A model generated the notes under the pieces. It was given only the letters and a program-made list of their open reading frames with translations, did not search any database and was not told the DNA's origin. Source: a virus. Taken from it: a DNA stretch of 36,302 nucleotides. The DNA is taken from positions 1 through 36,302 of IMG/VR virus record IMGVR_UViG_3300002835_000527, one strand, 5' to 3'. Position 1 is the first letter of the stretch. Each line of letters begins with the position of its first letter. Shown here piece by piece: positions 1 to 36,302 of the stretch. Position numbers and translations under genes: made by a program.

Positions 1-2
1 TT

Positions 3-299
3 CCAGGGCTTCAATCCTCCGATGACCAAGGCCAAACTGTGTATGTCTCGATAGTGCCCGAAGAAGATGGCAAACATTGGCGAGCGAGCCAGTTTAGTCT
101 TCAAAAGCCATCCACCGGAAAATTCCTTCGGGGGCAGATCAACGGCTGGAATCAAATTGAATTTGGCATCGAGTCGTATTTCGTTCAGGAAGGCGAGGGA
201 TTGAAATACGAGCGAGCAGTTCGAAGCCAAAATCTCTCGGCTGAGGTAACCATTGATCGGAACGGTAACGCCGTTTTGAAACGGCTCGTGATCAAATAA
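3..299 (+). CDS. GDYXXLXY family protein, C-terminal part (partial)
   Basis: The frame is open from the window edge and stops at TAA 297-299, so only the last ~98 residues are present. The visible part reads as a family C-terminus: a YVSIVPEEDGKHW strand, then LRGQI, FGIESYFVQEGEG, ERAVR and a final VTIDRNGNAVLKRLVI. The order 'yGIEsyFvpEGeG ... vd.dGrAvL..L.i' is what I know from GDYXXLXY proteins, which are envelope-associated and often sit beside DUF2157/DUF4401 membrane proteins. The role is unknown. A GTG at 39 could be an internal start, but the frame continues upstream without a stop, so a truncated longer gene is the simpler reading. Its host-like neighbours presumably lie left of the window. 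Family assignment is from pattern memory only. Confidence 0.65.
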   Translation, partial: PGLQSSDDQGQTVYVSIVPEEDGKHWRASQFSLQKPSTGKFLRGQINGWNQIEFGIESYFVQEGEGLKYERAVRSQNLSAEVTIDRNGNAVLKRLVIK

Positions 300-341
300 C
301 GGTACGTTTACAACCTAATTGTGGTTCTGCACGGAGCGGTT

Positions 342-411
342 CGCCCCTATTGAAGCTTTACAGAGTGGACCAATCGTGGCTAACCCTCTTGCCTTGAGCT
401 TCTCGTGAAAC
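342..411 (-). pseudogene. Deletion remnant of a tyrosine recombinase (copy 1)
   Basis: Bases 342-386 match, with few changes, the catalytic-box segment of the dead integrase copy at 2121-2705, including the stretch CGCCCCTATTGAAG. Bases 393-411 match the core-binding segment of the intact integrase (around 9344-9362, encoding FHEKLKA). The ~900 bases that separate these segments in the intact gene are missing, so this is an internal-deletion scar. It is far too short to be a gene. It shares with copy 2 an insertion absent from the intact integrase, so the two dead copies are closer relatives. Confidence 0.75.
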
Positions 412-577
412 CCAGGGATGGCTCGTATCACTCCATCCGTTGATTGATCCGCTTGCAAGTGCCTGATATCATTCAACTTCGGATCGAAGCTAGCTTGCGT
501 GATAGGCTGCGTTGATGCGGCCTACAGAGTTTAGGCTGATCCATATAAAAACAAGTTCGTCAATCGAGCATTCCATA

Positions 578-1459
578 ATGAGACAAGGGCGACTTAGTAG
601 TGGCGACGTTCGTGTTGACCAAATGCTAGACGGTGGTTTCATAAAAGGCCGTGTTGCATTGGTGCGTGGGCCAAAGGGTGTTGGCATTCGTCACCTTGGT
701 GTGTCGTTCGCTCTGCAACGCAGGGGCATTATTCTTGACTTGTCCCCTTGTCCAGCGAATTTTGATCATTCCGCTGTCGCATACGCTCAGCGCAAGTGGC
801 GACCTCGCAAGTTCGTCCGAGCTTCGGAACGTGGGCCGTCAGACTACATGCACATCTACCAATGCCTGAGCGACACTCCAGACTTGAACATTGAACCGAG
901 TCCCGTCGAATATCAAAACCTCTGCAAGCGGGTTGTTCGCAATCGTAACTGGATTGGTCGATTTCTTTATGACGGTTTTTCACGCGGCATCTGCCGCTTG
1001 ACCATTGATGGTGTCCAATCACGGGCTACGCCATACGGTGACGCGCAGCGTTCGCTGCTGACAAAGATCTTCTCCGAGTTCATTCATGTTTCCGCCGATG
1101 AATTGCGGAACGCCTCGCAAATCGTTGGCGACATTGGCGATTACAAACCGTCTGAGATCGGAATCCTGGTGATTGCTGAAACGAATGCCACAGACATGGG
1201 GACGCTTGTTGGCAAGTCGGAGGTCGAATGGAACATAGCGATCAACACTGAAGAGTTGCCCCTCAAGCTGCAAATGACATCCAGTAACTCATGGCATCCC
1301 AGAGATTGCACGACGGAATTGCGACTTGGCCGCATTAAGGGGGATTCCGATTTCTGCTTACAAATCCCAATTCACAACTTGAGCAGTCACAGCCCCGGTC
1401 CCGTGCGTTACACGATCGATGATCGCACGCAAACATTTCGTTTCAAACCGTGGTTTTGA
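578..1459 (+). CDS. KaiC/RecA-superfamily ATPase-like protein with degenerate Walker A
   Basis: The N-terminus (SSGDVRVDQMLDGGFIKG) matches the KaiC signature 'stGi..LD.ll.GGi..G', followed by a P-loop position reading GPKGVGIRHLG. The lysine and Ser/Thr of a normal GxxGxGKT/S loop are replaced by I-R, so ATP binding is doubtful. A Walker B-like strand (CRLTIDG) is near residue 146. The C-terminal segment LRLGRIKGDSDF resembles the 'R.V.K.RgS.h' strand of KaiC-like proteins. The start at ATG 578 places the KaiC motif at the N-terminus; an in-frame ATG at 512 is the alternative. The gene sits between two integrase scars and next to a LamG fragment, so it may be a decaying passenger. The fold assignment is moderately sure; function is unknown. 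Confidence 0.55.
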   Translation: MRQGRLSSGDVRVDQMLDGGFIKGRVALVRGPKGVGIRHLGVSFALQRRGIILDLSPCPANFDHSAVAYAQRKWRPRKFVRASERGPSDYMHIYQCLSDTPDLNIEPSPVEYQNLCKRVVRNRNWIGRFLYDGFSRGICRLTIDGVQSRATPYGDAQRSLLTKIFSEFIHVSADELRNASQIVGDIGDYKPSEIGILVIAETNATDMGTLVGKSEVEWNIAINTEELPLKLQMTSSNSWHPRDCTTELRLGRIKGDSDFCLQIPIHNLSSHSPGPVRYTIDDRTQTFRFKPWF

Positions 1460-1804
1460 CGAACAAGTCGGTCAACCGGAGCGGCGGATTCGCCAGACGA
1501 CGTCACCAAGGACCAACTCGCGGTAACTGTCATCGACGGTTCGAGATTCGTAAACGGGGAATGGACGATGGTTACTTTCACGTTCGAAGACGTCAATCCT
1601 CGCGGCCAAGAGCAGTCAGTCGCCAAAATATACCAAAACGAAAAATTGGAGGGAGAAATCCGTCAATCACTTCACATTCAATGGATGGAACCGGGCACAC
1701 CGAAAGCCGCACAAAACGCTGCGATCTTCCTCGGTATTAACTATGTTGGTGGTGTCGACGATTTGCGGATTTACGAGCTTGCATTGTCTCAACTACGACT
1801 TTAA
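1460..1804 (+). pseudogene. LamG/concanavalin-like domain fragment
   Basis: Directly after the KaiC-like gene and in the same frame, the sequence encodes a typical LamG-like C-terminal half: VNGEWTMVTFTFED, then a KIYQNEKLEGEI hairpin, IFLGINYVGGVDDLRIYELAL and a stop at 1802-1804. In planctomycetes these modules form the sugar- or protein-binding part of large secreted proteins ('W..va.tfd ... lY.nG ... lG....ggiDdlriYnrALs'). There is no start codon before ATG 1568, no signal peptide and no first half of the domain. I therefore read it as the end of a gene whose front was lost by rearrangement. Confidence 0.6.
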
Positions 1805-2120
1805 ATGCTCCACGATCGGACTGAATAACTCTATTACGGTAGGAACACGAACAGGTAGCCAGGGTTGGCTAGGAAGGAGCTCTCACCAATTCGATTCGGT
1901 AGGCGCCGGTGCTCTCGTAAATACTGTTTCCGCAGGCGGAACTGTGATCTCCAATGCAAAAGCTAAACCTTGGGGGCAAACCGTCGCATAACTCTGCGCG
2001 CCTGAAGGCTGCTTGATCGAAGTTTGCACCCCTGTTGGCGGTTAATCCATAGTCAAATCAAAAACTGCGGCTAAATCAGGAGAGGGTTCCCGTTGCCGGG
2101 CACCCTTCGTACATCGTGCT
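1805..2120. other. Gene-free stretch between LamG fragment and integrase remnant
   Basis: About 316 bases without a convincing gene. A frame at 1743-1991 is an overlapping shadow of the LamG fragment and its product (rich in S, T, G and V) has no recognisable motif. No clear hairpin, RNA gene or repeat was seen. Its right edge coincides with the stop codon of integrase copy 2. Confidence 0.5.
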
Positions 2121-2705
2121 TCACCTCTCGACTATCCCCTTCTTCGCCCCGGCTGCCTTGGCAAAATCATCTTCGGTAACCAGCAGGTAACTCTGCTGGG
2201 CGATCCGAGGCGAGATGCCAAGCCAAGAACAAACCACATGCAGTGGGTACTCGCGTTGGAGTTCCGTCTGCCGGCTGGCCCGCCCCTATTGAAGCGTTAC
2301 AGAGTGGAACAATCGTGGCCAACCCGGGACGCCGGCGCGGCGCAGGAGGCGCGTCATCTCGCTGCGTTGATTTGCATTCTTCCAGCCCATCGCCGTGTTG
2401 GCTGCGGCTCGGTACTGTGGAGCTGCGACCACATGTTCGCTCTTGTCTCCGAAGATCTCGAAGGCTTCGTCAAGGATGGGTCGCAGTTCGGGAAAGATTG
2501 GGCAGCTGCGAATGCCACGGCCTTCGTGGTGCTCGACCTTTTGCACGGGGATGCTCATCCGATTCATCTCCCAATCGATGTCGTCCCAGCGAAGCGATAG
2601 CGTCTTAGGGTGTGCGAAGCCCACCGTAGCGAGTCAGGCCCAAGATCACTTGCCAAACCGGGTTGGCCTTCTTCATCAGCTTGTCGACCACCACGCGAGG
2701 GAAAA
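2121..2705 (-). pseudogene. Inactivated tyrosine recombinase, C-terminal half (copy 2)
   Basis: Read leftward from about 2705, this is a close copy of residues ~205-385 of the intact integrase at 8594-9793: VVDKLMKKANPVWQVILGL, RYGGLRTP, LSLRWDDIDWE, VEHHEGRGIRSCPIFPELRP, the AANTAMGWKNAN stretch, WLGISPRIAQQSYLLVTEDDF and its own stop (2121-2123). Three lesions are visible. The N-terminal half is gone beyond 2705. A 2-base loss just after RTP (around 2610) shifts the frame and creates TAA. A 15-base in-frame insertion inside the catalytic HxxR box (around 2286-2303) carries a TAG. It cannot make an active recombinase. The intact paralogue lies 6 kb to the right. Confidence 0.9.
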
Positions 2706-2876
2706 AGTCGATCCGTTCGCTTTTCTTTTGTAGAATTGACTTTCATTTATTGCACTCATTCGCAAGGGCTCTTCGGACGATGTTTTGGTAGAATGCGAAA
2801 AACCTACAGTTCGCCGACGAGTCTCGTTTCGCTAGGATCTGTTTTGAATTTGTAGCCTTGTGGAAAAACCATCGAC

Positions 2877-3350
2877 ATGAATAAGCCATCGGTGTATTTC
2901 GAAACTACTGTGGTTGGACATATCGCTGCCCGACAGCAGTCAGATATCATCGTTGCCGCTCGCCAACTTTCTTCTTGTCGCTGGTGGTCGTGTCGAGACA
3001 AATACCGAATCGTCATCTCTCAGGTTGTGATCGATGAATGTTCTGCAGGAGACCCAACGGCTGCAACCGAAAGGCTTGAGTTGCTTGCCGACATGGAGGT
3101 TCTGGCACTATCCTCGGAAGCAGAAAGCTTGGCGACCGAACTGATACTCCGTCACGGAATTCCAAGATCCGAGCCTCGAGATGCACTTCACATTTCCCTT
3201 GCCGCAGTCCACGGGATACAATTCCTGGTGACATGGAACTTTCGACATATCGCAAACGCCGAAACGCGTGCATCGATTGAGCAAATCTGTCGAGATTGCG
3301 GATACAACCCACCGTCGATTTGTTCGCCGGATGAACTGCTAGGAGCTTAG
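2877..3350 (+). CDS. VapC-like PIN-domain toxin
   Basis: The 157-residue product has the PIN ribonuclease layout. An N-terminal acidic position lies in VYFETTVVGH, a second in SQVVIDECSAGD (the conserved 'ElVl.E.saGD' box), a third in RDALHISLAAVHG, followed by FLVTWNFRHIANA and a CGYNPPSICSPDELLG tail. This is the pattern of a well-known VapC subgroup. PIN toxins cleave RNA in the cytoplasm using Mg2+ held by these acidic residues; the exact target cannot be read. The start ATG 2877 is preceded by a purine-rich GTGGAAAAACC. A small gene follows after 3 bases and is the likely antitoxin, so toxin precedes partner, as is usual for this subgroup. The pair sits between two mobile-element scars, as expected for an addiction or stability module. 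Confidence 0.82.
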   Translation: MNKPSVYFETTVVGHIAARQQSDIIVAARQLSSCRWWSCRDKYRIVISQVVIDECSAGDPTAATERLELLADMEVLALSSEAESLATELILRHGIPRSEPRDALHISLAAVHGIQFLVTWNFRHIANAETRASIEQICRDCGYNPPSICSPDELLGA

Positions 3351-3353
3351 AAA

Positions 3354-3572
3354 ATGACGACCGATTCTATCAATGATGAAATTCTAAGAATCAAACGCGA
3401 ACTGGCTGCACAGTTTGGAAATGATCTTGAGAAGATCGTCGCCGACATCAAGTCGAGGGAACGAAACACGATTACACTCCCAGCTCGAAAATACGATCCC
3501 CAGTCCATGGCACCCACAACCCGGCAGCCCAAGCTGGTCTCCAGTGATATCTCTGCTCCTACAGTTCCTTAA
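3354..3572 (+). CDS. Putative antitoxin partner of the PIN toxin
   Basis: The 72-residue product begins with a helical, charged segment (NDEILRIKRELAAQFGNDL) followed by EKIVADIKSRERN and a Pro/Ser/Thr-rich tail that looks unstructured. The pattern 'DEI..ir.ela..Fg.Dl..i..d.k.re' is familiar from small proteins encoded just downstream of this PIN subgroup. The start is 3 bases after the toxin stop, so the two are translationally coupled. No DNA-binding fold can be seen, so autoregulation is uncertain. The antitoxin role is inferred from position and family resemblance. Confidence 0.7.
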   Translation: MTTDSINDEILRIKRELAAQFGNDLEKIVADIKSRERNTITLPARKYDPQSMAPTTRQPKLVSSDISAPTVP

Positions 3573-3692
3573 AACAGAAGGCATTGCCCGTTCGGTGTAA
3601 TGTTCTTGGGACTACTGAAATTTTCCCACCTTTCGAACTCTTCAAAACTGCAGGGAAAACAGGAAAAAGTTCGGTTCCTGTCCTCTCCGCTC

Positions 3693-3719
3693 AAAAACCC
3701 TGGTTTTCCCAGGGTTTTT
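3693..3719. terminator. Bidirectional intrinsic terminator
   Basis: AAAAACCCTGG (3693-3703), a 5-base loop TTTTC and CCAGGGTTTTT (3709-3719) form an 11-bp perfect stem with an A-run on one side and a T-run on the other, so it can terminate from either direction. It lies 120 bases after the antitoxin and also downstream, on the minus strand, of the tRNA scar at 3887-3906. Confidence 0.85.
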
Positions 3720-3886
3720 CGCATATTCGGCCAATTGCTTTGGCTTTCCTGCCTATCCATGCATGTCCATGCCTGCAGGTGCTGCGTCGTCTTGTGCGCT
3801 GCCTTGGACCCTGGTGAGTCGTCGAGTGAGTCGCCAGAGTCGTCCCCGAACCCTCGTTTTTCCAGGGAAAACATGTGGTTTTGTAG

Positions 3887-3906
3887 TGGAGGTGCAGGAT
3901 TCGAAC
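3887..3906 (-). other. tRNA 3'-end fragment, possible att scar
   Basis: On the minus strand the 20 bases read as a T-loop (TTCGAAT), a 3' T-stem (CCTGC) and a 3' acceptor strand (ACCTCCA). Upstream bases do not pair with the T-stem (CCTAG against CCTGC) and no D-arm, anticodon arm or 5' acceptor is found to the right. It therefore looks like only the last ~20 bases of a tRNA, the segment tRNA-targeting integrases use as attachment core. The identity of the tRNA cannot be read. Confidence 0.5.
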
Positions 3907-4223
3907 TAGGGACGTGATGTTTTGAAGTGCGGCCACGGTGAGACGAGGATCCCAAGAAAGCCAATCACACGCTCGTAGGCTCTTCGGAAGTCAATGTCCT
4001 GACCCGATTGGCGTTGGTTGCCATCTGCCTATCCCCGCATTTGTTCGGTCGAGAAACGATTCGTGGGTGGAACGCATTTGCGTGTCCGTTTTGCAACTGC
4101 CTGTTTGAGGAAAAATTCCCGTTGAAAAACTTGACTTGCAGATTTCAGATCCTTACATTCAACGGCTCTAGGGATGTCAATGCCCATCTTGACGCTTACC
4201 TTTCAAATACTTGGAGCTTCGTC

Positions 4224-4649
4224 ATGCGTGATCGAATTCGGCTGATAACAAGTGGTTTGGGAATGTTACTGTTCGCTCTTGGTGGTTTTTGGGCCGTTGC
4301 CGGAGAAAGCCTGTTTGCGCCATCTCGCAATGTACGACTGCTTGAACGAAGTGAGACCGAATGGATTGAAGGCGGATATCCATGGTGGATTTGTGTTGAT
4401 CGCGCCCCATGCCAAGACCCAAATCCTTGTCCCACTACGTCTACCTGCGATAGTTCGAACAACAATCCAAATTGCGGTATTCAATACTACCCAGGATACA
4501 ACAACTGTTCGTCTACGTTCGCAAGCACCGGCTGTGGGAATATTTTGAATGGTACGTGCGTTTTGTTGGCAGGTGGAGGTTGGGAATGGACTCCGATTCC
4601 GACAACAGGCACACCAGCATGCGGTGGTTCTATTTGCAACGCGTACTGA
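4224..4649 (+). CDS. Small secreted Cys-rich protein
   Basis: ATG 4224 has GGAG at 4213-4216, 7 bases ahead, so it is preferred over the longer frame from 4008. The ~141-residue product starts with a signal-type segment (MRDRIRLI followed by a hydrophobic stretch around GMLLFALGGFWAVAG). After residue ~50 it holds ten cysteines spaced among Asn, Pro, Thr and Ser (for example CVDRAPCQDPNPC and CGGSIC), an even number that suits disulfide bonding outside the cytoplasm. There is no known domain. An LGG in the hydrophobic segment loosely recalls the double-glycine site cut by C39 peptidases, but its -4 and -12 positions fit poorly. It is the first gene of an apparent operon with a C39-domain gene and a pseudopilin, so a role in the same envelope system is plausible. 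Confidence 0.7.
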   Translation: MRDRIRLITSGLGMLLFALGGFWAVAGESLFAPSRNVRLLERSETEWIEGGYPWWICVDRAPCQDPNPCPTTSTCDSSNNNPNCGIQYYPGYNNCSSTFASTGCGNILNGTCVLLAGGGWEWTPIPTTGTPACGGSICNAY

Positions 4650-4743
4650 ATCAGTCTTGCCGTTCTGATTGGAGCCAGATTCCGATTGGCCCGCCGACCT
4701 TGATTTGACAGAAGGCATCCTCCCCAATCACAAGAGAAACGCT

Positions 4744-5748
4744 ATGAAGTTGCGATTTGCGATTTTGTTCATCGGGCTTCTGATGTGCTTTTCCACGAAT
4801 GCCTTATTGATCGGACAAGACAGAGGCCAGCATCCGTTTGACCTATTGGCTTTTGACTACTTGTCCAAATGTGAGAGCAAGTCCATCAATTGTTCCGTTC
4901 AGCTGAATTTGGAGGGAAACGCTGTTTTCACACCGGAAGCAAAAGGGGACTCGAATTTGGGTAAGTGGCAATTCAACCCCGAACAGGGGCTTCGGTTCGA
5001 CTTGCCCTTTCTGAGTGGGACGCATTCTCAGTCGACATTTGGGCATGGTTCACATATTGCTGAACTCTGGATACCCGCGGATGAAAAAGCCAAAGGACAC
5101 GGACAGATAGCGCAGCAAGGGAACTTGTTTACCTCTCGATATTGGCCGATGTGGATCGATTGGTATCAAAACACTAATGTTGTGCTAAATCCGCAGGAAA
5201 TTACTATCAAATCATCTGCCAAAACCCTGGAAATTAAAATGCCAGGGAATCCTTCGATATTCGTTACCTTTCTGGAGTCGCCGAATGGACTACAGATTAC
5301 GAAACTGAACTCGTCCGTGAAGAACCCCAATTTCTCCATCAACTTTGAGCGTACATTCGAGAATATACTAGTGGACGGTATTTGGATTCCAAAGAGTTGT
5401 GTCGAACTGACTTCCGGATCCAATGGTGATGGAAAGCTCCAACTCTATTTCTCCGACATATCGTTGGATTCCAAAGGACGAATCGATTGGGATGTTGAAT
5501 TTCCGCCCGGCACCAAAGTCAACGATCATGTCAATAAACAATACTACGAGGTAAGCAAGTCTAACGATCCGATTAGTTCTATAGAGTCAATGGCGAATCA
5601 TGCAAGACGCACTGACATTTCCAAACCATCGCTTTTTGGAGTTTTCTCCAAACCGTCGAATTGGCAGTTTTCGATCGTTGCTTTGGTTTTCGCAACCACC
5701 TGCATTGTTGTGTTGGCAATTGCAATTAGAACAAGGATAAAGTCATGA
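4744..5748 (+). CDS. Exported protein with C-terminal membrane anchor, unknown function
   Basis: The start ATG 4744 gives a clear signal peptide (MKLRFAILFIGLLMCFSTNA). A longer frame from 4669 would bury it. The ~334-residue product has no domain I recognise. It looks beta-rich, with many Trp/Tyr and alternating hydrophobic residues (for example KWQFNPEQGLRFDLPF, KSSAKTLEIKMPG, GKLQLYFSDISL), and ends with a membrane helix (residues ~308-328) and a short basic tail RTRIKS. This gives a type I topology with most of the chain outside the cytoplasmic membrane. The gene follows the Cys-rich protein by ~95 bases and overlaps the C39-domain gene by 4 bases (ATGA at 5745), indicating coupled translation. 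It may be a scaffold or substrate-handling partner of the peptidase; that is inference. Confidence 0.75.
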   Translation: MKLRFAILFIGLLMCFSTNALLIGQDRGQHPFDLLAFDYLSKCESKSINCSVQLNLEGNAVFTPEAKGDSNLGKWQFNPEQGLRFDLPFLSGTHSQSTFGHGSHIAELWIPADEKAKGHGQIAQQGNLFTSRYWPMWIDWYQNTNVVLNPQEITIKSSAKTLEIKMPGNPSIFVTFLESPNGLQITKLNSSVKNPNFSINFERTFENILVDGIWIPKSCVELTSGSNGDGKLQLYFSDISLDSKGRIDWDVEFPPGTKVNDHVNKQYYEVSKSNDPISSIESMANHARRTDISKPSLFGVFSKPSNWQFSIVALVFATTCIVVLAIAIRTRIKS

Positions 5749-7463
5749 ACCGGGGTATGAGAATACTGCTTGCCTTCGCACTTTGTTCGCTCGTCAGTTT
5801 GTGCAAGTCCTATGGCGGCTATTCAATTCCGCCAATAGGTAAGCTGTCGACAAACCCGAGTTGCGGCGTTACTGCAACAGCGATTTTTGTTGCTGCGTCA
5901 GGCAAGTCTATCAATGTTCGAAACTACGTCACCGAGCACAATACTTCTAAGTCGTCGCATACAATTGATGAAATTGTAAAGATGGTGTCGGATCAATCTA
6001 TCCGGGTTCGACCTATTAAAGCTGACGTGCAAAGTCTTTTTGGAGTCGTGCAAAAGCCTTTTATCGCACACCTGTCAACAAAAGGATTACCGGGGCACTT
6101 TGCGGTAGTTTTTCCGTCAGCAACAAATTGGACCGTTCTCGATCCTCGGCTCCATGCGCCAATTGTCGTTGAAAAACGCGATATTCGAGACGTCGCGTTT
6201 AGCGGGGCATGGATCATTCACAATTCTGACTATTCGAACTTTACTGGCAATCATTGGGCGACCTTAATCATCGTGAGCGTTTTGATTGTTGGTGCTTTAT
6301 TGTTTTTGGGATCGCAAGCCTTAGCTCGGACTGGTACGTCGGGTTCAATGGACTCTGCAAGTTCCTTAATTTCGCCACTTGCGCTATTGCTCACGTGTTC
6401 ATTTTTTGGCGGCTGTCAACAAAAAACTTCGGACTCAAACATTGAGTCCACTCACACACTTACGAGACCTCTCGCTGTTGATCGCAAAGAGTCGATGTTT
6501 GAGTCAGCCAAATTAGTCACCCTCGAAAGAGTTGATTTTCCGAAGGAGATTGCAGAAGGAGAACATTCCGAAGTCATTGCCCATCTTACTAACGTGAGTG
6601 CCAATAGTTTGTCGATGGAGAATTTTGTATCTGGATCACCTTGCTGCTCAACGTTTGTACTAAGATCTCTAAGTTCGAAGTCGGTCGAACCAGGAAGCAC
6701 CTTCTCTGCTCACTATATCGCTTACGGTCGTGTGGATGGCATGGCGGAGACTCTGGAAATCCAAATTGCAGTTGGCGAAGATAAGCAAGTCATCGTCACT
6801 CCTTCGTCTATTCGCCTAATCCGTCCTGCATATCGAGTTCTTGGCCCCATTGATGTGGACTTTGGCGAAATCAACAGAGGTGACGACGCTGTAGTCTCTC
6901 AAAACATCATAGTGCGATCCACTACTGAATCGTTCTTGGGAAAGGATGCGATCTCGATATTGACCGGAATTGGCGAACTAACAGCGGATGTAGGTGAGCC
7001 CGAATTCATTGGAGTCCAGTTACAGAACCAGCAATGGAATTTTCCGGTTACCTTCCGACTCAATACCGAGCGATTTGAGCCAGGGCCGTTCGCATACGGT
7101 TGTTCGGGAGAGTTAAATAAACAGTCGTTTAAAATTCATGTACGTGGAAGAATACGTGCTGAATGGAGCCTTTCTGGTTCGCGAACACCAAGGATATTGG
7201 TCAAAGATGGTCACGTGGTTCCTTCCTTGTTGCGACTTACATCATCGCATACCGGATACACGATCAAGAGCGTCGAAATAGCCAATTCATCGATGATTAC
7301 AGCGAACATCGTCGAAAGTAAGGTCTTGCAACTTTCCCCCCAATCCAACATTCCGGATTCAAAGGTTCCCCATGATGAAGCCGCGACAATCTCACTTATC
7401 GTTACCCCAGATACTGGGAGCGATCTGAAACTAGACTTTCAAGCGACGGTTTCAAGGAGATGA
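5745..7463 (+). CDS. C39-like peptidase domain fused to lipobox/DUF1573-like half
   Basis: An N-terminal signal (LLAFALCSLVSLC) is followed by a C39-type papain-like domain with candidate catalytic residues Cys40 (NPSCGVTATA), His118 (PGHFAVVF) and Asp133 (TVLDPR). A membrane helix follows (~168-188). A second hydrophobic stretch ends in a lipobox-like FFGGC (~225). The rest (~245-572) is beta-rich with DUF1573-like features: FPKEIAEGEHSEVIAHLTN, a CC pair in SGSPCCSTF, and DVDFGEINRGD. C39 domains cut double-glycine leaders of exported peptides; here no ABC exporter is attached, and the domain would face outside. An in-frame ATG at 6348 could start a separate lipoprotein, so the gene may be a fusion of two ancestral genes. 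It overlaps both neighbours by ATGA, so the operon is tight. Confidence 0.75.
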   Translation: MNRGMRILLAFALCSLVSLCKSYGGYSIPPIGKLSTNPSCGVTATAIFVAASGKSINVRNYVTEHNTSKSSHTIDEIVKMVSDQSIRVRPIKADVQSLFGVVQKPFIAHLSTKGLPGHFAVVFPSATNWTVLDPRLHAPIVVEKRDIRDVAFSGAWIIHNSDYSNFTGNHWATLIIVSVLIVGALLFLGSQALARTGTSGSMDSASSLISPLALLLTCSFFGGCQQKTSDSNIESTHTLTRPLAVDRKESMFESAKLVTLERVDFPKEIAEGEHSEVIAHLTNVSANSLSMENFVSGSPCCSTFVLRSLSSKSVEPGSTFSAHYIAYGRVDGMAETLEIQIAVGEDKQVIVTPSSIRLIRPAYRVLGPIDVDFGEINRGDDAVVSQNIIVRSTTESFLGKDAISILTGIGELTADVGEPEFIGVQLQNQQWNFPVTFRLNTERFEPGPFAYGCSGELNKQSFKIHVRGRIRAEWSLSGSRTPRILVKDGHVVPSLLRLTSSHTGYTIKSVEIANSSMITANIVESKVLQLSPQSNIPDSKVPHDEAATISLIVTPDTGSDLKLDFQATVSRR

Positions 7464-8500
7464 AAATCCGCATGGCTCAAAGACGGGCGTTTACTTTGAC
7501 CGAATTACTAGTTGTCTTCGCAATTATCGGTGTTTTGCTGTCCGTGACCTTGCCAGCCGTTCAAGCCGCCCGCGAGGCAGCTCGTAGACTGTATTGCCAG
7601 TCAAACATTCGTCAAATTGGTACGGCATTGCAGAGTTTTCAGTCGGTAAGTCGTACGTTCCCAATTGGTGTATCTTCAAAAATCGGACGCGACGGTTTGG
7701 GAAGTTCATATAGTGTTTTCACACGGATTCTCGCCGAACTGGACGAAGTAACCGTCGCAAGATCAGTGGATTGGAGCGTTTCGCCCTTAGAAGAGAACAA
7801 TCGAGAATTCTTTGAATCTGCGTCAATCGCTATCTTGAAGTGTCCATCTGATCCGAACGTGAACGGCAAAATTGTAATACAAGGAACCGACTCTCGCGCA
7901 CCCCTTGGCCATTCCTATGTTGCGAGTGTTGGCGTCCTTGGTTCCATGCAGAATGAACAAAAGCTCGGTTTGTTGCTTGGGGATAAAACGAGATTGGGTG
8001 GCCCCTTTCGTGAAGATGTTGCTGTTCGTCCTGCCGAGATTGTTGACGGTCTTTTTTGCACAGCTTTTTTTTCTGAGAGACGAATCGGGACTTCTTCAAA
8101 TTCTACTTATGTGCCAAACGGTAAGCCGTTTGTCGATGTAGCGAGATTGCCGACAACGGAGCTTCTTGTCGATATGGGAAACCCCAATAGACTTTCAGAC
8201 CGATGTGCTACAATCCCTTTGAACTTCCCAACGTGGTCTCGCACGAATGCGCGCCAATGGTATTCCGCAGTTTATTCGTTTTACAATCACGTGCTCGGAC
8301 CGAATGCGAATGTTGCGGACTGTGGTGATGCGACCAACGTACCTGTAGGAGTGTTTTCGGCCAGAAGCTACCATTCAAGTTGTGTCAACACTCTCTTTGG
8401 AGACGGTCATGTTGAACCAATCTCCGACTCAATTGACCTTGAGGTCTGGCGTTCGCTAGGTTCACGAGCTGGAGGCGAATCTTTTAGTTTCGAATATTAG
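7460..8500 (+). CDS. DUF1559 pseudopilin (type II/IV prepilin-like)
   Basis: The N-terminus RRAFTLTELLVVFAIIGVLL is a textbook prepilin cleavage and assembly segment: the peptidase would cut before Phe and methylate it, with Glu at +5. It is followed by LPAVQAAREAARRLYCQSN and IRQIGTALQSF, the planctomycete DUF1559 signature, and the C-terminal FGDGHVEPISDSID motif typical of the family. Length (346 aa) is normal. DUF1559 proteins occur in many copies in planctomycete genomes and are thought to form pseudopilus-like envelope structures; the function is poorly known. The start at 7460 overlaps the preceding stop (ATGA), making it the last gene of the operon. No terminator is obvious before the convergent integrase end at 8594. 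Confidence 0.92.
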   Translation: MKIRMAQRRAFTLTELLVVFAIIGVLLSVTLPAVQAAREAARRLYCQSNIRQIGTALQSFQSVSRTFPIGVSSKIGRDGLGSSYSVFTRILAELDEVTVARSVDWSVSPLEENNREFFESASIAILKCPSDPNVNGKIVIQGTDSRAPLGHSYVASVGVLGSMQNEQKLGLLLGDKTRLGGPFREDVAVRPAEIVDGLFCTAFFSERRIGTSSNSTYVPNGKPFVDVARLPTTELLVDMGNPNRLSDRCATIPLNFPTWSRTNARQWYSAVYSFYNHVLGPNANVADCGDATNVPVGVFSARSYHSSCVNTLFGDGHVEPISDSIDLEVWRSLGSRAGGESFSFEY

Positions 8501-8593
8501 AACGGATTCGAGCTGCGAGGAGAGAATTAAGTGCCACCCACGCATCAGAACGCTAACTATTTTTTCAACTGAATTGGTGGGGCGGAGTGCACA

Positions 8594-9793
8594 TCACCAT
8601 TGGGATCGCCCATTTGGGGGGCGGCACGCATCGCCCCTGCCTTCCTTCTTCGCCCCTGCCGCCCTAGAAAAATCATCCTCGGTCACCAGCAAGTAACTCT
8701 GCTGTGCGATCCTAGGTGAGTTGCCAAGCCAGGAACAAACCACATGTAGAGGGAACTCGCGTTGGAGCTCGGTTTGACGACTAGCCCGCATCGAATGAAA
8801 CAATCGTGTCCAACCCGAGACGCCGGCGCGACGCAGTAAACGTGTCATTTCGGAGCGTAAGTTGGCATTCTTCCAACCCATCGCAGTGTTGGCTGCGGCT
8901 CGGTACTGGGGAGCCGCGACCACATAGTCGCTCTTGTCGCCGAAGATCTCGAAGGCTTCGTCGAGGATCGGACGCAGCTCCGGGAAGATCGGGCAACTCC
9001 GAATCCCACGACCTTCGTGGTGCTCGACCTTTGGCTCCGGGATGCTCATCCGGTTCAGCTCCCAATCGATGTCGTCCCAACGAAGCGATAGCGTTTCCGA
9101 GGGTGTGCGCAGCCCACCGTAGCGACTCAGGCCCAGGATCACTTGCCAGACGGGGTTGGCCTTCTTCATCAGCTTGTCGACCACTTCGCGAGGTACGAAC
9201 TCGTTGACCTTCACCGAACTCTTCTGCGTTTTTACTTTGCAGAACGGGTTCTCGTCGATAATCTTCCAGTCGACCGCATCGTGCATGAATTGCCGCGCAA
9301 ACTGGATCCGTTTGTGGATCGTGGTCGTGGCCATCCCTCGAGCTTTGAGCTTCTCGTGAAACTCTTTCGCATGGCCTGCGGTGATCTGGTTGATCCTGAT
9401 CCCCTCGGGCATGAACTCTTTGAGGTTCGCAACCACCTGCTTCCAAACCGCAACCGTGGCTGGTTTGCGGCTTGCCCCATGGCGCTCGATGTAGTCGTCT
9501 AGGAACTCTTCCATGGACATGCACCTGCGATCGATTTGGAGCTTCCCAGATGGAATCAAATCGAGCCGTTCGAGCTTCTCGCGGATCGTTGGCGATTCCG
9601 AGAGCCAACGTGCATCGTCGCGATCGATCGCGTTCCCAAGGATTCTGGCAGCCAGCATGCTTTCGACGCGTCGCTGCACTCCTTCGGCATCTCGCTCGGA
9701 AACTTTGCCGATATAGAGCACCCTTCGTTTGCGATTCTCATCGAAGTACAGGATCCGCCTGTTGCCTGATTTGTCGGTCGAAATAGAAGCCAT
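8594..9793 (-). CDS. Tyrosine recombinase / integrase
   Basis: The 399-residue product is an intact site-specific recombinase. It has an N-terminal arm-binding-like beta segment (NRRILYFDENRKRRVLYIGK), a SAM-like core-binding domain (~95-185) and the catalytic domain with Arg229 (GGLRTPSE), the His333-x-x-Arg336 box (HSMR), Trp355 (CSWLGNSP) and the tyrosine nucleophile Tyr367 (QQSYLLVTEDDF). It integrates or excises DNA between att sites. It reads outward at the left end of the phage-like element, with the excisionase-type gene 48 bases upstream on the same strand, a standard integration module. Two inactivated relatives lie to the left (342-411, 2121-2705). The attachment sites themselves could not be identified. 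Confidence 0.95.
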   Translation of the reverse strand: MASISTDKSGNRRILYFDENRKRRVLYIGKVSERDAEGVQRRVESMLAARILGNAIDRDDARWLSESPTIREKLERLDLIPSGKLQIDRRCMSMEEFLDDYIERHGASRKPATVAVWKQVVANLKEFMPEGIRINQITAGHAKEFHEKLKARGMATTTIHKRIQFARQFMHDAVDWKIIDENPFCKVKTQKSSVKVNEFVPREVVDKLMKKANPVWQVILGLSRYGGLRTPSETLSLRWDDIDWELNRMSIPEPKVEHHEGRGIRSCPIFPELRPILDEAFEIFGDKSDYVVAAPQYRAAANTAMGWKNANLRSEMTRLLRRAGVSGWTRLFHSMRASRQTELQREFPLHVVCSWLGNSPRIAQQSYLLVTEDDFSRAAGAKKEGRGDACRPPNGRSQW

Positions 9794-9841
9794 CGTTTAA
9801 ATCTCCTGTCAGTTGGTCGCATGAAATATCCGTGACTTGCG

Positions 9842-10063
9842 TCACCCTCGGCGGCCATTGGCTAGAGTGTCGTTCCCGATCAGTTTTCGCTCCAGGAACG
9901 CTTGGATGTCTGAAACGCGGTAGCGAATCAAACGTCCGAACTTCACATGCTGGAGTTCCCCTTTGGTGCGAAACTCGAAGACCATGCGCCGTGAAATGCC
10001 GAGCATTCGGGCGGCCTGTTCTTCGTCGACTACCATGGGTTCGATCCCCTTGAAAACACTCAT
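9842..10063 (-). CDS. Excisionase-type HTH (MerR-like) DNA-binding protein
   Basis: The 73-residue product is almost entirely one winged-helix module: VVDEEQAARMLGISRRMVFEFR, then HVKFGRLIRYRVSDIQAFLER. This is the helix-turn-helix family (HTH_17) of excisionases and small regulators. It binds DNA in the cytoplasm, and beside an integrase it most likely sets the direction of recombination or controls the integrase promoter. It lies 48 bases upstream of the integrase on the same strand and is probably cotranscribed. The start ATG (10061-10063) is preceded on the minus strand by GGATGGTGAGAA, a plausible ribosome site. Confidence 0.9.
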   Translation of the reverse strand: MSVFKGIEPMVVDEEQAARMLGISRRMVFEFRTKGELQHVKFGRLIRYRVSDIQAFLERKLIGNDTLANGRRG

Positions 10064-10213
10064 TTCTCACCATCCTTTGCGGTCATCATTCAATGATTTC
10101 GAAAGGGTGTGAGTCGCCAATGTCCGATGCACACAGGAGGCTCACTTACCCGGTAAAGTCCAGCGGCTCTTGGCAGCAATTCCCAAGCTTTTTCAGCTTT
10201 GCTGCCCAGGTTG

Positions 10214-10732
10214 TTAGTGGGCTCTCTGATCGAGCCCCAAAGATTCGAGGCAGTCGCGAATCGATGCCACATGCTTGTTGACGGTGTGCCAATTCATCTT
10301 CATGGTCTTGGCGATCTCGTTGATCGATTGGCCATCGGCGAGCGCATCGCTGATTTGCTGTTCGATCGGTGAGAGCAAAGTGCGAGCCTTTGCTAGATCG
10401 GCCAACATGCTGATGTGTGTGGCTTGGTCGACTCCGTACGAAGAGTCCACCACATGCCGAGGCATGTTTTCGCTGCCGGTGACGTGGTCGCTGTAACGGT
10501 TTCGGGTTCTTCGATACTGCCGAAGCTGTCGGTCGATCACTGCGGTGATGGCGGTTTGGCCAGAGGCACCGTTGGATTTCTCAGGGTTGAATTCGAAGTC
10601 CATGAGCACCAGCAAAATCTGCTGCTGCACGTCTTCGATGTCGTGTCTTTTGAATCCCATGCGTCTGGCACGGGAGGAAATCCATTTGGAGATGGTCTTT
10701 TCGGTCGGTTGTTTGCTAACTGTGATACACAT
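10214..10732 (-). CDS. Small sigma-70/ECF-like transcription factor
   Basis: The ~172-residue product has two sigma-like parts. The N-terminal half (RRMGFKRHDIEDVQQQILLVLMDF, then AVIDRQLRQYRRTRNR) resembles region 2, which binds core polymerase and the -10 site. The C-terminal half (LSPIEQQISDALADGQSINEIAKTMKMNWHTVNKHVASIR) is a region 4 HTH of the LuxR/sigma type. The start at 10732 is preceded on the minus strand by GAGGAATCGTC, a good ribosome site; a longer frame to 10777 lacks one. Its promoter must lie in the repeat-rich region 10733-11091, shared with the rightward operon. It may drive the element's own promoters, for example the repeated upstream elements of the 21-25 kb cluster; that link is inference. 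A non-sigma HTH regulator is an alternative. Confidence 0.7.
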   Translation of the reverse strand: MCITVSKQPTEKTISKWISSRARRMGFKRHDIEDVQQQILLVLMDFEFNPEKSNGASGQTAITAVIDRQLRQYRRTRNRYSDHVTGSENMPRHVVDSSYGVDQATHISMLADLAKARTLLSPIEQQISDALADGQSINEIAKTMKMNWHTVNKHVASIRDCLESLGLDQRAH

Positions 10733-10789
10733 GACGATTCCTCGATTGCTCGCGTGGTTGTTTCGATCGCGAGGCAATTGTTCGAGAAA

Positions 10790-10985
10790 TACAGGGTCAT
10801 GTATCTAGGGTCATACATGTAGTCTCAAAAGTCATATGGGACACATTACAGGGTCACGCCGGTCACATATGACCCCACGTGGGACACATTACAGGGTCAC
10901 GCCAGTCACATATGACCCCACGTGGGAGCAAATTACAGGGTCATGACTACATATATGACCCCACTTCCCACACATTACAGGGTCA
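10790..10985. repeat. Iteron/operator-like repeat array in a divergent control region
   Basis: Four copies of ATTACAGGGTCA start at 10845, 10888, 10932 and 10974 (spacing 43, 44 and 42), with a fifth partial copy ATACAGGGTCA near 10789 and a CTAGGGTCATAC at about 10805. Between the copies lie inverted counterparts (ATATGACCCC near 10868, 10911 and 10953), so GGGTCA and TGACCC alternate as inverted pairs. Two copies of the 10-base palindrome CCCACGTGGG lie at 10874-10883 and 10917-10926. The array separates the leftward sigma-like gene from the rightward replication operon, so it can act as an operator for both directions or as replication iterons. Confidence 0.85.
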
Positions 10986-11091
10986 GCGCACTCACCTGAC
11001 TTTTGATCGAAGCGCGCGAAGTAGAGGGTCGAGCGGCAAATAATTATATGGAGGCACAACGCTTCCACGTTTAACAACGCAGGAGTTTGCC

Positions 11092-11898
11092 ATGCATCAG
11101 TCCCCATCCATGTCGTTTCTGATCCACGAGTCAGCCGACGAGTACCACGCGAAAGCGAAGCACTATCTATCGAGCCATCAGTTGGCCGACTTTCGAAAAT
11201 GCCCTCAGCTCTACTATCGCAAGAAGTACCAACCACGCACCCAAGAAGAATCGCCGGCCTATTTGGTCGGACGCGCTGCCCATGTCCTGATCCTCGAAGG
11301 CCTCGAGCGATTCCGCGAAGACTTCGCTGTCGGCGGTCCCATCAATAAGAAAACAGGCCTGCCATTCGGGCCAGCCACCAAGGCCTGGACTCAGTGGGCC
11401 GAGACGGTCGGCAAACCCGTGCTGTCCGATTCGCAGTTCGAAACGATCGAGCGGATGAATGAATCGGTCGCAATGCACGAGGCGGCTGTTGATTTGCTGC
11501 AATACGGAATCGCCGAAGCGGTCGTGCGGGCCGAGTACTGCGGATTCCCCTGCCAGATCCGTATCGATTGGTTGGATCCGTCCCCGAGCATCGTGGACCT
11601 GAAAACCTGCGATGACTTGACCTGGTTCGAAGCCGACTCGCGGCGCTACGGGTACGCCCATCAATTGGCATTCTACCGAGCCGTGCTTAAGAAAGCCCTG
11701 GGGATCTATGTTCCCGTCCATCTGATCGCCGTGGAGAAGAAAGAACCCTACCGCTGCGGTGTTTGGCAACTCTCGAGCGAGGTTTTGAACCTCGCCCAAA
11801 AGGAAAACGAGCAGGCGATCGATCGCTTGCATGCGTGCACTGCGAACGATTCCTGGCCCACGGGCTACGAAGAGACTCGCGTCTTCGATTTTCTCTGA
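11092..11898 (+). CDS. PD-(D/E)XK exonuclease-like protein (RecE/DUF3799-like)
   Basis: The 268-residue product has a RecB/RecE-type nuclease core. The N-terminus LSSHQLADFRKCPQLYYRKKY is the usual 'S.s.l..f..CP..y' entry, AYLVGRAAHVLILEG carries the conserved GxxxH, and the metal site is Asp159 (RIDWL), Asp169 and Lys171 (VDLKT), followed by YAHQLAFYRAVL. In phages such proteins resect double-stranded ends or process DNA for single-strand annealing. It is the first gene of the rightward operon, followed by a Sak4-like ATPase and a DUF669 protein, a common recombination set. Start ATG 11092 has AGGAG at 11081-11085. The operator array lies upstream. Confidence 0.85.
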   Translation: MHQSPSMSFLIHESADEYHAKAKHYLSSHQLADFRKCPQLYYRKKYQPRTQEESPAYLVGRAAHVLILEGLERFREDFAVGGPINKKTGLPFGPATKAWTQWAETVGKPVLSDSQFETIERMNESVAMHEAAVDLLQYGIAEAVVRAEYCGFPCQIRIDWLDPSPSIVDLKTCDDLTWFEADSRRYGYAHQLAFYRAVLKKALGIYVPVHLIAVEKKEPYRCGVWQLSSEVLNLAQKENEQAIDRLHACTANDSWPTGYEETRVFDFL

Positions 11899-11910
11899 TC
11901 CATCGCAGTA

Positions 11911-12000
11911 GGCAGGTGGGATGGCGTGACGCTCCCGGCCACGAATGGCAAACGGAGAGAGCGTCCGGACTCCCTGTGCCCACCTGCTTGCTGTTTTTGT
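11911..12000 (+). terminator. Long nested hairpin with T-rich tail (attenuator-like)
   Basis: Outer arms GGCAGGTGGG (11911-11920) and CCCACCTGCT (11979-11988) pair over 9 bp plus a G-U. Inside, GACGCTC (11928-11934) pairs with GAGCGTC (11959-11965). A T-rich run (TTGCTGTTTTTGTTTT) follows. It lies in the gap between the nuclease and the ATPase, so it could lower read-through into the rest of the operon or form a regulatory leader for the ATPase gene. Confidence 0.65.
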
Positions 12001-12041
12001 TTTACCCAGTTTTTTTGTTCGTTCTTGTAAGGAAAAAGCAC

Positions 12042-12854
12042 ATGAGTTTGTTACAGCAAGTGCAGCGTGGGAAAGCCCACCTGCCACCACGGATCTTGGT
12101 CTACGGTACCGAAGGGGTCGGCAAGAGTAGCCTCGCAGCAACCACTCCCAAACCGATCTTCATCCAGACCGAGGATGGCCTGGGAGAGATCGACTGCGAT
12201 CGCTTCCCACTGGCCAAATCCCTCGAAGATGTCGTCGCGGCCCTGACGGAACTCGAAACCCAGCAGCACGATTACCAAACCGTGGCGATCGATTCGCTCG
12301 ATTGGCTGGAGCGATTGATCTGGGATGCCATCTGCCGACGCGAATCGGCGACGACGATTGAGAAAGTTGGAGGTGGCTACGGCAAGGGCTACACCCTGGC
12401 CTTGGATTACTGGCGCAAGCTCATCGACAAGCTTGGTAACCTCCATCGCGATCGCGGGATGATGATCTTTCTGATCGCTCACGCGAAGGTCGAGAAATTC
12501 GAGGATCCCGAAGCGCCGGCCTACGACCGCTACTCGCCTCGTCTGCACAAGCATGCCAGCGCCATCATCACCGAATGGTGCGATGCGGTGCTCTTTGCCA
12601 CCAAGCGATTCACCACGCGCACCGAAGAAAGTGGCTTTGGTCGCCAGAGAGCGATCGCAGCACCCGTGGGTGCTGCCGGCGGCGAACGCATCTTGAAAAC
12701 CGTCGGTGGTCCCTCGTGCGTGGCCAAGAACCGGTACCGGCTCAAACCTGAAATTCCATTGGCTTGGGATGCGATTGTTGGCGGCATCCTCGGCTCATCA
12801 AACGAACTGTCCAACCCTGTTTCTGTTCCAGAAGGAGTAACGAACCTTGGCTAA
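12042..12854 (+). CDS. Sak4-like phage recombination ATPase (RecA-fold, AAA_24)
   Basis: Start ATG 12042 follows AAGGAAAAAG; the open frame extends upstream to 11763 but those bases hold the hairpin and lack coding character. The ~270-residue product has a clear Walker A (GTEGVGKSS, residues 22-30), a Walker B-like strand (QTVAIDSLDWLE) and sensor-type segments (MMIFLIAHAKV). This is the layout of Sak4/AAA_24 phage ATPases, RecA-fold proteins that promote single-strand annealing with a partner ssDNA-binding protein. The next gene encodes a DUF669 protein, the usual neighbour, and the two overlap by 8 bases. An upstream nuclease completes the set. Confidence 0.85.
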   Translation: MSLLQQVQRGKAHLPPRILVYGTEGVGKSSLAATTPKPIFIQTEDGLGEIDCDRFPLAKSLEDVVAALTELETQQHDYQTVAIDSLDWLERLIWDAICRRESATTIEKVGGGYGKGYTLALDYWRKLIDKLGNLHRDRGMMIFLIAHAKVEKFEDPEAPAYDRYSPRLHKHASAIITEWCDAVLFATKRFTTRTEESGFGRQRAIAAPVGAAGGERILKTVGGPSCVAKNRYRLKPEIPLAWDAIVGGILGSSNELSNPVSVPEGVTNLG

Positions 12855-13305
12855 TCTCAACAACTTCAATGCGAACCAAGTCGAACCGTCGTCGGATTTC
12901 GAACCGATCCCGGCCGGCAAGTACCTGGCGATCATCACCGAGTCGGAACTCAAACCGACGAAGTCCGGATCGGGGAGCTATTTGCAGCTCACGTTCCAAA
13001 TCCTCGAGGGGGAATACAAAGGTCGATTCCTTTGGTCCCGACTGAACCTTCACAACGCGAATGCGACTGCGGTGCAGATCGCGCAAGCGGAGCTTTCGGC
13101 CATCTGCCGTGCCGTTGGGGTGCTCACCCCTGGCGACTCGGTCGAGCTGCATAACTTGCCGTTGGTCATCAACGTCAAGTGCCGCAGGCGCGAGGATTCG
13201 GGGGACATCACCAACGAGATCCGAGGTTACGCGAAACCTGCAGCGGCTACGGCTCAGCCTCAGCAAGCGAGTCACACGACTCCACCATGGAGACGTCCCT
13301 CGTGA
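12847..13305 (+). CDS. DUF669 protein, probable ssDNA-binding partner
   Basis: Start is TTG 12847: AAGGAG at 12833-12838 sits 8 bases ahead, and no ATG fits. The product (MANLNNFNANQVEPSSDFEPIPAGKYLAIITESEL when the first codon is read as Met) matches the DUF669 opening 'fea.......pip.G.Y.a.i..se.kpTksG.G.yl.l.f.i.eG.ykgr..w..lnl.n'. The C-terminal Pro/Ala/Gln-rich tail resembles that of single-strand binding proteins. DUF669 proteins are encoded beside phage recombinases and are thought to bind ssDNA. It overlaps the ATPase gene by 8 bases and the resolvase gene at its 3' end, a tightly coupled group. Confidence 0.85.
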   Translation: MANLNNFNANQVEPSSDFEPIPAGKYLAIITESELKPTKSGSGSYLQLTFQILEGEYKGRFLWSRLNLHNANATAVQIAQAELSAICRAVGVLTPGDSVELHNLPLVINVKCRRREDSGDITNEIRGYAKPAAATAQPQQASHTTPPWRRPS

Positions 13306-13655
13306 TCGAACTTGAACTGCCGTACCCACCGTCAGTGAATCATTACTGGCGGCGGGTGGGAGCACGGACGCTCATCAGCCGCGGGGGTCGACTCTTCCGT
13401 CAACAGGTTGTGTCGATCCTCGAGGCGCGCGGCGTTCGCCCCATCGATGGTGACTTAGAAGTCTTCATTGAACTGTATCCACCCGACCGTCGTCGCCGGG
13501 ATATCGATAACTCCCTGAAGAGTCTTCTCGATGCACTTGGGCAAGGAAGTGCCTATCACGACGACAGCCAAATCATCCACCTAGACACCTGGAAACGCGA
13601 ACCGATCCCTGGAGGCATGGTTTTTGTACGCATCTCGAAATGTATGGAAGAGTGA
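13287..13655 (+). CDS. rusA: RusA-type Holliday junction resolvase
   Basis: The ~122-residue product has the RusA pattern: LPYPPSVNHYWRR at the N-terminus, then a metal-binding block RRRRDIDNSLKSLLDALGQ (Asp72, Asp74, and Lys78, with Asp82 in the helix) and a distal DDSQIIHLDTWKRE. RusA cuts four-way junctions made during phage recombination. Start options are ATG 13287, which overlaps the DUF669 gene by 19 bases, or GTG 13302, which overlaps its stop in GTGA; both keep the domain whole. Its place after nuclease, annealing ATPase and ssDNA-binding genes fits a recombination operon. The gene symbol reflects family membership only. Confidence 0.88.
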   Translation: METSLVIELELPYPPSVNHYWRRVGARTLISRGGRLFRQQVVSILEARGVRPIDGDLEVFIELYPPDRRRRDIDNSLKSLLDALGQGSAYHDDSQIIHLDTWKREPIPGGMVFVRISKCMEE

Positions 13656-13657
13656 TC

Positions 13658-13942
13658 ATGGTGAAAAACCTTAGACGCAAAGTTTGTAGTGATTGCGGTG
13701 TGATTGTTACTAGACGAATCAAAGAGTGCCCTAAATGTGGCGGTCTGATGGTGCCACGCAAACGTCTAGTCAATCAACCGACTGTCGACCCTGAATGCGA
13801 TGGGGTTCGTGAATCCTATCGGAGCCTGTCGTCTCGGCTTGGAGAAGGTTTCGGCATGATGAACGATGGCTTTGAATGGATAGATCAGGTGTTCGACGAT
13901 GAGCGAACCCCTGCTTGTTACGACGAGTCTGATGAGGATTAA
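13658..13942 (+). CDS. Small zinc-ribbon protein
   Basis: Start ATG 13658 lies 2 bases after the resolvase stop. The ~94-residue product opens with a two-knuckle zinc ribbon, CSDCG then CPKCGG about 16 residues on, embedded in a basic stretch (KNLRRKV, RRIK, PRKRL), and ends in an acidic tail (YDESDED). The ribbon probably binds zinc and nucleic acid or a protein partner. No specific family is recognised. It is part of the recombination operon and ends 4 bases before the preferred helicase start, so it is translated with it. Confidence 0.75.
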   Translation: MVKNLRRKVCSDCGVIVTRRIKECPKCGGLMVPRKRLVNQPTVDPECDGVRESYRSLSSRLGEGFGMMNDGFEWIDQVFDDERTPACYDESDED

Positions 13943-13946
13943 TCCG

Positions 13947-15611
13947 ATGCAACTACGTCCCTATCAACAAGCGGCCGTCGATGCGGTCTACAACCATCTG
14001 CGCGATCGTGATGACAATCCTTGCGTGGTCATTCCCACAGCGGGTGGAAAGACAAATTGCATGGCGACCATCTGTCGAGATGCCGTATTGAAATGGAATG
14101 GTCGAGTCATGATCCTTGCCCATGTCAAAGAGCTTCTCCAGCAGTCTGCCGACAAGTTAACCGCAGTCTGCCCCGAGGTGGACTTCGGTATCTACTCAGC
14201 AGGTTTGAAGCGTCGCGACACCAACAATGCTGTCATCATCGCCGGTATTCAATCGATCTACAAGCGTGCCTGTGAGCTCGATCGGTTCGATCTGATCATA
14301 GTCGATGAAGCACACCTCATTAGTCCCGATGGAGAGGGGATGTACCAGCAGTTCCTCGCGGATGCCAAGAAGGTCAACCCTCACTTGCGCATCATTGGTT
14401 TTACGGCCACACCGTTTCGACTCAAGGACGGCGAGATCTGTGCCCCTGAAAACATCCTTAACACGATCTGTTACGAGGTTGGAATCAAGGAACTGATCCG
14501 CGATGGTTTTTTGTGTCCGCTGGTTTCCAAGTCTGGCAAAGACCAAATCGACTTCGGTTCGCTGCACGATCGTGCCGGCGAATTCGTAGCCGATGAGGTC
14601 GAAGCTCTCATGGATAGCGAGTCTCTTGTTGAGTCCGTCTGCCGTGAGATCGTGGAGCAAACAGCCGACCGCAATGCCGTGCTGATTTTCTCGAGCGGCG
14701 TTCGGCATGGCAACCACATCGTCGATACCCTTCGAGACAAACACGGCATCGAATGCGGATTCGTTACTGGCGAAACCTCCTCGGAGGATCGGGACCAATT
14801 ACTCCAGCAGTTCCGCAGCGGAAGTCTTAAATACCTGTGCAACGTCAACGTGCTAACCACCGGATTCGATGCACCCAACATCGACTGCGTGGCCTTGGTA
14901 CGGCCGACGACATCACCGGGACTTTTCTATCAAGCCGTGGGGCGCGGCTTCAGGCTTCACCCCAGCAAACAGAACTGTTTGGTCCTCGACTTTGGTGGCA
15001 ATGTTCTTAGGCACGGACCGGTCGATTGCCTGCGGATCAAACCTGCAGGAAGCCAATCGACAGGAGAAGCACCTGCGAAGCAATGTCCCAAATGCAACGC
15101 ACTCATCGCGATGGGGTACGCGAATTGCCCGGAGTGCGGCTTTACCTTTCCCCCACCCGAAAAGCAGAACCACGAAGCACAAGCGACCCAAGCACCGATC
15201 CTATCTGGCCAAATCACCAACACGCGCTACGAAGTCACCGACACACACTACTACAGCCACCTCAAGCGTGGGGCCGCCGAAGACGCACCTCGATCGATGC
15301 GAGTCGATTACATGGTCGGCTGGCGATCCCATAAATCCGAGTGGATCTGCTTTGAACACTCCGGTTACGCACGCCAACGTGCCGTGGCTTGGTGGAAACA
15401 GCGATCCCGTGATCCCGTTCCCGAAACCACCGACGAGGCACTCGCGCGAATCGAAGGGGGTGCGATCGCTCAGACCCTCGCGATCCAAGTGCGCAGTGTC
15501 TCTGGGGAGGAGTACGAACGGATCATCGACTACGAGCTCGGGCCGTTGCCCGAGCCACTCGAACCACAACATTTTTCGAATGCATTTTCTGACGAGGAGA
15601 TTCCGTTTTGA
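13947..15611 (+). CDS. Superfamily 2 DEAH-type helicase with C-terminal zinc ribbon
   Basis: The product carries SF2 motifs in order: Q-like MQLRPYQQAAVDAV, Walker A PTAGGKT (30-36), VDEAH (119-123), FTATPFR, and the C-terminal lobe with IFSSGVRHG, LTTGFDAP and QAVGRGFR. A four-Cys ribbon follows (CPKCNALIAMGYANCPECG, ~380-398) and a C-terminal ~130-residue part of unknown role. Such helicases unwind DNA for phage replication or recombination using ATP. The start is taken at 13947 because GAGG lies 9 bases ahead and the Q motif begins there; ATG 13932 and 13899 are in frame. Its stop overlaps the next gene (TTGA). Confidence 0.9.
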   Translation: MQLRPYQQAAVDAVYNHLRDRDDNPCVVIPTAGGKTNCMATICRDAVLKWNGRVMILAHVKELLQQSADKLTAVCPEVDFGIYSAGLKRRDTNNAVIIAGIQSIYKRACELDRFDLIIVDEAHLISPDGEGMYQQFLADAKKVNPHLRIIGFTATPFRLKDGEICAPENILNTICYEVGIKELIRDGFLCPLVSKSGKDQIDFGSLHDRAGEFVADEVEALMDSESLVESVCREIVEQTADRNAVLIFSSGVRHGNHIVDTLRDKHGIECGFVTGETSSEDRDQLLQQFRSGSLKYLCNVNVLTTGFDAPNIDCVALVRPTTSPGLFYQAVGRGFRLHPSKQNCLVLDFGGNVLRHGPVDCLRIKPAGSQSTGEAPAKQCPKCNALIAMGYANCPECGFTFPPPEKQNHEAQATQAPILSGQITNTRYEVTDTHYYSHLKRGAAEDAPRSMRVDYMVGWRSHKSEWICFEHSGYARQRAVAWWKQRSRDPVPETTDEALARIEGGAIAQTLAIQVRSVSGEEYERIIDYELGPLPEPLEPQHFSNAFSDEEIPF

Positions 15612-17848
15612 TTACTACATCCAATCCTGCATCATTGCTCCCATCCGCTTTGGCTTATCGCGAAAGTGGTCTGTCTGTCCTGCCGGCCAAGAGGCTAGCG
15701 AAACGACCATCCCTTCCAGGGTGGAAAAACTTTCAGTTGCGAATCCCGCAAGAGCGGCAGGTCGTCGAATGGTTTTCCAAACCCGAGGATGCGATTTGCG
15801 TCGTCACTGGCCAAGTCAGTGGCAACCTTGAAATGCTTGACTTCGACCGAGGAGGCGATCGCTTCGAAGCCTGGAAAGAGCAAATCCCACCCGAGCTATT
15901 GGCTCGGCTGGTGATTGAGTCTAGCCAGTCCGGTGGCAAGCACGTGATCTATCGCTGCTCGGAGCCGATCAATGGCAACATGAAACTTGCCATGGGATTT
16001 CGGGACGGCGCGATGGTCACTCTGATCGAGACCCGTGGCGAAGGTGGACTGTTTCTTTGCGCTCCAACCTTGGGTTACTCGCTCGAGCAAGGATCACTCA
16101 CCGAGATTCCTGTGCTAACTCCGCAGGAACGAGAGATACTCTTGGAGACTGCATGGTCGCTGAACGAATACTTGCCGACGGCCGATGTTCCAGCGGATTC
16201 GCAGTTCGTACCCGAGAATCGACCAGGGGATGATTTCAACAACCGAGGGGATATTCGCGCCTTGCTCATCAAGCATGGCTGGACATTGGTCAAGAAAGCG
16301 GAAAACGAACTCTGGCGTCGCCCGGGCAAGGCCAATGGCTGGTCGGCATCCCTCAAAGACAAGTCGTTTTATGTCTTCAGTGGTAACGCGGCCCCTTTGG
16401 AACCGAACCGCGCATACAGTCCGTTTGCGGTTTACGCGTGGCTTGAACACCGTGGAGACTTCGAAAGAGCTGCGAGGATGCTCCGGCAGGAAGGTTTTGG
16501 AGGCGAACCAATCGCCGTGAGTACCATTCGAATCGTTGAATCTACGACGATCACGATCGATTCGAATCCAATCTATTCACCGGTTGATCCTGGTCCGGTC
16601 CCTCTGGAGATGTTGCGCATCCCAGGATTTGTCTCCGAGGTCATGGATCTGTGTCTCGACACGGCACCGTATCCAAATCACGTGATGGCTTTCTGTGGGG
16701 CGCTCTCACTCCAAGCCTACTTGGCTGGACGCAAGGTTCGCGATCCAGGTGATAATCGGACCAATCTGTATCTGCTTGGGCTCGCCCATTCCTCAGCTGG
16801 TAAAGATTGGCCACGCAAGCTCAACACACGAATCCTATTCGAGATCGGAGCGGCCGGCTCACTTGGGGAGCGATTCTCAAGCGGCGAAGGGATCCAAGAC
16901 GCTTTGTATCTCTCGCCGAGCATGTTGTTTCAGACGGATGAGATCGATGGGATGCTCCAGTCGATGAGTAAATCGCGCGACGGGCGACATGAAAACCTCA
17001 TGTCCACATTGCTAACGATGTACTCGACGGCCAATTCGGTGTACCCCATGCGTCGCAAAGCCGGCAAGGAATCTCCGGGCTCAATCGACCAGCCATGTTT
17101 GGTAGTCTTCGGTACCGCGATTCCGAATCACTACTACGAGGCACTCTCCGAACGGATGCTCACCAACGGGTTTTTCGCCCGAATGATCATCCTCGAGTGT
17201 GGTGCCAGGAGCGAGGGCCAAGATGCAAAGGTCCTTGAGATCCCGGAGCGTGTGATTGCTACCGCGAAATGGTGGAAGGATTTGATGCCAGGCAACGGGA
17301 ATCTTCAGTCCTGGCATCCGATTCCAATAATTGTACCCCAGTCCGCAGAGGCGATGTCAATCCTTGCCGATAGTCGGAGCGAAGCCGAAGCCGAGTATCG
17401 CAAGGCGGAGAACCAAAACGACTCGATCGGTACAACGGTGTGGGGGCGAGTCAACGAGCAAGCAAGGAAGCTTGCGCTACTGTATGCGATCAGCGAAAAC
17501 CATACGAATCCGATCATCGGTGCCGATGCCGCTAATTGGGCAACGGCTCTGATGATGCATCAAACGCGTCGCATGCTCTTCATGGCTAACGCCTATTCCA
17601 ACGAGAATGACTTTGCAATGAGATGTCAAAGAGTCATCGATTTGCTCTCGAAATGGTCCGAGCAATTCGGTGATACCTGGATGCCGTATCGTGACATCAG
17701 TCGCAAGCTTCGATGGAATCGACGTGAGCATGAAGACATTCGCAACGCGCTTGTCGACCAAGAACGAATCGAAACCGACAGCGTCGTCTCTGGCGGCCGG
17801 CCAAAGATCGTCTATCGGTTGCGATGCTTGAAGCGAGGTGCGACATGA
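15608..17848 (+). CDS. Prim-pol (AEP) primase fused to DUF3987-like helicase
   Basis: The 746-residue product starts with a bifunctional primase/polymerase domain: VLPAKRLAKRPSLPGWK, the catalytic MLDFD (Asp78, Asp80) and SGGKHVIYR with His112. A middle linker domain (DIRALLIKHGWTLV, NKSFYVFSGN-like) leads to a DUF3987-type ATPase with a P-loop variant AHSSAGKDWPR (Lys399), a QTDEIDGML acidic motif, and a C-terminal winged-helix-like tail (WMPYRDISRKLRWNRREHEDI). It would prime and unwind at the element's origin. The start is TTG 15608: GAGGAG at 15594-15599, 8 bases ahead, and the codon overlaps the helicase stop. A later in-frame start would cut into the primase domain. Confidence 0.9.
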   Translation: MITTSNPASLLPSALAYRESGLSVLPAKRLAKRPSLPGWKNFQLRIPQERQVVEWFSKPEDAICVVTGQVSGNLEMLDFDRGGDRFEAWKEQIPPELLARLVIESSQSGGKHVIYRCSEPINGNMKLAMGFRDGAMVTLIETRGEGGLFLCAPTLGYSLEQGSLTEIPVLTPQEREILLETAWSLNEYLPTADVPADSQFVPENRPGDDFNNRGDIRALLIKHGWTLVKKAENELWRRPGKANGWSASLKDKSFYVFSGNAAPLEPNRAYSPFAVYAWLEHRGDFERAARMLRQEGFGGEPIAVSTIRIVESTTITIDSNPIYSPVDPGPVPLEMLRIPGFVSEVMDLCLDTAPYPNHVMAFCGALSLQAYLAGRKVRDPGDNRTNLYLLGLAHSSAGKDWPRKLNTRILFEIGAAGSLGERFSSGEGIQDALYLSPSMLFQTDEIDGMLQSMSKSRDGRHENLMSTLLTMYSTANSVYPMRRKAGKESPGSIDQPCLVVFGTAIPNHYYEALSERMLTNGFFARMIILECGARSEGQDAKVLEIPERVIATAKWWKDLMPGNGNLQSWHPIPIIVPQSAEAMSILADSRSEAEAEYRKAENQNDSIGTTVWGRVNEQARKLALLYAISENHTNPIIGADAANWATALMMHQTRRMLFMANAYSNENDFAMRCQRVIDLLSKWSEQFGDTWMPYRDISRKLRWNRREHEDIRNALVDQERIETDSVVSGGRPKIVYRLRCLKRGAT

Positions 17849-17962
17849 TTTGCGGAGTCGAATCAGGACCTTCTAACCGTCGTTTTGATGTGCGTTGGCA
17901 AAAAGTATCAGCGAACAACGATTCGTGTTGCTATTTGACCAGGCCAGAACTGGTATCGGACC

Positions 17963-18000
17963 AAGGCCTCCATGGACAAAATTCGTGTCCAAGAGGCCTT
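17963..18000. repeat. Inverted repeat (14 bp stem)
   Basis: AAGGCCTC (17963-17970) pairs with GAGGCCTT (17993-18000), and TGGACA (17973-17978) with TGTCCA (17986-17991), with a 2/1-base internal bulge and a 7-base loop AAATTCG. There is no T-run after it, so it does not look like a plain terminator. Confidence 0.8.
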
Positions 18001-18169
18001 CGCCGAGCCGGACAAAACGGCCAAAAGTCGAGCCAGAAAATGCGATTTACTCAGGGAATATTGAGTTGTGGCCATACTCCCATTTGGCCAGGGGGGGCGC
18101 ATAAATATATCTATAAAACATATCTCTCTATTTCTGTCCATATATACACACGCATTACACACGCACCTG

Positions 18170-18204
18170 CGCGTACGTGTGTACGCGAGGGCTCGTGAGA
18201 GCCT
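18170..18204. repeat. Tandem hairpins
   Basis: CGCGTAC (18170-18176) and GTACGCG (18181-18187) form a perfect 7-bp stem around GTGT. Immediately after, GGCTC (18190-18194) pairs with GAGCC (18199-18203) around GTGA. GTTTT follows. They lie 60-100 bases ahead of the small Cys-rich gene at 18268. Confidence 0.7.
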
Positions 18205-18267
18205 GCGTTTTAAAGGTCAAAAGGCAAGAACGTTTTTTGTTTCCGTTTCACGTTGAAGGAGTCTGCT

Positions 18268-18546
18268 ATGCGACGATGCGATCGATGCCAACATTACTTT
18301 GGTTACCCACCCGGCGATCAACCGGATCGAATCTCATTCTCGGGAGGTCAGGTACGTGGAGGAGGCGAGTGCCGACGCAACCCACCAGTTGTCTGCGGTG
18401 ACTCACAACCGATCGGTAGCTTTCCGATCGTGTTCAACGACTACTGGTGTGGTCACTTCGAAGCGAATCCACAACACACACCCACATCGCAACCCAAACC
18501 ACTGACCAACATCAACACCACACCCATAACCACAGCATCGAACTAG
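18268..18546 (+). CDS. Small Cys-rich protein, unknown
   Basis: ATG 18268 follows AAGGAG (18256-18261) at 6 bases, the best ribosome site nearby. The 92-residue product opens with MRRCDRCQHYFGYPPGD, then GECRRNPP, VVCGD and YWCGHFEANP: five cysteines and two histidines that could bind zinc. The last ~25 residues are Thr/Asn/Pro-rich low complexity encoded by an A/C-rich stretch. No family was recognised; similar small Cys-rich proteins are common in phage early regions. It lies between the primase and the methyltransferase genes, all rightward. Confidence 0.6.
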   Translation: MRRCDRCQHYFGYPPGDQPDRISFSGGQVRGGGECRRNPPVVCGDSQPIGSFPIVFNDYWCGHFEANPQHTPTSQPKPLTNINTTPITTASN

Positions 18547-18885
18547 GCGCAAAATTTGGCCCAATAGACGCAATGCACTTGCGTGATTGCGGTCGAAGGC
18601 CAACAATACAACATCTCGCGTGTACGGGCCCTTTATGGGCCTCACGCGCGGTGTGCCAAACTGGCACTCACAACGATCTCTTGCATAGGTACTTCCGGCC
18701 TTTTTACCGTTACTGGGGGGCGTGGGAACGGTCACCAAGTTAGAGAGAGTTTGTTTTGTGCGTGGGAATCTTTAATTCCTCGCGATCATCCAACCCAGCG
18801 ACCCAACCAACCGAGCCAAACACACACCCAAAGACACATCGACAGAACCCTTTCCGTTTCGTTTCTCCCCTGGAAAGGCATGTTC
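18547..18885. other. Non-coding leader of the methyltransferase gene with two hairpins
   Basis: No gene seen; the open frame upstream of 18886 has no ribosome site and low-complexity content. CGCGTG (18617-18622) pairs with CACGCG (18643-18648), enclosing GGCCC (18627-18631) and GGGCC (18637-18641). Next to it GTGCCA (18653-18658) pairs with TGGCAC (18662-18667) around AAC. A CTGGGGGGCGTGG run follows at about 18713, and an A/C-rich tract (18790-18860) precedes the gene. It may be a structured 5' leader or attenuator. Confidence 0.55.
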
Positions 18886-20259
18886 ATGAAAATCGAACTT
18901 TGGTCGCTCGATCGCATTCGTCCGTATCCGAACAATCCCCGCATCAACGATGACGCTGTCGATGCCGTGGCTGCATCGATCCGTGAGTTTGGTGTTCGCC
19001 AAGCGATCGTTGTCGACACCGAAGGGGTAATCATCTGCGGGCACACCCGCTTCAAAGCTGCTCAGAAGCTTGGGCTCGACAAGCTCCCCGTCCACGTTGC
19101 CAAAGACCTCACTTCTGAGCAGATCAAGGCATATCGGATCGCCGACAACAAGACAGCCGAACTGGCCGATTGGAATTACGATCTGCTTCCGATCGAACTG
19201 GGGGACCTGCAAACCAACGGCTTCGATCTGTCTCTCCTTGGTTTCGACGAAGATGAATTGCTCAAGCTCCTCAAGACCGAGGTCGAAGAAGGTCTTACCG
19301 ATCCTGACGACGTGCCGGCACCACCCGATGCCGCAGTGACGCAACCTGGTGATCTCTGGATCTTGGGCAACCACCGATTGCTCTGCGGTGACTCATCGAA
19401 ACCCGAGGATCTCGATCGATTGCTCGGTGGCAAAACGATCCAATTGGTCAACACAGATCCGCCCTACAACGTGAAGGTGGAACCCCGATCGAACAACGCG
19501 ATCGCAGCGGGTTTGTCATCGTTTTCCAACGACAGCGCCTCGCAGAAACTCAAAGGGGGACAAGGCAACGCGGCATCGTTTGGGGTCGACCACGAGACCG
19601 GGAAACCCAAGCATCCACCGACGCACAAGAAGCTCCGAGCCAAGGATCGCCCCCTGGCCAACGACTTCGTGAGCGACGATGAGTTCGATCGATTGCTCGA
19701 TGCCTGGTTTGGAAACATCGCTCGGGTGCTCGACCCAGGTCGTGGTTTCTACATCTGGGGTGGGTATGCCAACTGCGGCAACTATCCCCCGTTCCTCAAG
19801 AAGCATGGTCTGTATTTCAGCCAAGCAATCATCTGGGACAAGATGCATCCAGTGCTGACCCGCAAAGACTACATGGGCGCGCACGAGTGGTGTTTTTACG
19901 GTTGGTTGGAAGGGGCGGCCCACGTGTACCTCGGGCCCAACAACGCTACCGACCTGTGGCAGATCAAGAAGGTCAATCCGCAGTCGATGGTCCACCTGAC
20001 TGAGAAGCCCGTCGAGCTTGCGGTCCGCGCGATGCAGTACTCGTCACGCCCCGGGGAGAACGTCCTCGATCTGTTTGGTGGGAGCGGATCTACCTTGATT
20101 GCTGCCGAGCAGACAGGTCGTAATGCGTTCTTGATGGAACTCGATCCGCTGTATGCCGATGTCATCGTGGATCGATACCAACGGTTCACAGGCAAGCCCG
20201 CAGTGCTGGAACGGACGGGCACGTCACCGATTCCGATGCGTGCTACGGATGCCAAGTAG
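18886..20259 (+). CDS. ParB/Srx-domain protein fused to beta-class DNA methyltransferase
   Basis: ATG 18886 has GGAAAGG at 18872-18878. The ~457-residue product opens with a ParB-like domain (IRPYPNNPRINDDAVDAVAASI, VVDTEGVIICGHTRFKAAQKLG; the GHTR box is the conserved GxxR site), then a linker and an adenine-N6/cytosine-N4 methyltransferase. The catalytic DPPYN is at 191-195 and the AdoMet-binding FGGSGS at 397-402, the order of the beta class. This ParB-methylase fusion is common in phages and mobile elements and usually lacks a cognate nuclease, as here, so it more likely protects or marks element DNA. It ends 2 bases before the convergent gene 20262-20582, with no room for a terminator. 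Confidence 0.92.
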   Translation: MKIELWSLDRIRPYPNNPRINDDAVDAVAASIREFGVRQAIVVDTEGVIICGHTRFKAAQKLGLDKLPVHVAKDLTSEQIKAYRIADNKTAELADWNYDLLPIELGDLQTNGFDLSLLGFDEDELLKLLKTEVEEGLTDPDDVPAPPDAAVTQPGDLWILGNHRLLCGDSSKPEDLDRLLGGKTIQLVNTDPPYNVKVEPRSNNAIAAGLSSFSNDSASQKLKGGQGNAASFGVDHETGKPKHPPTHKKLRAKDRPLANDFVSDDEFDRLLDAWFGNIARVLDPGRGFYIWGGYANCGNYPPFLKKHGLYFSQAIIWDKMHPVLTRKDYMGAHEWCFYGWLEGAAHVYLGPNNATDLWQIKKVNPQSMVHLTEKPVELAVRAMQYSSRPGENVLDLFGGSGSTLIAAEQTGRNAFLMELDPLYADVIVDRYQRFTGKPAVLERTGTSPIPMRATDAK

Positions 20260-20261
20260 CA

Positions 20262-20582
20262 TCACAGCTTGTGGCACCTCCAATGCCCGTCTTCGAAGAC
20301 GTAGAGATAGTTCGCATCGCAATCGCGAGCGAACTTCATAAGCGACCCACGGTCGAGCAGAAGCTTTGGGGGACGTGCCCGAGAAAAACACTCGGGCTCC
20401 CCATCGCTCGCATTCAAACATCGCAACTCTCCCCCGGCGATAAGCGCCGAAACTTTCTCGATGGAGTTATGCCGTTGGTTGAGAATCACCCCAGCATGTT
20501 CCGGGTAGCCATCGAAGTGCAGGTAGGCAGCATGGTAGCTCCCATCGTTGTCTGCATAAGCAATCGTTGCTCGTGTCGCCAT
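20262..20582 (-). CDS. Phage-type small protein of unknown function
   Basis: The 106-residue product starts MATRATIAYADNDGSYHAAYLHFDGYPEHAGVIL, a pattern I know from small phage proteins ('..R..i.....dG....iy.H.DGYp...G..L'). No function is established for these. The C-terminal half is rich in Cys and aromatic residues. The start ATG 20582 is preceded by AGGAGGACC on the minus strand, a strong ribosome site. It is the last gene of the leftward cluster (20262-24662) and ends 2 bases from the convergent methyltransferase stop. Confidence 0.75.
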   Translation of the reverse strand: MATRATIAYADNDGSYHAAYLHFDGYPEHAGVILNQRHNSIEKVSALIAGGELRCLNASDGEPECFSRARPPKLLLDRGSLMKFARDCDANYLYVFEDGHWRCHKL

Positions 20583-20594
20583 GGTTTGGTCCTC

Positions 20595-20813
20595 CTAGGA
20601 TTGAATGTTTGCGGTGGTAAGGATCTCAATCACATCGTCGGGCATCGAAAGCATCAGTTGCCGACCGTTGTCCCAATCGATTTCGATCTGTGTCCAACCA
20701 TGGTGTGGGTGGATCGCGCGAACGGTACCAAGCGATCCTGCGGGAATCGGATCTGGATCTTCGGGCATGTGAATCAATCGGATCCGATCTCCGACTGCGG
20801 GTATTGCGGTCAT
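20595..20813 (-). CDS. DUF4314 family protein
   Basis: The 72-residue product is a single small beta-barrel-like module: GDRIRLIHMPEDPDPIPAGSLGTVRAI, then QIEIDWDNGRQLMLSMPDDVIEIL. It matches the DUF4314 pattern 'G.rirl..M..Dp.pi..G..GtV..v......i.v.WDnGr.L.l'. These small proteins are carried by phages and conjugative elements; their molecular role is unknown. It lies 12 bases upstream of the next gene in the leftward cluster, so the two are probably cotranscribed. Confidence 0.85.
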   Translation of the reverse strand: MTAIPAVGDRIRLIHMPEDPDPIPAGSLGTVRAIHPHHGWTQIEIDWDNGRQLMLSMPDDVIEILTTANIQS

Positions 20814-20831
20814 CGTTGGCTTTCCTTGCGT

Positions 20832-21083
20832 TTAGAGAATCTTGCCAAGCATGCTGTTACGCATCGCGTCGAGTGCTTCGCAGGCGTAGAGGTGTTCGGT
20901 CAAAAGCGGGCCGGCCGTCTGTGGTTGCTGTGCGTCGGCGATCTCCAGCGCGTCGGCCAAGGTGCGAAGACCCTCGATCGCCTTGTAGTAGGCTTCGCGG
21001 ATCTCTTGGGCTTGGTGTGGATCCATCGTGCGGAAGGCGTCGCGGAGAATCTTTTCGTTTGCTTTTTTGTCTGCGGTGGTCAT
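20832..21083 (-). CDS. Small helical protein, unknown
   Basis: The 83-residue product appears fully helical and charged (KKANEKILRDAFRTMDPHQAQEIREAYYKAIEGLRTLADALEIAD). No domain is recognised. The start ATG 21083 has an A/G-rich stretch just upstream on the minus strand. It is 18 bases from the DUF4314 gene, within the leftward cluster. Confidence 0.65.
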   Translation of the reverse strand: MTTADKKANEKILRDAFRTMDPHQAQEIREAYYKAIEGLRTLADALEIADAQQPQTAGPLLTEHLYACEALDAMRNSMLGKIL

Positions 21084-21122
21084 GGTCGTGTTCCTTGTCG
21101 TGGTTGTCAGGGTTGTTGGCGG

Positions 21123-21416
21123 CTATTGGTTCTTGAGCAGGTATTGCAGCAGCTTCTGTTGTTCGTAGAGCTTGTTGAGTTCGGCCTTGGCTTCTTTGGC
21201 TTCGCGAAGATCTCCGTCGGCAAAATCCGTCCAGCTCAGGCTGCAGGGCTCGTCGTTCATCATCGCGGTTGCATCTTCTACGGCTCGTTGGGCTCGCCAA
21301 AGCATTTGTTCGGCGGCCTTGGCAACCCGCTTCTTGGCATCTGGAATCATCCAATCGAGCCGTTGCAGTTGGTTCTGGATCGCGTGGGCGGTTGGGTTGG
21401 TGGTCGTGTCGTTCAT
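21123..21416 (-). CDS. Small coiled-coil protein, unknown
   Basis: ATG 21416 follows CACGGAGAAGCGACG on the minus strand, the leader shared with several genes of this cluster, so the longer frame to 21566 is rejected: its extra residues encode the repeated upstream element. The ~97-residue product (AIQNQLQRLDWMIPDAKKRVAKAAEQMLWRAQRAVEDATAMM, then AKAELNKLYEQQKLLQYLL) has heptad-like hydrophobic spacing typical of a coiled coil. No family was recognised. Confidence 0.65.
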   Translation of the reverse strand: MNDTTTNPTAHAIQNQLQRLDWMIPDAKKRVAKAAEQMLWRAQRAVEDATAMMNDEPCSLSWTDFADGDLREAKEAKAELNKLYEQQKLLQYLLKNQ

Positions 21417-21450
21417 CGTCGCTTCTCCGTGTTTGCGTTGGGGTTTTTGT

Positions 21451-21563
21451 TTGGCGTTACGACACAGTTCCCATGCTTTGGGAAGAACATCAAGCCGATG
21501 TGGAAAGTAATGTTTCGGAATCTGCAAGAATGTTTTCGAGCCCCACAAACGCCACCGCTTGGC
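21451..21563 (-). promoter_or_regulatory. Repeated upstream element, copy A
   Basis: On the minus strand this carries GGTGGCGTTTGTGGGG, GAAAACATTC, CGGCTTGATG, AAAGCATGGG and TGTGTCG, blocks shared in order with copies B (23088-23180), C (23543-23600) and D (24712-24829). It ends ~45 bases before ATG 21416. It is probably a promoter or 5'-leader module. Confidence 0.6.
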
Positions 21564-21611
21564 CACCGTTGCGTCGCATTCCGCGTTGGCATAACTAGGC
21601 CATCCGACGAC

Positions 21612-21641
21612 AAAACGCCCACACGTGCCAAACGTGGGGCG
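21612..21641 (-). terminator. Intrinsic terminator
   Basis: CGCCC-A-CACGT (21616-21626) pairs with ACGTG-GGGCG (21632-21641), one bulged A and a 5-base loop GCCAA. On the minus strand the stem is followed by TTTTG (21611-21615). It lies ~20 bases after the stop of the leftward gene at 21663. Confidence 0.75.
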
Positions 21642-21662
21642 CTGGTTGGAAGTAAGGCACGG

Positions 21663-21902
21663 TTAGCGCCGGAGCCAATTCCGAATCGTCTTGAGTTCAA
21701 ACCGATCGAAACCCGATACGGCATAGTCCTGGCCGTTGTGTCCTCGGGCGATCAAACGGTCCCCACGGCGCTCGACGTACTCGACCGTGGTGTCGAGCGA
21801 TGGGTCGTCCTCGGATTGGACTTGGTACGAATAGTCGCGTTCGGGATACGCTCGCTGGCCATCGGCCAAGTCGGTGACCAAATGGATTTGTCCGATGTGC
21901 AT
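21663..21902 (-). CDS. Small beta-type protein, unknown
   Basis: ATG 21902 lies one base after the stop of the upstream gene (TGACATG), so it is preferred over a longer frame to 21950. The ~79-residue product (QIHLVTDLADGQRAYPERDYSYQVQ, VEYVERRGDRLIARGHNGQDYAVSGFDRFEL) looks like a small beta barrel with a helical tail. No family was recognised. It is the last gene of a three-gene unit with 21904-22092 and 22089-22634, and a terminator follows. Confidence 0.65.
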   Translation of the reverse strand: MHIGQIHLVTDLADGQRAYPERDYSYQVQSEDDPSLDTTVEYVERRGDRLIARGHNGQDYAVSGFDRFELKTIRNWLRR

Positions 21903-21903
21903 G

Positions 21904-22092
21904 TCAGTTCCCCGCATGGGATTCGTGTTGGATTGGTAAAGGGGGATCAAGCTCTTCGGCGATCAAGAGAAAGATCTCGGAGAGTTGGTTGGCATCGATC
22001 GAATCGACCTTGCCCGTTTGAAAAGCCTCTTCGAGTCGCAGAGCGACCTTTCGCATCGCGTCTGCGACTCGGTAGTTGGGATCCGAGTTCAC
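21904..22092 (-). CDS. Very small helical protein, unknown
   Basis: The 62-residue product (MNSDPNYRVADAMRKVALRLEEAFQTGKVDSIDANQLSEIFLLIAEELDPP) is helical with an acidic C-terminal half. Start ATG 22092 overlaps the stop of the HARE-HTH gene (ATGA), so translation is coupled. It is the only gene of the cluster outside the shared reading-frame register (see findings). Confidence 0.65.
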   Translation of the reverse strand: MNSDPNYRVADAMRKVALRLEEAFQTGKVDSIDANQLSEIFLLIAEELDPPLPIQHESHAGN

Positions 22093-22634
22093 TGGGCCAC
22101 CTCGGCGTTGGCGCTAGCGGCTACGAATCGGCCCCGCTCGGTCTTTACGAATCGCGAGGTCTCGCCCTTGGCAAGCTCTCGGAGGATCGCGCTGTAGAGA
22201 GTCGCATGGGGTGTCTTGCCACCAGGGCTTGTCCAGTACCCCTTGCTGGTCATCGCCTCGATCATCTGCTGGACGTTGAGCGGCTCGGTTGCCTCACACA
22301 AAACCTTGTGGGCGGCAGCCAAGGCACTCATTCGCTTCGGTTGATCTCCGTCGGCCTTCTTAGCGACTCGCTTGGGTTTGATCGGAACTACGTCGGCGGC
22401 TGTATCGACCGGTTCTGCGTTGACCGTTTCGCTTTGCGTTTTCGCAGCCGTCTTGCTTTTGCCAACCTCGCCCTGCAATCGCTGAGCGCTTTTGACGTGG
22501 ATCTTCTTGCCGGTTGCGAGGTTCGTTGCGTTCCAACCACCGCTGGCTTTCTCGCTATCGATCTGAACCTCGACCTTCTTGCCGGTGACGTTCGCATAGT
22601 ACTTGCCACCGATCTTGACCTCTGCCTTCTTCAT
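22089..22634 (-). CDS. HARE-HTH domain protein
   Basis: ATG 22634 follows GGGAGACAGGCGA, so the longer frame to 22673 is not used. The ~181-residue product has a small N-terminal module (VKIGGKYYANVTGKKVEVQID ... TGKKIHVKSAQRL), a Lys/Ala/Thr-rich linker and a C-terminal HARE-HTH winged helix (MSALAAAHKVLCEATEPLNVQQMIEAM, WTSPGGKTPHATLYSAILREL, ETSRFVKTERGRFVA). HARE-HTH occurs in restriction enzymes, RNA polymerase delta and chromatin proteins, and has been proposed to sense DNA modification. Its presence beside a DNA methyltransferase is suggestive. It starts a three-gene overlapping unit. Confidence 0.8.
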   Translation of the reverse strand: MKKAEVKIGGKYYANVTGKKVEVQIDSEKASGGWNATNLATGKKIHVKSAQRLQGEVGKSKTAAKTQSETVNAEPVDTAADVVPIKPKRVAKKADGDQPKRMSALAAAHKVLCEATEPLNVQQMIEAMTSKGYWTSPGGKTPHATLYSAILRELAKGETSRFVKTERGRFVAASANAEVAQ

Positions 22635-22724
22635 TCGCCTGTCTCCCGTATTGGAACCGTGGTTAGCTGCCATCGTCAGGCCGCTCGCACAACCGAGCGA
22701 CGATCCCGCGTGCGGGATTTCGGC

Positions 22725-23051
22725 TTACGATCCCCAAACCAAGTCGGCCAACCCGCATCCGAGGAAATCAACCACCACCTGGATCTCTGTGGTCGCGGCC
22801 GGTACGTCCAACCCGCGGTCGAAGTTGAAAAGGGTCTTCTTGGTCTTGATCTCTTGGATCCAAAGCTTCGAGATCTTGGTACGTCCGAGTTCGTACTCTT
22901 CGCTCTCGGCGTGTTCGGCGAAGACCAGGGCGTCGAATCGAACCGTGTCGTTGATCGTGCCTCGGACCCAAGCGCCACCGCAGGAGGTTCGCTTTTCGAT
23001 CTTGGTGATCACCAGGTCGAGGTCTGTTACGTCGATCTTTTCGTTGGCCAT
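22725..23051 (-). CDS. Small beta-rich protein, unknown
   Basis: ATG 23051 follows CACGGAGAAACAAAG, the leader typical of this cluster. The 108-residue product (VTDLDLVITKIEKRTSCGGAWVRGTINDTVRFDALVFAEHA, YELGRTKISKLWIQEIKTKKTLFNFDRGLD, IQVVVDFLGCGLADLVWG) looks like a compact beta protein. No family is recognised. Repeated element B lies just upstream. It is separated from the HARE-HTH gene by ~90 bases without a clear terminator. Confidence 0.7.
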   Translation of the reverse strand: MANEKIDVTDLDLVITKIEKRTSCGGAWVRGTINDTVRFDALVFAEHAESEEYELGRTKISKLWIQEIKTKKTLFNFDRGLDVPAATTEIQVVVDFLGCGLADLVWGS

Positions 23052-23087
23052 CTTTGTTTCTCCGTGTTGGAAAGGGTGGTGCTTCGT

Positions 23088-23180
23088 TTGGCGTTAACAC
23101 ACATGAGCCATGCGGTTTGCAACACAGCAAGCAGGATTCGCATTCATTTCCAAAAATGTTTTCATGTTTCCCAAACATGC
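23088..23180 (-). promoter_or_regulatory. Repeated upstream element, copy B
   Basis: On the minus strand: GGGAAACATGAAAACATTT, AATGCGAATCCTGC, CAAACCGCATGGCTCATGTG and GTTAACGCCAA. It shares the AACCGCATGGCTC and GAAAACAT blocks with copies C, D and A, and ends ~40-50 bases before ATG 23051. Confidence 0.65.
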
Positions 23181-23210
23181 GAAAAAGCTCACCCATTTCT
23201 GGGCGAGCTT
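23181..23210 (-). terminator. Intrinsic terminator
   Basis: AAGCTC-A-CCC (23185-23194) pairs with GGG-C-GAGCTT (23201-23210) with one A-C mismatch and a 6-base loop. On the minus strand the stem runs straight into GAGCTTTTTCG. It lies ~20 bases after the stop of the gene at 23229, so it ends that transcript. Confidence 0.85.
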
Positions 23211-23228
23211 CGCGGAACATGCACATGT

Positions 23229-23501
23229 TTAGTTGTTGCCGGCGACGTCCCAAGCTCGCTTGGTTCCGTACCCGAGCTGCTGGCCTTCGACGATGTAGAG
23301 AACCGAATCTTCGGTCGCATCGTCGTCATCATCCCCATCCTCGTCGTCCTCATCGAAGTCGTTGATCTCGGCCCCCGATGCCAAACCGCAGATGGTGTTT
23401 TCGAATGGCCAATTCTGCTGGGTCATCAGGCGAACCTCAGCATCACCACCGATCTCGTCGCGGTAGTCTTCGAGGCGTGCAATCAATTCGTCGATCGTCA
23501 T
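23229..23501 (-). CDS. Small acidic phage-type protein
   Basis: ATG 23501 follows the cluster leader ACGGGAGAAACAAAC; the longer frame to 23765 is non-coding element C. The 90-residue product opens MTIDELIARLEDYRDEIGGDAEVRLMTQQNWPFENTI, a pattern I know from small phage proteins ('eLi..Le.....D.eVr...q..wP.ey.i..v'). A long Asp/Glu run and a short C-terminal segment YIVEGQQLGYG follow. The function is unknown. It is followed by a good terminator (23181-23210). Confidence 0.75.
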   Translation of the reverse strand: MTIDELIARLEDYRDEIGGDAEVRLMTQQNWPFENTICGLASGAEINDFDEDDEDGDDDDDATEDSVLYIVEGQQLGYGTKRAWDVAGNN

Positions 23502-23542
23502 GTTTGTTTCTCCCGTCTGTTTGAAAATAGATGTCCAACGAA

Positions 23543-23600
23543 CGTCCCAACACAGGAGCCATGCGGTTGGAAAAGCATCAAGCCGATTTCCGAAGCATTC
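23543..23600 (-). promoter_or_regulatory. Repeated upstream element, copy C
   Basis: On the minus strand: GGAAATCGGCTTGATGC, TTTTCCAACCGCATGGC and TCCTGTGTTGGGACG, the clearest copy of the CGGCTTGATG and AACCGCATGGCTC blocks. It ends ~45 bases before ATG 23501. Confidence 0.7.
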
Positions 23601-23757
23601 AGAAGCAATTGCCGAGATTGTTTTGCATCGCACCAAATCAACGACGTTCGCACCGGTCGCCATGCATTGCATGCGTGGGGGATTACTAAGCCATATCCGA
23701 GAAAGGCGTTTTGTGGGGCACTGTCGCGACCGGTTCCCATGAATCGTTCCAGTAATG

Positions 23758-23789
23758 GACAACACCGCCCGGGTGTTGGCGGTGTTGTC
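23758..23789 (-). terminator. Strong hairpin after the amidoligase gene
   Basis: GACAACACCGCC (23758-23769) and GGCGGTGTTGTC (23778-23789) form a perfect 12-bp stem with an 8-base loop, 15 bases past the stop of the leftward amidoligase gene. There is no T-run after it on the minus strand, so it may stabilise the 3' end or terminate with help. Confidence 0.65.
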
Positions 23790-23804
23790 TATGGCTGGTC
23801 GGCT

Positions 23805-24662
23805 CTAGGCGGCTTGGTCGTACTTCTTGGCCATCTCGAGGAGTTTGTTCTTGATCGTCTTCCATTCGCGGTTGGTCTCGCCGGTGATCTCGCCGAAGAT
23901 CTTGTTGCGAAGCTCACCCTTGTACCAACCTTTGGTCCAACCCAATCGGTAGAAGAGGCGGTTGAGTTCTGTCTCGCCGAACCCGGCTCCGGGTCGATCC
24001 CAGCAGCTCTTGGTTCCATCTTTCTTGGTGTAGTCCCAATCCGCGCATCGTTTGGTATTCATCGCCAGCTCTGCCAACCCCAGGACCATCATCAGGTATC
24101 CGACCACTTTGGTCTTGTTGAGCGTTCCGGCGAAGGCCCGGAATTCGATTCGGTTCTTGCCTGCTGCAAGGTGCGTAAGGTTCAGCAGGTGGTAGCGATC
24201 CGCTTCGCATCGGTTCTTAGCGGCATCCTTGTCCCCGTATTGTTTGATCCGTTTGGTGTAGACCGTTTGTTCGCGTCGTCGGCTGCCGGTGCTTGCGAAG
24301 ATCGCTTTCTCATGGTTGCCGACCAGGGAAATCAATCTGGCCAAGGCGGCTGCGTCGCCGTTCCATTCGATCGTTATGTGCAGCCCGCAGCTTGCGTTGA
24401 CCCGTGCTCCGTGTTCGTTGATCTTGTCGATCGCGTCTTCGATTTGTTTGAGGCCTTCGTATCCCTTGAGCTTGGGGCTTACGAATTCGCATCCCTTGCG
24501 GTTGGGTGCCTCTGGTTTGATGCTCGCGTCGCGTTCTGCTCGCCATCCGGTGGGGAGCCAAGGTACTTGGTATCCGTGGTGGTATGGTCCGATCGGTGTG
24601 GTGTCGCTGTTTGGCAGGGTGGTCTCGAATTCGATTCCGAAAGCGATCTCGTTAGCGTTCAT
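23805..24662 (-). CDS. Amidoligase-family enzyme (ATP-grasp-like/COOH-NH2 ligase)
   Basis: ATG 24662 follows AACGGAGAGACAAAG; the longer frame to 24731 covers repeated element D. The ~285-residue product matches amidoligases: N-terminal FGIEFETTL, then RAERDASIKPEA, GCEFVSPKLKGYEGLKQIEDAIDKIN, VNASCGLHITIEW (a His-containing core), RYHLLNLTHLA and NRIEFRAFAGTLN. Members form amide bonds, and most cellular substrates are unknown; several are encoded on phages or beside peptide genes and may modify proteins or cell-wall peptides. Here the gene is the first of the leftward cluster, divergent from 24938. A hairpin follows its stop. Confidence 0.85.
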   Translation of the reverse strand: MNANEIAFGIEFETTLPNSDTTPIGPYHHGYQVPWLPTGWRAERDASIKPEAPNRKGCEFVSPKLKGYEGLKQIEDAIDKINEHGARVNASCGLHITIEWNGDAAALARLISLVGNHEKAIFASTGSRRREQTVYTKRIKQYGDKDAAKNRCEADRYHLLNLTHLAAGKNRIEFRAFAGTLNKTKVVGYLMMVLGLAELAMNTKRCADWDYTKKDGTKSCWDRPGAGFGETELNRLFYRLGWTKGWYKGELRNKIFGEITGETNREWKTIKNKLLEMAKKYDQAA

Positions 24663-24711
24663 CTTTGTCTCTCCGTTTGGGTTGGGTGGGTCGGTCGTTT
24701 GCAATCGCCAT

Positions 24712-24829
24712 TGCGTTTGCGTGTGACACATTCAGCCCTGCGGTTTGAAACACATCCAGCCGATAAAGCATGTTTTTCCCAGTCTTTTTGCATGTTTTCC
24801 GGTATCCCAACAAACGCCACGGTTGGCGA
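24712..24829 (-). promoter_or_regulatory. Repeated upstream element, copy D
   Basis: On the minus strand: ACCGTGGCGTTTGTTGGG, CGGAAAACATGC, TATCGGCTGGATGTG, TTTCAAACCGCAGGGC and TGTGTCACACGC. It shares the GGCGTTTGT block with copy A and the AACCGCA block with B and C. It lies ~60 bases before the amidoligase start and overlaps the divergent promoter region of gene 24938. Confidence 0.65.
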
Positions 24830-24937
24830 CGTGTGGGGTTCAAAACGCATGTGCCCAAGGGGCCGAACATCGAAACAAGTCGCGCCGGTGGGGCCCGTGT
24901 TGGCCACGGTGCGAAACCTTTATGAAGGGAGCCTGGC

Positions 24938-25144
24938 ATGAGCAGCGGAAAGAGTCCGATCGACCCGAATCGACTTTCTGTCGAACAAGCGGCAAAACTC
25001 CTCTCGGCAGCAGCCAAGATTCGCATTCCTGAACAGCAGATCGCAGATGACCTTGCCTCCGGTGCGCCCCAAAACAAGGACGGAACGATCAGCCTCGTAG
25101 CCTATGCAGCCTGGATGCTCAAGGAGATGTCTCGTGGCGAGTGA
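24938..25144 (+). CDS. Small protein, unknown, first of a rightward pair
   Basis: ATG 24938 has GGGAG at 24927-24931. The 68-residue product (IDPNRLSVEQAAKLLSAAAKIRIPEQQIADDLASGAPQNKDGTISLVAYAAWMLKEM) is helical. The LSVEQAAKLLS segment recalls an HTH/packaging-type small subunit, but this is only a resemblance. It is divergent from the amidoligase gene and overlaps the next gene by reading frames in the stretch around GTG 25134. Confidence 0.6.
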   Translation: MSSGKSPIDPNRLSVEQAAKLLSAAAKIRIPEQQIADDLASGAPQNKDGTISLVAYAAWMLKEMSRGE

Positions 25145-25493
25145 TCCAAGGAAGCTCAAACCGAGCGAGCTATGTCGGCTGCTCAACTCAACACCGCTTG
25201 GCGAAGTCCTCTCCGATCGACAGCTCCATCGTCACCGGATGCGAGCTGGTAATCGCATCGGCGATGGCAAGCACGTCGATCTGCTTCGTTACATCGCGTA
25301 CGCGAACGTGTTTGTGTTACGTGTGTATATGGGTGAAAGAGAGAGAGTGTGTATATATAACTATTTTTCTGCGAGCTACCGTGAAAGAAGAAAGAAGTTT
25401 TGGCCAACAAATTTGCTGGTTATTCTGAAACTTCGTTCTCTTTTTTCACCTCATTTTAGCCGTTTAGCGAGCCCATCTCCGTTCCCCGTTTGA
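25134..25493 (+). CDS. Possibly truncated DNA-binding/packaging-type protein
   Basis: A GTG start at 25134 overlaps the preceding stop. The first ~55 residues (DPRKLKPSELCRLLNSTPLGEVLSDRQLHRHRMRAGNRIGDGKHVDLLRYIAY) look like a normal helix-rich DNA-binding domain. After ~25310 the DNA becomes low-complexity and T/A-rich, and the product turns into VFVLRVYMGERERVCIYNY and a Phe/Lys/Ser-rich tail. I read this as the original N-terminus joined to unrelated DNA by deletion or excision, which would place the element's right edge near 25310-25490. It might resemble a small terminase; not sure. Confidence 0.45.
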   Translation: MASDPRKLKPSELCRLLNSTPLGEVLSDRQLHRHRMRAGNRIGDGKHVDLLRYIAYANVFVLRVYMGERERVCIYNYFSASYRERRKKFWPTNLLVILKLRSLFSPHFSRLASPSPFPV

Positions 25494-25530
25494 TGGTGGT
25501 TTTGAGGGATGCCTTTCACCTAAAAATCGA

Positions 25531-25609
25531 TTCCATCGAGCTTGGACCCAGGTTGGCTCGATGGAACATCTCAGGAAAGGTCTGTCTTCGAAAACCAGTG
25601 TCCTGGGTC
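25531..25609. repeat. Perfect 11-bp inverted repeat with loop complementary to downstream 8-mer
   Basis: TTCCATCGAGC (25531-25541) pairs with GCTCGATGGAA (25556-25566). Its 14-base loop holds GACCCAGG (25545-25552), complementary to CCTGGGTC at 25602-25609, so the RNA could fold as a loop-tail pseudoknot. It lies where the element's right junction is expected. Confidence 0.7.
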
Positions 25610-25964
25610 GTGGGGAATTTGGACGCAGAAATCTGTGATGCAAGATCGCGCCTGCTCCCGCCCAGTTTCATTTTGGAACTTGCGGATTTTTGATTGTCGA
25701 TTCGCGACACGGATTGTTTAATCGCTTAGACTATGACGCCATGGTCACCAGCATCACTCCAATCATCCAGCAGTACACACCTCGTGCGCACTCCCGCGTC
25801 GGAGACCGGAGTGCGTACGTGACGTTGGAACCGGACGCATACCTGGATTCGACCACCTCGGCAACGCAGTTGGCTATGCAAACGCATGCCAGTCCACACG
25901 TCGCGATAACAAACGGCACTGACAGTTACCATCGCAACCGATGGCAACCCGAGTGTCGTGAAGC

Positions 25965-26062
25965 CCGAAGTCGGAATTCGGAGCGGCCCTCTACAAGGGA
26001 CTGCTCCCTTCCATTCCGACTTTGGTGGTATGCGATAAACCTTCGCCGCACGATGCGGCGAA
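25965..26062. repeat. Stacked long hairpins upstream of the giant gene
   Basis: AAGTCGGAAT (25968-25977) pairs with ATTCCGACTT (26013-26022), extended to 25965/26025 by CC/GG and a G-U. Inside, GGAGC (25980-25984) pairs with GCTCC (26003-26007) and CCCT with AGGG. A second perfect stem TTCGCCGCA (26042-26050)/TGCGGCGAA (26054-26062) with loop CGA follows. They lie 90-180 bases before ATG 26149. Confidence 0.8.
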
Positions 26063-26148
26063 ATCCCCGTGCAGGACGCATTCACCATGAGTTAACCTTG
26101 ATATGGCAAATTTCACTTGCCGGTGAACCAAGACACAAGGAGTAGCCC

Positions 26149-29100
26149 ATGCAAGGCCGTAACCATCGAATGGTAGCGAAATCACGCGAGAATCGTCATC
26201 GTCGATCGGAATGGCGAAAACTTATTCTGGAGCCCCTCGAAGATCGAAGGTTACTTGCGACGGTCAGTGTCACAACATTCGCTGATAACAACGACAGCGA
26301 AATAGTCTCGGATCCCACCTACAATATTAGCTGGCTGGCGTTCAACAAGGGGCCTGACGGGCAGGTAAGCCTTCGAGAAGCAATCATAGCCGCGAACAAT
26401 ACATCTGGTCTGGATACAATCAACTTCGCGATACCAACGAGCGGTGGCGGGGACGAGGGCGGTGGAATCGGAGTTGGCATCGGAGTTGGTGGAGGCGGGG
26501 GAGGATCCGCGACTTGGTCTATCATCATGGTGGGATCGTCCGGGCTGGGTGCGCTCCCTGTTTTGACGAGCCCAGTAATCATTAATGGATATTCGCAATC
26601 GGGCGCATCGGCAAACACGAGCACGACATCAAGTAATGCAACGATCTTGATTGGGCTTGATGGAACTAGCGCTGGGCTCAGCGCGAGTGGACTGACGTTG
26701 GGTAGTGGAAGTAGCGGGAGCTCGATCCGGGGCCTTGGAATCCAAAAATTTGGAACATCGGGCGTTTTTGTTGGCAGCTCGAGCAACACCATCGCTGGTA
26801 ACTTCATCGGATTGACGAACGCCGGGACGGTATCGTCTCCTAACGGTGTCGGCATTAGCGTAATCGGTGGCAGCAGCAACACGATCGGTGGTGTTTCCGC
26901 AGCGGACCGAAACCTCGTCTCAGGAAATACTGGAGCTGGGATCTCGCTCCAAATATCCTCGAACTCGAACGTGGTCTTAGGCAATTTCATAGGACTAAGT
27001 GCATCGGGATTAGTCAGCATCGGGAATTCGGTAGGTATTTCCATCGAGAATTCGAGTTTCAATACGATTGGAGGAACGATCTTAGCGAGCCAGAACACGA
27101 TCTCCAGTAATTTGAATGAAGGGATCACGATTGCAGGTCCATCAATCGGAAACGCCATTCAAGGAAACGCGATTTACGGTAATGCCAAACTGGGCATCGA
27201 TCTCATTGCACCAAATGACCCTCCTTCAGGCGTAACCCCCAATGACGACTTGCTCACATCAGGGAATCCCAACCTATCGATCGACACCCCCGTCATCTCA
27301 ACGATTTCATTGAACAACGGAATTGCCACACTCACCGGCTATGTTGGGGCGACTCAGGCAAGCGGAGCATCGATCTTTGCAAACGCGAGAGTCGAATTCT
27401 TCTTGAGCGACAATAGTTCCACGAATGGCAGTGGAAAACGCTACGTCGGCTTTCTCACAGCAAACGCGTCCGGTGCGTTTGTCGGCAATATCGACTTGAA
27501 CGACTACATCACGGTTTACGTAGGAACCGAAACTTTGACTGCTACCGCGACAAACGCTACAGGAAACACTTCGGAGTTCGCGGTCAACAAGCCGATCCTA
27601 CCCCTATTCGTCGCCGTCGTCGACCAAGCCATTGCGACTGAGGCTGGTGGTGTCAACAATGGGACCGCAGGGACGAACCCGACTGGCAATGTACTCACCA
27701 ACGATACCGGGTCGGGCAACACGGTCATCGGCGTGGCAGCCGGGCTGGTGAGTAACCCCAACGGTGGGGTCGGCACAACGTTAACCGGTGCCTACGGTTC
27801 TATTAATATCGCGTCAAACGGACAGTTTACATACACGGTCAACAACGCTCTTTCGGCCGTACAGGCGTTGCGCAACACATCCACGACCGTATCAGACGTC
27901 TTTTCCTACACAGCTCGGAATTCATCGAATGCTACGGCGTCATCCCAAATAACCGTCGTCATCCAGGGCGCGAACGATACACCCACGATCATCAGCGACG
28001 GCGGAGATTCGCAGACCAACGTCACCACTTACGAGTCGACCACCTATGTCACGACCGTGGTGGCAGCAGACGTCGACGCCAATTCTTCGATCACGTACAC
28101 GATCACTGGGGGTGCCGATGCGATTAAGTTTGCGATCACCAATACCGGTGTCTTGTCCTTCATTACGGCACCTGACTTCGAAGCGCCGACGGACGTAGGT
28201 GCCAACAACATTTACAACCTGAATGTCCAAGCAAGCGATGGAACACTTACAACAACGCAATCCATCGCCGTCCTGGTTCTCAATGCACTCGAGTCCGTCG
28301 GAACCGACACGTATGGTGGGATCTATATCGACGATGGAAGCGATGGATTTACTACGACGGGAACCTGGACACAAACAGGAAACGGTTGGCAATCCGATGT
28401 TCGGACGGTACCAGCAGCAAGCGGCTCCACTGCGACTTGGACATTCACCGTACCGGCAGGTATTTATAATGTCTCTGCGCACTGGCGAACGCAGAACTAT
28501 GGCGCAACCAACGCCCAATTCAATGTTGCGGGCACGACGGTGTCGGTGGATCAGAGCGTCGCGCCAAATGATTTCTATTCCTCTGGGATCAACTGGAAAC
28601 GCCTTGCGAACTTCACATCGACTGGAACCGCGGTCAATATTACACTCAGTGGGTTGGCCGGATCGGTGGGAAACCTAGTTGCAGACGCAATTCGGCTAGA
28701 AGGCGTTACGAGCACTCTGGCACCTGAGTCAAACGAAACGATATCGACGGCATCCACCATCACGTTTGTTCCTGGAGTTCCAGCATCGGTGGGTAATTAC
28801 CTCGGGGATGGTTCCAATGGCGAGAAGGATGTTGACTTCTACAAAGTAAATCTCGCGGCCAGCCAGAGTATCGATATTCAGGCGGAAGCACTCGCTTCGG
28901 AGTTTATCTCAGACCGCAGTACACTTCAGTCCCGCATTCGCGTTTTCAATGCGACTGGGACGCAGCTCTTTACCGCTGCATCGTCAGGAGGAGTGGATCC
29001 ATCGGTCTCATTTCAGGCGACGACTGCAGGTTTCTACTACATCGGGATCTCGTCTGCTGAGAACGCGAGCTACAGCCCAACATCTCTGACCGGCCGAGTG

Positions 29101-32100
29101 AACAACAGTACTTTTGGGAGTTACCGACTCCACGTGCTCGCTCCCCTTGTTCCACCGACCACAACCTATAACCAAACCTACACGGTGGACACCGTTTCCG
29201 ATGTGGTCAATACGACGACCATGTCCCTGCGGCGAGCGATCAATAATGCACAGGCTGCAGGCGGTTCCAACCTGATTGTTTTCTCACCAACTATCACTCA
29301 ACCAGTATTGCTGGACAGCGGATTACCCAGCATCACCGGCAACATTACGATTCGGGGTGCGGCCTCGGGAGCGTTAACCGTGATCAGCCCGAATCCCAGT
29401 GCGTCGTCGAAGCTTCTCTTCACGGTTGCTTCTACTGGTGTGCTTCGGCTTGAGAATATGGTACTCCAGGGTGCCTACTCAACCACCGCAAACGGCTCGT
29501 CTGCCAACGTGAGTGGGCAACTGTGGTTGGATCGATCCGAAATCCGTAACAGCCAATCGAATCTCGGTGGAGCGATCTATGCCGGAGGCACTGGCTCCAT
29601 CGTCATGGTGGACTCAACCATTTCAGATAGCACGGCGACCCGTGGGGGAGGTATCTATTTGGCGTCCACGAGCGAGCTGACTGCCATCAATAGCACCTTT
29701 TCGCAAAATGACGCGAGCCTCACAGGGGACGCGATTTCGAACTACGGCACGGGTGCCGTTTCGCTGTTCAGTTCGACGGTGGCAAGAAACGGGCTTCCGT
29801 CAACCAACACCTCCGAAACACTCCAAAACCTAACGTCCGGTCGTTTCGTTCTTCGCAATTCGCTTGTGGTTGACAATCGTTCGATTGCCGACACGTCCGG
29901 CACTTTCATTTCCCATGGCTTCAACGTAATCGGAAATGCACGATCTGCGGTTGGATTGTTGACGATGAGTTACCTGCGCGACCAAGTCGGAGGGCAAAGC
30001 CTGGCGCCCGTCCTGTGGGGAGCGGTAGGCCAGCTCTCCCATCAAGGCGGCCGCACACGGTCGGTGATGCCCGTTGCAACCAGTCCCGCAATCGATCGGG
30101 GAAGCAGTTACGGCAGAAGAACAACCGACCAACGCGGAGCCGACCGGTTCCTCGACGGTCCCGATCTAGGAAGCTTGTCTGACACGCAAAAGCAAGTAGA
30201 CATCGGTGCTACCGAGTTCGGTACCTACTTCGTCAACGTAACGAACGACGCCCTGGACACCTCACCAACCACCACGGATGGAATTGTCGACACGGATCCG
30301 ACGGCAACCGGTTCCCAGGTGTCGCTGCGCGCTGCGGTCAAAGAACTGAGTAATCTTGCTGGCTGGACTGGCGTCTTGGAACAGTCCACGCTGAACAAGA
30401 TGGAAGGTATCGTCCGTTTCGAACCGACCATTGCAGAAGTTGTTCTCAGCAACTCAGGAAACAACGAGCAAAACTCGCAAACGGGAGATTTGGACGTCTG
30501 GGGAAACATCAGGGTCTTGGGCAACGACACGCCGACGGTAATCACTGCGAATTGGATGGTGTCCAATTCACAGACGGGCCCTCAGTACTTTGCTTTGAAC
30601 GATCGGGCATTTCAAGTTGGACCGAATTCCACGTTGACACTTGAAAAGGTAAAGCTCGCAGGCTTCCGAAGTCCCGACGGCACGACTCTTGATGGCGGGA
30701 ATGGTGGTGCGATTTTCAACGACGGTGGTACCGTTACGCTCAAGCAATCGGAGATTTTCTACCCTTATCTCAACTCATCGATATGGAGTGGAAAGAATTC
30801 AGCGGTTCGCGGAGGAGCGATCTATACCCAGAACGGTCGCGTTGAGGTTTTCGGATCCAAGATTTCCTTGAACTCTGCAGTGGATGGCGGTGCCATTTAT
30901 GTTCAATCCGGAGAATTGCTTGTCGATCAGCAGTCGACTATTGAGGACAACTCGGCAGTCGGGAGAGGTGGTGCGATCTATGCCAACCCGAGCACGATCA
31001 CGATCGATGGGCAAAGCATCATCCGCCGTAATCTTGCAGACATTGCGGGCGGATCTTTACACCTAAATTCGGGTGTAACGACGACCATTCAAGGCGCGTC
31101 GCAGATCGATTCCAACGCTGGTTACTCCCAAGTACTCGCATCCGGGGTCGCCACCAAAGGACTCGCGATCTACAACCTTGGCACCCTGACCATGCGAGGG
31201 AACTCAACGCTCTCGAATCACACAATCTATGGAGAAAGTGCCCTGTACAACAATGGAACGGCAACACTCGACAATGTAGTTCTATCCAACAACATCGACA
31301 CGGCCGGTTCGAGCGTAATCCGGAACGACTATGCAGGAAAACTCACGTTCTCTCACAGCACCTACTCGAACAATGGAGGGACGGCCACCAACGCAGGAGG
31401 CTTAGTCAATGAAAACGGTTGGGTTCGAATCGACGATGTTCAATTCCAAAACAATACCATATCAGCCGCAAACGGCGGGCTCATCACCAATCGCGGCGTG
31501 AATGCCGATATGGCAATCAGCAATTCTCGCTTCGACCATAATCATCCTGGCATCGAACCTGGGGCTCCCGTTCTCTACAACCAGTCGGGAAATCTGAAGC
31601 TCGATGGCTCGAGAATCGAATACACGTCGAACACGGCAGGATTCTATGCGACCTCGACAGCGATTCGGAACTTGGGAGTGCATGAGTTCATCGAGAAGTC
31701 CGAGTTGAGCGTGCTGCCCATCGCTGCGGACATTGATCCCAACCAAACCGAGATTTTCGTCCATAGCTATGCGGCCATTGAGTCGCTGCCACTTCCTGTG
31801 AGACTATTGATCGGTGATGAGGTTGTCAAAGTCACCGCCTTGAATCGGTTTCAAACGTCGCTCACCGTCGAACGCACCAAACCGGTCTCGCATCCAAGGA
31901 CATCCTCTGTCAAGATTTATATCGACCACGTTCAAAACCGTATCTCGGTGGGAGATCCTGTCAAGTTCGCAAAGTACAACTTGCCCTTCGACATTCTGAT
32001 CGACAACGAGATCATGACCGTCACGAAGATCGAGGGGGCAGTCCTCCATGTGATTCGTGGGCGAAACCTTACCCGTGCATCAGAGCACCAGTACCCATTT

Positions 32101-35100
32101 CAGGTATGGGCAGTATCGGGTGGGCTGAGCGTCACAAACGCCGTCTTCGCGGACAACCACTCAGAAGTATCGCTGTACCCGGGTGGTTCCGAAACGATCT
32201 ACAATTTCGTGCATCCGCATACACCAACAACGATCCTAGAAAGCGCAACCTTTTATAACAATTCACGATTCCCTGCCGAGGTGTACGCGGGTTCGGGTTT
32301 CTCAGATCAGACCACGGCGAAGATATTCCAAAACACAGCCGACGTACGAACATTCCGGACCCGCTACGAATCACTACCAGAGTTCAGTTTCTCCAGAATT
32401 CCCTTGGCACCCGAGGCAATGTTGAGCGACGGCGCTTGGGTGGATGACTCACCATCAATGACCATCGAGAACTCCATCTTCTCGGGGCAACCCTCGGTCC
32501 AATCCAAGCAACCACCCGCAGTCCGAGGAAGTTTTCAGTCCTTGGGTGGAAATTTGGCCGACGAAGCAGAAGTGAAAACGATACCCACGCGAAATCAGCT
32601 ATCGACCACGGAGACCAAGGTCCGAATCGAAACTCCGTCACTCCTATTTCCTCCACTTCCATTTCTAGCGCAAGTGGGACACATCAACGGCAGGAACTGG
32701 GACCGTGAATACGTTCTCGTCACTGGCATTACCGAAATGCGCGACCCAGTTTCGGGTGACAAAGAAAACATCACCGAACTGACGGTTCAGCGGGGTGTGA
32801 ACGGTACAACGGTACAGCTACATCCAAGCGACTCGCTGTTTGCATGGAGTACCAATGGCTTTTGGAAAGCGACCGATAAGTTCGGGCTACCCGCCTACGA
32901 AGCCTTCTCACGAGAACGAGTGTCTCTTACATCATCGATCACCCCCTCGACCAACATCCTGCAGATCGATGATGCCAGTCGATTTCCTCCGGTCCCATTC
33001 AACGCGCAAATCGTCGCACCTCCGAGCTACAACTCTGACGGCAGTTTGGTCACAACGCCAACCACGGAGAACGTGACGGTGACCCAGGTCAGTGGCTATC
33101 AAGTGACCGTGGCTCGACCACCGAGCACCACCAATTCATTCGCTTCTGGATCTGCATTGTTTTTCTCGTGGGCGGTGAACACACGAATCGACCCGCGTAT
33201 CACTCGATATGTGCCGGTAGGATCGTCCGAATCGATCGTCATGCCATTGGCAGACAGTCCAGCACTCGACTCAGGGATTACCACTGGGTTTTCTGGCCAG
33301 AATTCCGTCATTGATTCTAATTTGGCTGCAAACCAATACGTCATCAACAAGCGAATCGTCATGTCGGTCGCGACAACATTCGAGTCGACCACGGAAGGTT
33401 ATGCATTCTTCAATGACACAGAGATCGCCGTTGCGAGCACTGCGAACCTTCCTACCTTACCATTTGTGGCCAGCGTCGACGGGGAACTCATGGATGTCAC
33501 CGCCGTCAACACAACCACACGCAAGCTCACCGTTGTGCGTGCTCGCTACGACACATCGAACTCCGACATTCGGCCAGGTACGAAGATCGCCTTTGGCAAG
33601 GTCCTTTCAAACTCAGGCTCCGACACCCGTTTCTACTTGGAAGACACAGCGGGGCTTCCGCTTGCGCCCTTCTTCCTGTTGCATGGAACCGAGATCGTTC
33701 GTGTAGACAGCATTGACAGCGTTTCGAAGACGATCACGGTCTCGCGCGGGATGCTTGGATCGAGTGCGTCATCCCACCCGATACGATCCTTGTTTTCGGG
33801 TGGCTTCGAGGGACTTGATTCAGCGAAACTCCATTTCCAGTACAGTGGTGCGATCGATGTCCAACTGATTGAAGCCGTTGGGATCGCAAAGATCGGCAAT
33901 GCCATCAACGTAGCCGACACGTCCATATACGTTCCGAATCTGCCCTTTCCGTTAGCAGGAATGGTCGGCGGAAAGATTCGCCTCGGAACGGAAGTCATGT
34001 ATGTCCGTGGCGGCACGCGTCCCGATCCAAATGCCGATGGCCACTTCCTTTCCGTTGTGCGCGGATATGAGAACACGGCGCCGGTTGCCGCGGCAAAAGG
34101 TACCGTGGCGGAACTGACCGGCTTTCTCTTCTCAGCCGCAAACTCAGTTCCTGCGACGAATGATCCAGGCTACTTGCGTGTCGCAGACATGATTCTGCCA
34201 TTTGATGGCATACGTGCAGGAATTGCCACAGACCCCATTCCGGTCAGTCCGTCGCATGCATCGCGTCTGATTGTCGCAATCAACGACAAGAAGCTGGAGG
34301 CCATCGGGAACAACAGCGGATTCGATTTCGCTGCCGCAGCCAAAGAGCAGACCGTTCTCGATGCCGTTTACGGTACCGATGTGCTCGCGGGCACAGCTAC
34401 TTCGATCCAGATCAATGTGGAGGATACAACTCCACTACCAGCCGTACCGTTCCTGCTTCGCTATGGAGCAGAACGGATGATCGTCACGGCGCTGGATCAC
34501 GCTAGAAACAATATGACGGTAACGCGTGCAGCTCAGGGTACGACCCAACAAGTGCAGCCACTCGGGATCGTGCCGGACCGAGGCACATTCGTCACAGTAT
34601 CCCCAGGTTTCCAGCTTCCTTCGACTGCTCCTTTCGTAGCTCAATTTGGACGGGAAACGCTTCAGGTTCATGGCATCGATCCCAACCATCGTTTGTTGAC
34701 CGTCAGTCGCGCTTTGAGGAATGGCACTCCGTTGGAGCAACGCTCCGGTCAACCCTTCATTTGGGGTAACGATCAACAGTCGCCCGGCTTCAACAGCTCG
34801 ATGCTGGTTCTGACTGCGAGCATCTCAGCCGCCGCTACCCAGCTGATTGTCAAGGGCGATGCGACGATCCCGGACCTTTCAACCCTTCAGATCCGAGACG
34901 AAAAAATGCTGGCGACGGTTGTCACTCGAAATAACGATGGCACGACCCTCGTCAACATCGTGCGTGGAATCCTCGGAACCGTTGCGGCAAGCCACCCTGC
35001 TGAATCCAATGCCATCCTGCTTTCGGATACCTATGGCGGTTTCAGAAATCTCAATTCAACGATCGACCGCGGCGCCTATGAAGCATCAATCTGGCGAGTG

Positions 35101-36302
35101 AACACATCGGCGGATCTCCCCGATCTTGCGCCTGGGGATGGGCAAGTCACCACCAGTTCGGGGCTCGTCAGCCTTCGAGCTGCAATCATGGAAGCAAATG
35201 CTCGCCCTGGTTTTTCGTCGGTTGTTGTTCCTGCGGGCGACTACTCCCTGACCAGTGAATTGCTCATTTCATCGAACGTTGAGATTCAGGGGATCAATGC
35301 AGCCGACACCTATATCCACGCGAACGGATCTCGGGCCATGCGTGTCTCAAGCTCCGGGCGACTGCGCATTGCGAACATCAAACTATCCGGAGCCGCAGGT
35401 TCTGGAGTCGGTGGAGGCGTCTTCGTCGATGGCGGAACACTCGTTGTCGATCGCTCTGCATTGACCGGTAGTAGCGCTGCTAACGGTGGTGCGATCTCGA
35501 ATCTAAACGGGTCTGTGACGATCAATAACTCGAGCCTGTACGCGAACTCCACCGCGGGGAGTGGTGGGGCCGTGCACTCCATCGGCGGCACCGTCACGGT
35601 TTCGGGAAGTACTATCTCCGGAAACACGGCAACCGTGTCGGCTGGTGCTGTGTATACGAATTCGACGGCGAATTTGACGATCCTCAGCTCCACGATTGCG
35701 AACAATTCGGCACCCATCATAGGCGGCGTCGTCGCGGATGGACTCAACAACCAATTCGGCAATGCACTTGTCGCAAAGAATACCTCTGCGGGACAGCCAG
35801 ATCTCAAGGGAATATTCAAGTCGCTCGGAAGCAATCTCATTGGCGCTCCACCGATCGCAGAGCGCAGTCTCGCGTCCGTTATGACAAGTAATCAGTCGTC
35901 ACTGGCAATCGACGCGGCACCCAGCGTAGTGCCAGCGCTTCCATTTGTGGTTAAAATCGACGCCGAGTTGCTCCAAGTCACAGCGATTGCTGGCACCACC
36001 TGGACGGTACTACGGGGCTACAATGGCTCAACCGCTGCTGCCCACGCAGCGAATGCACCGATCCGAATGGACGGATTCTGGATCCTGAATGACCAAACAG
36101 GAACCGTAGCATCTCCGATCGACCCCAAGCTCTCGGCGCTCTCATCGCTCACGTCCACGTCGTTGCCAGTACTGGCTTTGCAGTCAAATAGCCCTGCCAT
36201 CAATGCCGCCGATGCCGCGCAGGGGAACTACCTCCCCAAAGTTCACGTGAATGCGGTCAGTTCTGTCATGCTTGATTTTGATCATCCCGAGTCGCTGCCG
36301 CC
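26149..36302 (+). CDS. Giant modular exported/surface protein (N-terminal 3384+ residues, partial)
   Basis: ATG 26149 follows AAGGAG (26138-26143). The frame read open at every place I sampled up to the window end, so at least 3384 codons are present and the C-terminus is missing. Order by residue: planctomycete LEPLEDRRLLA motif (27-37); CSLREA-type block with SLREAIIAANN (~42-85); beta-helix with IGG/NFIGL repeats (~190-370); VCBS repeat (~485-614); cadherin-like (~615-720); golvesin C-terminal-like (~722-854); PPC-like (~857-1000); second CSLREA/beta-helix/choice-of-anchor block (~1005-1360); third block (~1361-1850); a repeat region (~1860-2980); fourth CSLREA/beta-helix (~2982-3250). Such proteins are exported and act in adhesion or surface structure. 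Dockerin or autotransporter ends cannot be judged. Confidence 0.9.
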   Translation, partial: MQGRNHRMVAKSRENRHRRSEWRKLILEPLEDRRLLATVSVTTFADNNDSEIVSDPTYNISWLAFNKGPDGQVSLREAIIAANNTSGLDTINFAIPTSGGGDEGGGIGVGIGVGGGGGGSATWSIIMVGSSGLGALPVLTSPVIINGYSQSGASANTSTTSSNATILIGLDGTSAGLSASGLTLGSGSSGSSIRGLGIQKFGTSGVFVGSSSNTIAGNFIGLTNAGTVSSPNGVGISVIGGSSNTIGGVSAADRNLVSGNTGAGISLQISSNSNVVLGNFIGLSASGLVSIGNSVGISIENSSFNTIGGTILASQNTISSNLNEGITIAGPSIGNAIQGNAIYGNAKLGIDLIAPNDPPSGVTPNDDLLTSGNPNLSIDTPVISTISLNNGIATLTGYVGATQASGASIFANARVEFFLSDNSSTNGSGKRYVGFLTANASGAFVGNIDLNDYITVYVGTETLTATATNATGNTSEFAVNKPILPLFVAVVDQAIATEAGGVNNGTAGTNPTGNVLTNDTGSGNTVIGVAAGLVSNPNGGVGTTLTGAYGSINIASNGQFTYTVNNALSAVQALRNTSTTVSDVFSYTARNSSNATASSQITVVIQGANDTPTIISDGGDSQTNVTTYESTTYVTTVVAADVDANSSITYTITGGADAIKFAITNTGVLSFITAPDFEAPTDVGANNIYNLNVQASDGTLTTTQSIAVLVLNALESVGTDTYGGIYIDDGSDGFTTTGTWTQTGNGWQSDVRTVPAASGSTATWTFTVPAGIYNVSAHWRTQNYGATNAQFNVAGTTVSVDQSVAPNDFYSSGINWKRLANFTSTGTAVNITLSGLAGSVGNLVADAIRLEGVTSTLAPESNETISTASTITFVPGVPASVGNYLGDGSNGEKDVDFYKVNLAASQSIDIQAEALASEFISDRSTLQSRIRVFNATGTQLFTAASSGGVDPSVSFQATTAGFYYIGISSAENASYSPTSLTGRVNNSTFGSYRLHVLAPLVPPTTTYNQTYTVDTVSDVVNTTTMSLRRAINNAQAAGGSNLIVFSPTITQPVLLDSGLPSITGNITIRGAASGALTVISPNPSASSKLLFTVASTGVLRLENMVLQGAYSTTANGSSANVSGQLWLDRSEIRNSQSNLGGAIYAGGTGSIVMVDSTISDSTATRGGGIYLASTSELTAINSTFSQNDASLTGDAISNYGTGAVSLFSSTVARNGLPSTNTSETLQNLTSGRFVLRNSLVVDNRSIADTSGTFISHGFNVIGNARSAVGLLTMSYLRDQVGGQSLAPVLWGAVGQLSHQGGRTRSVMPVATSPAIDRGSSYGRRTTDQRGADRFLDGPDLGSLSDTQKQVDIGATEFGTYFVNVTNDALDTSPTTTDGIVDTDPTATGSQVSLRAAVKELSNLAGWTGVLEQSTLNKMEGIVRFEPTIAEVVLSNSGNNEQNSQTGDLDVWGNIRVLGNDTPTVITANWMVSNSQTGPQYFALNDRAFQVGPNSTLTLEKVKLAGFRSPDGTTLDGGNGGAIFNDGGTVTLKQSEIFYPYLNSSIWSGKNSAVRGGAIYTQNGRVEVFGSKISLNSAVDGGAIYVQSGELLVDQQSTIEDNSAVGRGGAIYANPSTITIDGQSIIRRNLADIAGGSLHLNSGVTTTIQGASQIDSNAGYSQVLASGVATKGLAIYNLGTLTMRGNSTLSNHTIYGESALYNNGTATLDNVVLSNNIDTAGSSVIRNDYAGKLTFSHSTYSNNGGTATNAGGLVNENGWVRIDDVQFQNNTISAANGGLITNRGVNADMAISNSRFDHNHPGIEPGAPVLYNQSGNLKLDGSRIEYTSNTAGFYATSTAIRNLGVHEFIEKSELSVLPIAADIDPNQTEIFVHSYAAIESLPLPVRLLIGDEVVKVTALNRFQTSLTVERTKPVSHPRTSSVKIYIDHVQNRISVGDPVKFAKYNLPFDILIDNEIMTVTKIEGAVLHVIRGRNLTRASEHQYPFQVWAVSGGLSVTNAVFADNHSEVSLYPGGSETIYNFVHPHTPTTILESATFYNNSRFPAEVYAGSGFSDQTTAKIFQNTADVRTFRTRYESLPEFSFSRIPLAPEAMLSDGAWVDDSPSMTIENSIFSGQPSVQSKQPPAVRGSFQSLGGNLADEAEVKTIPTRNQLSTTETKVRIETPSLLFPPLPFLAQVGHINGRNWDREYVLVTGITEMRDPVSGDKENITELTVQRGVNGTTVQLHPSDSLFAWSTNGFWKATDKFGLPAYEAFSRERVSLTSSITPSTNILQIDDASRFPPVPFNAQIVAPPSYNSDGSLVTTPTTENVTVTQVSGYQVTVARPPSTTNSFASGSALFFSWAVNTRIDPRITRYVPVGSSESIVMPLADSPALDSGITTGFSGQNSVIDSNLAANQYVINKRIVMSVATTFESTTEGYAFFNDTEIAVASTANLPTLPFVASVDGELMDVTAVNTTTRKLTVVRARYDTSNSDIRPGTKIAFGKVLSNSGSDTRFYLEDTAGLPLAPFFLLHGTEIVRVDSIDSVSKTITVSRGMLGSSASSHPIRSLFSGGFEGLDSAKLHFQYSGAIDVQLIEAVGIAKIGNAINVADTSIYVPNLPFPLAGMVGGKIRLGTEVMYVRGGTRPDPNADGHFLSVVRGYENTAPVAAAKGTVAELTGFLFSAANSVPATNDPGYLRVADMILPFDGIRAGIATDPIPVSPSHASRLIVAINDKKLEAIGNNSGFDFAAAAKEQTVLDAVYGTDVLAGTATSIQINVEDTTPLPAVPFLLRYGAERMIVTALDHARNNMTVTRAAQGTTQQVQPLGIVPDRGTFVTVSPGFQLPSTAPFVAQFGRETLQVHGIDPNHRLLTVSRALRNGTPLEQRSGQPFIWGNDQQSPGFNSSMLVLTASISAAATQLIVKGDATIPDLSTLQIRDEKMLATVVTRNNDGTTLVNIVRGILGTVAASHPAESNAILLSDTYGGFRNLNSTIDRGAYEASIWRVNTSADLPDLAPGDGQVTTSSGLVSLRAAIMEANARPGFSSVVVPAGDYSLTSELLISSNVEIQGINAADTYIHANGSRAMRVSSSGRLRIANIKLSGAAGSGVGGGVFVDGGTLVVDRSALTGSSAANGGAISNLNGSVTINNSSLYANSTAGSGGAVHSIGGTVTVSGSTISGNTATVSAGAVYTNSTANLTILSSTIANNSAPIIGGVVADGLNNQFGNALVAKNTSAGQPDLKGIFKSLGSNLIGAPPIAERSLASVMTSNQSSLAIDAAPSVVPALPFVVKIDAELLQVTAIAGTTWTVLRGYNGSTAAAHAANAPIRMDGFWILNDQTGTVASPIDPKLSALSSLTSTSLPVLALQSNSPAINAADAAQGNYLPKVHVNAVSSVMLDFDHPESLP
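31729..36070 (+). repeat. About eleven copies of an E-x-M-x-V-T ... RG-x-x-G-T ... H repeat in the giant protein
   Basis: Protein repeats of ~55-75 residues with consensus 'LP.lPF.v.ig.E.M.VTai....LTV.RG..GT.a..H' occur near 31729, 31924, 32610, 32930, 33420, 33610, 33905, 34390, 34590, 34830 and 35890. Clear cores are FDILIDNEIMTVT, FVASVDGELMDVT, FLLRYGAERMIVT and FVVKIDAELLQVT, each followed by a strand ending in RG or RA. The pattern resembles modules in phage tail/virion proteins. Confidence 0.75.

Follow-up and report, generated by a model that had tools for sequence, protein, structure and literature searches.

An intergenic repeat array in a planctomycete prophage is very probably a regulatory switch, with a sigma-like protein as candidate binder

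What is the function of an array of short repeats lying between two divergent operons of a planctomycete prophage? The lysogeny/lysis decision in phages of Planctomycetes is little known. A sequence-only reading of this DNA had proposed a genetic switch or a set of replication iterons, bound by a sigma-like or an excisionase-type protein. Comparison with related elements indicates that they very probably form the regulatory switch of the prophage, an array of protein-binding sites placed between two opposite promoters.

The window, the whole stretch of 36,302 nucleotides analysed here, is a 36.3-kb IMG/VR virus contig (IMGVR_UViG_3300002835_000527). Its left part is host-like (DUF1559, C39 peptidase, PIN), and the phage-like part starts at a tyrosine integrase gene (int; 8594–9793, − strand; Phage_int_SAM_5 1.7e-12, Phage_integrase 3.8e-6, PHROG integrase 8.4e-31). 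A 391-kb contig of a Pirellula MAG matches the window with 96.6% identity over 10.5 kb, host-side sequence included. The element is therefore a provirus of a Pirellula-like host. The leftward operon is sequentially composed of the gene of a 172-aa sigma-like protein with a predicted ECF sigma fold, the candidate binder discussed below (10214–10732, −; PHROG sigma factor 8.1e-13; TIGR02937 1e-6), the gene of a 73-aa excisionase-like HTH_17 protein (xis; 9842–10063, −; HTH_17 2.3e-11) and int as the final gene. The rightward operon opens with a RecE/exonuclease VIII-like nuclease (exo; 11092–11898, +; DUF3799 4.9e-34; PHROG 5.8e-53) and continues with Sak4, SSB, RusA, helicase and primase. Neither a CI nor a Cro homologue turned up in the part of the window between int and exo.

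The intergenic region contains four exact copies of ATTACAGGGTCA at 10845–10856, 10888–10899, 10932–10943 and 10974–10985, with start spacings of 43, 44 and 42 bp. Each holds an exact class-1 site TTACAGGGTCA on the + strand (10846–10856, 10889–10899, 10933–10943 and 10975–10985), the last being the array copy nearest to the rightward promoter box. These four are the only exact TTACAGGGTCA matches in the 36.3-kb record, and every one lies inside the intergenic array. A one-mismatch copy occupies 10789–10799. Matches with two mismatches outside the array are at chance level in this record, which is possibly incomplete. Three inverted class-1 cores, reading TGACCC on the + strand, are located at 10870–10875, 10913–10918 and 10956–10961 (−), and two class-2 palindromes CCCACGTGGG at 10874–10883 and 10917–10926. 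In addition, an inverted pair flanks the array, with a left arm TCAAAAGTCA (10825–10834) and a right arm TGACTTTTGA (10997–11006). The arrangement of ATTACAGGGTCA, TGACCC and CCCACGTGGG between divergent operons is thus real and sits where it had first been noticed. Repeated 7-mers number 84 in the intergenic region, compared with 10.5 ± 3.7 in dinucleotide shuffles (Z = 19.8), which excludes a chance origin of the array. The 43-bp period emphasised by the sequence-only reading is present in the window, but it does not persist across the family. Most of the regularity stems from a 43-bp unit duplicated in tandem at 10837–10922 (10837–10879 and 10880–10922, 98% identical).

Two promoter-like elements flank the array. 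On the left, a −10-like hexamer TAGATA (10802–10807, −) is embedded in the conserved sequence GTATCTAG (10801–10808 on the + strand) and is kept across the family. A 17-bp spacer separates it from a −35-like TTTTGA (10825–10830, −). The one-mismatch class-1 site ATACAGGGTCA (10789–10799, +) lies 1 nt from the −10-like box, approximately at the expected transcription start. A short class-1 core GGGTCA (10808–10813, +) overlaps the putative leftward promoter and is not kept in the related loci L035, L040 and L055. On the right, the element consists of TAGAGG, 17 bp containing GAGCGGCAAATAAT, and TATATG (11022–11050, +), and its box is also kept in relatives. Divergent relatives retain both flanking boxes, the left-hand GTATCTAG and the right-hand GAGCGGCAAATAAC..TATATGG, while the letters of the array change. 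A scan for sigma-70 promoter and terminator consensus sequences gave no matches, so the promoter assignment rests on comparative conservation. From their conservation and position, we infer that the boxes are the −10 regions of two promoters, one facing leftward and the other rightward. The functional unit appears to extend from 10789 to about 11050 and to include these two elements, which the sequence-only reading had left unmarked.

Scans that used the exonuclease and the sigma-like protein as queries yielded 244 loci, and about 1,590 planctomycete genomes contributed 54 more. Removal of duplicates left 44 divergent exo-linked regions and about 90 distinct upstream regions overall, derived from planctomycete prophages and metagenomic viruses with homologous sigma-like genes. 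In some loci the sigma-like gene diverges from exo, as in the window; in others it lies directly upstream of exo in the same orientation, and a few loci contain both arrangements. Most relatives share the position of the array in the intergenic region, and its sequence is lineage-specific. The word TTACAGGGTCA is kept in the close relatives L046, L047 and L054. Its lineage counterparts are TTACTAGGTCA in L040, TTACTCGGTCA in L114 and TTACTGGGTCA in L055, and remoter relatives carry GGGGACA, GGTGACA, GGCTCA or GGTGCCA. A search of related elements thus found the motif or its lineage counterpart recurring beside homologous genes, and the proposal of a functional array therefore holds as far as conservation is concerned.

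Some relatives depart from the gene arrangement of the window. Two sigma-like paralogues are transcribed divergently from the array in L066, L075/L108/L179 and L205, a topology like that of cI and cro. In L075 (672–1403, −), an excisionase-like HTH domain is fused to the C terminus of the sigma-like protein.

The distribution of the array bears on the iteron proposal, according to which it is the origin of the phage and a replication initiator binds there. Its direct repeats do adjoin the recombination/replication operon. However, a repeat excess of Z > 3 over shuffles is found in 35 of the 44 unique divergent loci but in just 16 of the 84 regions that precede a co-oriented sigma-like gene, so that co-oriented loci with the same exo/helicase genes mostly lack an array. 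Moreover, the sites are locked to the promoter element, the GC skew of the window does not turn at 10.9 kb, and no Rep-type initiator was found among the early genes searched. The array accompanies the divergent sigma-like gene rather than exo and the replication genes, and a role as replication iterons is very unlikely. The other half of the initial proposal, a genetic switch, is supported by an operator-type array that the divergent operons of a temperate element flank, with counterparts beside homologous genes.

Two classes of site recur in the family: short asymmetric sites (class 1) and palindromes (class 2) with CATATG or CACGTG at their centre. Both boxes were recognised in 49 loci, and in 36 of these a class-1 word ends 1–2 nt before the −10-like box of the leftward side, compared with 0.67 expected by shuffling. 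The word at this position has a single orientation throughout, and the reverse is never seen. The count is somewhat circular because the word list was built from the same loci; this objection does not extend to the constant spacing and orientation. In an independent test, the 12-mer abutting the leftward box matched its own array better than the arrays of other phages (p = 1e-4). The sites thus abut the putative promoter on the leftward side. Distances from the rightward box to the nearest class-1 site cluster at 17–19, 28–29 and 44–46 nt, and such variation is more easily reconciled with a regulator site than with a single fixed −35 element. Perfect 10-bp palindromes, mostly with CATATG or CACGTG centres, number 61 in the 49 arrays, compared with 12.6 after shuffling. 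The 92 class-1 spacings display no significant 10–11 bp periodicity. The idea that the bound proteins line up on one face of the helix, drawn from the 43-bp period, is accordingly not supported.

Which protein binds the class-1 sites? The AlphaFold model of the sigma-like protein (pLDDT 82) gives full-length, two-domain matches, sigma2 plus a sigma4-type HTH, to ECF sigma factors; families that the structure search did not return were not counted as absent. The sequence matches are weak. The protein scores below curated cut-offs (TIGR02937, 28.5 bits vs 42.9; TIGR02989, 22 vs 124.55), and its HTH is equally close to LuxR/GerE-type domains and to sigma region 4. A tblastn search of 50,697 phage records returned no relative. 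The literature searched likewise contained no described relative of this regulator and nothing direct on a sigma-like phage repressor or on planctomycete prophage operators.

The class-1 type covaries with this protein. With the N-terminal domain controlled, the type correlates with the HTH domain (partial r 0.198, p 0.001, n = 61), and it correlates with the recognition helix (0.157, p 0.003, n = 61). The N-terminal domain is also correlated (partial r 0.111, p 0.011). In a ranking of 132 columns, H149 and N147, located at the start of the recognition helix, take ranks 2 and 3, and T150 takes rank 9; hand-completed classes give a similar result, and the top scores of exo control columns are similar to those of the sigma-like columns. 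Helices of the form W-H-T-x-x-K-H pair with TTACAGGGTCA, and GGCTCA accompanies SRY/TRY helices in five of seven loci. The first covariation tests, on 26–36 loci, were weak and partly inconsistent, linking the class-1 site with the N-terminal domain and the array with exo. The class-1 classes were defined after the arrays had been inspected. Given these post-hoc classes, the N-terminal signal, the inconsistent first tests and the exo controls, the covariation is suggestive at most. It nevertheless makes the sigma-like protein the favoured candidate binder of class-1 sites, as a suggestion from sequence comparison.

Class 2 behaves differently. L094, L095 and L249, in which exo is absent, contain class-1 sites and a recognition helix like those of the window, and their class-2 sites are replaced. 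Since class 2 is exchanged without a change in class 1 or the helix, one binder does not explain all sites. When class-1 words are masked, the correlation between array and HTH domain is similar, weak and non-significant (r 0.126, p 0.078), and class 2 is therefore not assignable.

These observations lend some weight to an alternative with an unchanged operator array and switch, in which the sigma-like protein is a true alternative sigma factor and the class-1 and class-2 sites are read by another repressor, either a late-region phage protein or a host factor. The two-domain ECF sigma fold predicted over the full length, the independence of class 2 from the recognition helix, and a moderate covariation to which linkage contributes all fit this alternative. 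Yet the sigma-like gene is the neighbour that tracks the array; Sak4, SSB, RusA, helicase and Xis do not. The varied distances between class-1 sites and the rightward box also leave no fixed −35 position. We regard the alternative as rather unlikely, though to be taken seriously.

The excisionase-like protein had been named as the other candidate binder, and the array could accordingly represent recombination accessory sites, the Xis/Int arm sites of an attachment region. The genes xis and int do sit in the leftward operon, and Apl of phage 186 doubles as excisionase and switch regulator (PMC7498355). However, Xis and the array are doubly dissociated: L046 keeps the array with a 48% identical Xis, and L111 has a different array with a 77% identical Xis. 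In addition, the host boundary lies at the 3′ end of int, about 2.2 kb from the array, and the array spacings range from 9 to 140 bp with no 10–11 bp rhythm, in contrast to the 10–11 bp of Apl/RDF sites. Thus the excisionase does not hold as the binder, and arm sites are a very unlikely explanation.

The array is under constraint and is exchanged as a module. Between the window and L046, the array DNA is 86% identical and the sigma-like coding sequence 69%. In the complete chromosome of strain syqfu, a 290-bp operator region is identical in L183 and L185/L187, and the flanking coding DNA of these prophages is 87–95% identical. The array is thus more conserved than flanking coding DNA, which argues against a non-functional local duplication, that is, tandem repeats generated by slippage. 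A recent 43-bp duplication is indeed seen, but position, orientation and promoter-box spacing are kept across divergent phages, and slippage is hardly credible as the whole explanation. The comparison with L040 reveals the reverse distribution of identity, with 95% for exo DNA and 92% for the rightward promoter region, and 42% for the array and 57% for the sigma-like gene. This pattern corresponds to a cassette exchange of the type known for phage immunity regions. Sak4, SSB, RusA and helicase are 77–98% identical across the window, L040 and L095/L249, and the arrays differ.

The syqfu chromosome (CP087563.1) contains at least eight related prophages or remnants (L128, L137, L142, L170, L183, L185, L186 and L187), three of which share the identical operator region. 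Co-resident prophages with an equal operator type occur in this chromosome and in the Pirellula MAG, whose binning may be imperfect. Equal operator types in co-resident prophages make strict superinfection immunity doubtful.

Taken in this light, the array would be the operator array of an early divergent switch of the lysis/lysogeny type, with class-1 sites bound by the adjacent sigma-like protein, a reading that we consider somewhat more probable than not. The ECF-sigma-fold protein would bind the asymmetric class-1 sites, TTACAGGGTCA in the window, through its sigma4-type helix-turn-helix. Its site in the leftward start region would mediate autoregulation, in the simplest form autorepression by blocking RNA polymerase. 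Class-1 copies nearer the rightward promoter may repress or tune the lytic early operon. The class-2 palindromes in between, with CANNTG-type centres, may be read by another regulator or used in another mode of binding. The arrays and their regulator would diversify jointly, as immunity specificities do. The ECF sigma fold looks intact and hints at RNA polymerase binding, which counts against simple repression.

A broader proposal, which we put forward only tentatively, is that an ECF-sigma-fold protein replaced the CI-type repressor as lysogeny/immunity regulator in a large clade of planctomycete prophages, with operator arrays that split into many specificity groups, at least five class-1 types among them, and are exchanged together with the regulator as a cassette. 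If the sigma-like protein binds these sites, a sigma factor has been turned into a phage switch regulator. The natural regulator–operator variants would then constitute a data set on the evolution of DNA-binding specificity, and might provide a tool to control prophages in Planctomycetes.

Several known systems resemble this locus. The divergent-promoter switches of the temperate phages lambda (OR/OL), TP901-1, phi11 and phi13 also place several operators between a regulator gene on the leftward side and an early operon on the rightward side, and their regulator–operator specificity is swapped as a module (PMC8516035, PMC3991615). In contrast to those switches, the candidate regulator here has a predicted ECF sigma fold instead of a CI/Cro-type repressor fold, and the class-1 sites are asymmetric. 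The repressor/stoperator system of cluster A mycobacteriophages (L5, TipsytheTRex) shares short asymmetric sites with an orientation fixed to transcription, and a small two-domain HTH regulator whose specificity diversifies between phages (PMC9283540). However, cluster A phages contain more than twenty sites genome-wide, and the second domain of their repressor is without structural homologues (PMC9283540), whereas every exact site of the window falls within a single intergenic array and both domains of its protein look sigma-like. Phage 186 Apl and P2 Cox also involve directly repeated sites between early promoters, near xis/int functions; the Apl sites are 6 bp long, spaced by 10–11 bp, bound by the excisionase and located between face-to-face promoters (PMC7498355). 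The array of the window differs in its irregular spacing and in that Xis does not track it. ECF sigma-70 factors, including phage-borne ones (PHROG 1740; TIGR02937/TIGR02989), share the sigma2 plus sigma4 architecture; the sigma-like protein differs from them in scoring below the curated cut-offs and in its equally LuxR/GerE-like HTH. A multi-site array adjoining the gene is, to our knowledge, an unusual arrangement for ECF promoters. Judged from sequence, the array most likely works like a phage divergent switch, with a sigma-fold candidate regulator.

The window displays further features outside the array. Between the sigma-like gene and xis lies a non-coding stretch with strong conservation (10109–10164, −), which reads GGTAAGTGAGCCTCCTGTGTG..TCGG..CTCAC and contains a GTGAG(CC)/(GG)CTCAC hairpin, with a folding z of −2.3 in L040 and just −0.65 in the window. 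The sequence TTACCGGGTAA at 10146–10156 was considered as an extra operator and rejected because its two left-hand bases vary in relatives. An N6/N4 DNA methylase with a fused ParB_N domain is encoded at 18583–20259 (+), and a 3384-codon open frame (26149–36300, +) runs past the contig end. A type II hammerhead ribozyme (RF02276; 22661–22725, −) scores 43.5 bits, above the gathering score, and is antisense to a 1556-aa ORF at 20271–24941.
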